In this document: positions 1-64,000 of the stretch, in pieces
How the letters are laid out: each line of letters opens with the position of its first letter
Numbering within the stretch: position 1 is the first letter of the stretch
Source: Geobacteraceae bacterium
GTDB lineage: Bacteria; Desulfobacterota; Desulfuromonadia; Geobacterales; Geobacteraceae
Direction: 5' to 3'
Length of the DNA: 64,000 nt
NCBI GenBank assembly: GCA_009773645.1
Contig: WSYB01000017.1
Coordinates: forward strand, 62,001-126,000
Notes under the pieces: generated by a model
What the model was told of the DNA's origin: nothing
The model's database searches: none
Seen by the model: the letters and a program-made list of their open reading frames with translations, nothing else
Translations under genes and position numbers: made by a program

Positions 1-2
1 TG

Positions 3-755
3 CAGAAACGCCAGCCCTCCGAAAACCAGGCCATCTTCCAAAGCGGGTGGAATGAGAATTACGAGCGTTGTCTTGCAGATGGGGTCTCCTGGGAAAGTCT
101 GAAACCCAGGTACATCAGGTCATTTCTCTGCACCCGCTATCAGCGAGACATCATTGCTCCAGAAACATCGGATTTTGTGGATGAACTGTTTTTCATCATC
201 CTGACGTACGCCTTTGAAAAATATCTGGGCTCGTTCGATACTGTCTACGAATTCGGGTGTGGCACGGGACGATACCTGTACATGCTGTCAAATGTTTTCC
301 CCGACAAATCCCTGGTCGGCCTCGACTGGACGGAAGCTTCCGCCAAAATCATCGGACTCATGAAGCAGCAGGGGAAAAATATTGAGGGCCACAGATTCGA
401 CATGCTAAATCCCGACTCGTGTTTCACCCTGAAACCGAACAGTGCCGTCATAACAATCTCATCCCTGGAGCAACTGGGAGAAAATTGTCAGCCATTCCTG
501 TCATATCTCCTGTCGGCCCGGCCGGCCTTGGTGCTTCACCATGAACCAATCGACGACTTTTATGATCAAGCAAGCCTGACTGACAAACTTGCCACTGCCT
601 ATCACCGAAGTCGGGGCTATTTATCCGGCTACTGGTCGCGGCTGCAGCAGCTTGCCAGCGAAGGCGAAATAGAGATTCTGGACGCACGCAGGACCAATCT
701 GGGCGACCCCTATCATGACGGGGCATCATTTATCGCCTGGCGACCCAAGGAGTGA
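3..755 (+). CDS. SAM-dependent methyltransferase, 5' partial
   Basis: The reading frame is open from the left edge of the window, so the start lies outside; an internal GTG at 177 is unlikely to be the real start because the frame continues upstream without a stop. The sequence YEFGCGTGRY is a class I methyltransferase motif I (SAM-binding glycine loop), followed by an acidic residue in GLDWTE that would bind the ribose. The rest is a Rossmann-like methyltransferase of unknown acceptor. It stops 4 nt before the start of the epimerase-like gene at 760, so the two are probably co-transcribed. Surrounding sugar and methyl-transfer genes suggest a role in surface or flagellar glycan modification, which is inference. 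Confidence 0.8.
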   Translation, partial: QKRQPSENQAIFQSGWNENYERCLADGVSWESLKPRYIRSFLCTRYQRDIIAPETSDFVDELFFIILTYAFEKYLGSFDTVYEFGCGTGRYLYMLSNVFPDKSLVGLDWTEASAKIIGLMKQQGKNIEGHRFDMLNPDSCFTLKPNSAVITISSLEQLGENCQPFLSYLLSARPALVLHHEPIDDFYDQASLTDKLATAYHRSRGYLSGYWSRLQQLASEGEIEILDARRTNLGDPYHDGASFIAWRPKE

Positions 756-759
756 ATAC

Positions 760-1272
760 ATGCTCGCAGTAGAAAAGACCAAATTAGACGGAGTACTGAA
801 GATCACCCCACCTACGGTGTTCGAGGATTTTCGGGGATTCTACATAGAGCTGTACAACGAGCAGCTTTACACTGAAGCTTTGGAGGGCGTGCAATTCACC
901 CAGGATGACATTTCCATATCATCTAAACATGTCCTGAGGGGCATCCACGGTGACAGCCACACGTACAAGCTCATTTCATGCCTCATGGGGAGGATATACC
1001 TGGTCATTGTCGATTGCCGCGAGACTTCACCGCAGTTCAGGCAGTGGGAGTCCTTCATCATTTCAGATAAAAATCATCTGCAGGTACTGGTACCACCCGG
1101 GTGCGGGGTAGCACACCTGGTCCTGAGCGAACAGGCCATTTTTCACTACAAGCAGACCTCGTACTATGACCGGACAAGCCAGTTCACGCTGTCGTGGAAT
1201 GATCCGCTGCTGAACATCTGGTGGCCGGTAAAAAATCCTCTTTTGTCACGAAGGGATGAGGGACTTGAGTAG
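760..1272 (+). CDS. RmlC-like dTDP-sugar 3,5-epimerase family protein
   Basis: This 170-residue protein matches the cupin fold of dTDP-4-dehydrorhamnose 3,5-epimerases: an early FEDFRGFYIE, the RGIH motif carrying the likely catalytic histidine, LMGRIYLVIVDCR, VPPGCGVAHLVLSE and the C-terminal SWNDPLLNIWWP. It should act on a nucleotide-activated keto-sugar in the cytoplasm; which sugar cannot be read from the sequence. I chose ATG 760 over the longer frame from 715 because AAGGAG sits at 748-753, seven bases upstream. It follows the methyltransferase by 4 nt and overlaps nothing functional downstream. A broken copy of its last 35 codons occurs at 6778-6888. Confidence 0.82.
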   Translation: MLAVEKTKLDGVLKITPPTVFEDFRGFYIELYNEQLYTEALEGVQFTQDDISISSKHVLRGIHGDSHTYKLISCLMGRIYLVIVDCRETSPQFRQWESFIISDKNHLQVLVPPGCGVAHLVLSEQAIFHYKQTSYYDRTSQFTLSWNDPLLNIWWPVKNPLLSRRDEGLE

Positions 1273-1297
1273 ATGCAACAAATGGGAGAGAGAACGT

Positions 1298-2779
1298 ATG
1301 CCGGAGAGACTCGATATACTGCTGGTCAATGTCGGAGGCACAAAAAAGACCGTATACCAAGAGTTGAGCAAGGAGTTTTCCGCCATAGAACCGCCGTTCT
1401 GGGCCGCTCTCACAGCTGGTTTCGTAAGGCAGCATGGTTTCAGCGTAGATATCCTTGATGCCAACTTTCTAAATCTGGACGTGCAGGAAACGGTTACCGC
1501 CATCAGGGAGCGTGACGCAAAGCTGACCACAATTGTAGTTTACGGCCAGCAGGCCAATACCTGTTCGCCCTTGATGACCGCCGTAGGACAGCTATGCACC
1601 GAGTTAAAAAAACAGTGCCCCGAAATCAGGATACTTCTAACCGGCTGGCATCCATCCGCGCTACCCCGCAGGACCCTTGAAGAAGAAGCATGCGACATGG
1701 TAGCCCAAGGAGAAGGTTTCTACACGCTGTTGGGATTGCTGCAAGGGAAGGACCTGTCCGAAATTCCTGGATTGTGGTGGAAGTCAGAGGGCAAGATACT
1801 AAACAACCCGCGGCCGAAAAACATCGAAGATCTTACCTCGGAATTAAATGATGTCGCCTGGGACCTGCTGCCGATGGCCAGTGGCAAATACAGGGCATTC
1901 AGTTGGATGTGCCTTGGTGATTTTTCCGAGAGAAACCGCTGCGCAACGATGTATACAAGCCTTGGATGTCCCTACCAATGCAAGTTCTGCGCGATCCATG
2001 CGACGTATGGAGAGCATAAAATCAGGTACTGGTCGCCTGAATGGGTTCTGCGGCAGATAGACACCCTGGTGGGGCAGTATGGCGTCAGACACATCAATCT
2101 GATCGACGAGCTTTACGTGTTTAACCCCGCTCATTATCTCCCCATCGCCGAAGGCCTTATTGAAAGAGGTTACGGGTTGAACATCTGCGCTTTTGCGCGT
2201 GTTGACCGGATTGACGCCATGCCCGATGATGAGCTGCATCTGTTGAAAAAGGCCGGCTTTAACTGGTTCAAGCTCGGGATTGAGTCAGTAAACGGTGATC
2301 TGCTTAAAGGGGTTACAAAAGGTGCGTACACAAAAGACGTAATCCGCAATGTCGTCAAAAGATGTCATGATGCAAGAATTGATTTTTGTGCCAATTTCAT
2401 ATTCGGTCTACCGGGAGATACCTGGGAGAGCATGCAGGAAAACCTGAACTTCGCCATAGAGCTCAACTGTGCCTTCCCCAGTTTTTTCTGCACCATGGCG
2501 CCTCCTGGCTCAGAACTGTACGAGGAAGCGTTGCAGAAAGGAATTCCACTGCCTGATTCGTGGAGCGGATTTGCACAGCAAGGGTATGACTTTCTGCCAC
2601 TGCCCACTGAAACCTTAACCGCTGCCCAGGTGCTCTGGTTCAGAGATTATGCCTTTGAGATTTATTTCAAGAACCCGAGATACCTCACCATGATCGATCA
2701 GAAGTTCGGGCGCGAAGCCCGCGAGCACGTGGAAAGCATGAACAGTATCAAACTGAGAAGGAAACTGTTAGGAGACTGA
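1298..2779 (+). CDS. B12-binding domain / radical SAM protein
   Basis: A 493-residue protein with an N-terminal B12-binding-like Rossmann domain (roughly residues 5-150) and a radical SAM domain with the [4Fe-4S] motif CPYQCKFC at about residues 224-231. This architecture (class B methyltransferases and relatives) often methylates unactivated carbon or phosphorus centres, but the family is diverse and the substrate is unknown. The start at ATG 1298 is preferred over an upstream ATG at 1256 because the upstream codons overlap the preceding gene and GGGAGAGAG lies just before 1298. It sits between sugar epimerase and FkbM methyltransferase genes, so modification of a sugar or a lipid-linked intermediate is plausible. 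Confidence 0.85.
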   Translation: MPERLDILLVNVGGTKKTVYQELSKEFSAIEPPFWAALTAGFVRQHGFSVDILDANFLNLDVQETVTAIRERDAKLTTIVVYGQQANTCSPLMTAVGQLCTELKKQCPEIRILLTGWHPSALPRRTLEEEACDMVAQGEGFYTLLGLLQGKDLSEIPGLWWKSEGKILNNPRPKNIEDLTSELNDVAWDLLPMASGKYRAFSWMCLGDFSERNRCATMYTSLGCPYQCKFCAIHATYGEHKIRYWSPEWVLRQIDTLVGQYGVRHINLIDELYVFNPAHYLPIAEGLIERGYGLNICAFARVDRIDAMPDDELHLLKKAGFNWFKLGIESVNGDLLKGVTKGAYTKDVIRNVVKRCHDARIDFCANFIFGLPGDTWESMQENLNFAIELNCAFPSFFCTMAPPGSELYEEALQKGIPLPDSWSGFAQQGYDFLPLPTETLTAAQVLWFRDYAFEIYFKNPRYLTMIDQKFGREAREHVESMNSIKLRRKLLGD

Positions 2780-2783
2780 ACAA

Positions 2784-3617
2784 ATGGCACGTGCGCTCGA
2801 CACGACATGGCTGCTGAACAAGTGCACCGATGATGAGAGTCGGAGCTGGATGGAGAATGTCCTGGCCTGGCGAACTTATGTATTCGAAAACAACCGCTTT
2901 GTCGATGAGAGAACCAGCTTTGTTCTGCACCTAGGTCGACATTCCCTGCGCTTCAAAGCCCCGTCCTCATTTTCGACGATCGAAGTTTATCACGAGATAT
3001 TCAAGGAGAATGCGCACTTTCTAGTACCGGAGTTTGCCGCGACAGATTACGGCGTGGTTTTCGACATAGGAGCCAACCAGGGGTTCTATACTTTGAAGCT
3101 GAAGGAAATATGCCCCCAGTGCCGGGTGATCGCCATTGAACCGAACCCGGCGGAATACGCCGTGTTGTGTGAAAACCTGGAGCGCAACAGGGTCGGCAAC
3201 GTCATGTGTGACAACGTTGCCGTGGCTCCTCATGCCGGTCAATTGCGCATGGAAGTCATCCCAGAAATCGGTGCCATCGGCGGTCAGTTGGTAAGGATTC
3301 CCGAACGTCCCTGGATAAAGGACGAATTCGTGAAAATGCTGGAGGTCCCCGCAGTAACACTTGATTCGCTGTTTACAAAGTATGAGGTTACGACGGTAGA
3401 TCTTCTCAAGATGGATGTTGAAGGGCTTGAACTGGAAATTTTTCAATCATGCACAAAGTTACAACAGATCAAACGCATAGTAACTGAATACCATAGCATG
3501 GCCATCAAAGATGAGTTAATTAAATTGCTGACCCGTAATAACTTCTCGCTTGTGTATGAAGACCCTAGTCCTTCAAACAGTTATAGCGGAGACTTATATT
3601 TTTTGAATAACAACTAA
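2784..3617 (+). CDS. FkbM family methyltransferase
   Basis: A 277-residue SAM methyltransferase. The motif VFDIGANQGFYTL (about residues 92-104) is the FkbM motif I, IAIEPNP is the ribose-binding acidic strand, and LLKMDVEGLELEI is the hallmark FkbM motif. FkbM enzymes O-methylate polyketides and sugars; in bacterial surface-glycan clusters they usually methylate sugar hydroxyls. AGGAG at 2770-2774 is placed for ATG 2784, four bases after the previous stop, consistent with an operon. The substrate is unknown. A second FkbM gene follows at 5663. Confidence 0.85.
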   Translation: MARALDTTWLLNKCTDDESRSWMENVLAWRTYVFENNRFVDERTSFVLHLGRHSLRFKAPSSFSTIEVYHEIFKENAHFLVPEFAATDYGVVFDIGANQGFYTLKLKEICPQCRVIAIEPNPAEYAVLCENLERNRVGNVMCDNVAVAPHAGQLRMEVIPEIGAIGGQLVRIPERPWIKDEFVKMLEVPAVTLDSLFTKYEVTTVDLLKMDVEGLELEIFQSCTKLQQIKRIVTEYHSMAIKDELIKLLTRNNFSLVYEDPSPSNSYSGDLYFLNNN

Positions 3618-3637
3618 ATATAAATAGAGAATTTACT

Positions 3638-4813
3638 ATGAATGTGTTTATAAAGGGACTGAATGGTTGTTGGATGCGCAAGACTGATATCCAGCGGTAC
3701 CGTGACTTCTTTTTGAAAAATGGTCATTCGATTGTGGATAACCCGGCTCAAAGCGATATCGTGATCTTGTGGACCTGCGCTTTCCGACAGGATTACAAGG
3801 ATAACAGCCTTTCCCAGATAGACCATTATCAGAAGGAATGCCACGCTGAAGTTGTGGTTGCAGGTTGTCTTCCTGACATTGACAGCAGCTCGTTACAACA
3901 TTTTTCCGGAAAGATTCTGAGCTGGCGTGACGACGAGACGGTAATAAGCCAAATTTTTCCTGGATCAAATGAGTTACGTGATATCCAAAGGAATGTCAGT
4001 GAAAACAAGCTTTGCGATGATGTTGCCGAGTATCGCAAACAGTATCCCGACAGACCGGCGTCTTTTGCTGATCAATTTACCAAACTGCACATCTCTGAAG
4101 GATGTCGTTTTGAATGCACCTATTGCTCGGAGCGCCTTGCCTTCCCGCAATATAGGAGTTTTTCGGTAAACTCGCTTGTTGAAGCCTGCCGGAAAAGTAT
4201 TGAAGTCACGGATCATAAAAAAATCATGTTGTTGGGGGATTCCATCGGCGATTATGGACATGATATCGGCAGCAGCCTTCCGGAGCTAATCCAACGACTT
4301 ATAATGCTTGACCCAGAAGTATCCGTTGCATTGCATGGTCTTAATCCGGCACATTTTATAAAGTATTATGATGATTTTACCAGATTGTTGTTAAAAGGCC
4401 ATATCCGCCATATAAGCTTGCCGATTCAATCCGCGTCCAACCGTATCCTTCGTCTCATGAATCGATCTTATATGCATGAAGAGATTGAACGTATATTCAA
4501 CCTGTTTCATGATATCGGCTTTTCACAGTTCGAGACACATGTCATTATCGGTTTCCCGGGAGAGTCTGAAGAGGACTTTGAGAAAACCTCGGATTTTGTT
4601 CTACGTCATCGTCCTACGTATGTACTGGCAAGTGGTTTTATGGAGGCATCCGGAGCACCTGCTGCCCAGCTGCCTGATAAAGTTGATGCACACACGAAGC
4701 GACGCCGCTCAAAAATTTTGGAAGAGCGGTTACATGCTGATGGGATCATATGCAATACGGATGATAGCGAGTTGAGTGCAGCTCGCTTCCATGCTTTAAA
4801 CCATGTTGATTAA
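3638..4813 (+). CDS. MiaB-like radical SAM (methylthiotransferase family) protein
   Basis: A 391-residue protein with the layout of methylthiotransferases: three cysteines in the N-terminal UPF0004-like domain (C11, C47, C77), then the radical SAM motif CRFECTYC at about residues 156-163. Known members (MiaB, MtaB, RimO) thiolate tRNA or ribosomal protein S12 and end in a TRAM domain; no clear TRAM domain is visible here. Its place in a glycan/methyltransferase cluster argues for a specialised small-molecule or protein substrate. The gene is visibly AT-richer than the sequence around 1-3 kb, which hints at transfer. ATG 3638 lacks a strong Shine-Dalgarno sequence. Confidence 0.78.
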   Translation: MNVFIKGLNGCWMRKTDIQRYRDFFLKNGHSIVDNPAQSDIVILWTCAFRQDYKDNSLSQIDHYQKECHAEVVVAGCLPDIDSSSLQHFSGKILSWRDDETVISQIFPGSNELRDIQRNVSENKLCDDVAEYRKQYPDRPASFADQFTKLHISEGCRFECTYCSERLAFPQYRSFSVNSLVEACRKSIEVTDHKKIMLLGDSIGDYGHDIGSSLPELIQRLIMLDPEVSVALHGLNPAHFIKYYDDFTRLLLKGHIRHISLPIQSASNRILRLMNRSYMHEEIERIFNLFHDIGFSQFETHVIIGFPGESEEDFEKTSDFVLRHRPTYVLASGFMEASGAPAAQLPDKVDAHTKRRRSKILEERLHADGIICNTDDSELSAARFHALNHVD

Positions 4814-4834
4814 TAACCGGAGGGATGTGCATAA

Positions 4835-5623
4835 ATGAACAAGGACAATACGATGGGAACAGGTGAACGCCAGTTTGATGGTCGTGCAAATTTTGCCGCG
4901 GACGACGATATAGAGTCGCTGCTGGATGCTCATTTTGAAAAGTTTGGAATTTCAAAAAGAGAGATCTGGCGAAATTTTCAGATTTATTCCCGCAGACTTT
5001 TCTTGAAGAAGTTTCTGGCTCACTATGAGTTTTTCCGAATGGTTGTCGACCTGCCCGGAGATATCGTTGAGCTGGGAGTATATCGAGGCGCATCATTGAT
5101 GTCCTGGGCAAACTTTCTTGAAATCAGAAACATGGGAGACCGGCAGAAACAAGTCTTCGGATTCGACAATTTTGCAGGTTTTTCCAACATCAGTGACAAA
5201 GACGGCAAGATCGACTCCACTTTTGGAAAAGTCTTGAATGGTTTTGACAGTAGTGGATTCGAGGAAATCTTAAGAGATGCAATATCAATTTTTGACAAAG
5301 ACAGGTTCATTCCGTACAAGCCGAGAGTAGTTTTAGTAAAAGGTGATGTTGAGGAAACGGTTCCCCGTTTTATCGAGGAAAATCCCGGCTTGAGAATCTC
5401 TCTGCTTCATTTTGACTGTGATATGTATGAGCCAACAAAGGTTGGACTCGAACACTTCTGGCCGCTTGTAGTACCGGGAGGAGTTGTGCTTTTCGATGAA
5501 TATGGAATTCGGCCATGGGAAGGTGAAAGCAGAGCTGTGGATGAGTACTTTGAAGGCAAGGTTAAAATTCAACGGCTTGATTGGTCGCCTAATCCAGGAG
5601 GGTACATTGTCAAAGGCCAATAG
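4835..5623 (+). CDS. TylF/macrocin-type O-methyltransferase
   Basis: A 262-residue protein of the TylF/MycE family of metal-dependent sugar O-methyltransferases. Visible landmarks are VELGVYRGASLMSWA (motif I), VFGFDNFAGF, and LLHFDCDMYEPT with the metal-binding aspartates, followed by PGGVVLFDEYG. TylF methylates a hydroxyl of a deoxysugar on macrolides, and relatives in surface polysaccharide loci methylate glycans. GGAGGG lies upstream of ATG 4835. It follows the MiaB-like gene by 21 nt and precedes an FkbM gene, so a sugar-methylating role is likely although the acceptor is unknown. Confidence 0.85.
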   Translation: MNKDNTMGTGERQFDGRANFAADDDIESLLDAHFEKFGISKREIWRNFQIYSRRLFLKKFLAHYEFFRMVVDLPGDIVELGVYRGASLMSWANFLEIRNMGDRQKQVFGFDNFAGFSNISDKDGKIDSTFGKVLNGFDSSGFEEILRDAISIFDKDRFIPYKPRVVLVKGDVEETVPRFIEENPGLRISLLHFDCDMYEPTKVGLEHFWPLVVPGGVVLFDEYGIRPWEGESRAVDEYFEGKVKIQRLDWSPNPGGYIVKGQ

Positions 5624-5662
5624 AGAAGTCCAGACAGCAGCAAATTAAGGGGAAATAACTAT

Positions 5663-6709
5663 ATGTCGGCAATAAATAAAATTCTCCAGGATTCTCTGTT
5701 TCTTTCCAGTGCCCCGGGAACAGCTTTACAGAAAACTCCCCTGGGTTTTATAGATATCGGCGCGAGAGGCGGTGTTATTCCAGATGTTGAACCTTTGGCA
5801 GGAGTGACAGCAGCAATGGCTTTCGAACCAGACAGGGGGGAGAGCGAGAACATCACACACAACATGAGCAGGAATATGCCGTATGCCCGGTTTCATGTCG
5901 CGCCGTGCGCAGTTGGCAGAGAAAACGGCAGCGCGTCCATGAATCTCTATGAGACGCCTAGCAATAATTCTTTTTTTGCAGTCAACAGACGTGTTGCCGA
6001 TCGTTACAATATCAAAACATTTGTAGAGTGTGGGACTCAAAGCGTACCAACAACAAACCTTGACACGTACCTATTTGAAAAGCTGGGTGACGAAGGACAT
6101 TGGGGTGAAATGCTGAAGCTGGATACTCAGGGAATGGAATTCGGCATACTCGAAGGCGCACAACGAACTTTAGCCGAGAGAACCGTAGCCATCATAGCGG
6201 AAGTCGAATTTTTCCGTATGTATAACGACCAACCTCTTTTTTCCGAAGTCGAACAGTTGCTTCGTTCCAACGGTTTTGCATTCTACGGATTCACCAAGAT
6301 GAGTTACCGTTCCCGCAAACAGATGGACAAGCATACATCTATTGGCCGGGAAAGAATTTTATGGGCTGATGCGGTTTTTTTCAAGGACCCGTTTCCCGGA
6401 GGATTTTGGAATAAACCCCTGACGGATCGTCAGAACTACGCTTTGTTCTCCAGCGCTCTTTTGCTCGGATACTATGATTTCGCTTTGGAGGTCGCGCTGA
6501 AAACTTGGGCACACGGCGAAGAGACCGAGCGCATCAAGGCGCTTGTCCGCAACTGTGCTACGGCTCCCCCTGAAGATGCTGTCAGGGCATTGCGGGAACT
6601 CACTCAAAGAGTCGAAGCAAGACCATATCTGGCAAATATTGAGATCGGTAGATTTATAGATCAGCGCCGCTTCACATGGGACTATGACGACGTCCCTAAC
6701 ATTGAGTAG
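5663..6709 (+). CDS. FkbM family methyltransferase
   Basis: A 348-residue FkbM-type methyltransferase. The FkbM core covers about residues 25-225: FIDIGARGGV, the acidic AFEPDRGE, TTNLDTYL and MLKLDTQGMEFGILEGAQ. The roughly 120 C-terminal residues are an extension not typical of the family and without a domain I recognise. AAGGGG precedes ATG 5663. The gene closes a run of seven closely spaced genes on the plus strand. Substrate unknown; by context probably a sugar hydroxyl. Confidence 0.82.
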   Translation: MSAINKILQDSLFLSSAPGTALQKTPLGFIDIGARGGVIPDVEPLAGVTAAMAFEPDRGESENITHNMSRNMPYARFHVAPCAVGRENGSASMNLYETPSNNSFFAVNRRVADRYNIKTFVECGTQSVPTTNLDTYLFEKLGDEGHWGEMLKLDTQGMEFGILEGAQRTLAERTVAIIAEVEFFRMYNDQPLFSEVEQLLRSNGFAFYGFTKMSYRSRKQMDKHTSIGRERILWADAVFFKDPFPGGFWNKPLTDRQNYALFSSALLLGYYDFALEVALKTWAHGEETERIKALVRNCATAPPEDAVRALRELTQRVEARPYLANIEIGRFIDQRRFTWDYDDVPNIE

Positions 6710-6777
6710 GAATTGCCCCCACACTATCTAACGAGTTTAGGGCTATAGATTGTATCGAGCTAGTGATTTATTGGAAA

Positions 6778-6888
6778 AGCCAGTTTACCTATTCATGGAA
6801 TGACCCCAGGCTGAATATCTGGTGGCCGATAGATAATCCTATTCTCTCAAGAAGGGATGCTGGTCTGGAACAGGAAGCCTTCTCTTAA
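6778..6888 (+). pseudogene. 3' fragment of an RmlC-like epimerase gene
   Basis: The frame 6778-6888 encodes SQFTYSWNDPRLNIWWP followed by IDNPILSRRDAGLEQ and a stop. This aligns with the last 35 codons of the intact epimerase gene ending at 1272 (SQFTLSWNDPLLNIWWP...). Upstream of 6778 the same frame shows no resemblance to the family, so only the tail is left. The fragment runs into the Shine-Dalgarno region of the next gene. It is most simply a remnant of a second epimerase gene lost when neighbouring modules were exchanged. Confidence 0.75.
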
Positions 6889-6910
6889 TAAAAGACCGGG
6901 AGCTTTACAA

Positions 6911-9900
6911 ATGTCACCAGTATCCTCAAACAAACTGCGCGTTCTCTTCATTCCTTTGGAATTCAAAACTTGGCAGAATGCAAGCCATTTTCAATACTGT
7001 GGTAACTATGCCTTTGAAGAGGGTTTTGAAGCCAATGACGTCGAATATTTGACACTGCCCGCTATTTATGAGAGTGATTCTAATATTGCATCATCTTGGC
7101 TTTACCATGCAAAAACATTGGTAGCAGGTAAAAAGTTTGACCAGGTCTGGCTTGAAATAGTGCATAGCAAGTATGATGAGATTTTTCTGGACTGGCTGAC
7201 TAAGGTTGCACCCATACGAATCGGATTCATCTACGAAAGCTCGCAGATGTCCACAGAGGCTTTTAATTGCAATCCAGAAGGAGCATTAAGGCGGAAAGCA
7301 AATCTTGGGAAAAATCTTTTTTATATCACACATGTAGTCGCTATCGATGAAGTAGATGTTGATGACTTCAATTCAAAGGGGAAAATACGTGCTAAATGGA
7401 TGTGGGATTCAAGTCTAATACCGAAACGGTATATTAAGCAACAACCTCCTGCTCCTCGATATGATTGTGCGGCTTTTTATGGGACCCTTTATGGAGACAG
7501 GAGTGCATGGTTAAACCACCAATCATTGAAAGATCTGTTGATCCAACCAAGCGCTTCCCTGGAACAGTTCACAACTTTGCCTGAAGAGTTCGATCAATTG
7601 AATAACCATGCTGAAGCCTTTCTCATCAGCGGTAATCATGTTACAGAGCAGTTTTATCTGTCCTATATGAGGAAGCTACGTGAAATACGGCGGGAATGTT
7701 TTGACCTTTGGTTAACCAGTTTACAAGAATATGCCGCTGTCGTTAATTTGCCGCAATTCGGGCATGCCTATGCAAGTCGAGTTGTTGAGGGCATGGCTGC
7801 AGGCAGGCCGGTAATAGCTGACATAATACCGGACCGCCCTAGAACGAGCGCTGTTTTTGAAAATGGTAAGGAGATCCTTCTTTATAGTCGAAATAATCCG
7901 GAAGAGTTAGCCGAACACATAAAACGAATTCAACGCGAACCTTGTTTTGCCATGCAGATCGCCGCCAACGCCAGCCGTAAACTGGCATCATTTTTTACTT
8001 CTGAAGAATTTGTGCGTCAGATTCTTGAATGGGAAGGATCAGGAAGACAACGTGGTTCCAAGACCGAGGCTTCGAATGCAATGGGCCATAGAACCATGCG
8101 GCTCGATAAAGCCAAAAACGCCGACAACTCACTCACCGCCACGTTTTTATCGAAAATTGCTGCGATTAGTAAAACGGAAACTTTTATTGAATCGGGCACT
8201 TTTATGGGCCACACTGCAATGTTGGCTGCCGACTTTTTCGAAAAAGTTCATTCCATTGAACTGAGTCCGGAGTTGTACGATAAAGCAGTGAAGAGATTTG
8301 AGAACAACAGAAAGGTATCCTTGCATTTTGGCGATTCGGCAGTTGTACTCCCTCAGATTCTAAAAGATATTGAGGGTTTCTCTCTCTTCTGGCTTGATGG
8401 ACACTATAGTGATGGAATAACTGCCAAAGGTCAAAAAAATACACCCATTATTGAGGAACTGCAAGCAATTAAGCATGCGGGCCGGAAAGATGTTTTTCTG
8501 CTGATAGACGACATTCGTTTTTTCCAGAAACCTGCGGCAGGTCTGCCGACGCATTCCACCCTGTCAGGCTATCCTACTATAGGTGAATTGTGTGACGCGA
8601 TTGTTGAAGTTAATGCTGATTTGAAGCTTGCTATTATAGGAGATATTGCTTTTGCTTATCCGCAGACAGCGGACCTTATTGTCTCACCAACTATTCATGC
8701 CTGCACTGTCAGCCGACTTTATGATGAACTAACGCACGTACCGATAGAACAAGTGCTAAATGCTGAACTTAATATTATTGCAAACGCGCAGGGAGATGAA
8801 TTAGAAGCGCTGCAGAACTTACACGAGATGTATGCCATTTCTGAAGAATTTGGAGCAGGCGGTCACTATCGACTTTGGTACGGGCTGACACTTGTTGCAG
8901 CCAACCAGTATCTTCAAGCCTGTGAACAATTCACATCTGCGATAAAAATCGGCCTGAATCATTGGCGAATCAAATGGTATCTTGCAAATTCATTGTACCA
9001 TTCCGGCAGTTGTTATGAATCAGCCCAGTATTTAGGAGAAGTCCTGACTTCAGCTCCTGACTTTTCTGAGGCAAGGCTGCTGTATGAAAAGATCGGCATC
9101 GATACTCTTAACAAACAAGAAACGAATGTTCCTGCCAATAAAAATCCAAGCAATACCTCAAGCGGAAATACACCCGATCAACTCGAAACGACAGATAATG
9201 ATGTAACTCCTCTGCGCCTGCACCTGGGCTGTGGCGAACAGTATCTTGACGGGTACGTCAATATTGACTATCCGTCGTCGAATCATAGCGTCATGCAGGT
9301 CAAGGCCGACAGGTATGCCGATATCACCACCCTCTCGTTTCCTGAAGGGACTGTCGATGAGATCCGCTTGCACCATGTGTTCGAGCATTTCAGCAGAGTG
9401 ACGGCGCTGGCACTCCTGATCCGGTGGCACGAGTGGTTAAAGGTGGGAGGGATACTGCATATTGAGACCCCTGATCTGGAAGGAAGCGCCAGGATCGTTG
9501 TCTCCAATGCACCATGGGGAATCAAGGCCGCCACAATCCGCCATCTGGCAGGGGACCATGCCGATGCATGGGCCTACCATGTCGATCACTGGTGCCCGGA
9601 ACGTTTCCAGCATACCTTGCAGCAGCTCGGCTTCCAGCAGGTTCAGCTCTCCTCGACCAACTGGCCTCATGAACCGTACCTCGCCAATGTGACAGCTGTT
9701 TTTGTCAAAGCCAGGTCAATGAACCGTGAAGAACTTGTGAAAGCGGCCGAGGAACTGCTTGCCGAGAGCCTCGTCAGCCCCCTGGAACAGGCCACGTATC
9801 AGGTATGGAAGGATCAATTCCACACGGCCCTTAATGGCGCATCGAATGATATCCCGCAGCGCCTTGTACAGATCGGCAATATGCTCCAGTCTGCGCAGCA

Positions 9901-10600
9901 ATCCGAGCTTCCTCTGGACGAAATCCACGACTTCAACCAGCGTAACCGCGACCGTTGGGTTAAGGAAAAGGCTGATTCCATCCCGGCACATTCGAAAGTC
10001 CTAGATGTCGGTGCAGGAACATGCCCTTACCGCTCTTTCTTTGCCCACTGTGAATACAGAACGCATGATTTCAAAAAGTACACGGGAGAAAAGCTGGGAG
10101 GCACTTCCGAATACGGCGCTATAGATTATGTTTCTGAACTGACTTCAATTCCGGTTGAGGACTATTGTTTCGATGTGGTGCTCTGCACGGAAGTCTTAGA
10201 GCATGTGCCGGAACCGATTCAGGCGCTGCGTGAAATGACAAGGATTCTAAAGCCGGGCGGCCGGTTACTGCTGACAGCCCCGCTTGGTTCCGGACTCCAC
10301 CAACTTCCATACCACTTTTATGGCGGCTTCTCTCCTGAATGGTATAGACATTTTGGTGCCCAGTTCAATATGGAAATTAAACAAATCATCCCGAATGGCG
10401 GCTTTTTCAGACTGCTGTCACAGGAATGCGTCCGTGCAGCAAGCCTGATTCCGGCGCTGGGTAATCACCCACAGGATGAATTAAATTCCATCTGCAGTCT
10501 GCTTGGAGAGACACTTCCCCGTTATCTATTTAGCTTGGAACAGAAGCATTGCAACGATCAGTTTACAGTCGGCTATCATGTCGAGATGATCAAAAAATGA
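6911..10600 (+). CDS. multidomain glycosyltransferase / triple methyltransferase
   Basis: A 1229-residue fusion. Residues about 1-370 are glycosyltransferase-like, ending in YASRVVEGMAAGRPV, which resembles the nucleotide-sugar site of GT-B enzymes. Residues about 415-600 are a methyltransferase-like domain (ETFIESGTFMGHTAML, FWLDGHYSDG). A TPR-like helical linker (about 615-735) follows, then a second methyltransferase (LHLGCGEQYLDGYVNIDY, about 770-787) and a third (KVLDVGAGTCPY, about 1030; LCTEVLEHVPEP). ATG 6911 is preferred to ATG 6857 because the latter lies in the epimerase remnant and GGGAG precedes 6911. The first two thirds are AT-richer than the part after about 9190, indicating mosaic assembly. 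It probably builds or methylates a glycan chain; substrates are unknown. Confidence 0.75.
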   Translation: MSPVSSNKLRVLFIPLEFKTWQNASHFQYCGNYAFEEGFEANDVEYLTLPAIYESDSNIASSWLYHAKTLVAGKKFDQVWLEIVHSKYDEIFLDWLTKVAPIRIGFIYESSQMSTEAFNCNPEGALRRKANLGKNLFYITHVVAIDEVDVDDFNSKGKIRAKWMWDSSLIPKRYIKQQPPAPRYDCAAFYGTLYGDRSAWLNHQSLKDLLIQPSASLEQFTTLPEEFDQLNNHAEAFLISGNHVTEQFYLSYMRKLREIRRECFDLWLTSLQEYAAVVNLPQFGHAYASRVVEGMAAGRPVIADIIPDRPRTSAVFENGKEILLYSRNNPEELAEHIKRIQREPCFAMQIAANASRKLASFFTSEEFVRQILEWEGSGRQRGSKTEASNAMGHRTMRLDKAKNADNSLTATFLSKIAAISKTETFIESGTFMGHTAMLAADFFEKVHSIELSPELYDKAVKRFENNRKVSLHFGDSAVVLPQILKDIEGFSLFWLDGHYSDGITAKGQKNTPIIEELQAIKHAGRKDVFLLIDDIRFFQKPAAGLPTHSTLSGYPTIGELCDAIVEVNADLKLAIIGDIAFAYPQTADLIVSPTIHACTVSRLYDELTHVPIEQVLNAELNIIANAQGDELEALQNLHEMYAISEEFGAGGHYRLWYGLTLVAANQYLQACEQFTSAIKIGLNHWRIKWYLANSLYHSGSCYESAQYLGEVLTSAPDFSEARLLYEKIGIDTLNKQETNVPANKNPSNTSSGNTPDQLETTDNDVTPLRLHLGCGEQYLDGYVNIDYPSSNHSVMQVKADRYADITTLSFPEGTVDEIRLHHVFEHFSRVTALALLIRWHEWLKVGGILHIETPDLEGSARIVVSNAPWGIKAATIRHLAGDHADAWAYHVDHWCPERFQHTLQQLGFQQVQLSSTNWPHEPYLANVTAVFVKARSMNREELVKAAEELLAESLVSPLEQATYQVWKDQFHTALNGASNDIPQRLVQIGNMLQSAQQSELPLDEIHDFNQRNRDRWVKEKADSIPAHSKVLDVGAGTCPYRSFFAHCEYRTHDFKKYTGEKLGGTSEYGAIDYVSELTSIPVEDYCFDVVLCTEVLEHVPEPIQALREMTRILKPGGRLLLTAPLGSGLHQLPYHFYGGFSPEWYRHFGAQFNMEIKQIIPNGGFFRLLSQECVRAASLIPALGNHPQDELNSICSLLGETLPRYLFSLEQKHCNDQFTVGYHVEMIKK

Positions 10601-10633
10601 CGGACTTATATCTAAAACAAAGGTAATGGTTTT

Positions 10634-10720
10634 CCTCCCCCTTTCGTAAAGGGGGATAGAGGGGGATTTAGGCGCAGCCAGTTTCTAAATCCCCCCTGGC
10701 CCCCCTTTACAAAAGGGGGG
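10634..10720. repeat. large inverted repeat, C/G-run palindrome
   Basis: The arms CCCCCTTTCGTAAAGGGGG...GGGGGATTTAG and CTAAATCCCCCC...CCCCCCTTTACAAAAGGGGGG are near-perfect inverted copies around a loop of about 14 bases (10671-10684), and each arm is itself a small palindrome. Such elements are common between genes as repetitive palindromes or miniature mobile elements and can also act as bidirectional terminators. It lies alone in the 209-bp gap between two glycosyltransferase genes. There is no second copy in the window. Confidence 0.7.
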
Positions 10721-10809
10721 AACTGGAGAAACAATAGCAACCTTCTTTTGAGATATAGTTCCGAAAAATGATGTCCTGCTTATATAGAGAATTCAGTTAA
10801 AGGAACCGC

Positions 10810-13800
10810 ATGAACTGCCTGATCTTGATATTCAGCCGCGATCGCGCCTTACAGCTTGATGCAACAATGCACTCGCTTTTATTGCATTGCAAAGACGTGA
10901 AGTCGGCAGATACCCGAGTTCTCTTTACAACAACAAACCCTGTACATGCCAACCAGTACGAACTGTTGAAGAGAGAGTACCACAAATTTGGCTTCATTCA
11001 GTTTGTCGTAGAAAATGATTTCAACAGGGACACTATAGACCTTCTTGCGCCATGCGAACATGTGCTGTTCCTGGTAGATGACAATATTTTCGTGGCAGAC
11101 TTTTCTCTATGCAGTATTGTAGAGAATCTCTCACGGAATCCGGACGCGCTCGGCTTTTCACTGAGGCTGGGAACCAACACTCAATACTGTTATGCGTTGG
11201 ATACGCCACAACCTGTTCCTGACTTCACACGGATATCGGAACGAATTTTAAAATTTAGATGGACGGATGCCGAGCATGATTTCGGTTATCCGCTGGAGGT
11301 CTCCAGTTCCCTTTACAGAACCGCGGATCTGATGCCGTTCCTGCTGACATTTCCCTTCCGAAACCCGAACACCCTTGAAGCGGAGATGTCTGCAAGAAAA
11401 GATTATTTCAGCCATAAGTACCCTTTCCTGTTGTGCCCCCAAACCTCCCTCACTTTTTGCAATCCCATCAACAAGGTGCAAAACGTGGCCCTGGATAACA
11501 GGGCCGGTTCGGCGACCGAATATACCCCTGAATCTCTGGCCGAAATGTTTATGGATGGATATCGAATCGACGTGAAAACTTATGCCGGGTTTATCCCCAA
11601 CGCCTGTCATCAGGAAGTTGGCCTGAAATTCATGAGGAACAACAAAACAAACCCTGTCGTTTCGGTTGTCATCCCCTGCTACAAACAGGCCTGTTATCTG
11701 CCGGAAGCGGTTGAAAGCGTTGTCAACCAGACTTTCATGCAATGGGAATGCATCATCGTCAACGACGGCAGCCCGGACAATACGAGCGATGTCGCCCGAC
11801 AATTGATCGCACGACATCCCGACAAGAATATCCGGCTCATCGAAAAGGCAAACGGCGGCTTGGCCGACGCTAGAAACGCCGGCATCAAGGGAGCAAAGGG
11901 GAAATACATCCTGCCCCTCGACGCGGACGACAAGATACACCCCGACATGCTGGCAAAGACGGTCGCACTGCTGGATGCCAATCCCGATATCGCCATCGCC
12001 TACACCGATCTGATTCACTTCGGTCACGTTAATCGGCATATCCAGGCTGCCGAATATGATTTCAATAAACTGTGCCTGGGAAACCAGCTTAATTACTGCT
12101 CCCTGTACCGCCGCGAGGCTTGGGAGGCGGTCGGCGGCTACAATACGAACATGGTCTGGGGGTACGAGGATTGGAACTTCTGGGTCGGCTGCGGCGAAAA
12201 GGGGTTCATTGCGAAGAGGATTCCCGAACCTCTTCTCCATTACCGCGTCAAAGAAGCCAGCATGTTCACCAAGGCCATTGAGCACGATGCGGAGCTGAAG
12301 GCCCAGATAGCTCTCAATCATCCCCGTCTTTATACCGAGGAAACAATCCGGTGGGCGAAAAAGGTTTTATCGACCCATGATAATCCTATTTACCCGGCCT
12401 CTCCCCTGGTTTCCGTCATCGTCCCCACTTACAACCGTCCCGACATGCTCGCGGAGACGCTCCAGAGCATCCTGAACCAGACCTTCAAGGATTTCGAAAT
12501 AATCGTTGTGAACGACGCGGGGGAGGATGTTCAGGGCATTATCGACTCCCTCAACCATGGGGACACTATTGTTTATCTGAGGCACCCGGCCAACAAGGGG
12601 CTGGCAGCAGCGCGCAACACCGGTGTCAGGGCGGCGCGGGGCAAATACATTGCCTATCTGGACGATGACGACATCTTTTACCCGGACCATCTGGAAACGC
12701 TGGCGTCATTCCTGGAAAACAGTGCCTACAAGGTCGCTTACAGCGATGCCTACCGGGCATACCAGGAAAAAGCGGGCAATGGGTACATCATCACCAAAAG
12801 GGACCTTCCCTACTCCTATGACTTCGATTACGACCGGATCCTGTTCGAGAACTTCATCCCGGTCTTGAGCTTCATGCATGAAAAGGGGTGTATCGAAAAC
12901 GCCGGCTATTTTGACGAAAGCCTCACCACCCACGAAGACTGGGACCTGTGGGTCAGGATGTCGAGAAAATATAAATTCGCCCACGTCAAAAAAGTGACCT
13001 CGGAATTCAGATTCCGCTCCGACGGCAGTTCCATGACCAGCTCAAAGCTGACAGATTTTCTGAGAACCAAGGGGTTGATCTATGGGAAATACCGCGAATA
13101 CGCCCAGGATAAGCCCCACATCCGCATTTACCAGGAGATTTCCCTGAACGCCTTGAAACAGCATATCAGGTCGCTGGACACCCCTTCCCTTCAAAATATT
13201 GACATCCGCGTATCCATTATCATGCCGGTGTTCAATAAGTTGGAATATACCCGGCAGTGCCTGGAAACGTTGAAGGCAAACACGGGGAATGCCGTGCCCT
13301 ATGAAATAATCGTCATAAACAACGATTCAAACGATGGGACGGCGGAGTACCTTGAGAGCATTGGGGGAGACGTCAAGTCCATAAACAACCGGACAAACCT
13401 CGGTTTTGCCGGGGGATGCAACCAGGGGGCGGAAGCGGCTGCCGGCAACTTCCTGCTGTTTCTCAACAATGACATGTTTCCCCGGCACGGCTGGCTCGAA
13501 GCACTCGTCAGCAGCGCAGTGCGGGAAAAGACCGATATCTGCGGTGCAAAAATCCTCTACCCGGATGCAACGGTCCAGCATGCCGGTGTGGCATTCAACG
13601 ACGAGGGAATGCCGTACCACATCTTCAAGGGCTTTCCTACCGACGCCCCGGCGGTCAACCACAAACGGTACATGCAGTGCGTCACCTCCGCATGCATGCT
13701 GATAAAAAAGGGGCTCTTCCTGGAGTTGGGCGGATTTGACGAAGGGTTTCGAAACGGTTATGAGGATATCGACCTCTGCCTGCGGGCGCGAACGCTGGGA

Positions 13801-16017
13801 AAGAAGATCCTCTACAACCCTGAAAGCATCCTCATTCACTTTGAAGAGACGAGCCCCGGTCGGAAGGACCATGACCGGGAAAACCGGGATAGGTTTCTTG
13901 CGCGCTGGCAGGGAAAAGTCACGTGCGACGACACCGACATCTACCGCGCAGAGGGGTACAAAAAAGAAATTACGTCGAACGGCGTCTTCATTGAAAAAAT
14001 CGCACAAGATTTGCAGGAGGATTCGGGAAGGGCTGCAACATCGTATCTGGTCACGGCCATCGTCTCCACGTACAACTCCGCCGAGTTCATCCGGGAATGC
14101 CTGGAGGACCTGGAGAATCAGACCATAGCCGACAGGCTGGAAATCATCGTGATCGATGCCGCCTCTCCCCAAAACGAGGGAGAGATCGTCGCCGAATTCC
14201 GGCGAAAACATGACAACATAACGTATATCCGGACCGGCACAAGGATAGGGGTCTACGCCGCATGGAACATGGCCATACGGGAAGCCCGCGGCGCTTACAT
14301 TACCCCGTTCAGCACAAATGACAGGCTGCGTGACAGCGCCTGTGAAATTCTGGCACGGGCGCTTAGCGAGCACCCGGGGGCAATGCTTGTCTACGGCGAC
14401 ACCTATCTGACGCGCGTACCCCACGAAACCTTTGAAAACAACAGTTGGTACGCCGCGTTCCAGTGGCCTGACTATTCATACGAACAACATCTGGAAACGT
14501 GTCTCGTAGGGCCGCATCCCATGTGGCGCAGAGAGGTCCACGACGAAATCGGCTATTTCGACGAAAAATACGTCGCATGCGGAGACCAGGAGTTCTGGCT
14601 CCGGATGGGAGAAAGGTTCAAGCTGCTCCATATCCCGGAATTCACCGGTTTGTACTGGATAACCCCGGAAGGCCTGTCCAACAGGACCGAGATTACGCAG
14701 CCTGAACTGCATGAAATTCGCACCAGATATCGACAACGCTATGCGTCAAAATCGCAGGAGGAAACAATGGCTTATTCGGATACCGCCGCCTCAAACGTCA
14801 ATATTTCCATCGATTCCGGCAACGGTGCAACGAACGGAGGGAACGTTCAGCCGGTTAATGGAATACAGCTCTCAATCAACATCACCGTGCCGTTCGAGCA
14901 CCTGGAAAAAGTCGGCGCATTTTTTCAGAAGCTTTTCAGCAATGACCTGCTGGGGGTTGCAGGACCACCAACCGCCGGCGCCATAAGCGATGCACCTGTC
15001 AAGCCTGTCGCTGCGGTATCCGAAGAAATCCCGCCTCCGGAAGAGCTCTACGCTAAAGCCCTCTCCCTGGCAAACTCGGGAAGGCAAGACGAGGCCATTG
15101 CCGAGCTGGAAGGTGTTCTCCGGTTACACCCCCACTATGCCCTTGCCCATAACGACCTGGGAGTCCTCTATTATCAGAAGGGGGACAAGGTAAAATCTCT
15201 GGAGCACCATGAAAAGGCGGTCCAGCTCAATCCGGAAAACATCACCTTCAGGAAAAATCTCGCCGAGCTCTACTTTGTGGAACTGGGGAGGACCGACGAC
15301 GCAATCTTCGCCTTCCTCGACATCCTGAAAAAGCACCCCAACGATGTCGAAACCCTGATGGGCCTGGGACGGATCAGCGTTGCAATCGGCCGTACGGAAG
15401 AGGCAAAGACGTTTTTCGGGAAAGTTCTCAACATCGAACCTTGGAACGCCGCGGCGCGTCAGCAGCTTGACCTCCTCCGGGACAACAGCGGCAGCGACCT
15501 CAATGGAGTAATTGGGAGTCTAAAAAACTCGGTAACCGGGCACGAACAGAATTCTCCCGAAGAGGCATACAAGATGGTAGAGACACTCGTAAACTCCGGA
15601 AGAGGGGATGAAGCCATCATGGGCCTGGAAAGGCTCCTGCTGCGCCATCCGCATTATGCCCTTGCCTGCAACGACCTGGGAGTTCTGTATCACCAACGGG
15701 GAGATACGGCAAAATCCCTGGAGCACCATGAGAAGGCGGTCAGGCTTAACCCGGAAAACGTCACCTTCAGAAAAAACCTTGCCGAGCTCTACTTTACGGA
15801 ACTGGGGAGGACCGATGACGCGATCTTCGCGTTTCTGGACATCCTGAAAAAGCATCCCAACGACGCCGGAACCTTAACGAGTCTGGGACACATCAGCACG
15901 GCAATCGGCCAGCCGGCCGAGGCAAAGACGTTTTTCAAGAAGGCGCTCGATATCGAGCCATGGAATGTTGCGGTACGGCAGCAACTGGACCAGCTTGCGC
16001 AACAGGTTTTTTTTTAG
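10810..16017 (+). CDS. giant multi-GT2 glycosyltransferase with TPR tail
   Basis: A 1735-residue protein. The N-terminal ~275 residues resemble a divergent glycosyltransferase. Four GT2 (GT-A) domains begin near residues 283 (SVVIPCYKQACYLPEA, with DADD), 532 (SVIVPTYNRPDM, with DDDD), 800 (SIIMPVFNKLEYT, with NND) and 1079 (TAIVSTYNSAEF). Two near-identical TPR blocks (offset 519 nt, about 173 residues) fill roughly 1411-1717. GT2 enzymes transfer sugars from nucleotide donors, and tandem fusions often build repeating glycans. The frame ends at a TAG right after a run of nine T (16007-16015) and the next glycosyltransferase frame begins at once in the -1 frame, so this may be the N-terminal half of a larger product. 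Confidence 0.82.
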   Translation: MNCLILIFSRDRALQLDATMHSLLLHCKDVKSADTRVLFTTTNPVHANQYELLKREYHKFGFIQFVVENDFNRDTIDLLAPCEHVLFLVDDNIFVADFSLCSIVENLSRNPDALGFSLRLGTNTQYCYALDTPQPVPDFTRISERILKFRWTDAEHDFGYPLEVSSSLYRTADLMPFLLTFPFRNPNTLEAEMSARKDYFSHKYPFLLCPQTSLTFCNPINKVQNVALDNRAGSATEYTPESLAEMFMDGYRIDVKTYAGFIPNACHQEVGLKFMRNNKTNPVVSVVIPCYKQACYLPEAVESVVNQTFMQWECIIVNDGSPDNTSDVARQLIARHPDKNIRLIEKANGGLADARNAGIKGAKGKYILPLDADDKIHPDMLAKTVALLDANPDIAIAYTDLIHFGHVNRHIQAAEYDFNKLCLGNQLNYCSLYRREAWEAVGGYNTNMVWGYEDWNFWVGCGEKGFIAKRIPEPLLHYRVKEASMFTKAIEHDAELKAQIALNHPRLYTEETIRWAKKVLSTHDNPIYPASPLVSVIVPTYNRPDMLAETLQSILNQTFKDFEIIVVNDAGEDVQGIIDSLNHGDTIVYLRHPANKGLAAARNTGVRAARGKYIAYLDDDDIFYPDHLETLASFLENSAYKVAYSDAYRAYQEKAGNGYIITKRDLPYSYDFDYDRILFENFIPVLSFMHEKGCIENAGYFDESLTTHEDWDLWVRMSRKYKFAHVKKVTSEFRFRSDGSSMTSSKLTDFLRTKGLIYGKYREYAQDKPHIRIYQEISLNALKQHIRSLDTPSLQNIDIRVSIIMPVFNKLEYTRQCLETLKANTGNAVPYEIIVINNDSNDGTAEYLESIGGDVKSINNRTNLGFAGGCNQGAEAAAGNFLLFLNNDMFPRHGWLEALVSSAVREKTDICGAKILYPDATVQHAGVAFNDEGMPYHIFKGFPTDAPAVNHKRYMQCVTSACMLIKKGLFLELGGFDEGFRNGYEDIDLCLRARTLGKKILYNPESILIHFEETSPGRKDHDRENRDRFLARWQGKVTCDDTDIYRAEGYKKEITSNGVFIEKIAQDLQEDSGRAATSYLVTAIVSTYNSAEFIRECLEDLENQTIADRLEIIVIDAASPQNEGEIVAEFRRKHDNITYIRTGTRIGVYAAWNMAIREARGAYITPFSTNDRLRDSACEILARALSEHPGAMLVYGDTYLTRVPHETFENNSWYAAFQWPDYSYEQHLETCLVGPHPMWRREVHDEIGYFDEKYVACGDQEFWLRMGERFKLLHIPEFTGLYWITPEGLSNRTEITQPELHEIRTRYRQRYASKSQEETMAYSDTAASNVNISIDSGNGATNGGNVQPVNGIQLSINITVPFEHLEKVGAFFQKLFSNDLLGVAGPPTAGAISDAPVKPVAAVSEEIPPPEELYAKALSLANSGRQDEAIAELEGVLRLHPHYALAHNDLGVLYYQKGDKVKSLEHHEKAVQLNPENITFRKNLAELYFVELGRTDDAIFAFLDILKKHPNDVETLMGLGRISVAIGRTEEAKTFFGKVLNIEPWNAAARQQLDLLRDNSGSDLNGVIGSLKNSVTGHEQNSPEEAYKMVETLVNSGRGDEAIMGLERLLLRHPHYALACNDLGVLYHQRGDTAKSLEHHEKAVRLNPENVTFRKNLAELYFTELGRTDDAIFAFLDILKKHPNDAGTLTSLGHISTAIGQPAEAKTFFKKALDIEPWNVAVRQQLDQLAQQVFF
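15045..15990 (+). repeat. internal tandem duplication of a TPR block
   Basis: Two copies of a TPR-encoding stretch lie 519 nt apart (for example the string GGAGCACCAT at 15201 and 15720, and LEHHEKAV followed by LNPEN in both). The copies share most residues, for example the FAFLDILKKHPND segment. This is a recent in-frame duplication within the glycosyltransferase gene rather than a separate element. Confidence 0.8.
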
Positions 16018-19000
16018 CCGAGGCCGGTGAAACCGCCCCATCCCATCCGGTTGCCGCATTGGAAGAGAACGGGGAGTTGGACACAACTCCTCTCGTCTCG
16101 ATAGTCATTCCGGTTTTCAACCAGGTCGCATTTACCCGGCAGTGCCTGCAGTCAATCCTGCTCAATCCTCCTCCCCTCCCCTTCGAGATCATCGTCGTAG
16201 ACGATGCCTCAACCGACGGCACCCAGGATTTTCTCCATACCTGCTGCAAAGATGAGCCGCGTATCCGGGTCGTCAGAAACGAGGCAAATCTCGGCTTTGC
16301 CGCCTCGTGCAACCGGGGCGCGGCAATAGCCGGAGGAGAGTATGTCCTCTTCCTGAACAACGACACAGAGCCGCTTTCCGACTGGCTTTCGCCTCTTGTC
16401 GGGGTTCTCGATAAACATGCGGACATCGGCATAGTCGGACCGAAGCTGATCTTTCCCGACCGGACCATCCAGCATTGCGGCAAGGTCTGGCAAGACTCGG
16501 AAAATCCATCGTCCCAACCGGAACACATCTATTACCGGGCTCCCGCCGATGCGCCCCACGTCAACAAAAGCAGGGATTATCAGATGATGACCGGCGCTTG
16601 CATGCTGGTCAGAAAGAACGAATTCCTCGCCATCGGCCCTTTCGATGAATGCTATGTGAACGGCTGGGAAGACGACGACCTCTGCTACGCTTATCGCGCC
16701 CAAGGGAAACGGGTGTTTTACTGTGCCGAAAGCGAAGTCGTTCACCACCAGAGTAAAACCCTCGGCGCCACTATCCACAAGACATTGGACATGCTGGTGC
16801 TGTACGAGAAGAAAAGAGAGTTTTGTGATGCCTCCGGCAACGCCGTAGAGGGGAATGAAAAGGTCGTCTCCTTCCTCGATGACAAACTTTCCGTTAACAG
16901 GGCCAGGTTCGACCGGAACAGAAAACGTTTTTTTGACAAATGGGGGAACATGGTTGTTCGCGATGATTTCACGTATTACCGGGAAGACGGTCTTCCCCTT
17001 CCGTCCCGAGAAAATACCGCCAGCCACGTTCCCATCAAGCCTGACAGTTCCGCTTCCATAATCATTCTCACATTCAATTCCGAAAAAACCATCGCCAACT
17101 GCCTCTCCAGCGTGGCAAGACATCTGAGGCCCGATGATGAAGTCATCGTTGTCGATAATGCATCCGAAGATGCAACCGTCGAGTTCGTAAAACGGTTTCT
17201 CGACGGGAAAAAACCGTTCCGGCTTATGGAGAACCCGACAAACCTTGGTTTCTCCGCGGGGACGAACGTGGGAATCGCCGCCAGCAACAAGCCATTGGTT
17301 GTCCTTTTGAATCCTGACACCATTGTCACCGAAAACTGGCTGGACCGTCTTGCCGCGCACTTCACGGCAGCCGATATCGGCGCCGTCGGGCCTGTTTCCA
17401 ATTACGTCGCGGAACGGCAAAAGATGCAGCTCTACATGAAAAAGGAGCTGGCGCCGGACACCCCCGTGGACGAAATCGCCGGGTATCTTTATGCGTGGAA
17501 CAAGGGGAGCGCAGTTGAGACGAAACTTTTGATCGGTTTCTGCATGATGCTGCGCAGGGATGTCTTTGAAAAAGTGGGGCTGCTCGACGAAGCTCTTTTT
17601 CTGGGAAATGACGATCTGGAGTTGAGCTGGCGGCTCTCAGTCAACGGCTGCCGGCTGAAAATCGCGACAGATACCTTTATCTATCATGAATGGCGACAAA
17701 GCTTCTCCACCGTGAGCAAAGAGTCCGTTTCCCGGCTGGTCCAGCAAAGCACCGATGCGCTCTATGCAAAACTCCAGGCGCATTACGGAGCGCAGAATGT
17801 ACCTACCCCCCAGGAATTGTGGGGAATGGGAACCGTCTGGTTCAAGCCGGCATCCGCCGCTTTCAATCCTAATTCCAAAATATCGGCCCTCCTCAAGAAG
17901 CCGAATACCAGAGGTCAGATGAATAACCCGACAAAGGCATCGATCCACCCCCTCGTTTCCATCGTCATTCTCACCTTCAATCAGCTCGACTACACGCGGG
18001 AATGCATCGCCAGCATCCGCCGGCACACGCCCGGCCCCCATGAAATCATCTTTGTGGACAACGGCTCGCAGGACGGAACGGTCCAGTGGCTGCGGGAGCT
18101 TGTGCAGAACAACCGCCATTACCGGTTGATCGAAAATCGGCAGAATCTGGGCTTTGCCAAGGGATGCAACCAGGGAATAGAGTCGGCTTCGGGCGATTAT
18201 ATCCTCCTCTTGAATAACGACGTGATAGTCACCCCGGAATGGCTCAGCGGCATGCTGGAATGCTATTCCCATGTTCCCGATGCCGGGATCGTCGGCCCCA
18301 TGACCAACAACATCAGCGGAATTCAAAAAGTACCTTGCGTTGGGTACGATAATCTTGACCGGCTCGATGATTTTGCGCAGGGGTTCAGACGTGAAAACAG
18401 ACACCGCCGCATCCCCTTCAGGAGGATCGTCGGGTTCTGCATGCTGTTCAAGCGCAGTCTGGTCGACCGAATCGGGCTCCTTGACGAAACCTTCGGCACC
18501 GGCAATTTTGAGGATGACGATTTCTGCTACAGGGCCGCCCTGGAAGGATATCGGAACATCATCGCCGCCGATGTGTTTATCCATCATTTCGGCAGTGTCA
18601 GTTTTACCGGCAATAACATCAACTTTGCCGCAGCAATGACCGTCAACATGGGATTGTTCGATCAAAAATGGCATGACCCCGAACTGGACGACGCCACCGC
18701 CGTAAAGATCCTGGCGGTCAGGACCCTGGAAAAGGCGGAGATGCTCAATCAGCGATGGGAGGTCGGCAAGGCGGTTGACGTGATTTTGCAGGAGGGGATC
18801 AAATACGCGCCCGATGACAAGCGGTTTTATTACGCCCTGGCCGAATACCTGCTGGACGCGAAGCGTTTTAAGGATGCGCTGGAACTTCTCAATGAGATCC
18901 CTGAGGAAGTGCAAGAGGCAAGAAGGTTTGCCCTCGCGGGCTTTTGCAGGGAAGGGATGGGACTGCGCCAGGAAGCGGCAGAACTGGCGGCCCTGGCCCT

Positions 19001-20732
19001 GGCGCTTGAGCCGGATTATCCCCTGGCGCTGAACCTCAAGGGAACCGTTGCCTACAGCAGCGGCAACAAAAGCGACGCAGAAGCGCTTTTCCAAAAAGCC
19101 ATCGACTCCGACCCCGGTTACGGGGAACCGTACACGAACCTGGGGGTAATGAAATGGAGCGAGGGAGAGCACAAAGACGCCCTCGCTCTCTTCGAGCGCG
19201 GGTTCGTTCTCTCACCCACCATGACTGACGTGGTAAATACCTTCCACTCGGCAATCTGCGAGCTCGGGGAGTTCGAGCGCGGCGAACCCCTGTTCAGGAA
19301 TGCGAACTCCCTGTATCCGCACAACAAGGGGATTGCTTTCTTTCTCGTTGATATCCTCATAAGGCAAGGTAAATACGGGGAAGCAATGAAGGAGATCGAA
19401 GCCGCACTCGTCAATTTTGGAGCCGATGACGGGACAGTCGCGGCGGCATTGCAGGTAAGGGAAAAGCTCGGTCCTTCGGAAATTGCAGATTCTTCCGGTA
19501 CGGAGCGGAAGGAAACCGTTTCTCTCTGCATGATCGTCAAAAATGAAGAGAAAGACCTGCCAAAATCCCTTCTGAGTCTGACACCGCTCGTTGATGAAAT
19601 AATCGTTGTCGACACCGGCGCCACTGACCGGACGAATGACATCGCCAGAATCTTTGGAGCACGGGTATTTGATTTTCAATGGAGCGGCGACTTTTCCGCG
19701 GCGAGAAACTTTGCCGCGTCCAAGGCACACGGCGACTGGATTCTCGCCATGGACGCCGACGAAGTCATCTCCCCCCGGGATTACACCAGATTCAACGCCT
19801 TGGCAACAAACTCAAAAACCGCGCCGGTCGCCTATGAATTTACAACCAGAAACTACATAACAAAGGTAAACGTGGAGAAATGGACCCCCAATGACGGGAC
19901 CTACTTTCGGGAAGAGGCGGGCGCAGGGTGGGTTCCCAGCGACAAGGCACGGCTTTTCCCCAACATGAAAGGGGTGGTGTTTGAAAATCCCGTCCACGAA
20001 AAGGTGGAACCGTCCCTTGTGCGCCTCCGCATACCGGTTGTGAGAGCGGACGTGCCGATTCACCACTACGGCAAGCTGAACCCGGACAAAGATATCGCCA
20101 AGGGAGAGCATTATTACCTGTTGGGGATAAAAAAGCTCACTGAAACCGGCGGCGACCTGGATGCAATCTGTGAGCTCGCCATTCAGGCAGGGATGCTGGA
20201 AAGGTACGACGAGGCGATCGAACTCTGGCATAAGGCGCTAGTGATCAAGCCGGACCTCCCGGTCGCGTTCTTCAACCTGGGGTACGCCCATATGCAACTG
20301 AATCAGTTCTCGAAGTCCCTGGCCGCCTCAAAAAAGGCAATGGAGCTCAAACCCGATTTCAGGGAAGCGATTTCAAATTATTGCATCGGTGAGGTTTACT
20401 GCGGAGATGCAGAAAAAGCCATTGCGCGCCTTGAGGAGACAGTGCGGGAAACCCCGGAAAATCCCGGTGCGCTGCTGGTGCTTGCAATCGCATACAGTTG
20501 CAGCGGAGAAAAAGAAAAGGGATCGAAGCACTTTGCTGCGATCAAGCGGATGCAGATTGAATGTTCCGCTTTCGTGAATGATTTCGTGAAAAAACTCGTG
20601 GCGGCGGGGAGGTCGGAGTATGCAGGGAGGCTCCTTGAAGCGGCGTTAGCCAACAATGTTTCCAACGAGGATACTATCGGCCTCTTGGAAGAACTCGCCA
20701 CGCAGGAAAACGCTTCAATAATGGTCGTTTAA
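15960..20732 (+). CDS. giant multi-GT2 / TPR glycosyltransferase (possibly second half of the previous gene)
   Basis: Up to 1590 residues. GT2 domains begin near residues 44 (SIVIPVFNQVAFT), 365 (SIIILTFNSEKTI) and 664 (SIVILTFNQLDYT), each followed by an NND or NPD acidic site. TPR repeats run from about 927 to 1170. A fourth GT2-like domain starts near 1186 (VSLCMIVKNEEKDL, with LAMDADE), and TPRs fill the C-terminus. ATG 15960 lies inside the previous gene, has no convincing Shine-Dalgarno sequence, and its first ~20 codons are antiparalogous to TPR sequence; no better start is visible before the first GT2 domain. Expression through the T9 run is therefore attractive. A probable polymerising glycosyltransferase for flagellar or surface glycan. 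Confidence 0.72.
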   Translation: MECCGTAATGPACATGFFLAEAGETAPSHPVAALEENGELDTTPLVSIVIPVFNQVAFTRQCLQSILLNPPPLPFEIIVVDDASTDGTQDFLHTCCKDEPRIRVVRNEANLGFAASCNRGAAIAGGEYVLFLNNDTEPLSDWLSPLVGVLDKHADIGIVGPKLIFPDRTIQHCGKVWQDSENPSSQPEHIYYRAPADAPHVNKSRDYQMMTGACMLVRKNEFLAIGPFDECYVNGWEDDDLCYAYRAQGKRVFYCAESEVVHHQSKTLGATIHKTLDMLVLYEKKREFCDASGNAVEGNEKVVSFLDDKLSVNRARFDRNRKRFFDKWGNMVVRDDFTYYREDGLPLPSRENTASHVPIKPDSSASIIILTFNSEKTIANCLSSVARHLRPDDEVIVVDNASEDATVEFVKRFLDGKKPFRLMENPTNLGFSAGTNVGIAASNKPLVVLLNPDTIVTENWLDRLAAHFTAADIGAVGPVSNYVAERQKMQLYMKKELAPDTPVDEIAGYLYAWNKGSAVETKLLIGFCMMLRRDVFEKVGLLDEALFLGNDDLELSWRLSVNGCRLKIATDTFIYHEWRQSFSTVSKESVSRLVQQSTDALYAKLQAHYGAQNVPTPQELWGMGTVWFKPASAAFNPNSKISALLKKPNTRGQMNNPTKASIHPLVSIVILTFNQLDYTRECIASIRRHTPGPHEIIFVDNGSQDGTVQWLRELVQNNRHYRLIENRQNLGFAKGCNQGIESASGDYILLLNNDVIVTPEWLSGMLECYSHVPDAGIVGPMTNNISGIQKVPCVGYDNLDRLDDFAQGFRRENRHRRIPFRRIVGFCMLFKRSLVDRIGLLDETFGTGNFEDDDFCYRAALEGYRNIIAADVFIHHFGSVSFTGNNINFAAAMTVNMGLFDQKWHDPELDDATAVKILAVRTLEKAEMLNQRWEVGKAVDVILQEGIKYAPDDKRFYYALAEYLLDAKRFKDALELLNEIPEEVQEARRFALAGFCREGMGLRQEAAELAALALALEPDYPLALNLKGTVAYSSGNKSDAEALFQKAIDSDPGYGEPYTNLGVMKWSEGEHKDALALFERGFVLSPTMTDVVNTFHSAICELGEFERGEPLFRNANSLYPHNKGIAFFLVDILIRQGKYGEAMKEIEAALVNFGADDGTVAAALQVREKLGPSEIADSSGTERKETVSLCMIVKNEEKDLPKSLLSLTPLVDEIIVVDTGATDRTNDIARIFGARVFDFQWSGDFSAARNFAASKAHGDWILAMDADEVISPRDYTRFNALATNSKTAPVAYEFTTRNYITKVNVEKWTPNDGTYFREEAGAGWVPSDKARLFPNMKGVVFENPVHEKVEPSLVRLRIPVVRADVPIHHYGKLNPDKDIAKGEHYYLLGIKKLTETGGDLDAICELAIQAGMLERYDEAIELWHKALVIKPDLPVAFFNLGYAHMQLNQFSKSLAASKKAMELKPDFREAISNYCIGEVYCGDAEKAIARLEETVRETPENPGALLVLAIAYSCSGEKEKGSKHFAAIKRMQIECSAFVNDFVKKLVAAGRSEYAGRLLEAALANNVSNEDTIGLLEELATQENASIMVV
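16007..16015 (+). other. T9 slippery run at the junction of two GT frames
   Basis: Nine T residues occupy 16007-16015. In the upstream frame they read GTT TTT TTT TAG, so the heptamer T TTT TTT lies directly before the stop. A -1 ribosomal slip, transcriptional slippage adding one U, or one more T in the DNA would continue into the downstream frame (..VFFLAEAGETAP..) and fuse the two glycosyltransferases. Runs of nine T or A are known to cause productive slippage in bacteria (Shigella mxiE, Thermus dnaX). A sequencing error or a true frameshift mutation cannot be excluded. Confidence 0.6.
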
Positions 20733-20777
20733 ACTGATTGCATAACCTTTTAACCGAGCAATTGATTAAGATTAATC

Positions 20778-20945
20778 AAAAACGGCAATTGGACACGGAT
20801 TAACACGGAAAAAGCGGATTAAAACTGATAATTCAAGGAGATGAACTGGGTTACTGCTGCAATCTTTTGAGTTAATGCTCTCAGTGGTTTAAATCCGTGA
20901 AAATCCGTATAAATCAGATTTGATCCGTGTTCAAATGCTTTTTCT
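20778..20945. repeat. dispersed repeat R1, copy A
   Basis: About 168 bp beginning AAAACGGCAATTGGACACGG and ending TGATCCGTGTTCAAATGCTTTTTCTA. It is nearly identical to 34048-34216 in the same orientation. Internal motifs ACACGGATTAACACGG and ATCCGTGAAAATCCG / GATCCGTGTT are inverted relatives, so the element can fold on itself like a non-autonomous miniature element. The rest of 20733-21011 shows nothing coding. Confidence 0.85.
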
Positions 20946-21011
20946 ACTTACACACACGTCCTTCGGCCATCTCGCAAGTTTTCCGCGGCCATAATGTCAT
21001 CCTGAATGCAA

Positions 21012-21039
21012 GAAGGGGCAGGTATTCACCCGCCCCTTC
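21012..21039 (-). terminator. terminator-like hairpin after flaF
   Basis: On the minus strand GAAGGGGCGGGT pairs with ACCTGCCCCTTC around a four-base loop, about 35 nt after the flaF stop codon. The T-run is weak (TTGC), so it may be an imperfect intrinsic terminator closing the flagellin module. Confidence 0.65.
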
Positions 21040-21074
21040 AATGTTTCAGTAAAAGCTTACGCTGCTCGGATTGG

Positions 21075-21458
21075 TTACGGACTTGCCGGACCTGTCCTGA
21101 GGCCCGCCGCCAGATTGAAGTTAATATTGATGACGGTAGTAAGCTTTTCAGGTGAAGGATACGCCATGACATCGAACAATCGTTTGTCGATGAAGAGGCT
21201 CAGGCTGAGGATGTCCTCGCGCAGATTTTTCGGCATCGGATTGTCCGGACTGGACAGTTCAGCCTGAAAAAAGCTCCAGATTTTCTGGTTATACTTTATT
21301 GCCTCGTCAAGTTGAAAATCCCTGTCATTGGCATTCCAGTTTTCCTGACAATTCTTCAACAACAATCCTGCCTTGGTCAGTACGGAAGCCTCAAGCTCAC
21401 GCTGAGACATCCCTTCTTTGTTAATGCTTTGGTAAGTTTCAAAAGGATTTGCGGCCAT
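21075..21458 (-). CDS. flaF: flagellar regulator FlaF
   Basis: A 127-residue protein of the FlaF family, recognised from RELEASVLTKAGLLL, the central YNQKIWSFFQAELSSPDNP and LREDILSLSLFIDKR. In alphaproteobacteria FlaF works with FlbT to adjust flagellin synthesis and secretion. ATG 21458 is preferred to TTG 21464 because AAGGAG lies ten bases before the ATG and only four before the TTG. It overlaps the 3' end of flbT by 20 nt, which indicates translational coupling. Finding the pair in a flagellar locus of deltaproteobacterial type is less usual than in alphaproteobacteria. Confidence 0.88.
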   Translation of the reverse strand: MAANPFETYQSINKEGMSQRELEASVLTKAGLLLKNCQENWNANDRDFQLDEAIKYNQKIWSFFQAELSSPDNPMPKNLREDILSLSLFIDKRLFDVMAYPSPEKLTTVININFNLAAGLRTGPASP

Positions 21459-21837
21459 GTTCAAGTAGCTCCTTTTCGTAGTCTAATAGTTTTCGGGCTG
21501 TTTTTAAAGCCTGGTAATAGTGTCCACAGAGAATCTTTTCACTCATCTCTTCGATAATTTTTTTGGTACTCGGGGCTGCGTCCAGCACATCTTTCACCAA
21601 ATCCCAGTACCTTTTGTGGTAATCGACGAGATTTTTTTCGTCTATGTACATGAGCTGGACTGCAAAATATATACGGCGACAAGGAGTATCGACTTCCTTC
21701 TCACTCAGAATGTCTTTTTCACGCAGAATCGGGACATTGTTTTCAACGTAAAGTTCGGCAGCCTTACCGCCGTTTTTCACGACAGCACCGCCGATGATCA
21801 ATTTTTCGTTTGCCTTGAGCCTGATTTTCAGAGACAT
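21439..21837 (-). CDS. flbT: flagellin synthesis regulator FlbT
   Basis: A 132-residue FlbT family protein: a beta-rich start (LKIRLKANEKLIIGGAVVKNG), then VPILREKDIL and CRRIYFAVQLMY, then a helical C-terminus. In Caulobacter FlbT binds the flagellin mRNA leader and promotes its decay when the hook is unfinished. Here it lies two genes downstream of a flagellin whose leader is about 150 nt and carries two hairpins, so the same control is plausible. Coupled to flaF by a 20-nt overlap. Confidence 0.88.
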   Translation of the reverse strand: MSLKIRLKANEKLIIGGAVVKNGGKAAELYVENNVPILREKDILSEKEVDTPCRRIYFAVQLMYIDEKNLVDYHKRYWDLVKDVLDAAPSTKKIIEEMSEKILCGHYYQALKTARKLLDYEKELLEHGRKSF

Positions 21838-21906
21838 GGTCAGCTTCCCTGGTTGCTATTCTGCAACAGTGTCTGAAATACATTCTGTATTTTTATGAGC
21901 TGTTTC

Positions 21907-22458
21907 TTACGTGGAACTTTTGCCGGCTCCGACCCGGGCATCTTCTATTTGCCCTGTTGCCGTCTCAACGGACTTCAAGGCGGTAGCGACCTGGTTGTCG
22001 GTCGCATCTACCGGCACATCCTTCAATGTTTTCGGCAAATCCGATAATGACGGAGGAAAGGTCATCTTCTCAATCTCTTTCCGCAACGCGCTATAACTCA
22101 TCAGCAAGTCGGCTCTTTCTTTGCTGTCAACGGAAAAAGGGGGGAAATTTTTAACAATCCTGTCAAGTGCAGCCTTCATTCCGCCAAGGTGTCCGGCTGC
22201 GGTTTCCAGAGCGGCATTGGCCTCTCTAACCGATTTCGCGACCAGATTCATATCGGAATTTACGGTCTGAACGGCGTTTAACGTTTTTTGCGTGGCGCTG
22301 TTTAAGGTAATGGCGACCGAATCCTGATTCACTAAATTTAACGGGGTCTTGTCATTCTGCAAGGAGGTTTTTGGTTTAGTGGTCTCGTCTGCTTTCAGGT
22401 AAGCCTTTCCCAAAGGAGAAACAGCGGAGTTAATACCCAAGGATTCATCTACTGCCAT
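21907..22458 (-). CDS. unknown helical protein of the flagellin module
   Basis: A 183-residue protein I do not recognise. After a polar N-terminus (about 60 residues) it has a long amphipathic helical stretch (TLNAVQTVNSDMNLVAKSV..REANAALETAAGHLGGMKAAL) and then ADLLMSYSALRKEIEKMTFPP, reminiscent in rhythm of flagellin D0/D1 coiled coils. It has no signal peptide or membrane segment. GAAGGGGGTG precedes ATG 22458. It sits between flagellin and flbT, on the same strand, after a strong hairpin. A flagellin chaperone, export partner or filament-associated protein would fit, but this is inference from position. Confidence 0.7.
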   Translation of the reverse strand: MAVDESLGINSAVSPLGKAYLKADETTKPKTSLQNDKTPLNLVNQDSVAITLNSATQKTLNAVQTVNSDMNLVAKSVREANAALETAAGHLGGMKAALDRIVKNFPPFSVDSKERADLLMSYSALRKEIEKMTFPPSLSDLPKTLKDVPVDATDNQVATALKSVETATGQIEDARVGAGKSST

Positions 22459-22480
22459 ACGGCACCCCCTTCAAGAGGAA

Positions 22481-22511
22481 TAGGAGGGGAAATATTCTAT
22501 TTCCCCTCCTA
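22481..22511 (-). terminator. perfect 14-bp hairpin behind flagellin
   Basis: TAGGAGGGGAAATA (22481-22494) and its exact complement (22498-22511) enclose a three-base loop, about 27 nt after the flagellin stop. The T-run that follows on the minus strand is poor, so this is more likely a partial terminator or an mRNA-stabilising 3' hairpin that raises flagellin levels relative to downstream genes. Confidence 0.7.
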
Positions 22512-22537
22512 CCGTGAGACCACAAATTTCTCAGGTG

Positions 22538-23395
22538 TTAGAAGAGACGGAGTACCGCCTGAGCGGCCTGAGAAGACATGCTCAACGATGAGATCCCCAG
22601 GTTCTGGCGAGTCTGGAGCATCAGCATGTTGGCGCCTTCTTCATTCATATCCGCCAGGGTCAGATTGTCGGCCCCGGTGGTGAGGTTGTTGATCATGCTA
22701 TCCGTATAATCCTGACGGGTGGTGACAACGCTCAGGTTCGCGGACAGGTCGGCGGACTTCGACCGCAGGACTGTCAGAGCTGAGTCGAGCTGGCTGGCGG
22801 AGAAAGAGATCGCATTTGCGCCGCCGGACGCGGCAGTGGATGCCCAAGAAGAGGAGTCCGCTGCCACGGCAACCGAAGCAGCCGCGATAGTGAGGCCGGC
22901 AGAGGTCGAGGTAAAGCCGGTAACGGTCAGGGTGGCATCGCCCGTCTTCGCAGAGAACTCGACGGTCTTGTTGTCGCCGTTGACCAGGTTCGTGCCGCGG
23001 TAGCTGGAGTCGCTCGCCAGCTTATCGATCTGGGTGCGCAGGGTATTGAAGGTATTCCCGTATGCCGAACGGTCGGTGACGCTGGTGGTTGCGTTGGCAG
23101 CGTCGGCAACACCTTTTGCCGCGTTGATGAGCGACGTAATCGCCTTGATGCCGGCATCGGCGGACCTCAGCATCTGGACCGCCTCGCTCATGCCGTCCTT
23201 GCGGACGTCAAGGTCGTTCGCGCGGTTGACGTGGTTCTGCGCCGCAAAGAAGTTGGTCGGGTTGTCGAGAGGGGTGTTGACCTTTTTGCCGGAAGAGAGA
23301 CGATTCTGGGTTTGGTCCGTCGCCTTTTTTGTGCCCTGAAGTTGGAGGAGGTTGTTTTTCATCCCCGCGGTTAATGAAATGTCTGAGATTGCCAT
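22538..23395 (-). CDS. fliC: flagellin
   Basis: A 285-residue flagellin. The N-terminal D0/D1 helices include RLSSGKKVNTPLDNPTNFFAA and the C-terminal helices include LTLADMNEEGANMLMLQTRQ, ending in the usual short hydrophobic tail (AAQAVLRLF). The central region, rich in Ser/Thr/Ala (about residues 145-205), is short, so the filament surface is small and Ser/Thr-rich, which suits O-glycosylation. AAGGAG precedes the ATG. Transcription most likely starts at the sigma-28 site at 23545-23571. Unknown gene, flbT and flaF follow on the same strand, and GT41/GT9-type enzymes lie upstream. Confidence 0.95.
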   Translation of the reverse strand: MAISDISLTAGMKNNLLQLQGTKKATDQTQNRLSSGKKVNTPLDNPTNFFAAQNHVNRANDLDVRKDGMSEAVQMLRSADAGIKAITSLINAAKGVADAANATTSVTDRSAYGNTFNTLRTQIDKLASDSSYRGTNLVNGDNKTVEFSAKTGDATLTVTGFTSTSAGLTIAAASVAVAADSSSWASTAASGGANAISFSASQLDSALTVLRSKSADLSANLSVVTTRQDYTDSMINNLTTGADNLTLADMNEEGANMLMLQTRQNLGISSLSMSSQAAQAVLRLF

Positions 23396-23422
23396 GTGTC
23401 TTGCTCCTTTCTGGTTGTTAAT

Positions 23423-23464
23423 CCGGCATTCTTGCCGGTTAGTGGTTTATGCCGCTCCAGCGGC
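23423..23464 (-). promoter_or_regulatory. structured flagellin mRNA leader (two hairpins)
   Basis: The leader of about 140-150 nt contains, reading the minus strand, GCCGC-TGGA-GCGGC (23451-23464) and CCGGC-AAGAAT-GCCGG (23423-23438), followed by the AAAGGAG ribosome site. A GGA in a hairpin loop plus a second GGA in the Shine-Dalgarno sequence is the arrangement bound by CsrA. FlbT is an alternative ligand. Both regulator genes are in this window. Confidence 0.5.
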
Positions 23465-23544
23465 ACGTAAATGTACACTCAAGAAGGTCAACCTTTTGTT
23501 TTCACCCCTTTTCTGACCGACATTTCTTGGTGCCTGTATTGGAC

Positions 23545-23571
23545 TTATCGTACGGCAGATCAAAAACTTTA
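23545..23571 (-). promoter_or_regulatory. sigma-28 (FliA) promoter of flagellin
   Basis: On the minus strand TAAAGTTT is followed by exactly 11 bases and TACGATAA, close to the consensus TAAAGTTT-N11-GCCGATAA. It begins 44 bases after the stop of the large glycosyltransferase gene and lies about 150 bases before the flagellin ATG. The matching sigma factor gene fliA is at 45285-46037. Confidence 0.85.
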
Positions 23572-23614
23572 GTAAAAAATTGCACAAAAGTTACCCGGAA
23601 CCGCACCTGTACAA

Positions 23615-26600
23615 TTAGCATTTTTCACACCATATTTGCCAAACGTAACGATACGCCCCTTCCAGGCTGCGGGTAAAGCCCTCTGCATCCGTAAGGGGTG
23701 AACGGGTGAGCCGCCCCCGCAACCCTTCCCGCAGCGTCCGCAACCCTTCCCGGTCATGGGCAAGCCTGACGGCTGTCTCCAGGTACTCTTCCGGGGTTTC
23801 AGCAATCAGTTCGCCGCACCCTGCAGTGGAAAGGAGGCTCACCCCTACGCGGGACACATGGGTCTTCCCCCTGAGGGTGATTACCGGCACTCCCATCCAG
23901 AGCGCCTCACAGGTGGTGGTGGTCCCGTTGTAGGGGAACGTGTCGAGCGCTATGTCCACGCGGTTGTAAAGGTCGAGATGGCCCAGGTATGAGAGGGTAT
24001 TTCCCTGCATCTCCAGACGGCCGGGAGCAACTCCATGGGAAGCGAACGTCTCCTGCACATGCTTCTGCATGCTTTCTTCGCCAAGCCCCAGTGACTTCAA
24101 CATCAGGCGGGAGCCCGGCACAGCCAAAAGGATGCGCGCCCAGAGGGCGATGGCTTCCGGGGTAACCTTGGCGAAGTTGTTGAATGAGGCAAAGGTGACA
24201 GGGCCGGTCAGCCCGGCAGGCAAGGGGCCGACATCGGGGGCGTTCTGCGCCGGGCGGTAGCAGAGGAACGTCGCCGGCAACCGGAGGAGTTGTTCGGTGT
24301 GGAACTGCTCCGTAAGTCCCGGCGGGTCGGCCTTGGCGTCGGTAATCCGGTAGTCCACGGCGGCAAGGCCGGTGGTATCGGGATAGCCGAGCCACGATAT
24401 CTGAATGGGGGCCGGTTTGCGCGCGAACATGAGCATCCGGTTATTGGCGGTATGCCCTGCCAGGTCAACGAGGATGTCGATCCCGTCCTTTCGGATGACC
24501 TCCGCCGACTCTTCATCGGAGACCCCGGCAATCGTGCGCCACTGGTCCGGGAGTTTCTTCAGCTGTTCCGTAAAGCTATCGGGAACAATGGCATCCGAAT
24601 AGCAGAAGACCATGAAGCGCTCATGATTATGGGCAGCCAGCGCCGGTTGAATAAAAAAAGCAACCGGATGGATTTTAAAATCGGGTGAAACGTAGCCGAC
24701 CCGTAACGGACGATCGGGAACCGGGGCGTTCGGACAGGAAAACGATGCGGCCATGAGCGGTTCGGCATGCCGCTTTGCCCAGGTAAGATGCTCTGCAAAG
24801 ATTTCCCGTGGCGTATACGTGGAGGAATAATGCATGGCAAACAGCAGATTGCCGTGACACGACCGGTAATCGGGATTCAGCTCCAGCGCCCTGCGGTATG
24901 CGTCGATGGCCGCATCCGGCCGCGCCTGCGCCTGCAAGGTAATGCCGATGTTGTTGTACGCCTCATGGGAATCAGGCTTCAACGCCAACGCCTTTTGCAA
25001 GCATTCAACGGCCCTCCCCGGCCTGCCGCTTTCCTTCAAGGCCACGCCGAGGTTATTCCAGACGTCATGGGATTCATTATCTACATCCAGAGCGGTGCGA
25101 TAGGCATCGATGGCTGCCTCCAGCTCCCCCGCATCTCTGAGAGCGTTGCCAAGGCCGATGTGCGCATCAAAAAATACAGGGTTAAGCTCCAACGCCTTCC
25201 GGTAATATTCAATGGAGCCGATTATGTCGGCCTGTATTTTCAAAACCGCTCCCAACCCGTTATACGCATTGGCATAATCGGGTTTTATTTCGAGTGCTGA
25301 ATGAAAGCAGCCGATGGCGGCATCGAGTTCCCCTTTCTCTTTCAGCGCAAGCCCCAGGTTATGGTGGGCCGGATAATAAGCCGGCTCAGTCTCCAGCGCC
25401 TTCCGGAAGCATTCAACGGCCTCATCGAGCAGTCCTTGCTCCTTCAGGGCATTGCCCAGGTTGTTTCGGGCAAGATAGAAGCCGGGCTCGGACTCAAGCG
25501 CTCTCCGGTAGCATTCAATCGCCTCATCCATCCTTCCATGGTCTTTCAGGGCGTTGCCGAGATTATAGCAAGTCTCTTGAAAATCCGAATCATCGGCTCC
25601 GACCTGCTCTTCGGCAGCGCTCTTTTCACACCATATTTGCCAAACGTGACGATACGCCTCCTCCAGGCTGCGGGTAAATCCCTCTACATCCGTAAGGGGT
25701 GAACGGGTAAGCCGCCCCCGCAATCCTTCCCGCAGCGTCCGCAACCATTCCCGGTCATGGGCAAGCCTGACGGCTGTCTCCAAGTACTCTTCCGGGGTTT
25801 CAGCAATCAGTTCGCCGCACCCTGCAGTTGAAAGGAGGCTCACCCCTACCCGTGACACATGGGTTTTCCCCCTTAAGGCGATGACCGGCGTCCCCATCCA
25901 GAGCGCTTCGCAGGTCGTCGTGGTTCCGTTATAGGGGAACGTGTCGAGAGCTATGTCCACGCGGTTATAAAGGTCAAGATGATCCAGGTATGACAGGTTG
26001 TTCCCCTGCATCTCCAGGCGGTCGGGAGTAACCCCACGGGAAGCGAACATCTCCTGTACACGTCGCTGCATGACTTCTTCGCCAAGCCCCAGTGACTTCA
26101 GCATCAGGCGGGAGCCCGGCACAGCCAGGAGGATGCGCGCCCAGAGGGCTATGGCTTGCGGCGTGACTTTGGCGAAGTTGTTGAATGAGGCAAAGGTGAT
26201 ATGGCCGCTCTCCCCTGACGGCAAGGGTCCGACATCGGGGGCGTTCTGCGCCGGGCGGTAGCAGAGGAACGTCGCCGGCAGCCGGAGGAGTTGTTCGGTG
26301 TGGAGCTGCTCCGTAAGTCCCGGCGGGTCGGCCTTGGCATCGGTAATCCGGTAATCCATGGCGGCAAGGCCGGTGGTATCGGGATAGCCGAGCCACGTTA
26401 TCTGGACCGGCGCCGGTTTACGCGCGAACATGAGCATCCGGTTGTTGGCGGTATGCCCTGCCAGGTCAACGAGGATGTCGATCTTATCCCTGCGGATCAC
26501 TTCCGCCGCCGCCTCATCGGATAGCCCGGCAATCGTGCGCCACTGGCCGGGCAGATTTTGCAACTGTCTGGTAAAAATGTCGGGGGACATGACATCCGAA

Positions 26601-29600
26601 TAGCAAAATACTGTGAAGCGCTCATGGTCGTGTGCGGCCAACGCAGGTTCGATGAAAAAGGCAACAGGGTGAATTCTGAAGTCGGGAGAAACATAACCGA
26701 CCCGCAAGGTACGGTCAAGAATGGGAGAATTGGGATGGGATACAGCAATGTTCATGAGCGGTTCAGCTTGAATCCTTGCCCAGCGGAGATGCTCGGCAAA
26801 GATTTCCATGGGTTCGTATTTCGGAGAATAGTGGAGAGCAAAAAGAAGATTGCTATGGGATGGCTGGTAATCGAGCTTCAGTTGCAGCGCCTTGCGACAA
26901 GCTTCAATGGCGGCTTCGGGATTGGCCTTAGCTTTCAGCGCATTACCAAGATTATTGTATGCCTCATGGGAATCGGGCTTTAATTCCAAGGCCTTATGGT
27001 AAGAATCCACCGCGGCATCCAGCATCCCCTGTTCCTTCAACGCATTGCCAAGTGACATCGATGCGTCAAAGAAGGCGGGATTGAAAGCCAGTGCTTGCCG
27101 GTACGCTTGAACAGCCTCATCCAGTCTGCCCAGTTGCTGAAGTGCATTTCCCTGATTATTAAGAGCTTCCATATAATCAGGATTAAGCTGCAATGCCTTT
27201 TGATAGCACTGTACGGCACCATCAAAATCACCTTTATTCTGGAGAACGATCCCCAGATTATAATGGGCCATAGGATAAACAGGGTTGATATCCAAAGCCG
27301 TGCGAAAACAGTCGGCAGCCTCATCAGGTCTTCCCAGCTCCTTGAAAGCGATACCCAGGTTATTGTGAAAAGAAGACGTATGGCCGTTTGCAGAGATTGC
27401 CCGGGAGAACATCTCTGCGGCTTTTTCGTAATTGCCGGCTTTGAAGGCCTCGATGCCGAGCAGATTGAACGCATCGGCATCGGTGTCGCTTTCAGGTAGA
27501 GTCTGCCCTTCCCCGGCGGGGTGAGGTATCAGCCCGGCGTTTGCGGCTGAGGCGACAAGCTCTGCCAGGGCCTCCTTCACCCTTATCATTACACCTTGCC
27601 AATCGCCGGACTTTTCCTGCCGGAACAGCCGCATGGAAGGATACCAGGGGCTGTCGTCACGGTCGAGCAGCCAGCGCCAGTCCGGTGCAAACGGCAGGAG
27701 AACCCACACCGGTTTTCCCATTGCCCCGGCCAGGTGGGCAACAGCGGTATCAATGGAAATGATCAGATCGAGGCCGGCGATGAAGGCCGCGGTGTCGGCG
27801 AAATCCCCGATGTCTCCCGTCAGGTCCGCAAGCTCCATCCCCTGCGGCGGATTTCCGGCCTCCTCAGCCCCGTCACCCAACTGAAGACTGTAGAATGTCA
27901 AACCCGGCAGAGATGCCAGAGGGGCAAATGTCTCCAGGCGGCATGATCTTTTCCGGTTGAGGACCTGGCTCTGCCTCCCCTTCCAGACCAATCCGACCTT
28001 ACATGAACGGTCCGCTCCGATCCTTTGCCGCCAGGTTTTCGTTAAATCCGGGGAAGGAGTTACGTAGGGGACAAGTGCCGGGATGGTTTCCAGGGTTGTG
28101 CCGAACAGAAAAGGGAGGCTTGCGAGCGGATAGTGCACGTCGAATTCCGGAAGAGCTTCCCCTTGGGCAACAACTGCGGCAACACCCGCCACCCGCTCGA
28201 TGACCGGTTTGAGCGCCGCTGTCTGGCATTCCACGACCACCCTCCCGCCGCGCCCGGCAACGAGCGGGACATAGCGAACTAACTGGAATGTGTCGCCGAA
28301 CCCCTGTTCCCCGTAGAGGAGGACAGTCCGCCCGTTGAGTCCGCTGCCGTCCCAGATGGGTTTGGAAAATTCGCGTTTCCGGACCGGATTTTTCTTCCTC
28401 CAGCGCCACTGGTACCCTGCAAAACCGTCAAGAAAATTCCCCTGCAGAAGCTGCACCAGAGAAAGATTCCAGTGGGCTTCGGCCAGGTCCGGCACAAAAG
28501 AGATGGCGCGCCGGTAACTCTCGGCCGCTTCCCCATACATTCCCTGCCCCTCAAGGGCGGCCCCCAGATTATTGAGGGCATCAACGCAGTCATGCTGCAG
28601 CGCCAGCGCCTTCCGGTAACAGGCAACGGCCTCGTCCATCCTGTCCTGCATCTGAAGGACGGTCCCCAGGGCGTTCCAGGAATCCACATGGTCAGGCTCC
28701 ACCCCGAGTACCTTTTCATAACATGTCTCAGCTTCCGCCAGCATTTCCCGGGAATGATACAGCTCTCCCAGACTGTACAAGGCTTCCGGATAATCGGGCT
28801 TCAGGGCCAGCGCCTGCTGCACGGACGCCGTGGCCTCTCCCGTCTTTCCTTGAGACTGCAACAGCAGCCCCAGATTGTGATGGATTTCCGCAATGTGCGG
28901 AGCGAATTTCAGCGCCTGCCGATAACACTCCAAGGATTCATCAGGCCTGCCGAGTTTGTTACAGGCGTTCCCCATGTTGTAGAAGGCATGGGCAAATTCC
29001 GGTTTCAGAGAGATGGCCTTCCGGTAACGCCCCAGCGCCTCCTTATGCCGTCCCCGGCCTCCCAGGAGCGCCCCCAGGTTGTTGTGCGCCTCCGCATATA
29101 GGGGATGAAGGGCCAGCGCCGTGTTGAACATATGCTCGGCATCGTCAGGCATCCCCTCCCCGTCAAGGGAGCAGCCACGGTTGTTATAAAACTCCGCGGC
29201 AAACCCTTGCAAGGCGTGCCGCACATTGACGAGCACGTTGCCCCAGTCACCGGGCTTGCCCTGACGAAACAGGCGCATGGAAGGATACCAGGGGGTGTCG
29301 CAACGCCCCAGAAACCAGCGCCAGTCAGGTGCAAACGGCAACAGCACCCAGACCGGCTTTCCCATCGACCCCGCCAGGTGAGCAACCGCCGTGTCGATGG
29401 AAATGACAAGATCAAGTCCGGCGATCAAGGCTGCCGTGTCCGCAAAATCCCCGATCTCCCCCGTCAGGTCCGCCATGCACAGCCCTTGGGGGAGAGTGCC
29501 GGCCTGCGCGGCTTCTTCACCCATCTGGAGGGTGTAAAATGTTGTCCCCGGCATGCCTGCAAGTGTCGCAAAGTTTTCGAAGGGACAACTCCGGTTCCTG

Positions 29601-30547
29601 TCGGGATAAGCTCTCCCCGCCCAGACCAGCCCCACCTTGAACGTGTCGTCATGGGCGAGCTTTTTGCTCCACCTTTTCATCTGATCTTCCGGTGGAGTCA
29701 CATAGGGGACATCCGCCGGAATGGTATCCACCGTCGTGCCGAAAACCAACGGCAGGCTCATGAGCGGTAAGTGGCAGTCAAAGGCGGGGAGCGGATCTCC
29801 CAGGGAAACGACCTGCTCCACCCCTGCGACCTTTGCCAAGAGGGATTTCAGCGCAGGATGGCACTCGACAATCACCCGCCCGCCGCGCTCGGCCACCAGC
29901 GGTGCGTAACGGACAAACTGGATGGTGTCCCCAAACCCCTGTTCCGCATGGAGGAGGATTGCACGGCCGCTGGGATCGGAACCGTCCCATTCCGGCTGCA
30001 TGAAATTTCTCCTGGGTGATGTAAATTGCTTCTTTTTCCAGCGCCACTCATACTCCTGCCACCCCTCTCCGTAATCCCCCAGGAGGAGAAGGACGAGGGC
30101 AAGATTCCAGTGCGCCTCGCCGCAGTCGGGATTAATGTCCAGCGCATGGCGGTAGCATGCCGCCGCCTCAACGGGCTTTCCCATGGCCTGCATGGCGGTG
30201 CCGATGGTCACATGAGCCTCCGCGTAATGAGGCATGAGCCTGAGCGCTTCCCGGTAGCCGCAAATTGCCTCTTCATAGCGGCCGAGCTCAAGCAGGGCAT
30301 TGCCGCGATTGTTGTGTGCCTCCGCGAAATCCGGCTTTAAGGCAAGCGCCTGCTCATAACAGGTTACCGCCTCGGCATACCTCTCCAAAGCATGGAGCGC
30401 ATCACCGAGATGCAAGTATCCCTTCAGGTAATCGGGCCTTACCAGTAAGGCTTTTTTGCAGCATAAAGCCGCCTCGCTGACTTTCCCTTCCTTACGGAGA
30501 GCAATGCCGAGATCCACGAGATTTTCCGCAAGATCAGATGCTATCAA
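23615..30547 (-). CDS. giant TPR protein with two GT9-like and two GT41 (OGT/SPINDLY-like) domains
   Basis: A 2310-residue protein. TPRs (about 1-170) lead into a heptosyltransferase-like GT9 domain (LLHAEQGFGDTIQFVRYAPL, about 195-436), more TPRs, a second GT9-like domain (about 742-985), TPRs, a GT41 domain (about 1236-1640: VGYVSPDFRIHPVAFF with the catalytic-type histidine, WLGYPDTTGL, NGTTTTCEALWMG, HVSRVGVSLL), TPRs and a second GT41 domain (about 1903-2309). GT41 enzymes place GlcNAc or similar sugars on Ser/Thr of proteins. It is adjacent to flagellin, so flagellin O-glycosylation is the leading hypothesis. The start is TTG 30547, five bases after GGAGG, overlapping the upstream gene by 14 nt. 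The two GT41 halves are near-identical in DNA. Confidence 0.85.
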   Translation of the reverse strand: MIASDLAENLVDLGIALRKEGKVSEAALCCKKALLVRPDYLKGYLHLGDALHALERYAEAVTCYEQALALKPDFAEAHNNRGNALLELGRYEEAICGYREALRLMPHYAEAHVTIGTAMQAMGKPVEAAACYRHALDINPDCGEAHWNLALVLLLLGDYGEGWQEYEWRWKKKQFTSPRRNFMQPEWDGSDPSGRAILLHAEQGFGDTIQFVRYAPLVAERGGRVIVECHPALKSLLAKVAGVEQVVSLGDPLPAFDCHLPLMSLPLVFGTTVDTIPADVPYVTPPEDQMKRWSKKLAHDDTFKVGLVWAGRAYPDRNRSCPFENFATLAGMPGTTFYTLQMGEEAAQAGTLPQGLCMADLTGEIGDFADTAALIAGLDLVISIDTAVAHLAGSMGKPVWVLLPFAPDWRWFLGRCDTPWYPSMRLFRQGKPGDWGNVLVNVRHALQGFAAEFYNNRGCSLDGEGMPDDAEHMFNTALALHPLYAEAHNNLGALLGGRGRHKEALGRYRKAISLKPEFAHAFYNMGNACNKLGRPDESLECYRQALKFAPHIAEIHHNLGLLLQSQGKTGEATASVQQALALKPDYPEALYSLGELYHSREMLAEAETCYEKVLGVEPDHVDSWNALGTVLQMQDRMDEAVACYRKALALQHDCVDALNNLGAALEGQGMYGEAAESYRRAISFVPDLAEAHWNLSLVQLLQGNFLDGFAGYQWRWRKKNPVRKREFSKPIWDGSGLNGRTVLLYGEQGFGDTFQLVRYVPLVAGRGGRVVVECQTAALKPVIERVAGVAAVVAQGEALPEFDVHYPLASLPFLFGTTLETIPALVPYVTPSPDLTKTWRQRIGADRSCKVGLVWKGRQSQVLNRKRSCRLETFAPLASLPGLTFYSLQLGDGAEEAGNPPQGMELADLTGDIGDFADTAAFIAGLDLIISIDTAVAHLAGAMGKPVWVLLPFAPDWRWLLDRDDSPWYPSMRLFRQEKSGDWQGVMIRVKEALAELVASAANAGLIPHPAGEGQTLPESDTDADAFNLLGIEAFKAGNYEKAAEMFSRAISANGHTSSFHNNLGIAFKELGRPDEAADCFRTALDINPVYPMAHYNLGIVLQNKGDFDGAVQCYQKALQLNPDYMEALNNQGNALQQLGRLDEAVQAYRQALAFNPAFFDASMSLGNALKEQGMLDAAVDSYHKALELKPDSHEAYNNLGNALKAKANPEAAIEACRKALQLKLDYQPSHSNLLFALHYSPKYEPMEIFAEHLRWARIQAEPLMNIAVSHPNSPILDRTLRVGYVSPDFRIHPVAFFIEPALAAHDHERFTVFCYSDVMSPDIFTRQLQNLPGQWRTIAGLSDEAAAEVIRRDKIDILVDLAGHTANNRMLMFARKPAPVQITWLGYPDTTGLAAMDYRITDAKADPPGLTEQLHTEQLLRLPATFLCYRPAQNAPDVGPLPSGESGHITFASFNNFAKVTPQAIALWARILLAVPGSRLMLKSLGLGEEVMQRRVQEMFASRGVTPDRLEMQGNNLSYLDHLDLYNRVDIALDTFPYNGTTTTCEALWMGTPVIALRGKTHVSRVGVSLLSTAGCGELIAETPEEYLETAVRLAHDREWLRTLREGLRGRLTRSPLTDVEGFTRSLEEAYRHVWQIWCEKSAAEEQVGADDSDFQETCYNLGNALKDHGRMDEAIECYRRALESEPGFYLARNNLGNALKEQGLLDEAVECFRKALETEPAYYPAHHNLGLALKEKGELDAAIGCFHSALEIKPDYANAYNGLGAVLKIQADIIGSIEYYRKALELNPVFFDAHIGLGNALRDAGELEAAIDAYRTALDVDNESHDVWNNLGVALKESGRPGRAVECLQKALALKPDSHEAYNNIGITLQAQARPDAAIDAYRRALELNPDYRSCHGNLLFAMHYSSTYTPREIFAEHLTWAKRHAEPLMAASFSCPNAPVPDRPLRVGYVSPDFKIHPVAFFIQPALAAHNHERFMVFCYSDAIVPDSFTEQLKKLPDQWRTIAGVSDEESAEVIRKDGIDILVDLAGHTANNRMLMFARKPAPIQISWLGYPDTTGLAAVDYRITDAKADPPGLTEQFHTEQLLRLPATFLCYRPAQNAPDVGPLPAGLTGPVTFASFNNFAKVTPEAIALWARILLAVPGSRLMLKSLGLGEESMQKHVQETFASHGVAPGRLEMQGNTLSYLGHLDLYNRVDIALDTFPYNGTTTTCEALWMGVPVITLRGKTHVSRVGVSLLSTAGCGELIAETPEEYLETAVRLAHDREGLRTLREGLRGRLTRSPLTDAEGFTRSLEGAYRYVWQIWCEKC
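23620..24560. repeat. intragenic GT41 duplication, copy 2
   Basis: This stretch is very similar at the DNA level to 25621-26561, exactly 2001 nt (667 codons) away (for example CTGCAG at 23821 and 25822). Differences are scattered single bases. The similarity fades toward 24840 / 26840. It marks a recent in-frame duplication or ongoing gene conversion between the two GT41 domains. Confidence 0.85.
25621..26561. repeat. intragenic GT41 duplication, copy 1
   Basis: Partner of 23620-24560 at an offset of 2001 nt. It encodes the first GT41 domain of the same protein. Confidence 0.85.
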
Positions 30548-32444
30548 TACTTCCTCCGGATAATTCCAGCAAGGCGGTCCTTACTTTTCCGATCACCCCG
30601 GGCCAGTCATGCAGTTTCTCCTGGCGGAAGAGCCGCATGGTGGGATACCAGGGGCTGTCGTCACGGCCGAGGAGCCAGCGCCAGTCCGGCACAAAGGGGA
30701 GCAAGACCCAGACTGGCGCGGCGATTGCACCGGCCAGATGGGCTACCGACGTGTCGATGGAGATCACCAGGTCAAGATTCGCGATGAGCGCCGCAGTGTC
30801 GGCAAAATCCCTGATCCCGCCGGCCAGGTCGATTATCTTCATGCCTTCCGGCGGCATCGCCGCCTGGTCCCTCTCCCCCCCCGTCTGAAGCGAATAAAAC
30901 GTTACCCCCGGCAACGTTGCCAAGGGGGCAAAATTCCTGAGCGGGCAGGACCGCTTGCGGTTGATGGGGTGATCCTGTCGTCCCGTCCAGACCAGCCCGA
31001 CTTTGAACGATCCGTCATCCATCAGCTTTTCCCCCCAGCTTTCCACTAGCTGGGGGGAAGGGGTGAGGTAGGGAACGCTTGCGGGAATGGTCTCAAGTGT
31101 TGTGCCGAACACCATCGGCAGGCTCATGAGCGGCAGGTGAAGATCAAAATCAGGGAGTTTTGCACCGTTGGACACAACACGTTCTACGCCGGGCACGCGT
31201 GCCAGGAGTGATGCCAAGTCAGCCGGGGATTCAAGGATCACCCGCCCGCCCCGCTCCGCCACAAGTGTTGCGTAACGGACCATCATTACGGTGTCGCCGA
31301 ACCCCTGTTCCGAGTGGAGCAGAATGGTGCGGCCGTTAAGCATGGAACCATCCCACTGCGGCTGGGAAAATTCCCGCAAGGGCACCGGCTCTTTCCTGGC
31401 AAAACGCCATTCATACCCCTTGAAGCCTTCAGTCAGTTCTCCATTCAAAAGCACCAGGCAAGACAGGTTAAACTTTTCCTCGCCGGAGTCAGGATGCTTT
31501 CCCAGCAATTGACAGTAGCATGGAATCGCCTCATCCATAAGCCCTGCTTCCTGAAGCGCTATACAGAGATTATGATGGGCCTCGTAATGCACGGGACGCA
31601 ACATCAGCGCCTGCCTGAAGCATGGTGCGGCATCGTCGAATTTCCCCTGCGCCACATAGGCAAGGCCGAGATTGTAGTGGGCTTCGAACATGGCGGGGGC
31701 ACGGGCCAGCACCTTTCGATAATGACTCACGGCATCATCGAATTTCCCCTGGGACTGTAACATCTCACCCAGCCTGTAATGCACGTCGGTAAAATCAGGA
31801 GAGAGCGTCACCGCCTGCACATAGCAGTCAGCGGCATCTTCCGGTTTTCCCTGCGCCTGCAGGGCGAGACCCATATTGTAGAGGGCTCCGGCATCCGATG
31901 GTCTCAGCGACAGAATCTTCCGGTAAGCTTCGACGGCTTCTTCCAGCCTGTTTTGAGAGTGAAGGATGACGACCAGGTTGAAAATAACTTCCACATAATC
32001 CGGTTTCAGTATCAACGCTTTTCGGTAATATTCCTCAGCCTCGTCCAGCCTTCCCAGACTTCTTAAAGCGGCTCCAAGACCGTTATAGGCATCCGTAAAA
32101 TCAGGATCCCGGGACACGGCTTGCCGGTAGCAGGCAATCGCATCTTCAAATTTCTCCATTCTGCTGAGGGTATTGCCGAGATTATAGCTGGCCAAGGCAA
32201 AACCGGGCCGTAAGTAGAGTGCTTTCCGGTATCTAAGGACCGCATCATTATATCTCCCCTGCCTGTCCAGCAGAGTCCCCCACAGGTTGTAGGTTTCGGC
32301 GTTGAAAGGACCCATGGAAAACACATTCATGAAGGCACTTTCCGCTTGATCAAATCTCCCCTCCTCATAACAGCCGGCGCCCTGTTGATTGTACAGATCT
32401 GAATTCGGGAAAAGTTTTGTCGAGTGGGTAGAGTCTTCCATCAT
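30534..32444 (-). CDS. TPR protein with C-terminal GT9-like domain
   Basis: A 636-residue protein: about ten TPR units (for example FALASYNLGNTLSRMEKFEDA) followed by a GT9/heptosyltransferase-like domain (TILLHSEQGFGDTVMMVRYATL, then WVLLPFVPDWRWLLGRDDSPW). The C-terminal domain is a close paralogue of the two GT9-like domains in the downstream gene, with which it overlaps by 14 nt and is probably translationally coupled. ATG 32444 (followed by a second ATG) is preferred over the longer frame to 32510, whose extra codons are not TPR-like. Likely part of the flagellin or surface glycosylation set; the donor sugar is unknown. Confidence 0.8.
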   Translation of the reverse strand: MMEDSTHSTKLFPNSDLYNQQGAGCYEEGRFDQAESAFMNVFSMGPFNAETYNLWGTLLDRQGRYNDAVLRYRKALYLRPGFALASYNLGNTLSRMEKFEDAIACYRQAVSRDPDFTDAYNGLGAALRSLGRLDEAEEYYRKALILKPDYVEVIFNLVVILHSQNRLEEAVEAYRKILSLRPSDAGALYNMGLALQAQGKPEDAADCYVQAVTLSPDFTDVHYRLGEMLQSQGKFDDAVSHYRKVLARAPAMFEAHYNLGLAYVAQGKFDDAAPCFRQALMLRPVHYEAHHNLCIALQEAGLMDEAIPCYCQLLGKHPDSGEEKFNLSCLVLLNGELTEGFKGYEWRFARKEPVPLREFSQPQWDGSMLNGRTILLHSEQGFGDTVMMVRYATLVAERGGRVILESPADLASLLARVPGVERVVSNGAKLPDFDLHLPLMSLPMVFGTTLETIPASVPYLTPSPQLVESWGEKLMDDGSFKVGLVWTGRQDHPINRKRSCPLRNFAPLATLPGVTFYSLQTGGERDQAAMPPEGMKIIDLAGGIRDFADTAALIANLDLVISIDTSVAHLAGAIAAPVWVLLPFVPDWRWLLGRDDSPWYPTMRLFRQEKLHDWPGVIGKVRTALLELSGGSIDSI

Positions 32445-32475
32445 CCGGTTCCGGGCTCTTTGAAAAAAGCAAAGC

Positions 32476-32491
32476 TGGCAAGTTTGTTGCA
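32476..32491 (+). promoter_or_regulatory. candidate sigma-54 promoter for the TPR gene at 32824
   Basis: TGGCAA-GTTTG-TTGCA differs from the consensus TGGCAC-N5-TTGCA at one base and keeps the GG/GC spacing. It points to the plus-strand gene at 32824, 333 bp away. Repeat R2 (32617-32759) lies between them and may have been inserted there. Confidence 0.5.
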
Positions 32492-32616
32492 CCGAAATAG
32501 CGTGCAGCATTCAAGGGTATTTGCAAGAATCTTGCCCCGCAGATTATGGGATTTCGGTGTCAAATCGGAATTCACCCCTGCGAATGTAAAACACGTATCT
32601 AAAGGACACATAAATA

Positions 32617-32759
32617 GTTTCCAGATAGGAAACGAGGATTTTTTTGTTCTGGCAAGGAAATCAAGGGATTGCGCGGAGGCGTACATCGGTACGCCGCACA
32701 AGCAAGCCTGCAGATTGACACCGCCAGGGCGAAAAAAGACCGTTTCCGGATGGAAACTA
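32617..32759. repeat. dispersed repeat R2, copy A
   Basis: About 143 bp bounded by AGTTTCCAGATAGGAAAC and GTTTCCGGATGGAAACT, which are imperfect terminal inverted repeats. An internal hairpin GGCGTAC-ATCG-GTACGCC is present. A second, rearranged copy lies at 52191-52438. It has the properties of a miniature non-autonomous element. Apart from this and the promoter candidate, 32445-32823 shows nothing coding. Confidence 0.82.
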
Positions 32760-32823
32760 AATATATTTTGATTTGTGCCGATAATCAGCAATAAGAAAAA
32801 AACCAGGGTGCAGGGGTGAACAA

Positions 32824-34011
32824 ATGGACTTAAATCCAGGCGTAGAAAAGGTGTTCGCGGCGCTTTCCTCCCAGCAGGACTTGCGGGACGGGGCTGCGAC
32901 CACGTCTTTGTCAAGCGGGATCACGCTGTTTCAGAATAAGAAATATAAGGAGGCCGCTGCCGCCTTCAGAATGGCAACCGCCTACAAGCCCGATTATATC
33001 GATGCATACAATTTCATGGCAAGCGCATACCTCCAGTCGGGCAAAAACAAGGAGGCGATCGACGCCTACAAGATATCGCTCCAGCTCGATAAATCCCAGG
33101 ATGAAATTCATGTTAATCTGGCGAATATTTACATTGCCGAAAAACGCAACAACGAAGCGGAAAAAGAATTAAAGGTTGCCGCGAACCTGAATCCGCAATC
33201 CTCTCTTGCTCCCTATACGCTCGGTCATCTTTATCTCCAGACGAATCGCCCGAAAGATGCGGTGGATCAGTTCAAGAAGGTCATCAGTCTTGAGCCCAAA
33301 AACGGCAACGGGCAATATGCTCTAGGTCTTGCCTATAATCGGCTCGGCCAGTACGACGATGCGGTGAAAGAACTTAAACAGGCGGTCACCCTGAAAAAGG
33401 ATTTCGCGCTTGCAAATTATGAGTTGGGCAACGCTTACGCAGGTCAGGGACAAATGGAGCAGGCACGGGAACAGGTCGCCGTACTGAAAAAAATAAATAC
33501 CAGTCAATCAAATACCCTTGCTAAGGATCTTGACAAATCAATCAGTCAGCCCAAAATATACTCATTCAATGACGCAAACAGCTCCTTCGGTCCCTATTCA
33601 ACATTTGGTGCAGCTACGTCTCTCATTATACTTGGTCTCGCAGCGCCAAGTTCCTCCAAAGACTTTACCATGCAGTTCCAGTTCGACTCGGGGATGGATG
33701 TCGGTTCGGTAATGACCCTGTCAAACTGGTCGATCAGCAAGGCTTCCGGTGGCCCTGGAGGGATTTACAACAACGGCATCAGCCTTCATCAGGGAGATCA
33801 GATTTCCGTATCCCCGGTTCCGAAGAGTGTCACCTTCGACCCGGAGACATCTCAGGCAACGGTCACGTTTTCAATTACCCAGAATGAAGCAGGCACCGGC
33901 GTCATCGACCCGTCCCACCTGGTCTTCAAATTTTCCGGCACGGATGTTAATGGGAAACAAATGGACCCGAACGCAGATGAGTACGACGGATTTGCAGGAG
34001 AACCATTTTAA
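32824..34011 (+). CDS. TPR protein with C-terminal beta-sandwich-like domain
   Basis: A 395-residue protein. Residues about 28-235 are six TPR-like repeats (TLFQNKKYKEAAAAFRMATAYKPD and successors). The C-terminal ~150 residues are Ser/Gly/Thr-rich and beta-like (FTMQFQFDSGMDVGSVMTLSNW, then SVTFDPETSQATVTFSI), which could be an Ig-like or Big-type fold; I do not recognise a named family. No signal peptide is visible. It is transcribed away from the glycosyltransferase genes and lies within the region flanked by R1 repeats. A scaffold or secreted flagellar accessory role is possible but unproven. Confidence 0.75.
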   Translation: MDLNPGVEKVFAALSSQQDLRDGAATTSLSSGITLFQNKKYKEAAAAFRMATAYKPDYIDAYNFMASAYLQSGKNKEAIDAYKISLQLDKSQDEIHVNLANIYIAEKRNNEAEKELKVAANLNPQSSLAPYTLGHLYLQTNRPKDAVDQFKKVISLEPKNGNGQYALGLAYNRLGQYDDAVKELKQAVTLKKDFALANYELGNAYAGQGQMEQAREQVAVLKKINTSQSNTLAKDLDKSISQPKIYSFNDANSSFGPYSTFGAATSLIILGLAAPSSSKDFTMQFQFDSGMDVGSVMTLSNWSISKASGGPGGIYNNGISLHQGDQISVSPVPKSVTFDPETSQATVTFSITQNEAGTGVIDPSHLVFKFSGTDVNGKQMDPNADEYDGFAGEPF

Positions 34012-34047
34012 ATCATTACGGGAAATCTCCAACGGATTATCCTAGAC

Positions 34048-34216
34048 AAAAACGGCAATTGGACACGGATTAACACGGAAAAAGCGGATTAAAACTTATA
34101 ATTCAAGGAGATAAACCGGGTTACTACCACAACCTTTTAGGTTAATGCTCTCCATGGTTTAAATCCGTGAAATCCGTATAAATCAGATTTGATCCGTGTT
34201 CAAAATGCTTTTTCTA
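34048..34216. repeat. dispersed repeat R1, copy B
   Basis: Near-identical to 20778-20945 in the same orientation. Here the element is bracketed by ATCCTAGA (34038-34045) and TCTAGGAT (34213-34220), inverted copies that may mark its true ends. It lies just after the stop of the TPR gene. Confidence 0.85.
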
Positions 34217-34350
34217 GGATTATATAAATACTGCCGGCAGTCGGCATCTGCTAAAAGTCAAATTTTTGAATGCTCCACGTCAATTAAATTGAAGAAACTG
34301 AAATCAACCCCGGGATCGGGATAAAGGCGTATTGGAGGGGGAAGTCGGCA

Positions 34351-35148
34351 ATGGCTGGAAAACCAATTGTTTTTGAAAAATATTTCCTTGTGGATCATCA
34401 GGTCAATATCGGCGTCCAACTTACTGACAACAAGTTCTACGAAGACACCGCTGCAATTAAATTTATCCAGGGTGACCGGCTTCAACTGGAGTTATACGGC
34501 GATGGACTGTCACACGGGGTTGTAACGGAGGCCGGCGCCCAAGTTGTTATAACCAGCAAAGAAGCCTGGGCGCTCTGCCGCTGCCATGCCGTCCTCGAAA
34601 AGGAAGTTATCGGCAAAGAGATGGACCTCAGGCTCATCAGTCAGGTTGATGTCCAGCAGCGCCGTGAATATTTTCGTCTTGACGTATGCATTCCAATTCT
34701 TTATTCAATCCCGGAAGACCAGCAGCTAAGGGGCGTTTACGAAGAGTGGAATGGGAAAAAACTTGCCAGCGGGCTAATCCCTTCGCCGGCAATGATTCCG
34801 TGCAATGAAGGCTTTAAAGTTATCGACTGGAACAATGGGGATGAAATAAAACCATGCAATGCGAATCTGAGCGGCGGTGGATTGAGATTCAAGATGAAGG
34901 ATTCTTTGACGCCCGGCACCCTGGTGCACCTGGCAATTTTTCTTCCACTTGTCCCCGCCAGGGTAATCTATGCAGTCGGCGCCGTAGTGCGTGCAAATGA
35001 AATACGGCTAACCTGGGACAAGCACTCGTCTTACTCCACCGGCATTGAATTCAAGTTCATTGATGAAAAGGACCGGGAAACCATCATTTCCTATATTTTT
35101 AATGAGCAGCGCAACAAATTGAGGGAAAAGGCAGAAAAAAAAGGATGA
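34351..35148 (+). CDS. PilZ-domain protein, YcgR-like flagellar brake
   Basis: A 265-residue protein with an N-terminal YcgR-like beta domain (about 1-100) and a C-terminal PilZ domain. The c-di-GMP-binding signature is present as REYFR near residue 105 and NLSGGG near residue 171. Members bind c-di-GMP and slow or bias the flagellar motor or the export apparatus. GGAGGGGGAAG precedes ATG 34351. The gene faces the end of motB (convergent), which fits a motor-control role. Confidence 0.85.
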   Translation: MAGKPIVFEKYFLVDHQVNIGVQLTDNKFYEDTAAIKFIQGDRLQLELYGDGLSHGVVTEAGAQVVITSKEAWALCRCHAVLEKEVIGKEMDLRLISQVDVQQRREYFRLDVCIPILYSIPEDQQLRGVYEEWNGKKLASGLIPSPAMIPCNEGFKVIDWNNGDEIKPCNANLSGGGLRFKMKDSLTPGTLVHLAIFLPLVPARVIYAVGAVVRANEIRLTWDKHSSYSTGIEFKFIDEKDRETIISYIFNEQRNKLREKAEKKG

Positions 35149-35218
35149 GTTTTGTGGTCTGACGAGATATAAACTTTGAACCTGGAACTTCGAACTTTGA
35201 ATCGCTGTTAACAGGCTG

Positions 35219-36001
35219 TCAAGGTTCTCCCCTCTCGTTTTCCGTCGAAAGCATGACTATATCCACCCTGCGATTTTTGCCTCTTCCCTCGGCGGTGCTG
35301 TTATCAACTATGGGCCGATGCTCACCGTAGCCGGTTGCCGACAGAGTGTCCGGATCGAACTTGTAGTAATCAATCATGTAGTGCACGATATTTGTTGCCC
35401 TGGTGGTGGAAAGTTCCCAGTTGGAGTGGAATGCCGGCGAACTTATCGGAACATTGTCGGTGTGTCCTTCGACCCTCAGGGAGTTCGTGTATGTGTTCAG
35501 GGATTCAACGATCTTTGCCAGGTACGGATAGGAACTCTGTTTTACCACGGCGCTTCCCGAATCGAAGAAACCCGCTTCCTTGAGACTGACGACCAGTCCG
35601 CGCCGGTTTATATCCACGCTGACTTTATCCTGCAGCCCATGCTTTAATAAGTAAGCATCGATGGCGGCCTTTATCTCCTTGAAGTCCTTTTCTTCCGCGT
35701 GGGTCCGCCCCTTGGTTGTCTGATTCGGGCGCTTGCCGGCATTTAATATATCCGGGCGAAGAGAAGGGATTATTCTCATATCGCTGGTTTCAATGATAGT
35801 AGGCTTCGCACCTGCACCGGTCTTTGTGTATCCGAAGGATTCCCGCATTGATTGAATGACCTGCTCGACCTTTTGCTTGTCGGTCTGTGACATGGCGTAG
35901 AGGGTAACAAATACGGCAAACAAAAGGGTTATGAAATCGGCGTAAGATACCAGCCAGCGCTCCTGATTCACTTCCTTTTCCGGTTTTTTTTGCCTTCCCA
36001 T
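35219..36001 (-). CDS. motB: flagellar stator protein MotB
   Basis: A 260-residue MotB. It has a short cytoplasmic N-terminus, one membrane segment with the conserved aspartate (SYADFITLLFAVFVTLYAMS), a linker and an OmpA/Pal-type peptidoglycan-binding domain (VEGHTDNVPI, NWELSTTRATNIVHYMI, ATGYGEHRPI). With MotA it forms the ion channel that powers rotation. Its ATG directly follows the motA stop codon, so the two are coupled. The protein looks intact, unlike motA. Confidence 0.95.
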   Translation of the reverse strand: MGRQKKPEKEVNQERWLVSYADFITLLFAVFVTLYAMSQTDKQKVEQVIQSMRESFGYTKTGAGAKPTIIETSDMRIIPSLRPDILNAGKRPNQTTKGRTHAEEKDFKEIKAAIDAYLLKHGLQDKVSVDINRRGLVVSLKEAGFFDSGSAVVKQSSYPYLAKIVESLNTYTNSLRVEGHTDNVPISSPAFHSNWELSTTRATNIVHYMIDYYKFDPDTLSATGYGEHRPIVDNSTAEGRGKNRRVDIVMLSTENERGEP

Positions 36002-36763
36002 CTATTTCCCCTTTTTTTCGCCGCCATCGTGCATGTAAGACCGCAGCTTCTGCTCAATGAAGTGGGGGTTTTCGCCGTTCTGGATAGCGATGAGCCCTTC
36101 GATCACCATCTCCTTCTGCTGCACTTCAGCTTTCAACCTTTGCTTCAGCTTGGTCCCGAAAGGAATACAGATGATATTGGCGGTCATCAGACCGTAAATG
36201 GTCGCCACAAAGGCAACGGCAATGCCCGCTCCCAGCTTGGACGAATCGGAAAGGTTGTTCATGACATGGATAAGCCCCAATACGGCGCCGATTATCCCGA
36301 TGGTCGGCGCAAACCCGCCGGCGGCCTCGAACACCTCAGCGCTCGCCTTTGCGTGCTCTTCATATGAGGAAAGCTCTATCTCCATGGTTTCCCGCAGCTT
36401 TTGCGGGTCTATCCCGTCCACCACCAGGGATATCCCCTTTTTTGTAAAGCGGTCACTGATTGACTGCGCTTCCTGTTCCAGGGAAATCAGGCCGTTTCTC
36501 CTCGCCTTGGCGGCATAACCGATGATATCCTTGATGATCCCTTCGGGATTGGCACTGGGAGGGAAGAGCGCCTTTTTCGCGTCTTTCACTGCCTGCAGGA
36601 TGGTTGGCAGCGGGAAACTGACGAAGGTTGCGCCGAAGGTGCCGCCGAGGACGATTATCGCCGCGGTAGGCTGAAGGATTGCGCTGACTAATTGTGGCGA
36701 TATCCATAACATTCCAGTCTCGCTGATGGAAGCGAATATAGGTCTTTTGTTATCCGTTACCAC
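36002..36763 (-). CDS. motA: flagellar stator protein MotA, N-terminus apparently damaged
   Basis: The 3' part encodes a normal MotA: PTAAIIVLGGTFGATFVSFP (the second membrane segment of the family), the cytoplasmic domain, GGFAPTIGIIGAVLGLIHVM and GAGIAVAFVATIYGLMTANI. The first membrane segment is missing. The frame extends to a GTG at 36763 with no ribosome site and no membrane helix (MVTDNKRPIFASISE...). In the neighbouring frame, at 36707, ATG begins MDIATI, the family's usual N-terminus, but after six codons that frame leaves MotA sequence. A deletion of roughly 20 codons, not a multiple of three, between the start and LVSAILQPT explains this. Probably a pseudogene or impaired stator. 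Confidence 0.75.
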   Translation of the reverse strand: MVTDNKRPIFASISETGMLWISPQLVSAILQPTAAIIVLGGTFGATFVSFPLPTILQAVKDAKKALFPPSANPEGIIKDIIGYAAKARRNGLISLEQEAQSISDRFTKKGISLVVDGIDPQKLRETMEIELSSYEEHAKASAEVFEAAGGFAPTIGIIGAVLGLIHVMNNLSDSSKLGAGIAVAFVATIYGLMTANIICIPFGTKLKQRLKAEVQQKEMVIEGLIAIQNGENPHFIEQKLRSYMHDGGEKKGK

Positions 36764-36775
36764 ATCATGTGGATG

Positions 36776-37036
36776 TCACTCAAGCATGCAGACCGGCCGA
36801 TAATTTTCCGCATTGCGTCTCTTCAGATACTTTGGGGCCCGTCCGCTGATGGAGCGCCGCATGATTCCGGACTGGAAAGCGACAATCCGGTCGATAATCA
36901 CCCGTGCCGGCTCAAGGAGCAGATAACGGTTACCGTTAGACAGGGTGATATGGGTGTCCGGCGTTTCCTCGATGGTTTCGATCAGGTTCGGATTGAGATA
37001 TATTTCACTGCCGTCGAGCCTTGTCAATCTGATCAT
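36776..37036 (-). CDS. flbD: FlbD family flagellar protein
   Basis: An 86-residue protein with the FlbD signature: MIRLTRLDGSEIYLNPNLIE, ETPDTHITLSNGNRYLLLE and VIIDRIVAFQSGI. This small family (distinct from the Caulobacter transcription factor of the same name) lies beside motA in many Gram-positive and deltaproteobacterial clusters; its role is not settled. It lies just upstream of motA and downstream of csrA. The C-terminal ~20 residues are basic and variable. Confidence 0.85.
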   Translation of the reverse strand: MIRLTRLDGSEIYLNPNLIETIEETPDTHITLSNGNRYLLLEPARVIIDRIVAFQSGIMRRSISGRAPKYLKRRNAENYRPVCMLE

Positions 37037-37097
37037 GGCACACCCTTTATCTGGATGAATTGTTTTTATGAAATCAAGGGAAGTAAGCTATACCTTC

Positions 37098-37253
37098 TTA
37101 TTTTACCCTCTTTATCTCTTCCCTGTATATGTTCACCTCATCGGGGGCCTTGATTCCCAGGCGGACCTGCCCCTCTTTTAAGTCCACCACCTCGATCCTT
37201 ATATTATCGCCGATGATGATCGCTTCCCCGATCTTTCTGGTAAGCACGAGCAT
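37098..37253 (-). CDS. csrA: carbon storage regulator CsrA
   Basis: A 51-residue open frame that is plainly Csr[21 protein letters not shown], then [18 protein letters not shown]. The conserved RNA-contact residues near both ends (LTRK, and IYREEI with its arginine) are present. CsrA dimers bind GGA motifs in mRNA leaders, and in many bacteria they repress flagellin translation until FliW sequesters them. GGGGGATTATA precedes ATG 37253. It lies between flgL and the flbD-like gene, the usual location next to flgK/flgL, but no fliW is seen in this window. Confidence 0.93.
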
Positions 37254-37291
37254 TATAATCCCCCCGAACCGACAGGTGTGTCCGCCTTAGA

Positions 37292-38236
37292 CTATTTCAA
37301 ATAGTCCAGCAGGGACAGCTGGGTAATTTTCGCGGTAGCCGACAGAGCCGCTTGGAAAGCGGTTTGCTGCTGGTTCAGCTCGGTAGCCGCCTTGATATAA
37401 TCCACGTTCTGCATGTCGGAAATAAGCCCTGTTAACGTTGATTTGTTTCTCGTCAGGATGTTTTCGGCGCTCTGCATCCGGGTCATTCTTCCGGCAATCT
37501 CACTTCTGGCATCAGAAACCTGCGTTCTTGCCTGTTCAAGATTTTTTGCCTCGTTCTGGAGGGTCACAACGTTCATGGCATCCGGCACCCCGGCCGTTTG
37601 ATTGATTGCCGGGTCTATCTCGTTGATAAGATTGTCAAGTGCAGTAAATACATTCGCCCCTCCCCCTCCCCCACGCAGAAGCTTATCCCCGGAATAGTTT
37701 ATCTGCACATACGATTTTGCATCGATTTCGGTATTAATTACGCCGCTTGTGCCGGGAACGTTCAAAGTGCCGTCAGTGTTAAACGGTTTCGTATCGTTAT
37801 AGAATCCGGCGAAGATATACTGCCCCTGCAATTCCGTATTACCCAGATCGACCAACTGATTCTTCAATTGCCTCAGCTGTTCGGCGGCAATCTTTCTGGC
37901 ATTTACGGATTCAGACTGCGTCGGATCGGTTGTGGATGTGCCGCTGACATCATTGACGTTCTTTTTTGCCAGGTCAATGATATCCCCTATGCTTGTCAAC
38001 GTAGTATCGGTAACATTGAGCCAGAGATTCCCCTTTGTGATATTGCTCAAATACTGGCCCCCTTCCTTTACCTTGTTCTCCAGGTCCAGTATCTGCCTGC
38101 TTGCAATCGGATCGTCGCTGGGCCTGTTGACAATGACGCCCGAGGCAACCTGCTCCTGTATCTTGTCAAGCTTGGACCGTCCCTGTTGCAAATTGAACAA
38201 CGCGTTGTCAGCGGTCATTGCCGGGGTAACTCTCAT
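37292..38236 (-). CDS. flgL: hook-filament junction protein FlgL
   Basis: A 314-residue FlgL (HAP3). Flagellin-like N-terminal helices (MRVTPAMTADNALFNLQQGR, NRPSDDPIASRQIL) and C-terminal helices (SALTGLISDMQNVDYIKAATEL type) flank a short middle. It forms the last junction layer between hook and filament. It lies 11 nt after flgK in the same operon. Confidence 0.95.
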   Translation of the reverse strand: MRVTPAMTADNALFNLQQGRSKLDKIQEQVASGVIVNRPSDDPIASRQILDLENKVKEGGQYLSNITKGNLWLNVTDTTLTSIGDIIDLAKKNVNDVSGTSTTDPTQSESVNARKIAAEQLRQLKNQLVDLGNTELQGQYIFAGFYNDTKPFNTDGTLNVPGTSGVINTEIDAKSYVQINYSGDKLLRGGGGGANVFTALDNLINEIDPAINQTAGVPDAMNVVTLQNEAKNLEQARTQVSDARSEIAGRMTRMQSAENILTRNKSTLTGLISDMQNVDYIKAATELNQQQTAFQAALSATAKITQLSLLDYLK

Positions 38237-38247
38237 GGCCGTTCTCC

Positions 38248-39723
38248 TTATCGTACAAGGTTTATCAGCGTATCCATCATATCAGTGGCGGAGTTAACAA
38301 GTCGCGCAGAAGCCTCAAAGGCGCGCTGATATTTAACGAGGTTTGTGAGCTCTTCATCAAGCGACACCCCTGACTTGGATTCGCGGAGCGAGTTAAGCTG
38401 CTTGAGGAAGCTTTCACTCTGTTGGGTGGCATTCTTGGCACTTTGGACATCTATGCCGATACTGCTGACAAAAGAGTTATAGTAGCCGCCGAACGTCGAA
38501 GTGGTAACCGTTGCACCTACCGTAAAGATGATGGTGTCGTCTATTTTGAGATCCGCCATCGCCAAGGCGTTGACATTGTCTCCCACCCCGCCAACAGCGC
38601 CGGCAGCGGCAATTGTATCGGCATCGGCAATGTTAAGCGTAATGGCAGCGCTGGTAGCCCCGTTAAAAAAGTTGACCCCTGCGACTCCCGCCAGGTCAAA
38701 GCCGGCCGTATGCTGGGCATTCACTGTAGTTGCAAGCTGATTGGCCATTTCGTCCAGTCTGGCGAGGTACCCCTCGGCCCCTCCCACAATGGTATCCCTT
38801 GTCTGAAGTGTCCCGCCAATTTCTCCCAGGCTGTTATCCGCCGCCTTTGTTACGTCATTCGGGCCGCCGATAGTGGCCGTCACATCCGCATCTCCGCCTG
38901 CCGTTGCAGGGGGATTGCCGACGGAGGAAATACGGATGTCGTTCAAACCGGTTCCCCCATTGACACTGGTGTAAACCAGCGCGTACTGGTTACCGCTGAC
39001 CAGGGTTTCTCCCCCTCCGCCGGCATTTAAAGGCAATTTAACCGTCACCGTCCCGTCAGCCTGCTCATCAGCGGTAATACCCACTTTCGTCCCCAGTTCC
39101 TGCAACAGATAATCCCGCTGGTCTCTCAGTTCATTGGCATTGCCGCCAAGCTGCTCAGTCATCTTGATCTGATAATTCAGCGAAGCGATGTTCTTTGCCT
39201 TATCGCTGATATCATTGGTAATTCCCACCAACGTATTATCGGCGTTGCTTATTACATTGTCGAGACTCGCGTTCAGCCGGTGGAAATTATCCACGAGGAC
39301 CTGCGAACGGGCCAGCACCGCTTGCCGTTCGGCTGTTCCCTGAGGATTCACCGAAAGGTCGTGCCAGGAATCGAAAAAGTCCTCGAAGGACTGTCCAAGA
39401 CCGTTGGCAATTACTTCATTAAATGAAGGCTCAACTTGCTGCAATGCCGAATTCAAGGTGGAATTCTTGCCGTAGGTGCTATTGCCGTTTACTATCTGCT
39501 GTTGCAGCAGGCCGTCGTATGATCTCTGCACTGCCGCCAGCTTGACGCCGGTACCGAGCGGAAACCCATTGGCCAGGGTGGTAGGCGCCGTCTCAAAAAT
39601 GGTTCGCTGCCGCGAATACCCCTGCGTATTCACATTGGCGATATTCTCGCTGGTAACCTCTATGGCAAGCCTCTGGGCATTAATGCCGCTAGCCGCTATG
39701 TTGAAAAGATTATTGATCCCCAT
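38248..39723 (-). CDS. flgK: hook-filament junction protein FlgK
   Basis: A 491-residue FlgK (HAP1). The N-terminus INNLFNIAASGINAQRLAIE, with NIANVNTQGYSRQR, is the rod/hook/HAP signature, and the C-terminus LTNLVKYQRAFEASARLVNS is typical. It joins hook to FlgL and filament. It directly abuts flgN, its probable export chaperone gene. Confidence 0.95.
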   Translation of the reverse strand: MGINNLFNIAASGINAQRLAIEVTSENIANVNTQGYSRQRTIFETAPTTLANGFPLGTGVKLAAVQRSYDGLLQQQIVNGNSTYGKNSTLNSALQQVEPSFNEVIANGLGQSFEDFFDSWHDLSVNPQGTAERQAVLARSQVLVDNFHRLNASLDNVISNADNTLVGITNDISDKAKNIASLNYQIKMTEQLGGNANELRDQRDYLLQELGTKVGITADEQADGTVTVKLPLNAGGGGETLVSGNQYALVYTSVNGGTGLNDIRISSVGNPPATAGGDADVTATIGGPNDVTKAADNSLGEIGGTLQTRDTIVGGAEGYLARLDEMANQLATTVNAQHTAGFDLAGVAGVNFFNGATSAAITLNIADADTIAAAGAVGGVGDNVNALAMADLKIDDTIIFTVGATVTTSTFGGYYNSFVSSIGIDVQSAKNATQQSESFLKQLNSLRESKSGVSLDEELTNLVKYQRAFEASARLVNSATDMMDTLINLVR

Positions 39724-40221
39724 TTATATCTCCTTGCAGATCAGTCTGACATCGTTGGTCCCCTTAACCATGCAGCCTGCTTCGCCGTAAGTTTTGCTGC
39801 GGTTGAACATATTGCCGAAAAACTCCAGTGAGCGTGTGACGGTACGCAATGACCCCTGCAGAAGCTCACCGTTAAACGCCAGCAGCCGGTCAAGAGCGGT
39901 CCCCAGTTCGAGGAGCCTGGTTTGCAGTCCCTTCAAGATATCCCGCTGCGACGACGCAACCTTTGGCAACAGGGGAGAGAGGCTGGCGACTTCAGGGAGA
40001 TCGAGTTCCACCGCTGCCTGCTTCACCAGTTGCCGGCAGAGATTATTGGATGTTTCCAGATCAACCAGCAGCCGCTTTTTCTTTTCCATCTGAGCTTCGA
40101 GATTCGGCAGATCCAGCTCGACGATGCAGCGCTGTTCCTCTTCGAGAAGATGCAGCAGCTCTTCCATCGTGCTCCTTTTCCCGGACAGGACCGAAATAAG
40201 CTCAGAAATGCTGTTTGTCAT
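39724..40221 (-). CDS. flgN: flagellar export chaperone FlgN
   Basis: A 165-residue, almost wholly helical protein with the FlgN pattern (LISVLSGKRSTMEELLHLLEEE). FlgN escorts FlgK and FlgL to the export gate. ATG 40221, with AAAGGGG eight bases upstream, is preferred to the longer frame from 40248. The end abuts flgK directly. Confidence 0.85.
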   Translation of the reverse strand: MTNSISELISVLSGKRSTMEELLHLLEEEQRCIVELDLPNLEAQMEKKKRLLVDLETSNNLCRQLVKQAAVELDLPEVASLSPLLPKVASSQRDILKGLQTRLLELGTALDRLLAFNGELLQGSLRTVTRSLEFFGNMFNRSKTYGEAGCMVKGTNDVRLICKEI

Positions 40222-40238
40222 TACGTCATCCCCTTTCA

Positions 40239-40562
40239 CTATGTCCATCTCCGATTAGCCAGCATCTTTTCCGCAACCACCACGGTGTCGATCCGATACG
40301 TCCCCCTGCTGACCTGCCGCTTCAGGGAGGCGATTTTATTCGTCCTGGAATCGGGCATTTCGTTCGCCAGCTTTTTCAGCTTCTCAACCTCGGCTTTGCT
40401 GATGGAAATGTCAACCTGATCCGCTCCGGTCCTTTGAATCTTGCCCTTCTTTTGGACTGTCGTATCACTAAGCTCAAGCGTTTCGTTCTTTGCATGACGT
40501 GCATCAAGCTGCCTGCTGTTGCCGATTTTACCCGTCGTCACATCCGTGTTCCCCTCTCCCAC
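40239..40562 (-). CDS. flgM: anti-sigma-28 factor FlgM
   Basis: A 107-residue FlgM: a disordered polar N-terminal half and the conserved C-terminal segment that binds sigma-28 (DQVDISISKAEVEKL, then RTNKIASLKRQVSRGTYRID). It holds FliA inactive until exported through the finished hook. It precedes flgN closely in the operon. The target sigma factor gene fliA is in the same cluster. Confidence 0.92.
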   Translation of the reverse strand: MGEGNTDVTTGKIGNSRQLDARHAKNETLELSDTTVQKKGKIQRTGADQVDISISKAEVEKLKKLANEMPDSRTNKIASLKRQVSRGTYRIDTVVVAEKMLANRRWT

Positions 40563-40568
40563 CAGGGG

Positions 40569-40931
40569 TCAGTAGACCTTTTCCAAACCGGCCTGTTTGC
40601 GATCCATGCTCTTATCCTGTCTGATCAGCTGCTTTTCGATGATTCCCGCCAGACCAAGGCCGCCGCTTTTCACAACCGCATTGGCGTATTCCTGGTCCAG
40701 GAGAGAGCGGTAAACTTCCTCTCCTTGACCACCGCCGGTCAATGTGTCTTTGCCAACCGTGGCCCGCATCGATTTGAGCATCATTCCGACAAAAAGCGCC
40801 TCGAATTCCCGGGCAGCCTTTTTGGCCGCCACAGTTTCCCTATCGGCAGATTGCTGTCGAGTCTTGAGCGTCTGCTGCAATTTTTCCCCATTGCCCGGCA
40901 TGAGCTCCGGCGGGATTACTGTTATATCCAT
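40569..40931 (-). CDS. flgJ: rod-binding protein FlgJ (N-terminal domain type)
   Basis: A 120-residue protein equal to the rod-cap domain of FlgJ (KAAREFEALFVGMMLKSMRA, VYRSLLDQEYANAVVKSGGLGLA). The muramidase domain of enterobacterial FlgJ is absent, as is normal outside gammaproteobacteria, so peptidoglycan cutting must come from elsewhere. It lies between flgI and flgM. The 61-nt gap to flgI contains a low-complexity TTCACTCCTCACTC-like tract. Confidence 0.9.
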   Translation of the reverse strand: MDITVIPPELMPGNGEKLQQTLKTRQQSADRETVAAKKAAREFEALFVGMMLKSMRATVGKDTLTGGGQGEEVYRSLLDQEYANAVVKSGGLGLAGIIEKQLIRQDKSMDRKQAGLEKVY

Positions 40932-40992
40932 TCTTCACCTTTGGTTTTCAGCTCTTCACTCCTCACTCCTCACTCTTCACTTTTCACCGCCT

Positions 40993-42090
40993 TTAAATGA
41001 CCGTCAACTCTGCCTGTAGAGCCCCGGCTGCCTTTATTGCCTGCATGATCCCGATCAGGTCCCGCGGCGTAACACCCAGGGCGTTCAAAGCCCGTACCAC
41101 GTCACCGATATTGGCCCCTTCGCGCAAAATCGCCAGCCCGCCTGATTCCTCCGACACCTTGAGTGCCGTTCTGGGGACTACCTTTGTTTCGCCGGTTTTG
41201 CTGAGCGGTTGGGGCTGTGACACTTGAGGGGTCTCTCTGATGTAAAGGGTAAGGTTGCCGTGGGAAACCGCCACTGACGAAATTCGCACATTTTCGCCGA
41301 CAACAATGGTGCCGGTGCGCTCGTTCAGCACAACCCGCGCAGAGACATCCGGCCGCACGTCAAGACCCTCCAGCTCTGCAACGAACTCCACCGTTCTCCC
41401 CTGATACGCATCGGGTATATTCAGTGTTACGGCGCCCGGATCGCTGCAGAAGGCAACCCGCGCCTTGAACTTTTCATTAACGGCGGTCGCCATCCGTGAA
41501 GCCGTTGTAAAGTCCGGCTGGTGCAGATTTAGTTTGAGTTGGATCCGGTCTGCCAGAACATTGGGAAGTTCCCGCTCTACCAGCGCCCCGTCGGGCACTC
41601 GCCCGGCAGTGGGGTGGTTCTTCTGGGCCGAAGCCGCCTGACCGCCATAGGAAAAGGAGTTGGTCAACACCCCCCCCTGGGCCACCGCATAGACCTGGCC
41701 GTCGCCACCTTTGAGAGGCGTCATCAGCAAGGTACCTCCGGCAACACTCTTGGCGTCCCCCATGGAAGAAACCAGCACATCCATCTTGCTCCCCTGCTTG
41801 GCAAACGGAGGGAGGGTCGCAGTCACCATGACGGCCGCCACATTCTTTACCTTGATATCGGCGCGGTTCACGGTTATCCCCATCCGCTCCAGCACGTTTA
41901 CCAGGGACTGCACCGGGAAAGTGGTCTGATCGCTGTCGCCGGTGCCGTTCAAACCGACCACAAGACCGTAGCCGATGAGCTGGTTGTCCCTCACTCCGTC
42001 AAAGCTGGCGATATCCTTGATGCGGATGGCCAGCGCCAGTTGAGGCAGAAGCAGAAGCAGGAAGGCTATGTAGATTGATTTTTTTACCAT
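40993..42090 (-). CDS. flgI: flagellar P-ring protein FlgI
   Basis: A 365-residue FlgI with an N-terminal signal peptide (about residues 1-21, VKKSIYIAFLLLLLPQLALA) and conserved stretches IKDIASFDGVRDNQLIGYGLVVGLNGTGD and LNALGVTPRDLIGIMQAIKAAGAL. It assembles in the periplasm as the bushing around the rod, helped by FlgA. It lies downstream of flgH with a 36-nt gap. Confidence 0.95.
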   Translation of the reverse strand: MVKKSIYIAFLLLLLPQLALAIRIKDIASFDGVRDNQLIGYGLVVGLNGTGDSDQTTFPVQSLVNVLERMGITVNRADIKVKNVAAVMVTATLPPFAKQGSKMDVLVSSMGDAKSVAGGTLLMTPLKGGDGQVYAVAQGGVLTNSFSYGGQAASAQKNHPTAGRVPDGALVERELPNVLADRIQLKLNLHQPDFTTASRMATAVNEKFKARVAFCSDPGAVTLNIPDAYQGRTVEFVAELEGLDVRPDVSARVVLNERTGTIVVGENVRISSVAVSHGNLTLYIRETPQVSQPQPLSKTGETKVVPRTALKVSEESGGLAILREGANIGDVVRALNALGVTPRDLIGIMQAIKAAGALQAELTVI

Positions 42091-42126
42091 GGTTTTTCAC
42101 CGTTCACTGTTCACCCTTCACCGCTT

Positions 42127-42801
42127 TTAAAAAGGCCAGACCACATCCAATATACCCATCAGCCAGCCGGGCTTCTGGCGGTCGCTGATGATACCCTTGC
42201 CGGTGTAGGTAATTCGGGCATCGGCGACAAAAGTTGAATTCACCACATTGTCGACGCTTATATCTCTCGGCCGAACCGTCCCCTGGAGGAGAATGATCTG
42301 GTCTTCGTTATTGACCTTGACATTGCGGCGTCCCTCAATGAGGAGGTTGCCGTTGGGGAGAACGTCCATCACCTTGGCGGTGATGGTTGCGTTCAGGTCT
42401 TCTTTTCTCGTGGTAGACCCGCTCCCGTCAAATTTGGAATCGGTGCTGGCGCTTATGAGCTTGTTCAAGTCCATCCAGTTCCTGATGCCGGTCATGTTTG
42501 TCTCAAGCCCGAGCAGATTGGGAATCCCCGCCGAAACGCTCGTCTTCCTGCTGGTCCCGGTGGTGGCCTCTTTGCTGGCGCTTGCCTGTTCCGTGATGAC
42601 AACGGTAAGGGTATCTCCCTTCCTCCTGGCCTTCAGGTCTTCCGTTACGCCTCCCGATGAAGCCTGCCAGAGGGAGCCGCCGGCATAAGTCAGCCGTGGC
42701 GCTTCCAGTTGCTCATCAAACGAGGGACTCCGTACCTCGGTCTTTTGGATGGTACACGCAGTAAGAAAGAAAAAGATTATGAGTAATAATTTTTTGTGCA
42801 C
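42127..42801 (-). CDS. flgH: flagellar L-ring lipoprotein FlgH
   Basis: A 224-residue FlgH. The signal ends in the lipobox LTAC (cysteine near residue 16), and LWQASSGGVTEDLKARRKGDTLTVVI and DVLPNGNLLIEGRRNVKVNNE are family hallmarks. It forms the outer-membrane ring. GTG 42801 is preferred to GTG/ATG 42822 because AGGA lies eight bases before it and the signal peptide then has normal length. Confidence 0.92.
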   Translation of the reverse strand: MHKKLLLIIFFFLTACTIQKTEVRSPSFDEQLEAPRLTYAGGSLWQASSGGVTEDLKARRKGDTLTVVITEQASASKEATTGTSRKTSVSAGIPNLLGLETNMTGIRNWMDLNKLISASTDSKFDGSGSTTRKEDLNATITAKVMDVLPNGNLLIEGRRNVKVNNEDQIILLQGTVRPRDISVDNVVNSTFVADARITYTGKGIISDRQKPGWLMGILDVVWPF

Positions 42802-42853
42802 GGTAATTTCCTGTGTAACCACGGGCAGGGGCGGGTTTCAAACCCGCAGAACC

Positions 42854-43576
42854 CTAGAACTCCACTTTCACGGTGTTGGTATCCACCACTCTGGCCGAAA
42901 TATCCTTTTGCGAGGTCAGATTCTGCACCAACACCATGTCTCCCTCGGCCCCGGCATTTTTCACCCGGCCGGTGGCGGTTAAGCGCAGCACGTCATTTTC
43001 CAGGACAATGGTCACCAACTGACCGTTTTTAACCAATGGGACCTTCTCCAGATAGTCGGTGCGAATGGGGGCGTTGGCCCGCATTGCCGTCCGCACCCTT
43101 TTCCCCTGCACCTCATCCGGAGAGCGGTATATCCTGCCGGTGACTGTTGCCATGTCTCTCTTCTGCAAAGCCACATCTCCCGGGCCGATGATTTCTCCCC
43201 GTTCCAGGGGGCGTACAGCCACGAGCACATCAGCCAGGGCTTCCACTTCAACCCGGACCGGAATATTGCGTTCAACCCGGTCATTAACCCTTACAATAAG
43301 GGCCAGATTTGCATTCCCCCACCCCTCCCATTGGCGTGGCGCGATGACCTCGTAGCTCACTTCACCCTTCGGGAGAGCCATATCTCCGCTGTACCCGATT
43401 TTTTTAATGTTGAGCTCCACCCCGAGATTCGCGGTCCTGTTCCGTAGATAGTCGGTCAAAACCTGCCGGACCTCTCCCTCCTTCACCAACGCAGTCTCAC
43501 GTGCCGCCGGGGCCGCACCGGTAAAGGAAGACAGGGGGAGCAAGAGCAGCATTACTATGGGTACAAGGCGTTTCAT
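42854..43576 (-). CDS. flgA: P-ring assembly chaperone FlgA
   Basis: A 240-residue FlgA with a signal peptide ([20 protein letters not shown]) and the C-terminal SAF domain ([23 protein letters not shown], then [29 protein letters not shown]). It assists periplasmic P-ring assembly. CGGAG lies seven bases before ATG 43576, so it has its own start. The frame is nevertheless open upstream all the way into flgG, so a fused FlgG-FlgA product can also be made. Confidence 0.9.
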
Positions 43577-44434
43577 CGATTTTCTCCGAATGTTTCTCAT
43601 CGCCTTCCTGTTCGCGCTCAAAAATGCCCAGGTGCAAGGCGCTGAGGAGCGAGCAGCGGAACATACATCAGTATGTGAGCAGCGGAGCGACGAAAGCACC
43701 TTGGAGTTAACCTCATAGGCGCGCTGGCCGACTATCATGTTGACCATTTCTTCCACGACGCTGACGTTACTCATCTCCAGAAACCCCTGGCTGATCGTAC
43801 CGATGCCGTTCTGCCCCGGAGTGCCGGTAGTGGCGTTGCCGGAGGAATCGGAAGGTTGAAAGAGGTTGTGGCCGAGGCTGCGAAGCCCGGCCGGGTTGGA
43901 AAAGGTTGCCAGCTGGATGTTTCCCACGGTAGTTGCGTTGTTCTGGCCGGCTTGCGTTACCGCTACAGTCCCATCGTTCCCGACGCTGACCTTCGTGGCG
44001 TTATTTGGAATCACCACTTCAGGGAGAAGCGGATAGCCGTCGGAATTTACCACGCGCCCCTGGCTGTCCCTCTTGAAGGAACCTGCCTTGGAATATGCGG
44101 TGGTGCCGTCCGGTTGCTGGATCTGGAAGAAGCCATCACCCTCGATGGCCACGTCCAGCTCATTGCCGGTCTGGTTGATGTTGCCGGCAGAAAAGACCTT
44201 GGTAACGGCGGCGGCTTTGGAGCCGAGTCCGATCTGGATTCCCGACGGTATCTCGGTGGAAGTGGTGGAAGGAGCACCGGCGGTCTTCAGATTCTGGTAC
44301 ATGAGGTCCTGAAAATCGGCCCGACTTTTCTTGAAACCGGTGGTGTTGACGTTGGCCAGATTGTTGGCCACCACATCTATATTCAGTTGCTGGGCCTGCA
44401 TTCCCGAGGCCGCTGTCCATAATGCACGAATCAT
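42854..44434 (-). CDS. flgG: distal rod protein FlgG, C-terminus replaced, reading through into flgA
   Basis: One open frame of 526 codons. Residues 1-246 are a typical FlgG ([40 protein letters not shown], then [19 protein letters not shown]). FlgG normally continues for about 16 more residues forming the D0 helix, then stops. Here sequence from repeat R3 takes over (about 40 residues, [16 protein letters not shown]...) and runs without a stop into the FlgA signal peptide at residue 287. FlgG builds the distal rod and its C-terminal helix is needed for packing, so function is doubtful. ATG 44434 follows GGGAG. It lies downstream of flgF. Confidence 0.85.
43611..43698. repeat. dispersed repeat R3, truncated copy in flgG
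   Basis: TTCGCGCTCAAAAATGCCCA... to ...GCAGCGGAGCGACGAAAGCA matches the left three quarters of the complete copy at 55830-55947. The right end of the element is missing and flgG sequence begins directly. Central hairpin CATAC-ATCA-GTATG is preserved. Confidence 0.88.
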
Positions 44435-44467
44435 TTTTAATCTCCCTTGTGATGTTCGTTGGTTTAA

Positions 44468-45199
44468 TTACAACCTCCCCAGTTCATTGGCCGCCTTCCC
44501 CGCCATATCGTCATAACTCTTCACCACTCTCTGACAGGTCTCGAAAAAGCGGGTGGTTTCTATGAGATATGCCATTTCCTGGATTGTACTCACGTTGGAA
44601 TCCTCGATGGCTCCCTGGGTAACCCTGGGGTTTGTGACCGGCTGCGGCGTCGCCTGGGGATCACTGGGGACAAACATCGCGTTGCCGATCTTCTGCAAGG
44701 CGTACGGTTTGGGAAAGTCCACGACCTGCAGGGTGGCAACGGGGACGCCGTTTACAACAACGCTCCCACGGGGGTCGATATCCACCTTGCCGCTGGCAAT
44801 GGTAATCGGACCGCTCCCGAGCACCTCAAAGCCATCGGTGGTTACCAGCTTCCCGTTGCCATCCCTCTGGAAATTACCCTGCCGGGTGTACGCTCTCCCC
44901 TGGGGCGTGTCTATCACGAAAAACCCATCTCCTTCCAAAGCAAGGTCCAAAGTATTACCGGTCTGCCTCAACGGCCCCTGAGAAAAGTCGGTATAAAAGC
45001 GGTCACCGGATAAAACCGGTGTGTTGCCGGGATTGACATTTTGCGTCAAATCTTTGGCATTTGTCATGAGGCTCTCAAACATGAGCCGGTCCTTTTTGAA
45101 ACCGGCGGTATTGGCATTTGCCAAGTTGTTGGTCAGCACATCAAGCCTTCTCATTGAAGCAAGATTGCCGGAAAGCGCCGCGTACATGCCGCTGTTCAT
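44468..45199 (-). CDS. flgF: flagellar rod protein FlgF
   Basis: A 243-residue FlgF/FlgG-type rod protein: MNSGMYAALSGNLASMRRLD and NNLANANTAGFKKDRLMFES at the start, LALEGDGFFVIDTPQGRAYT in the middle and MAYLIETTRFFETCQRVVKS at the end. It forms the proximal rod. GGGGGATTT precedes the ATG. It lies 33 nt upstream of the flgG frame. Confidence 0.92.
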   Translation of the reverse strand: MNSGMYAALSGNLASMRRLDVLTNNLANANTAGFKKDRLMFESLMTNAKDLTQNVNPGNTPVLSGDRFYTDFSQGPLRQTGNTLDLALEGDGFFVIDTPQGRAYTRQGNFQRDGNGKLVTTDGFEVLGSGPITIASGKVDIDPRGSVVVNGVPVATLQVVDFPKPYALQKIGNAMFVPSDPQATPQPVTNPRVTQGAIEDSNVSTIQEMAYLIETTRFFETCQRVVKSYDDMAGKAANELGRL

Positions 45200-45284
45200 A
45201 AATCCCCCTAGAAATCAGTTCTACGTTCTACGTTCTAGGTTCTAGGTTTAACTTAGAACTTAGAACATAGAACGCAGAACCGCT
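45200..45284. repeat. GTTCTAG-type tandem/palindromic tract
   Basis: The gap between fliA and flgF is made of iterations of GTTCTACGTTCTAGGTTCTAGG followed by their inverted form (TTAGAACTTAGAACATAGAAC). A sister tract lies at 60284-60356. It can form a hairpin; no promoter is visible in it. Confidence 0.7.
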
Positions 45285-46037
45285 TTATTTGTGCTGCTTC
45301 ATCTTGCCGCGCATGCGCAGGATCGCCTGGCTGTGCAGCTGGCAAATTCTCGACTCGGTAAGACTCAGGACCTCGCCGATTTCTTTAAGGTTCAGCTCTT
45401 CATAGTAATAGAGGGTAACGACGATCCTCTCCTTTTCCGGCAGGGTATCAATGGCCTCGGCCAGGATATCGACCATCTCTCTGGCCAGCATCTGGCTCTG
45501 GGGATTCTCGATCGCCTTGTCCTCCAGCACGTCAAGCAGACCGAACGGGCTACCGTCTTCATCTTCCCACGAATCGTCCAGACTCACTACGGAAAGGAAA
45601 TGGACTTCTTCAAGGAGACGGAAATAATTCTCCAGATCCATCCCCATGGCACTGGATACCTCTTCACTGGTAGGGTTGCGGCCCAGTTTCTGTTCAAGTA
45701 CGGAGAATTCATGTTCCAGGCGCTTGAACTTCTCCCGCAGGGACCGGGTAAGCCAGTCCTGGGAACGAAGTTCATCCATGATGGTTCCCCTGATTCTCTG
45801 CTCGACAAAAGTCTTGAACTGAACCCCCCGCAAGGGGTCAAAACGCTCCGCTGCCGTGATAAGACCGATAACGGCCGCACTCATCAAATCTTCCCGGTCC
45901 AGATGGGGAGGAAGCTGCGAGGCTATCCTTCCAACCAGGAATTTAACCATGGGCAGATGGGAAATAATCAACTCATCCCTGGTGGGAAGCGCTACCCTCT
46001 GAGCCTCTTGTTCGTAAGCCTTGAGAAGGCAGTTCAT
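45285..46037 (-). CDS. fliA: flagellar sigma factor FliA (sigma-28)
   Basis: A 250-residue sigma-70 family factor with region 2 (LPPHLDREDLMSAAVIGLI, FKTFVEQRIRGTIMDELR), region 3 and region 4 (LPEKERIVVTLYYYEELNLKEIGEVL, with LTESRICQLHSQAILRMR). It directs late flagellar genes such as the flagellin at 22538 and is inhibited by FlgM. It overlaps flhG by 4 nt (ATGA-type coupling). Confidence 0.96.
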   Translation of the reverse strand: MNCLLKAYEQEAQRVALPTRDELIISHLPMVKFLVGRIASQLPPHLDREDLMSAAVIGLITAAERFDPLRGVQFKTFVEQRIRGTIMDELRSQDWLTRSLREKFKRLEHEFSVLEQKLGRNPTSEEVSSAMGMDLENYFRLLEEVHFLSVVSLDDSWEDEDGSPFGLLDVLEDKAIENPQSQMLAREMVDILAEAIDTLPEKERIVVTLYYYEELNLKEIGEVLSLTESRICQLHSQAILRMRGKMKQHK

Positions 46038-46972
46038 AGACCCTCCAATCCTAATGCGGGGGCAAATTTCTGTCTGAAGAAAAACTGGATGTTACCCTTT
46101 GATCTATTTTCACCGGCGTTTGCATTAACCCTTCGCGCCAGGTTTGCAAAGCAGATGGAGGCCATGGAGTCCGGATACATCTCGAAAACCGCCCGCTGCC
46201 GTTTCACCGATTCGACCAGCTTTTCATCCCACAACACGCATCCCAGATAATCAAGGGAAATATCCAGAAAACGGCTCGTTACATTGGAAAGCCTGGCAAA
46301 GACCTCCAGGGCGTCCTTGCTGTCCTTGACCATATTGACCAGCACCTTGAAACGATGCTCACCGTAGCGGGTGGCCAGGAGCTTGATAAGGGCATATACA
46401 TCGGTAATGGAGGTCGGCTCGGGCGATGCCACAACCACTATTTCCTGGGCGGCGGTGGTAAAATAGGTGACATTTTCCGAAATGCCGGCCTCGGTATCGA
46501 TGATGACGATGTCAAAATCCTCCTCCAGCCGATCCAGTTCGGAAATAAGCCTCAACCGCTCATACTGCCCGAGACTGGTATATTCCTGGATACCGGAACC
46601 GGCCGGGACCAGTTTTATCCCGGCAGGACCGGACACGATAATTTCCTCCAGGCTCTTTTCTCCCGAAAGGACATGATTCATGGTATAGGGAGGGGAAAGC
46701 CCCAGCAGCACATCGATATTTCCCACCCCCAGATCTGCGTCGATCACCAGGACCCGAGCACCCATTTTAGCCAGCGCGATGGCCAGATTGGCAACCACAT
46801 TGCTTTTGCCGACACCTCCCTTGCCGCTGGTCACGGAGATTACCCGGACTCCCTTCCGCTCACGACTCTCTTTGGCATGGAGCGGAACAGCGATCCGTTT
46901 CCCCTTCAAAGATCTGGCCAGTTGCCTCAGCGTATCGGCCTGGTCCGTCCGCCCACTCGTCATTACGTTCAT
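46034..46972 (-). CDS. flhG: MinD-like ATPase FlhG (FleN)
   Basis: A 312-residue ParA/MinD-type ATPase with the deviant Walker A motif SGKGGVGKS at about residues 49-57 and VLVIDADLGVGNIDVLLG. It limits flagellar number and works against FlhF. It abuts flhF and overlaps fliA by 4 nt. The N-terminal extension (QADTLRQLARSL) resembles the FlhF-activating DQAxxLR motif of FlhG. Confidence 0.95.
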   Translation of the reverse strand: MNVMTSGRTDQADTLRQLARSLKGKRIAVPLHAKESRERKGVRVISVTSGKGGVGKSNVVANLAIALAKMGARVLVIDADLGVGNIDVLLGLSPPYTMNHVLSGEKSLEEIIVSGPAGIKLVPAGSGIQEYTSLGQYERLRLISELDRLEEDFDIVIIDTEAGISENVTYFTTAAQEIVVVASPEPTSITDVYALIKLLATRYGEHRFKVLVNMVKDSKDALEVFARLSNVTSRFLDISLDYLGCVLWDEKLVESVKRQRAVFEMYPDSMASICFANLARRVNANAGENRSKGNIQFFFRQKFAPALGLEGL

Positions 46973-48313
46973 CTATATCGTCTCCCTCAAGACCAGATTT
47001 GCCAGCTTCCTCGGGGTTGCCACCACGATATCCTCAGGCACCATCTGGCCGTTAGTGAAATAAGAGAGCTGGAACTTGCTGCGCAAATGGACATTTACGA
47101 TACACCCCAGGCTTTCGGTTTCATCCAGCTTGGTGAACAGCAGCCTGGATATGGGGAGGATCCCGAAGCGGGCGACAATCTCGTTGAGCTCCTTATCCTT
47201 GGTAGTCGCGGAAAGACAGAGATGGGTCTCGATGGGAAGCCCCGACTCCAGGAAAGCCTTCAGCTCTTCCAACTTTTCCTGATCCTTGGGGCTCCGGCCG
47301 GCCGTGTCAATGAGGATCATATCCTTGTCCGAATGGTTTTCTATGGCTTTAGCCAGCTCCTTCGGCGTCGATGCAATCTCCAGCGGCACCCCCATAATCT
47401 TCGAATATGTCTTAAGCTGCTCAAACGCCCCCACCCTGAAGTTGTCGGTCGTCACCAGCGCTACACTGGCACCCTTGGTCATGGCATACATGGCGGCCAG
47501 CTTGGCGGTTGTGGTTGTCTTACCGACCCCGGTCGGACCCACCAGCGCCATAATGCGTGGACCGTTCTTTTTCATTCTGAGCGGCCCCGAACATTTGATC
47601 AAGCCGGCAAAAGCTTCGACCAGTGAGTACCGTAGCTCGTCTTTCTCCTCGCCCTGCTCTGCCGCCGGCTTAAGGAATTCAAGGAGAGCGCCGACAGCCT
47701 CCTCCTCTATTCCTGTAGAACGCAGTTCCTCGGCGATTTCAGCCAGCGCCGTCGCAGAGCCTTCAATTTCTTCATGCAGCTCCTTGCTCTCATCTGTATT
47801 GCTTTGCTCCTGGGGAAAAACGAACGGGACCGGGTTTTTCTTTTCCCTGGACATGACTGCATTCAGCAGGAATTTCTTGATCTCCTCCATGTCCTCTCTG
47901 GCAAAGCTCCTTGCGGACAGCCCATTCTCCGTGTTAAAGCCGGTTCGCTCTTCCCGGAAGTTCTGCGTCTGGAAATCCTGCTGACCGGGGGTGGCGGTCT
48001 CCTTGCCGGCCAGATTCTCCACTCTCTCCCGCAGGGCTTTAAGTTCCCTGGCCATGGGTCCCAGCATGGAGTTCTGGAATTCCTCGCGGGTTGAGAGTAA
48101 CCTTTCCTCCCTCTCCTGGTAAGGATTGGGGCGAGGAACAGGCTTAATCTCCAAGGCTGCCGTCACCTCAAAGAAAGGCTTGGAGAAGAGCCCCATAATA
48201 CCCTTACGCCGTTCCTTTTTTGAAGAGAGGATCATGGCGTCCGCACCCATCTCGGCCTTGATCATCTTCAAGGCCTCCGTCATGTCGCCTGCTTTAAAAG
48301 TTCTAACTTGCAT
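46973..48313 (-). CDS. flhF: SRP-type GTPase FlhF
   Basis: A 446-residue FlhF: N-terminal basic region (VRTFKAGDMTEALKMIKAEMG), variable linker and a C-terminal NG GTPase domain with GPTGVGKTTTTAKLA (about 257-271), DTAGRSPKDQ and TKLDET. It sets the polar site of flagellum assembly. It overlaps flhA by 11 nt. Confidence 0.96.
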   Translation of the reverse strand: MQVRTFKAGDMTEALKMIKAEMGADAMILSSKKERRKGIMGLFSKPFFEVTAALEIKPVPRPNPYQEREERLLSTREEFQNSMLGPMARELKALRERVENLAGKETATPGQQDFQTQNFREERTGFNTENGLSARSFAREDMEEIKKFLLNAVMSREKKNPVPFVFPQEQSNTDESKELHEEIEGSATALAEIAEELRSTGIEEEAVGALLEFLKPAAEQGEEKDELRYSLVEAFAGLIKCSGPLRMKKNGPRIMALVGPTGVGKTTTTAKLAAMYAMTKGASVALVTTDNFRVGAFEQLKTYSKIMGVPLEIASTPKELAKAIENHSDKDMILIDTAGRSPKDQEKLEELKAFLESGLPIETHLCLSATTKDKELNEIVARFGILPISRLLFTKLDETESLGCIVNVHLRSKFQLSYFTNGQMVPEDIVVATPRKLANLVLRETI

Positions 48314-50387
48314 TGAGTTCCACGACCCCCAGTGATTGGATTTTTATATGAGGCGGAATTTCGTTATGGGAGAGTACCGCCAGATTCGGCATAAACCGCT
48401 CCGTGAGCTTCTTCACATGTCGTCTGATGTTGGGTGAAGCGATCATCACCGGCGTGGTTCCGGTCTGGTCGAACTTCTCCATGGACTTCCGGACATTGCC
48501 GAGAATCTTCTGCGCAGCGCCCGGCTCAATGGCCAGATAACTCCCCTGGTCGGAAAGCTGCACCGCATCGGCCACCACTTCCTCCACCTCCCGGGAGAGG
48601 GATATAAGACAGAGGGTTTCGTCTTCCCTTTTGTACTGATCCACGATATAACGCCCCAGGTTCTGGCGGACGAATTCGGTGAGCATCTCCGGGTCCTTGG
48701 TGACGCCCCCGTAGTCGGCCAAAGTCTCCAGGATCGAGCGGAGGTCGCGGACGGAAATGTTCTCCTTCAGGAGATTCTTGACGACCCTGAGCACCGTCCC
48801 CAGATTAAGGAGTGAAGGAACCAGTTCTTCCACCACCTTGGGAAAGCTAGCGGCGAGGTTGTCCAGAAGCTGCTGCAATTCCTGGCGCCCCACCAGTTCA
48901 TGGGCGTGTTTCTTGATGATCTCGCTGATATGGGTGGCCATGATGGTCGTATTATCCACCACTGTATAGCCGCAGAGCTGCGCCTGTTCCCTGTCGCCCG
49001 CCTTGATCCAGATGGCCGGCAGGCCGAATACCGGCTCGGTGGTATGCGTCCCCGGGATCTTGCCGGTAGTGGCTCCCGAATCCATGGCCAGATACTGGCC
49101 GCTCATCTCGCCGCCGCCGACCTTTGCCCCCCTGATGAGGACATTGTATTCGTTGGGCTTAAGCTGAAGGTTGTCGTGGATATGAATGGGGGGGACAATA
49201 AATCCCATCTGCTGGGCAAACTGCTTGCGGATTGAACGGACCCGTTCCAGAAGTTCACCTTCCTGGGCGGCATCCACCAGCGGCACCAATCCGTATCCTA
49301 CTTCCAGTTCCAGCATATCCAGCGGCCTGACGGCGTTTATCTGCTCTCCCCCCTCTTCGGCGGCATGCAGGTCGCTTATATCCTCCTCGTCCATAGCGGC
49401 CACCTTCTCCTTGGCCATCCTCCCAATAAGATACGTAACCCCGGAAACGAGGAAAAAGGCGAAATGGGGGAGCCCGGGAATAAGGCCGAAGGCGAACAGG
49501 ACGCCGGAGGAGACGAAAAGCGCCTTGGGATAGTTGAGCACCTGACCGGTCAGCTCGTGGCCGAAATTTTTCTCATCGGCGGAACGTGTAACGATAATAC
49601 CGGCTGCTGTGGAAATGATCAGGGCAGGGATCTGCGCCACCAGGCCTTCTCCGATGGTGAGAAGGGTATAGTTTGAAAGCGCCGCCTCAAGGGGCATTCC
49701 CTTTTGCCAGACGCCGATGATAAAGCCGCCGATGATGTTGACCAGCATGATGAGGATGCCGGCAACCGCATCCCCCCTGACAAACTTGCTGGCACCGTCC
49801 ATGGAGCCATAGAAATCCGCTTCGCGGCTGACATTGAGCCGGCGGATTTTTGCCTCCTTATCGTTGATGAGACCGCTCGACAGATCGGCGTCTATGGCCA
49901 TCTGCTTTCCCGGCATGGAATCAAGGGTGAACCTGGCGGCCACTTCAGCCACGCGGCCGGCACCCTTGGTGATAACAACAAAGTTGATGATGACCAGGAT
50001 CATGAAAATGACCGCACCGATCACATAGTTTCCGCCGACTACGAACTGGCCGAAGGCTTTAATGACTGCCCCGGCAGCTTCCGCCCCTTCGCTGCCGTGC
50101 AAAAGGATCAGGCGGGTGGAGGCGATATTGAGCGCCAGACGAAACAGGGTGGTAATCAGAAGGACGGAAGGGAAAACCGAGAAATCCAATGGTTGTGTAG
50201 TATAGAGCCCGACCAGCAGAATGGCGAGTGCTATGGTAATGTTGGCCGCCAGAAAGATATCGAGGAAAAAGGCAGGAAGTGGGACGACCATCAGCGCCAG
50301 AATGCCGATAACCACAATCGCCATATAGACATCGGAATTCTTCCTGAAGGATTGGAACTCGATTGCTTCCGCAGCAGGATTCGCCAT
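48303..50387 (-). CDS. flhA: flagellar export gate protein FlhA
   Basis: A 694-residue FlhA. Seven to eight membrane segments cover about residues 20-320, with the cytoplasmic FHIPEP loop (RRLNVSREADFYGSMDGASK), and the C-terminal half is the cytoplasmic substrate-docking domain (ILETLADYGGVTKDPEMLTE). First gene of an operon with flhF, flhG and fliA, behind a sigma-54 promoter 51 nt upstream of its ATG. In many related clusters flhB directly precedes it; here an accessory island separates them. Confidence 0.96.
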   Translation of the reverse strand: MANPAAEAIEFQSFRKNSDVYMAIVVIGILALMVVPLPAFFLDIFLAANITIALAILLVGLYTTQPLDFSVFPSVLLITTLFRLALNIASTRLILLHGSEGAEAAGAVIKAFGQFVVGGNYVIGAVIFMILVIINFVVITKGAGRVAEVAARFTLDSMPGKQMAIDADLSSGLINDKEAKIRRLNVSREADFYGSMDGASKFVRGDAVAGILIMLVNIIGGFIIGVWQKGMPLEAALSNYTLLTIGEGLVAQIPALIISTAAGIIVTRSADEKNFGHELTGQVLNYPKALFVSSGVLFAFGLIPGLPHFAFFLVSGVTYLIGRMAKEKVAAMDEEDISDLHAAEEGGEQINAVRPLDMLELEVGYGLVPLVDAAQEGELLERVRSIRKQFAQQMGFIVPPIHIHDNLQLKPNEYNVLIRGAKVGGGEMSGQYLAMDSGATTGKIPGTHTTEPVFGLPAIWIKAGDREQAQLCGYTVVDNTTIMATHISEIIKKHAHELVGRQELQQLLDNLAASFPKVVEELVPSLLNLGTVLRVVKNLLKENISVRDLRSILETLADYGGVTKDPEMLTEFVRQNLGRYIVDQYKREDETLCLISLSREVEEVVADAVQLSDQGSYLAIEPGAAQKILGNVRKSMEKFDQTGTTPVMIASPNIRRHVKKLTERFMPNLAVLSHNEIPPHIKIQSLGVVELNAS

Positions 50388-50437
50388 GAATCGTTTACCT
50401 TTTAACAGTAACGGGTATTAAACGCAAAAGTAGTTGT

Positions 50438-50453
50438 GCAACCGGTGTGCCAG
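50438..50453 (-). promoter_or_regulatory. sigma-54 promoter of flhA operon
   Basis: On the minus strand TGGCAC-ACCGG-TTGCA matches the sigma-54 consensus TGGCAC-N5-TTGCA exactly. The -12 element lies 51 nt before the flhA ATG. Sigma-54 promoters need an enhancer-binding activator, not visible in this window. Confidence 0.88.
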
Positions 50454-50629
50454 CACCCTTTATTAACCCCAGACCCGCTACAGTTAGAGGGCTAGGAGGT
50501 TACCGTCTGGCACAAGAGACCTGAAGACGGGAATAACCAGGAGGGAAAGACGGCATTTTGAATGATGGAGGGTCAATCTTTTGACAAAAACAAAAGGGCC
50601 GCAATGACTGGCCAATGGAAATGGGAAGG

Positions 50630-51781
50630 TTAACGTCGGCAACCTGCACTGCAAAGCTCCCCATATACGCTCTGGGCGTCCAGGAGTGGTATATTGAGAG
50701 TGCTTTGAACGAAGCTCGCCGATTTGCGGTGGGCTTTGAGATATTTCTTGAGTATATCGAAGAAGGGGCTGTTGAACGCTTCTTTGGCGCAAGCAATGTA
50801 GCGGGACGCAGAGGGTTCCTTGGTGCCGAACAGAATCTCGCTTACCGGCTTGTACGATTTATTGAAGTTGCTTGTCGCCTTATGGATCTCATTATCCGAG
50901 TCAAGATCGATCTTAGCCGTGCCTTTGAACTCCGCATATTTATTGATTTCGTAGTATACGGTCAGTGGCGACACAACAAGTCGGTCCGCAGTCTCCTTGA
51001 TCCGATTGATCTGCTTGCCGATGATGTTCAGCCGATGAAGCGCCTCGTATTCCCTGGCGGCCAACTCCTGGGGAATAAGCAGCGCGCCGGCAAATGCCTC
51101 GGCAAAATCCTCCCCTTCATCCCCCTGCAGTTGCGGGGCAAGCACATGACCCAATTCATGCGACATCCAGAACTTGAAATCGTGCAGCTTGCAGTCGAGA
51201 TTCAGATAGATCCAGGTGGTTAGTGAATCGGGGAGATATATGTGCAGTGCATTTTCGTGCTTGTCTTTGTGCGCCCAGAGCACCGGTATGAGCACTGCAT
51301 GCAGCTTGCTGAAAAAATCGATCAATTTTTCAAAGTGGATCTCATCCCCTTCATGCACACCGATCTCTTCCCGCACCCGTCGCGCCGCCTTATGCACGTA
51401 TTCATACTCGTTGACCGGCCTTCTGAGGGTTGCAGGTAGCGCGAGGTCGTCAAAGGGGAGATAGGGTACGAGCACTTCAAGGATGCGCCCCATATCCTTG
51501 GCCTGTTCGACATACTCCGGTGTGATCTTGTGAGCCCCTTTTTTCCGAAAGGCAACAACCGGCTCATTCGGAGCTGTAAGCTTGATGACCAGTTCGGAAA
51601 AAGAGAGATCGAGCAGACGTGCCAGTTTGAGGAGTTTGTCGGGGCGGGGATATTTCTCCTGCTTGAACCATTGTGAGACGGTTTCGCGGGAGACGCTCAA
51701 GGCCTTGGCAATTGAGGACTGGTTGTGCCCCAGTGCTTCCGCCTGTTGGGACAGTTTTTCAATATTGAGTGTATTTGTCAT
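50630..51781 (-). CDS. XRE regulator fused to ImmA/IrrE-type metallopeptidase
   Basis: A 383-residue protein with an XRE helix-turn-helix (about 18-60: SSIAKALSVSRETVSQWF) and a zinc-protease domain of the ImmA/IrrE family containing HELGH near residues 207-211 and a downstream acidic FAEAFAGALLIP. Such proteins sense stress or phage signals and cleave or relieve repressors, often next to toxin-antitoxin or mobile genes. The ATG directly follows a promoter with almost no leader and no Shine-Dalgarno sequence, suggesting a leaderless mRNA. It is foreign to the flagellar set and lies between flhA and flhB. Confidence 0.88.
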   Translation of the reverse strand: MTNTLNIEKLSQQAEALGHNQSSIAKALSVSRETVSQWFKQEKYPRPDKLLKLARLLDLSFSELVIKLTAPNEPVVAFRKKGAHKITPEYVEQAKDMGRILEVLVPYLPFDDLALPATLRRPVNEYEYVHKAARRVREEIGVHEGDEIHFEKLIDFFSKLHAVLIPVLWAHKDKHENALHIYLPDSLTTWIYLNLDCKLHDFKFWMSHELGHVLAPQLQGDEGEDFAEAFAGALLIPQELAAREYEALHRLNIIGKQINRIKETADRLVVSPLTVYYEINKYAEFKGTAKIDLDSDNEIHKATSNFNKSYKPVSEILFGTKEPSASRYIACAKEAFNSPFFDILKKYLKAHRKSASFVQSTLNIPLLDAQSVYGELCSAGCRR

Positions 51782-51787
51782 GAGTAA

Positions 51788-51817
51788 ACTGTATCCAAGC
51801 CGTCAACTTTTGTCAAC
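51788..51817 (-). promoter_or_regulatory. sigma-70 promoter and operator-like direct repeat of the XRE-ImmA gene
   Basis: On the minus strand TTGACA (51811-51816), a 17-base spacer and TACAGT (51788-51793) form a good promoter ending seven bases before the ATG. GTTGAC occurs twice with a 10-base period (51802-51807 and 51812-51817), overlapping the -35 box, which would suit binding and autorepression by the encoded XRE domain. Confidence 0.65.
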
Positions 51818-52190
51818 TAAATATACGTTCGCCACGAAAGGCCTTGACAAGGATGGGTTGGGGAGCTTGTCCACGTGGGCCTTGGCCGGGCAATGAACGG
51901 CAGCGTTCAGTGTTCAGCTTTGAGCTATCGGCTATCAACTTAAAGTCCACTGACCGGTTTTCAAGCAGCTGCCTCATATTTTTTCCTGGAGCTGCAACAT
52001 CAGGGAACGCGTTTTGAACACTTTTTTCCGCGCTGCTTCATGCCGCTGATAATCCTCGATCTTCTTCCCGGATGCGCAAGCACTGGGCAGTAATTCCGAC
52101 AGGAACTGGACATCAGACGCCCTGGCAGATCCTTTTTATCTACCCTCTGAACGTACTGCGAAAGCCGAAAGGAATGTACCAGCAGAGCTA

Positions 52191-52438
52191 ATTAGTTTCC
52201 ATCCGGAAAGTCCGGATGAGAAACTATTGGTTTCCAGATGGGAAACGAGGATTATTTTGTCCTGGCAAGGAAATCAAGGGATTGCGCGGAGGCGTACATC
52301 GGTACGCCGCACAAGCAAGCCCGCAGATTGACACCGCCAGGGCGGAAAAAGACCGTTTCCGGATGGAAACTCCGCACAAGCAAGCCCGCAGATTGACACC
52401 GCCAGGGCGGAAAAAGACCGTTTCCGGATGGAAACTAA
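52191..52438. repeat. dispersed repeat R2, rearranged copy B with 65-bp tandem duplication
   Basis: A copy of the 32617-32759 element. Its terminal 65 bp (CCGCACAAGCAAGCCCGCAG...to...GGATGGAAACT) is present twice in perfect tandem (52307-52371 and 52372-52436). At the left, AGTTTCCATCCGGA-AAG-TCCGGATGAGAAACT adds a further palindromic end, as if one element had inserted into or been fused with another. Confidence 0.87.
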
Positions 52439-52615
52439 TTAATATTGCGCTAAAATGCGTTGGAGCAGAACATGAAAGGTTGGCTGATGTTGGGGTGTTC
52501 CTTAAGTGGCTTGGGCGCTAATGGCTTATAGTTCCTTTACTTTTCCGGTATTATTGATTATAAGAGTATACAATTTAAGACTTTACCGGGACCAAACAAC
52601 CAAAAGGATATCTAA

Positions 52616-52726
52616 ATGGAATTCTTTAGCGCTCTTAATTTTGAAAAGGTTGAGGGACTGCTTGACGCCGAGGAAAAGGTAAGGGAAGAACGGAAGGCCC
52701 TTGAGCGCAACACCGGGGATACATAG
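52616..52726 (+). CDS. small ORF upstream of the MNT gene
   Basis: A 36-residue frame (MEFFSALNFEKVEGLLDAEE...) with AAAAGGA eight bases before its ATG. It is charged and helical, has no recognised family and ends 14 nt before the nucleotidyltransferase gene, whose strong ribosome site follows its stop. It could be a leader peptide, a third member of the operon, or chance. Confidence 0.35.
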   Translation: MEFFSALNFEKVEGLLDAEEKVREERKALERNTGDT

Positions 52727-52740
52727 GAGGAGGTGACGTC

Positions 52741-53040
52741 ATGAAAATTCTGACGCCCGAACAATTGCGTACTTTGCTGGCGGAATTCAAGGCGTGCCAC
52801 GGCGCGGAGTATCATTTGCGCGCACTTGGATTTTTCGGCTCCTATGCCCGTCGGGAAGTCTCGGAGGAGAGCGATGTGGATATCGTCTTCGAAACCGACG
52901 CGCCGAACCTGTTCAGGGCCGCGCGCATGAGGGAAGAGCTGGAGCAACTGCTGGGACGCCCGGTGGACATTGTACGGTTACGTGATTCCATGAACCACCG
53001 CTTGAAGGCCAATATCGAGAAGGAGGCGGTCTATGTATGA
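52741..53040 (+). CDS. mntA: MNT-type nucleotidyltransferase antitoxin
   Basis: A 99-residue minimal nucleotidyltransferase with GFFGSYARREVSEESDVDIV, the GSxxR...DxD catalytic core. In HepT/MntA pairs this enzyme adds AMP residues to the HEPN toxin and neutralises it. GGAGGAGGTGA gives a strong ribosome site. It overlaps hepT by 8 nt, which fits coupled synthesis. Confidence 0.9.
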   Translation: MKILTPEQLRTLLAEFKACHGAEYHLRALGFFGSYARREVSEESDVDIVFETDAPNLFRAARMREELEQLLGRPVDIVRLRDSMNHRLKANIEKEAVYV

Positions 53041-53419
53041 TACTGCTGTGCTGATCGACCGGTTAACCTCGGCCCTTGAGGCGTTGGAGCGGATTCCACG
53101 ACGCTTCGCAGGAATCGAATCACCCGATGATTTTCACGCCGGCAATGATGGGATCGACAGGATGGACGCCATCTGCATGATCCTGATCGCCGTGGGGGAA
53201 GAGTTCAAGCAGATCGATCGCAAGACCGGGGGGAACTTGCTGGAGCGTTATCCGAACGTGGAGTGGCAAGGGGTCAAAGGGGTGAGAAATGTCCTTGCCC
53301 ACGGATATTTCGATGTGGACGTGGAAGAGCTGTACTCCATCTGCAAAAACGATATTCCCGTATTGATCGAAACCGTAAAAACCATGGTCAAGGACCTTAA
53401 AGATGGCACTGCACCCTGA
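53033..53419 (+). CDS. hepT: HEPN-domain toxin HepT
   Basis: A 128-residue HEPN protein with the RNase motif R-x4-H in VRNVLAHGYF near residue 84-89. In HepT/MntA systems the HEPN partner is an RNase toxin that cleaves RNA such as tRNA. It overlaps its antitoxin gene and is the last plus-strand gene before flhB (convergent). Confidence 0.88.
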   Translation: MYDTAVLIDRLTSALEALERIPRRFAGIESPDDFHAGNDGIDRMDAICMILIAVGEEFKQIDRKTGGNLLERYPNVEWQGVKGVRNVLAHGYFDVDVEELYSICKNDIPVLIETVKTMVKDLKDGTAP

Positions 53420-53460
53420 TTGCCGGACTCGAAAGACACACACCTTCCCCGCCAAACAAA

Positions 53461-53501
53461 AAAGCCGCCCCAAGCCCTTTGATTCGGCTCACAGCGGCTT
53501 T
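53461..53501 (-). terminator. terminator of the fliL-flhB operon
   Basis: On the minus strand AAAGCCGC pairs with GCGGCTTT across a loop holding a smaller AGCC/GGCT stem, followed by TTTTTTG. It lies about 170 nt after flhB. The 53420-53671 gap shows no convincing gene. Confidence 0.6.
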
Positions 53502-53671
53502 GCGCTTTATCTTTGAAGTCCCTCCATTATAACTCTCCCGCATGACATAAAAACTGCCCAATGCACATGAAACAGTAACCTGGATGTCCCCGGAATCCAC
53601 ACGGCGCGATACCGCATGCCATTGTCGCAGAACTGCCGGCTCGACGTCGCTACTCGCATTAACAAGCCCCC

Positions 53672-54733
53672 TCACACCTTCCCCTTCATGCTGTAGACAT
53701 ACGCCAGCACCTCGGCAACCGCAGCGTAGAGCGCTTCGGGGATCTCCTCCCCTTCCTTGACCTGAGCGTAGAGCTCCCGGGCGAGAAACCGGTTCTCTAC
53801 GAGCATCACGTTACTCTCCCGCGCCATCTCCTTTATTTTCTGTGCGAGGTAGTCGGCCCCCTTGGCGATCACTACCGGCGCAGCCATCCTGTCCCGATCG
53901 TATTTGAGTGCCACGGCAAAGTGAGTCGGGTTGGTGATCACCACATCGGCGGTGGGAATGATCTTTCTCAGCCTCCTGCGGACCTGTTCCAGCTGCATCT
54001 GCTTGATTTTCCCCTTTACCCGCGGGTCACCCTCGGCATCCTTATTCTCATCTTTAACTTCCTGTTTGGTCATCTTCAGATTCTCGATGTGCCTCCACTT
54101 GACAAAGGCTAAATCCAGAATCGACAAAATCAGCATGACACCGCAGGTATGGAGGACAATCTTGAACGATATATGACTGACAAAATCGACTATCCCCTGG
54201 ATATCGCTTTCAACCAGATAGATGATGTCATTGACCTCATCCCGCAGTATTCCATAGGCCACATAGCCGACTATCACTATTTTCAGAAAGGATTTGGCCA
54301 CCTGATAGAGCGATTCCTTGTTAAAAAGCTTACCCATTCCCTTAATAGGGTTCAACTTGTTAAGGTCGAACGAAAGCCTTTCCATGGAGAAATCCAGCCC
54401 TCCCTGGCCGATGTTGACCAGAATTCCGGCAACGACGACGACCAGAACAAAAGGACCGAGCACCGCACCGATGATGACAAAATGTTTCACCATGAGACTG
54501 TAGACTCCGGCCTGGGTTACCTCGTAGGTGCCGATGCCGGAAAGAAGCTCCCGGCTGCTCTTCTTCAGGGTAGAAAACATGAAACCGCCGGTGGAATAGA
54601 GCGCTATGATGGCAACCAAAAGGCTTACAGTGGTAGACATCTCCATGCTGCGAGGGATGTTCCCCTTCTTCCTGGCATCGGCAAGTTTCTTACTTGTGGG
54701 TTGTTCTGTTTTTGAATGTTTGTCTTCTGACAT
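53672..54733 (-). CDS. flhB: flagellar export switch protein FlhB
   Basis: A 353-residue FlhB: basic N-terminus (KTEQPTSKKLADARKKGNIP), four membrane segments and the cytoplasmic domain with the autocleavage site NPTH at residues 268-271. Cleavage there switches export from rod/hook to filament substrates. Last gene of the fliL operon, 9 nt after fliR. Confidence 0.96.
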   Translation of the reverse strand: MSEDKHSKTEQPTSKKLADARKKGNIPRSMEMSTTVSLLVAIIALYSTGGFMFSTLKKSSRELLSGIGTYEVTQAGVYSLMVKHFVIIGAVLGPFVLVVVVAGILVNIGQGGLDFSMERLSFDLNKLNPIKGMGKLFNKESLYQVAKSFLKIVIVGYVAYGILRDEVNDIIYLVESDIQGIVDFVSHISFKIVLHTCGVMLILSILDLAFVKWRHIENLKMTKQEVKDENKDAEGDPRVKGKIKQMQLEQVRRRLRKIIPTADVVITNPTHFAVALKYDRDRMAAPVVIAKGADYLAQKIKEMARESNVMLVENRFLARELYAQVKEGEEIPEALYAAVAEVLAYVYSMKGKV

Positions 54734-54742
54734 GGAAAGGGC

Positions 54743-55528
54743 CTAGGAGAGAAGCTTGAAAAGGGTCTTTATCTGTAAAGTTATCCCGTTGAAGGCGTTC
54801 TCCAGGGTGTGTAGGAAAACAAGCAGAGAGAGACCGAGGATCAGAAAACCGATGCCGATATTGAGCGGCATGCTCACCATGAAAACGTTCATCTGGGGGA
54901 AAGAACGTGCCACAATCCCGAGCACAACACTGGTAGCCAGGAGGGAGACCATGACCGGCGCCGCCAGCTTGATCCCCAAAACAAAAACCGACCCGATGCT
55001 GCCGATGAAAAACTGCACCAGTTCTCCGCTTATATGCCACCCCCCGACGGGAATAACCTGGTAACTCTCCACGATGGAGCGAATGAAGACATGGTGAACC
55101 CCCATGGACATAAACAGGAGCATCGCCAGAAGGTTCTGGAATACCGCCATGGTGGACACCTGCCGCTCGGTGGTGGGATCGAAGAGATTGGCAATGGCAA
55201 TCCCCATCTGCATCCCGACAAGCTGCCCGCAGAACTCGACGGCCGTGAAGATGACCTGGGAGAGAAGTCCGAGAGTTATGCCAATCAAGGTTTCGCGGAT
55301 GATCAGAAGGATCAGTGAAACGGTATCACCAGGCAGTTGGAGGGGCTGCACCTTCAGCACGGGATAAAGGACCAGGGTCATCACCAGCATGATGGCAGCC
55401 TTGATTTTCATCGGTACCGCCTTGCCGCCGAACAAGGGGATGGCGGAGAAGATGCCGGCCATCCGCCCCAATACCAGGGTAAACAGGGTAAATTCATTGA
55501 GCGTGGAAAATGGAAGGCTCGGGAACAT
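54743..55528 (-). CDS. fliR: flagellar export protein FliR
   Basis: A 261-residue integral membrane protein with about six hydrophobic segments and the FliR pattern (RMAGIFSAIPLFGGKAVPMK, EFCGQLVGMQMGIAIANLFDP). With FliP and FliQ it forms the export channel. It lies 3 nt after fliQ. Confidence 0.95.
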   Translation of the reverse strand: MFPSLPFSTLNEFTLFTLVLGRMAGIFSAIPLFGGKAVPMKIKAAIMLVMTLVLYPVLKVQPLQLPGDTVSLILLIIRETLIGITLGLLSQVIFTAVEFCGQLVGMQMGIAIANLFDPTTERQVSTMAVFQNLLAMLLFMSMGVHHVFIRSIVESYQVIPVGGWHISGELVQFFIGSIGSVFVLGIKLAAPVMVSLLATSVVLGIVARSFPQMNVFMVSMPLNIGIGFLILGLSLLVFLHTLENAFNGITLQIKTLFKLLS

Positions 55529-55531
55529 CGA

Positions 55532-55801
55532 TCAGTGTCTCATGTTGGCGATCATGCCGAATATCTCGCGAGTGAAGTCGCCCATATAGCTCATCATCCA
55601 GGGGAAAAAGATGATCATGGCCACCATGACGGCGACGATCTTCGGTACGAATGCGAGTGTCGCCTCGTTTATGGAGGTGACCGCCTGAAAGATGCTGATA
55701 AGAAGTCCCACCACCAGGCTAAAGATCAGAAGAGGCGCCGACAGGAGCAGCGTCACCTCAAAACTCCGGCGCGCAAGCTGAACGACCAGTTCGGGTGTCA
55801 T
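55532..55801 (-). CDS. fliQ: flagellar export protein FliQ
   Basis: An 89-residue protein with two membrane helices (VTLLLSAPLLIFSLVVGLLI, VAVMVAMIIFFPWMMSYMG) and the FliQ start MTPELVVQLARRSFE. Part of the FliPQR channel. It is separated from fliP by a complete copy of repeat R3, whose hairpin may reduce readthrough. Confidence 0.95.
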   Translation of the reverse strand: MTPELVVQLARRSFEVTLLLSAPLLIFSLVVGLLISIFQAVTSINEATLAFVPKIVAVMVAMIIFFPWMMSYMGDFTREIFGMIANMRH

Positions 55802-55829
55802 AAATATCTCCTTTTATGCCAACTTACGG

Positions 55830-55947
55830 TTCGCGCTCAAAAATGCCCAGATGCAAGGCACCGAGGAGCGAGCAGCGGAGCATACATCAGTATGTGAGCA
55901 GCGGAGCAACGAAGGCAACGCCGCAGATGGGCGTTTTTCAGCGTGAA
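55830..55947. repeat. dispersed repeat R3, complete copy between fliP and fliQ
   Basis: About 118 bp with inverted ends TTCGCGCTCAAAAATGCCCA and TGGGCGTTTTTCAGCGTGAA, and a central hairpin CATAC-ATCA-GTATG. It ends immediately at the fliP stop codon. A truncated copy lies in flgG at 43611-43698, same orientation. Confidence 0.88.
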
Positions 55948-56703
55948 CTATCCGAAGCTCTTGACCAGCGACCCCACCACCAACCCCCACCCATCCACCA
56001 GAACGAACAGGAGAATTTTAAAGGGGAGCGAAATCATCACCGGCGGCAGCATCATCATCCCCATGGACATAAGGATCGAAGCGACCACCATATCGACTAC
56101 GAGAAAAGGGATATAGACGAGAAATCCGATCTGGAATGCCGTCCTGAGCTCCGAAATCATGAACGCCGGGATAAGGGTCAGAGTCGGGATATCGTCTGCG
56201 TTTTTCGGACGAGGGAGCTTTGACATGCTTAAAAACAGGGCTATGTCCTTCTCCCTGGTCTGGGAAAACATGAATTTTCTGACGGGGATCACCGCCCTCT
56301 TGAACGCTTCTTCCTGGCTGATGGTCTGGGCCTTGAACGGCTTCAGCGCCTCTTTGTCGATCTGTTGCCACACCGGGCTCATGACATAAAAAGTAAGAAA
56401 GAGCGCAAGCCCTATGATGATCTGGTTGGAAGGCGCCTGCTGGGTCCCGAGGGCGTTCCGTAAAAAGGAAAGAACCACAACGATGCGGGTAAAGGAGGTG
56501 GTCATGATCAGAATCCCCGGGGCCAGGGAAAGAATGGTCATGAGGAATAATATCTGGAGCGTAATGCTCACATCCCCCGGCTTTGTCGCCTTCCCCACCC
56601 CCACGCTGACCGTCGGCAGCGCAAGGGGCTCAGCAAAGACCACTGCGGCGCAGAAAAAGCAAAACAGGCAGATAGCCAACACAGAAAGTTTTTTGTATCT
56701 CAC
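55948..56703 (-). CDS. fliP: flagellar export protein FliP
   Basis: A 251-residue FliP with a cleavable signal peptide (about 1-24) and four hydrophobic segments; [20 protein letters not shown] and [17 protein letters not shown] are hallmarks. The core of the export channel. Its start overlaps the end of fliO by 4 nt. Confidence 0.96.
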
Positions 56704-57128
56704 GGTCTTGCACCATTTTTCTTATGCACCGGCATACAGCTTGGCAGCAAAGGAGGCAGCCTTGTCACGAATCCGCACAGTTTATCCAGCAATCCCCCCG
56801 GCACGAGCCGCGCAAAATCCGGAGACTCAACGACCTCAATCTCTTCCAGCATATCTATCTGCTTTATGAACTTCATCCCCTCGCCGGAGTTGCTCAAGAG
56901 CAGATATTCACCGCCGACCTCCACCAGCAAAAGGGATTTTTTCGGGGCCAGATAGCGGGTCTCGATCAGCCTGATGTAACGGGGCGCGCCTCCGGCAACC
57001 GGGCCGGACTTGAACAAGCGATTGGAAAGATAATAAAACAGCAGAATGACGCCGACGACCACCGCCAGCGACGCCAGCATCTGAATGAACCCGCCCATCA
57101 GGGTGAAGTCGCCCCCGGCGGCCATCAT
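56700..57128 (-). CDS. fliO: flagellar protein FliO
   Basis: A 142-residue protein with one membrane segment ([20 protein letters not shown]) and a cytoplasmic domain with [20 protein letters not shown], the FliO/FliZ family signature. FliO helps assemble the FliP ring. It overlaps fliN by 4 nt and fliP by 4 nt. Confidence 0.9.
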
Positions 57129-57433
57129 AACACCTTCTCTACCCGCTCGTTGGGGCTTATAATATCGACCAGCCTGATTCCGAATTTTTCATTTACAACC
57201 ACGGCTTCACCGCGGGCCACCAGTTTGGAGTTGACAAAAACGTCCAATGGCTCCCCCGCCAGCTTGGTAAGCTCCACTACCGACCCCTGATTCAACTGGA
57301 GAACATCCTTTACCAGGAGCTTGGTCCTCCCCAGTTCAACGGTCAATTGCAGTGGAATATCGAGAATGAAATCGAGGTTTTTCTTCTCCTGCCCCCCATC
57401 TTTCATCTCTTCTGTTTCGACTTTGTCACTCAC
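57125..57433 (-). CDS. fliN: flagellar switch protein FliN
   Basis: A 102-residue FliN with the SpoA (surface presentation) domain: LDIPLQLTVELGRTKLLVKD, VELTKLAGEPLDVFVN and VVVNEKFGIRLVDIISP. Part of the C-ring that docks export substrates and switches rotation. Overlaps fliM by 8 nt. Confidence 0.95.
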   Translation of the reverse strand: MSDKVETEEMKDGGQEKKNLDFILDIPLQLTVELGRTKLLVKDVLQLNQGSVVELTKLAGEPLDVFVNSKLVARGEAVVVNEKFGIRLVDIISPNERVEKVL

Positions 57434-58415
57434 TGGCTCCCCCCTTATTCAAAAGGCCGTTTATCTTGACCGCCTTGTTGCCGCCACGTACCCCGGCAAT
57501 ACCGATGAATTTATCGATGCCGCCTACCCTCACCAGCAGTTCATTCTGATTCGGCCTGTCGTTCAGCATGATCGTGTCGCCGGGCGCAAGATTCAGCAGT
57601 GCGGCAAGACTTATGTTTGCACCGCCCATTTCAACTGAAATCTCCAGCGGCGCCTCGATGAGTTCCGCAGACAACCGAAAAGACCACTTCGGGTCAATGG
57701 CCATCTGATCGAACTGCATGCCGCTCTTGAGTTTATCCCGAATCGGTTCTATGGTCATGTACGGCAAGGCAAACACCATATTGCCGATTGTCGCTTCGAC
57801 CTGAATCTCCAGGGCCATGGTGATCACCTGATATTCGGGGGGGACGATGTTGACCATCCGGGGGTTCACCTCCGTCTTGAGCAGGCTCATGCGAGTGGCG
57901 GTGAGGGGCGCCCACGCCTTCTCCATGTCCAGGAGCGCATCCTTAATGATCTTTTCCACCAGCCTGAGCTCTATAGAGGTAAATATCCGGTTGTTTTCCG
58001 GAATCTTCGGTTTTCCGGTCCCTCCGAGGATGCTGTCGACCACCGTAAATACAAGAGGGCTGTCCATGGCGATGAGGGCCGCACCCTTGAGAGGGTCTAT
58101 CTTGTAAATGGCCATACATACCGGAGTCGGGAGGGTTTGCAGGAAATCGTCGAATTTGAACACGCGCGCGCCGATTTTTCTGAACTCAACGATCTTGCGC
58201 AGACGATTGGACATGCTGATCCGGTTATAGCGGATAAAGCTGTCATAGATGATATCCAGGTTCGGCACATGACCTTTGCTCGAATCGGAGGAGAAGAGAT
58301 TATAGTTGGTGATCCCTCCTCCTTCCCTGGCCAGCTCTTTTTCCGGATCGATGCGCCCCTCGAAAACCGCCGAGAGCAGCGCCTCAATCTCTTCTTTGCT
58401 AAGAATGTTTTCCAT
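57426..58415 (-). CDS. fliM: flagellar switch protein FliM
   Basis: A 329-residue FliM: an N-terminal acidic helix of the CheY-P-binding type (ILSKEEIEALLSAVF), a middle CheC-like domain with GGTGKP, and a C-terminal SpoA domain. It couples chemotaxis signals to rotation direction. It lies downstream of fliL after a 100-nt gap with low-complexity TTCACGTTTCAC-like sequence. Confidence 0.96.
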   Translation of the reverse strand: MENILSKEEIEALLSAVFEGRIDPEKELAREGGGITNYNLFSSDSSKGHVPNLDIIYDSFIRYNRISMSNRLRKIVEFRKIGARVFKFDDFLQTLPTPVCMAIYKIDPLKGAALIAMDSPLVFTVVDSILGGTGKPKIPENNRIFTSIELRLVEKIIKDALLDMEKAWAPLTATRMSLLKTEVNPRMVNIVPPEYQVITMALEIQVEATIGNMVFALPYMTIEPIRDKLKSGMQFDQMAIDPKWSFRLSAELIEAPLEISVEMGGANISLAALLNLAPGDTIMLNDRPNQNELLVRVGGIDKFIGIAGVRGGNKAVKINGLLNKGGASE

Positions 58416-58515
58416 GTCTCTTTTCCTTCCGGGAATCGTGATTCGTAAATCGTAAAAAAATTCTTTCTTCTTGTTTTTTCATTTCACGTTTCACTTCTCA
58501 CGTTTCACGGGTCTC

Positions 58516-59046
58516 CTACTGCACCACGAAATCGGTGAAATAGACCTTGGTCACCTTGCCGGGAGGGGCTATTCTGTTGGCGGCAGCCAGAATCTCCTCA
58601 CGCAGCTGATTCTTCCCCTGGAGATCCTGGATATCCTGAAGGGTCTTCGTGGTCAGAAGCACCAGGATGGCATCGCGCAACGGCGCCTGGCGGGCGTCCA
58701 TCTCACCCTTTACCTCGGCTCCGGCAATTTCGAACTCCACCTTCACCTTCAGATATCTGATCTCCTGACCGTCATAGATGTTGACGATAAAGGGCTCCAG
58801 GGGATAGACGTTGGCCACGGCCCCCTTTTCACCCCCCTTTTCCCCTTCTTTTCCTCCCTCCGCCTTCTTCTCCACTTTCTCCTCGCCAGGCTTATCTTTC
58901 GCCTCACCACTCTTGCCGCCGGTGAACATCAGCACGGCCACCGCAATCACAACCGCGGCCGCCACCGCACCGATAATGATGAAAAGCTTTTTATTATCCT
59001 TTGCAGGTGCCTTCTCATCCTTTGCTTGCTCATCCTTTGAAGACAT
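58516..59046 (-). CDS. fliL: flagellar protein FliL
   Basis: A 176-residue FliL: one membrane helix (LFIIIGAVAAAVVIAVAVLMF), a long Lys/Glu-rich linker and the periplasmic domain (YPLEPFIVNIYDGQEIRYLK). FliL encircles and supports the stator. First gene of the fliL-flhB operon, 54 nt behind a sigma-54 promoter; GAGGAGGAA is the ribosome site. Confidence 0.95.
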   Translation of the reverse strand: MSSKDEQAKDEKAPAKDNKKLFIIIGAVAAAVVIAVAVLMFTGGKSGEAKDKPGEEKVEKKAEGGKEGEKGGEKGAVANVYPLEPFIVNIYDGQEIRYLKVKVEFEIAGAEVKGEMDARQAPLRDAILVLLTTKTLQDIQDLQGKNQLREEILAAANRIAPPGKVTKVYFTDFVVQ

Positions 59047-59099
59047 TCCTGTTCCTCCTCTTTTCTCTGATTTTAGAAGTCATTAAACATCTGCCATAT

Positions 59100-59115
59100 T
59101 GCAACTGAAGTGCCA
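59100..59115 (-). promoter_or_regulatory. sigma-54 promoter of fliL operon
   Basis: On the minus strand TGGCAC-TTCAG-TTGCA matches the consensus TGGCAC-N5-TTGCA exactly. It lies just after the terminator of the upstream flgE operon and 54 nt before the fliL ATG. Confidence 0.9.
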
Positions 59116-59175
59116 GCCCGGGCAAATTGCTCCTGAAAGCCGATGCGTCGGGCAATACCGACTATCTGACAAAAA

Positions 59176-59202
59176 AACAGGCGAGCACACGGCTCGCCTG
59201 TT
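59176..59202 (-). terminator. intrinsic terminator after flgE
   Basis: On the minus strand AACAGGCGAGC-CGTGT-GCTCGCCTGTT forms an 11-bp perfect stem followed directly by TTTTTTG. It separates the fliK-flgE transcript from the fliL operon. Confidence 0.9.
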
Positions 59203-59308
59203 CAATCAAAATTTTGACAAATACACCAATAAAATCGGGTAAAACGGGGTCTACGAAACGGATGTGGTCAGAGATTTGACATCACCCCCAATCACTGTTC
59301 CCCATCAG

Positions 59309-60190
59309 CTAGCGCTTCAGGCTCAGCGCCTCCTGCATCATTTCATCCGTGGTGGTGATGGTCTTGGAATTGGCGGAATAGGCGCGCTGGGTGGTGATCA
59401 TCTTGACGAACTGACCGGCCATGTCCACGTTGCTCATTTCAAGGTTGTTCGACAGCATACTTTCAGTTGTGGCATTGGCGGTATTGCCGGCAAGGGTGAA
59501 GGCAGCAGCAGGGACGCCTGACGCAGTAGTCGGTTTAAATAATGTCCCACCGGCTTTTTCCAGACCGGTGGCGTCAACGGCGCTGACAACGGCGATTTTC
59601 TGGGCAGCCGCCGCATTGGCTGCAACGGCAGGAACACCAGCACCTGTAGCGCTATAATAGAGCGTGGATATACCGTCCTTTGCTAAATAGGTTATTAAAC
59701 CATTGGGTTCTATTTTTATTATTTTTGAGAAATCGGTCGCAGGGACACCTGGAGTTGACTGAAATAGAATCGGATTCCCGGCCGTGTCCAGGACCTGGTA
59801 CCCATCAGGATTAACCAGATGCAAGGAACTGTCAACATGGAACGCGCCGGCTCTCGTTAGAAAAGCAGCGTTTTGTGTTGCGACAGCAGCGTTCCCAGCC
59901 GGTTTCCCGAGGGCAAAAAAGCTGTTCCCCTGGATTGCCAGGTCGGTGGTATTCTCGGTGCTTTCAAAGGACCCCTGGGAAAAATTGTTCTCCACCTTTT
60001 GCAGCTGCGTACCGCGGCCGATCTGCGAGTTATTGCCGATGTTCGCCGAAAGCATGTCCGAAAAAAGGGTCCTGCCGGATTTGAAGCCGATGGTGTTGAT
60101 GTTGGAAAGATTGTTGCCGATGACGTTCATGGCTTCGCCGTTATTGAGAAGTCCGCTCACGCCGGTGAATAGTGCCGATGTAATACTCAT
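59309..60190 (-). CDS. flgE: flagellar hook protein FlgE, short form
   Basis: A 293-residue hook/rod family protein: SALFTGVSGLLNNGEAMNVI, NNLSNINTIGFKSGRTLF, then SNVDMAGQFVKMITTQRAYS at the end. Its place behind flgD and the TIGR02530-type gene is that of flgE. Typical FlgE is about 400 residues or more, so the outer domain of the hook subunit is reduced here. A strong AAGGAGG precedes the ATG. A second FlgE elsewhere cannot be excluded. Confidence 0.85.
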   Translation of the reverse strand: MSITSALFTGVSGLLNNGEAMNVIGNNLSNINTIGFKSGRTLFSDMLSANIGNNSQIGRGTQLQKVENNFSQGSFESTENTTDLAIQGNSFFALGKPAGNAAVATQNAAFLTRAGAFHVDSSLHLVNPDGYQVLDTAGNPILFQSTPGVPATDFSKIIKIEPNGLITYLAKDGISTLYYSATGAGVPAVAANAAAAQKIAVVSAVDATGLEKAGGTLFKPTTASGVPAAAFTLAGNTANATTESMLSNNLEMSNVDMAGQFVKMITTQRAYSANSKTITTTDEMMQEALSLKR

Positions 60191-60283
60191 TGTAGTGCCT
60201 CCTTATTTTCTGAGTTCGATGGAACGCCTCGGTCGGTCGGCGTTTCCTGGGCTCCCTCATGGAGGTCCAGCCCGTTAACTTCG

Positions 60284-60356
60284 GTTCTAGGTTCTAGGTT
60301 CCAGGTTCTATGTTATGGTTTTAACGTAGAACATAGAACATTGAACGTAGAACGGT
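60284..60356. repeat. GTTCTAG-type tandem/palindromic tract
   Basis: Iterated GGTTCTAGGTTCTAGGTTCC followed by inverted AACGTAGAACATAGAACATT sequence, a relative of the tract at 45200-45284. It fills most of the gap between flgE and the gene upstream. Confidence 0.65.
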
Positions 60357-60357
60357 T

Positions 60358-60747
60358 TCACTTAACAAGTACCGCAGAATCGATGTTGGTGAAAATATTC
60401 CCCTGCCTGGCATCCCGGTCCAGCGCCGTCACTACCGTCCGGTTTTTGACACTGACCACAAAGGCGGCGTCACCAAGCATCACCAGGGACTCCTTCCCTC
60501 CCTTCTGAGCAACGCTCTCCACCGCTCCCTCCAGTTTCCGGAGATCGGTTTCGGAGAGGGAAATACCCCTTGCCCGCAGCCTCTCTTGGGCATGCTGGGA
60601 AAACTTGACACCCTGGGCAGGTAGCTTTTCGTCCAGCACCCTGGCGAATGGGGTCTTTACGTCTCCGGTGACGGCAGGTTTCTGCCGGGGAATCGGCGGC
60701 GTGGTTGTCACCTGGACCGGATTGGGGAAAAATATCTTATCCACCAT
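60358..60747 (-). CDS. flagellar operon protein (TIGR02530 type)
   Basis: A 129-residue protein with the conserved KFSQHAQERLRARGISLSET and LGDAAFVVSVKNRTVVTALD blocks of the small flagellar-operon family TIGR02530 found between flgD and flgE in many clusters. Its role is not well established. It abuts flgD with one intervening base. Confidence 0.88.
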   Translation of the reverse strand: MVDKIFFPNPVQVTTTPPIPRQKPAVTGDVKTPFARVLDEKLPAQGVKFSQHAQERLRARGISLSETDLRKLEGAVESVAQKGGKESLVMLGDAAFVVSVKNRTVVTALDRDARQGNIFTNIDSAVLVK

Positions 60748-60748
60748 G

Positions 60749-61411
60749 TTACACCCCTTTCACCGATAACACGGAGGTCAAGGGTACATCCAGCCCGTTT
60801 ATCGTCAACACGGGAGTGCTGCCGTCCAGTTTCAGGCCGTCAACCTTCCCCTGCACGAGAGAAGTGGCCTGAATCCCATCACCAGCGGAGTTTTTGCCGG
60901 TTACCGAAAAACTGTAGGCGCCGGCCGGGAGAGATTGATTGTTGCCGTCCTTGCCGTCCCACGTGATGCTGGAGTCGCCGGCTGCAGTGCTCCCCCGGGT
61001 CAGGGTCCTGACCGTCTTACCGCTTGCATCCTTAATGTCCACGGTAATCTGTTGCGCTGCATCCGTTAATCTGAAATTCAATGCAGGCTGTCCGCCGGCC
61101 GTCAATACCACTTGGGACCCGGTCGCCGTGACCTCCTTCCCGATGAACGACACAGCACTCAAGGTTGACGCGTTATTCTGGGCGCTGATCATGTTCTGGA
61201 GATTGGAGTTGGTGTTGTATGCCTGCTCCACCTGGGTCAATTGGGCCAACTGCCCCAGAAACTGAGTCCCGTCCTGGGGGTTGAGGGGGTCCTGATTCTG
61301 CAACTGGGTTACGAAAAGCTTCAGGAAATCATCCTTGTTCATACCGGTTGCCTTTTTCATGGCAGCCGCCCCCGATGACGAATCGGTTGTTGATGTAACG
61401 TCGGTAATCAT
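60749..61411 (-). CDS. flgD: hook cap/scaffold protein FlgD
   Basis: A 220-residue FlgD: NKDDFLKLFVTQLQNQDPLN near the start, then FIGKEVTATGSQ and a FlgD Ig-like domain with GDSSITWDGKDGNNQSLPAG. It caps the growing hook. ATG 61411 is preferred over GTG 61420 because the GGAGGTGA ribosome site overlaps the latter. Confidence 0.94.
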   Translation of the reverse strand: MITDVTSTTDSSSGAAAMKKATGMNKDDFLKLFVTQLQNQDPLNPQDGTQFLGQLAQLTQVEQAYNTNSNLQNMISAQNNASTLSAVSFIGKEVTATGSQVVLTAGGQPALNFRLTDAAQQITVDIKDASGKTVRTLTRGSTAAGDSSITWDGKDGNNQSLPAGAYSFSVTGKNSAGDGIQATSLVQGKVDGLKLDGSTPVLTINGLDVPLTSVLSVKGV

Positions 61412-61429
61412 TTTTTTCACCTCCCGTCT

Positions 61430-63154
61430 TTATAGTCTTACATCGACCAGAGAGTTTTCACGTGGCTGCCAGTATCTGACCTCGGTGCTCTCCTGGTCTT
61501 GTGCGAGGTCGGCAAGTTGCGCGATGGGGGGATAATATCCGGTCTGCGCCGTCTGCCTCCCTTCCCTGAACGGCTGGTTGGAGCCCTGCCCGCCGGTTGA
61601 TACGTCAAATCTCTCCATGGTGATATTCTGCCGGGAGAGGGTTTCCTTGAGGCTGTCAAGGTTCTGCATGAGTGCATCTTTTACGGTCTGGTTCTGCGCC
61701 ACGATTTCAACCTTGAGCCGCTGGTCCACCATCTGCACATTGATCCGCAACTCGCCGAGCTGTTCCGGGTGCAGCTTCAATGTAATCTGTCCATCGCCGG
61801 AGCGTGGCTCGAGCGCGGCCAGCCTCTCCTTTACCTGAGCCATGATATGCTCATGACTGCCGGACTTTCCGGCTTCGGCCTCTGTTTGAGGCTGGACCTG
61901 GTCAGGCGCCTTGAAACTGCCGGAAGACACCGGGCCGGCCGATTGCGTGGGGTTTTCCCTCCCCTTCTCTCCCATGCCTGACTTCATTTCGGCATCAGTC
62001 GATGCTGCCGCTTCTTTTACCGGCATATCCTGAATAACTACTTCTACCTGGGAAGGGTCGATGCCGGCGTCTGCTGCGGCCGCAGTGGAAGGCCGGGCAG
62101 GTCCTGCCGCCTGCTCAGTCTCCTGCATGTGGATTACCGTTGACCGCGACAGGAGACTTTCAGCGGATGATTTCTGCGTCGCTGCGGGTGTTTCAGCGGC
62201 TTTTGCCCGGGCCTCCGGGATTTCGACCGAATTTGCAGCGTTTTGTTGCCGAAGCTGTTTTGCTGTTGCCGGATCGGGTGCTTCCGGTTTTTGCGCTTCA
62301 ACATCCGCGGCAACTGCGGGGAGCGGTGCATCCTTGACTTTCTGTGACTGTTCCTTAACGGAAATTTGACCCACAGCTTCCTGATTCTGACCGGCAGTTT
62401 TTACCTCCTGGATCAGTTGTCCCAGGTTGGTCGCATCCGGCGCTGCCTCTCCTTGTCCACCACCTTGCAGAGGGACTTGAACCTGATTTTGGCCGGCACT
62501 CTTTACCTCCTGGATCAGCTGTCCCAGGTTGGTCGCAGGAACGATTCCGGACTTCCCATGGGCCGCATCCTGCGCTGCCTCTCCTTGTCCACCATCTTGC
62601 AGAGGGCCTTGAAGGGTGGGCTGTTGCATTTGCATCATCAACAGAGCAGCTAATGCTTGGAGAGGAACCGGCACAGCATCTTGGGAGGCTTCTCCCTTAC
62701 CTTCCCCTTCTGCGGCGACTTTTCCTGTTTGGGAGTTCTCCGGCTCTGCTCCTTTTTCGATCGGTTGTGAGAGTTGTTTTCCGTCTGCTGCCGGTTTTGC
62801 TTCCTGTTCTGCGGTTGCGACGATCAGCGTGTCGGCTTCCTTGCCGTCTGGGTTCATCAGTTTTTCCAGAAGTCCCTTGAGTGAGCCATCGGGTGTTTCA
62901 TGCTTGACTGCCTGGTCAGAATCGGCGGGAGCAGAAGTATCGGGCATGACTACCTGACCAATGCTTTGACCGTCAGTCAAAACCTGGGATGGCAATGTGG
63001 TCCCAGCATCGACCAACCGGGCCAACAGCAGACCGAATAACGGTGCAGCTCCTGACTGTGCCGGTTTTACCTTGCCGCCTGCGTCAGGCAAGGAGTTGAC
63101 GGCTTCCTGACTCCCCAACAGTTGTGGTTGCGGCATACTTTGTAAAATTTCCAT
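61430..63154 (-). CDS. fliK: hook-length control protein FliK
   Basis: A 574-residue FliK: a long Gln/Pro/Ala-rich disordered ruler region and the conserved C-terminal domain (LKLHPEQLGELRINVQMVDQ, then DALMQNLDSLKETLSRQNI). It measures hook length and triggers the FlhB switch. The ruler contains in-frame direct repeats (NLGQLIQEVK followed by AGQNQ, at 62400 and 62502, 102 nt apart). GGAGGTGA precedes the ATG. Ruler length relates to hook length, so these repeats may tune it. Confidence 0.92.
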   Translation of the reverse strand: MEILQSMPQPQLLGSQEAVNSLPDAGGKVKPAQSGAAPLFGLLLARLVDAGTTLPSQVLTDGQSIGQVVMPDTSAPADSDQAVKHETPDGSLKGLLEKLMNPDGKEADTLIVATAEQEAKPAADGKQLSQPIEKGAEPENSQTGKVAAEGEGKGEASQDAVPVPLQALAALLMMQMQQPTLQGPLQDGGQGEAAQDAAHGKSGIVPATNLGQLIQEVKSAGQNQVQVPLQGGGQGEAAPDATNLGQLIQEVKTAGQNQEAVGQISVKEQSQKVKDAPLPAVAADVEAQKPEAPDPATAKQLRQQNAANSVEIPEARAKAAETPAATQKSSAESLLSRSTVIHMQETEQAAGPARPSTAAAADAGIDPSQVEVVIQDMPVKEAAASTDAEMKSGMGEKGRENPTQSAGPVSSGSFKAPDQVQPQTEAEAGKSGSHEHIMAQVKERLAALEPRSGDGQITLKLHPEQLGELRINVQMVDQRLKVEIVAQNQTVKDALMQNLDSLKETLSRQNITMERFDVSTGGQGSNQPFREGRQTAQTGYYPPIAQLADLAQDQESTEVRYWQPRENSLVDVRL

Positions 63155-63231
63155 TCCTTTTCACCTCCTTTCTTTATGGGATGTACTTCACCCTCCGTTC
63201 AGCTCAAAACCGCGAAAAGGAGGGCCGAACG

Positions 63232-63786
63232 TTATCTGTCTGCCCGGAGGTTCTCCTTTACCCATTTGAGTACCCTCGGCTGGTTCAAATACGGAATAAG
63301 CTTGAGCGTGGTTTTCTGGTCAAGCTTGTTCAGCATTTCTATGGCAACGTCTTCTTCCAGCTTGTCCATCAGTTTTGCGGATTCTTCCGGTCTCATCTTT
63401 TTGAACATTTTCAGCATTTTCACGTAACGTTCACTCTCAACCTTCTTTTTCGTTGAAAGCGAATCGTCAAGGGATTTCTTTGCGGCATTGATCTCGTTTA
63501 TCCTGGCATCGAGCCTTGCTGTCGACTTTTTCAGCTCCAGCTCCTTCGCATTGAGCGCCGCCTCTTTCTCTGCCAGTTGCTGTCGCCTTATTTCCAAGCC
63601 CTCTGCCTCGTCCTGGGCGGTTTTCGGGGAAGACGCCTGATAACTCCCCGCCGCAGCCTCACCTGCCGGTTTGGCAGGCTGAGGGTTGGCCGCCATAGCC
63701 GTTTTGCGGAGGGAAGTAGATCCATGGCTCGAAAGCCATAGAAGCATCAAGACAGCACATGTAAGTACCCTCGCAACTCTTTTCAT
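63232..63786 (-). CDS. motE: MotE-like flagellar chaperone
   Basis: A 184-residue protein with an N-terminal hydrophobic segment (VLTCAVLMLLWLSS), a coiled coil (about 65-115, rich in Glu/Lys/Leu) and a C-terminal MgtE-N-like fold (MLKMFKKMRPEESAKLMDKL). This architecture matches MotE/YlxF, thought to support stator (MotC) or motor function. It lies between fliJ and fliK and abuts fliJ by one base. Confidence 0.82.
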   Translation of the reverse strand: MKRVARVLTCAVLMLLWLSSHGSTSLRKTAMAANPQPAKPAGEAAAGSYQASSPKTAQDEAEGLEIRRQQLAEKEAALNAKELELKKSTARLDARINEINAAKKSLDDSLSTKKKVESERYVKMLKMFKKMRPEESAKLMDKLEEDVAIEMLNKLDQKTTLKLIPYLNQPRVLKWVKENLRADR

Positions 63787-64000
63787 TACTTGTCACGACC
63801 ACTTCTCTGAATTGCAATCTCGTCCAGAAAAGCACGTTCTTTTTCTGCAAGCTCCTGCTTTTGCACCGTGATCTTTCTCTCCTTGAACGTCTCCAGCACC
63901 TTCTTATCCTTGGCGGCTTCCAACAGGGTTTCCCTCTTTTCCATCACTTTTTTGTCGAGGGAATCCACGCTCCTGCGCTGCATCCGGATATCGGCGCTCT
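63786..64000 (-). CDS. fliJ: flagellar export chaperone FliJ, 5' partial
   Basis: The frame is open to the right edge of the window. The visible ~71 residues are the C-terminal coiled coil (DSLDKKVMEKRETLLEAAKD, ITVQKQELAEKERAFLDEIA), typical of FliJ, the export ATPase stalk protein. The position upstream of motE and fliK agrees. The N-terminus lies outside the window. Confidence 0.8.
   Translation of the reverse strand, partial: SADIRMQRRSVDSLDKKVMEKRETLLEAAKDKKVLETFKERKITVQKQELAEKERAFLDEIAIQRSGRDK

Follow-up and report, generated by a model that had tools for sequence, protein, structure and literature searches.

A Conserved Run of Nine T, Probably a Site of Transcriptional Slippage, in a Giant Glycosyltransferase Gene next to Flagellin

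Introduction

In Shigella, mxiEa and mxiEb are joined by transcriptional slippage on a U run, which is a precedent for making the longer product in this way; in many genomes, selection against slippage can be seen once a tract has nine A or T (PMC1088944). Slippage on the A runs of tssM genes proceeds at rates of about 15–25% (PMC4256274). In Caulobacter, the protein FlmG binds flagellin through its TPR part, without which the glycosyltransferase is not brought to its target, and the glycosyltransferase part alone cannot reach flagellin (PMC7591256).

The window considered here is a stretch of 64,000 nucleotides from a Geobacteraceae bacterium (contig WSYB01000017.1, positions 62,001 to 126,000), in which a run of nine T (T9) stands between two giant glycosyltransferase frames. 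In our opinion, T9 is quite probably a conserved programmed site of transcriptional slippage in a giant glycosyltransferase gene linked to flagellin. As far as can be judged from sequences, the decisive evidence against a chance run is the comparison with relatives.

The Two Frames and Their Neighbourhood

Nine T residues occupy positions 16007–16015 of the forward strand, to which the coordinates refer unless otherwise indicated. As part of GTT TTT TTT TAG, they close an open reading frame of 1735 amino acid residues (10810–16017), the last T of the run being the first letter of the stop codon (TAG, 16015–16017). The product of this frame, expected without slippage, comprises an N-terminal module and four GT2 domains and ends in two TPR blocks arranged in tandem. 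The first block (15010–15489) was assigned with Pfam, and the second (15550–16014), a near-duplicate of the first, reaches T9. The other frame, open from 15819 to 20732 and offset by −1, reads TTA GCC GAG ... after the run and passes into a GT2 domain from about position 16080. Its portion belonging to the predicted fusion (16014–20732) has the architecture GT2-GT2-GT2-TPR-GT2-TPR, and the first GT2 domain past the junction, GTe (16080–16949), shows about 47–63% identity to its positional counterparts in relatives. Glycosyltransferase domains of both frames correspond to the Pfam family Glycos_transf_2 (GT2).

The initial annotation had described this end of the first frame and the −1 continuation into GT2 accurately. 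The fusion predicted across T9 contains 3307 residues, with ..QQVFF directly followed by LAEAGE.. at the junction, in agreement with the peptide ..VFFLAEAG.. that had been expected there. Products of about 1735 and 3300 residues had been suggested as well; these sizes correspond to the frames, and the existence of both proteins is only inferred.

The two TPR blocks (15010–16014) share long near-identical protein stretches and look like a recent tandem duplication, T9 being located after the second of them only. Repeat-like intergenic stretches flank the giant frames at 10635–10725 (inverted, of the GGGGGATTTA/TAAATCCCCC type) and 20770–20940 (GGATTAACACGG..-like).

Nowhere else in the window do nine or more identical bases follow one another. 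The draft genome (4.74 Mb in 78 contigs) contains 40 matches to T9 on both strands, and only that of the window is flanked on either side by clear coding sequence, with a change of frame across it. No convincing further slippage gene was found among the other T9 and A9 sites of this genome, and a weaker candidate, the A9 site L184, was dismissed on inspection. A search with the junction protein against genome contigs gave distant GT2 relatives only. In two other genomes, long G runs lie in open frames near other giant GT genes (G10 of G022, oriented L113, 9869–9878; G11 of G057, oriented L088, 15387–15397) and may be phase-variation tracts or assembly artefacts.

Radical-SAM and methyltransferase genes are situated upstream of the giant GT gene, and on its other side convergent genes of FlaF (21075–21464, reverse strand) and FlbT (21439–21837, reverse strand) are followed by the small open reading frame orf183 and the flagellin gene (22538–23395, reverse strand). 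The order flagellin-orf183-FlbT-FlaF beside the GT gene is kept, wholly or partly within the DNA compared, in G016, G026, G031, G049, G116 and other relatives across the order, and the loci were treated as orthologous because synteny as well as sequence agree.

Beside the flagellin gene, the reverse strand encodes a TPR protein of 2310 residues (23615–30547) with a TTG start and two very similar halves. By our own reading of the sequence, each half apparently comprises TPR and an O-GlcNAc-transferase-like part, and the protein may be another giant candidate for the glycosylation of flagellin, one that arose by internal duplication.

States of the Boundary in Related Genomes

The genomes searched numbered 141 for the order and 277 for the class, and about 60 homologous loci were compared at the boundary between TPR and GT2. 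Relatives had been proposed earlier as a check on the conservation of the run and of the frame offset. Seven genomes belonging to three families have T9 together with the −1 offset at the same boundary, namely, those of the window, G016, G026, G031 and G033 (family f1), G049 (f3) and G116 (f4). A locus tree distributes them over about six deep, long-branched lineages (the window; G116; G026 with its sister G031; G049; G033; G016). A pattern search of the 277 genomes of the class for T9, 50–80 nt and the start of a GT2 domain matched five genomes; in four of them the match is this junction, and the fifth (G050) is probably due to chance.

Other states of the boundary were found in further relatives. 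Separate genes without a T run, the second typically with its own ATG just past or overlapping the stop, are present in G084, G053, G136, G110 (an ATGA overlap) and G128, and among relatives with separate genes G056, G126 and G081 have only TTG as start candidates. In these last three (oriented copies L090, L095 and L092, respectively), the GT frame overlaps the end of the TPR gene by about 50 nt in the +1 direction, with no homopolymer. Single in-frame fusions without the run occur in G021, G007, G009 and G015. The genome G029 carries T10 at the homologous site (L074, 10230–10239; G029:C43:268229-268238), which is in frame and gives a frame of 3388 residues, and in its sister G021 the run is down to T4.

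Two observations had been named in advance as refuting slippage, ten T in the DNA and relatives having separate genes with clear starts. Ten T do exist as the in-frame allele of one relative, which keeps phase variation in play as a rival. Separate genes with clear starts occur in one subclade, but its members lack the T run, and this strengthens the case for slippage. From the tree and these states taken together, it follows that the run is free to erode where the frame has been repaired in the DNA and that exactly nine T are kept where it has not.

Divergence around the Run

The DNA flanks anchored on T9 are 29–30% identical, i.e., at the random level, and the TPR parts of the out-of-frame loci have 40–49% identity to those of the window. 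Codon usage gives odds of 0.006–0.11 per locus for writing FFL as TTT TTT TTR, and their product is about 3e-11 over six sites of common register; it assumes independent lineages, which is only approximately true, and omits the window, where the register is different. The window has GTT TTT TTT T and all other T9 loci have xxT TTT TTT TT, the direction of the frameshift being the same. Since about six deep lineages have retained the run and the offset but not the surrounding sequence, the programmed slippage put forward in the initial annotation remains the best supported reading.

In five of the six lineages, the zero-frame stop lies at most five codons past the run (chance expectation 16% or less), and the tail FFLxS(x) directly before a stop is found in G016, G026, G031, G049 and G116. 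Judged by this pattern alone, the close stop suggests that the short product is wanted; alternatively, it could simply have been inherited from a TPR gene that formerly stood apart.

Slippage and the Alternatives to It

According to the mechanism proposed, faithful transcripts with nine U would be read only as far as the end of the TPR block, yielding a short protein, which would have 1735 residues in the window and would be a TPR protein of about 350–390 residues in most relatives that carry T9 there. A share of the transcripts would gain one U, equivalent to a −1 shift, so that the frames would be joined into the TPR-GT2 fusion of 3307 residues predicted for the window. Slippage would thereby set the ratio of a TPR-ended product to a TPR-tethered glycosyltransferase. 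The run, its offset, their conservation and the synteny with the genes of flagellin, FlbT and FlaF are observed directly, and a slip by RNA polymerase and the formation of both products are inferred without RNA, protein or read-level data. Three features of slippage of the mxiE type are present, namely, a run of at least nine T where two overlapping frames meet, conservation of the run and offset while the flanks diverge, and, in G016, G033, G049 and G116, a downstream frame lacking its own start, with only weak candidates in the window and possible starts in G026 and G031.

Owing to the T10 genome, the main rival, which is unlikely and nevertheless stays alive, is a phase-variable contingency locus, where replication slippage would alter the tract in the DNA, T9 being OFF for the long product and T10 ON. 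Genes modifying flagellin are often phase variable via homopolymers (for example, PMC3068675). Against this, seven of the eight tracts are exactly T9 and one is T10, no T8 or T11 having been found between species. Nine T is also short for a mutable tract. The close zero-frame stop is kept, although an OFF frame does not need it, and G021, sister of the T10 genome, is in frame yet has lost the run, unlike a tract kept for switching.

Programmed −1 frameshifting by the ribosome, which had been offered beside transcriptional slippage, might be supposed because the slippery heptamer T TTT TTT, already pointed out in the initial annotation, is present in the zero frame at all sites. The heptamer needs only seven T, however, and the eighth and ninth T are invariant as well; moreover, the codon register differs in the window. 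No conserved RNA fold was found upstream or downstream of the run (among 14 folds, only that downstream in G116 had z below −1, at −1.92), and inspection by eye revealed no Shine-Dalgarno sequence at suitable spacing upstream of the sites. G033 alone has a stem just ahead of the run. Ribosomal frameshifting is improbable in our estimation, and of the two mechanisms suggested, the transcriptional one seems to fit the sequences better because all nine T are kept, the register differs in the window and there is no conserved stimulator. An intrinsic terminator at T9 was considered and rejected, as there is neither a terminator-like site on the forward strand at this place nor a conserved upstream stem.

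Another possibility is that of two separate genes, the second of which would start alone or by re-initiation past TAG. Real separate genes with their own ATG do exist in the related subclade, and possible starts were noticed by eye in G031 (GTG after GAGGAGG) and G026 (GTG after GAAGGA), so that internal initiation in this pair could not be excluded. The initial annotation had denied the second frame of the window a good start, and this holds. Its sole in-frame ATG (15960–15962) is situated inside the first frame, 58 nt ahead of the stop and without a Shine-Dalgarno sequence; it was rejected as a credible conserved start, being a by-product of the conserved EPWN motif, whose CCATGG yields ATG when read in −1. 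This ATG recurs in G026 and G116 and is absent elsewhere (G016, G033, G049). The TTG codons at +44 and +62 past the run are weak and unconvincing. Around the junction of G033 and G049, the downstream frame contains no ATG, GTG or TTG. G016 and G116 have no start codon ahead of the GT domain, the first one past the run falling within it. The GT domains of these four lineages, where the absence of any other downstream start is seen directly, are intact and well conserved, and for lack of a usable start the fusion must be made in them. Independent genes would also leave the retention of T9 unexplained, and we regard this explanation as very improbable.

Assembly errors most often consist of a one-base difference in a homopolymer, but the same T9 and offset recur in seven separately assembled genomes, several of them nearly complete, and the downstream frames are intact over 1270–1637 codons wherever the contig contains them, so that an assembly error or a frameshifted pseudogene is close to refuted.

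Putative Function

The locus resembles FlmG in having TPR and a glycosyltransferase beside the genes of flagellin, FlbT and FlaF, and it lacks a domain of the GT-B fold, the Pfam domains being GT2. By analogy, the TPR part probably binds flagellin, although this is inferred in the absence of binding data. The role of a polymerising enzyme, ascribed to the protein at first, is not supported, the locus being that of a flagellin-linked TPR/GT2 glycosyltransferase. It is more likely that the split separates a TPR end alone from TPR joined to additional GT2 domains. The short product of the window also has four GT2 domains, and the term free TPR module strictly applies only to relatives with a lone upstream TPR gene.

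A broader proposal may be made only tentatively, and we would not insist on it. Slippage of RNA polymerase on the conserved T9 in several families of the order would fix the ratio of a free flagellin-binding TPR module to the same module tied to GT2, flagellin glycosylation would be dosed by transcriptional stutter, and related lineages would have replaced slippage by separate genes or by in-frame fusion.

Significance and Comparison with Known Systems

Summarizing the data, it may be concluded that a conserved programmed frame transition by transcriptional slippage is the most likely interpretation. To our knowledge, conserved programmed slippage in cellular genes beyond mobile elements and secretion systems has rarely been documented. 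A protein-glycosylation gene would thus join the list of slippage-decoded genes, and the loci of this kind warn against being taken for pseudogenes or assembly errors. One boundary offers a natural experiment, existing with an out-of-frame T9, with an in-frame T10, as a fusion without a run and as separate genes with their own starts, and it becomes testable how much free TPR module, as against TPR-GT enzyme, flagellin modification needs.

Nothing linking slippage to this gene family was found in the literature, a listing in the 2011 survey of disrupted ORFs (PMC3199440) or in supplements not being excluded. The family is not mentioned in the main text of GeneTack (PMC3711429), nor in the first 300,000 characters of the 2016 review (PMC5009743).

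Several described systems are similar to this locus in part. In mxiE, a U run also lies at the overlap of two frames, and one extra U in some transcripts leads to a longer product. That gene encodes a regulator of type III secretion, whereas here a chromosomal giant glycosyltransferase gene stands beside flagellin; the present site is, in addition, conserved in three bacterial families, and relatives in which the genes are separate or fused can be set beside it. Citrobacter tssM1, Yersinia tssM3 and Thermus dnaX likewise obtain two length variants from a homopolymer without ribosomal stimulators (PMC4256274, PMC1088944), but their runs consist of A and not T, and slippery sites are reported to be uncommon among tssM genes, whereas here they occur on about six lineages. 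In contingency genes of flagellin glycosylation such as Campylobacter Cj1295 (PMC3068675), a homopolymer also lies in a flagellin-modification gene, but the tract length varies in the DNA, and here it is near-constant between species. Caulobacter FlmG shares with our locus the order of TPR and then a glycosyltransferase part, and flagellin, FlbT and FlaF belong to the same pathway (PMC7591256). FlmG is, however, a single protein of 596 residues of the GT-B type, whereas the giant gene considered here encodes several GT2 domains and has its frame break exactly between TPR and GT2.
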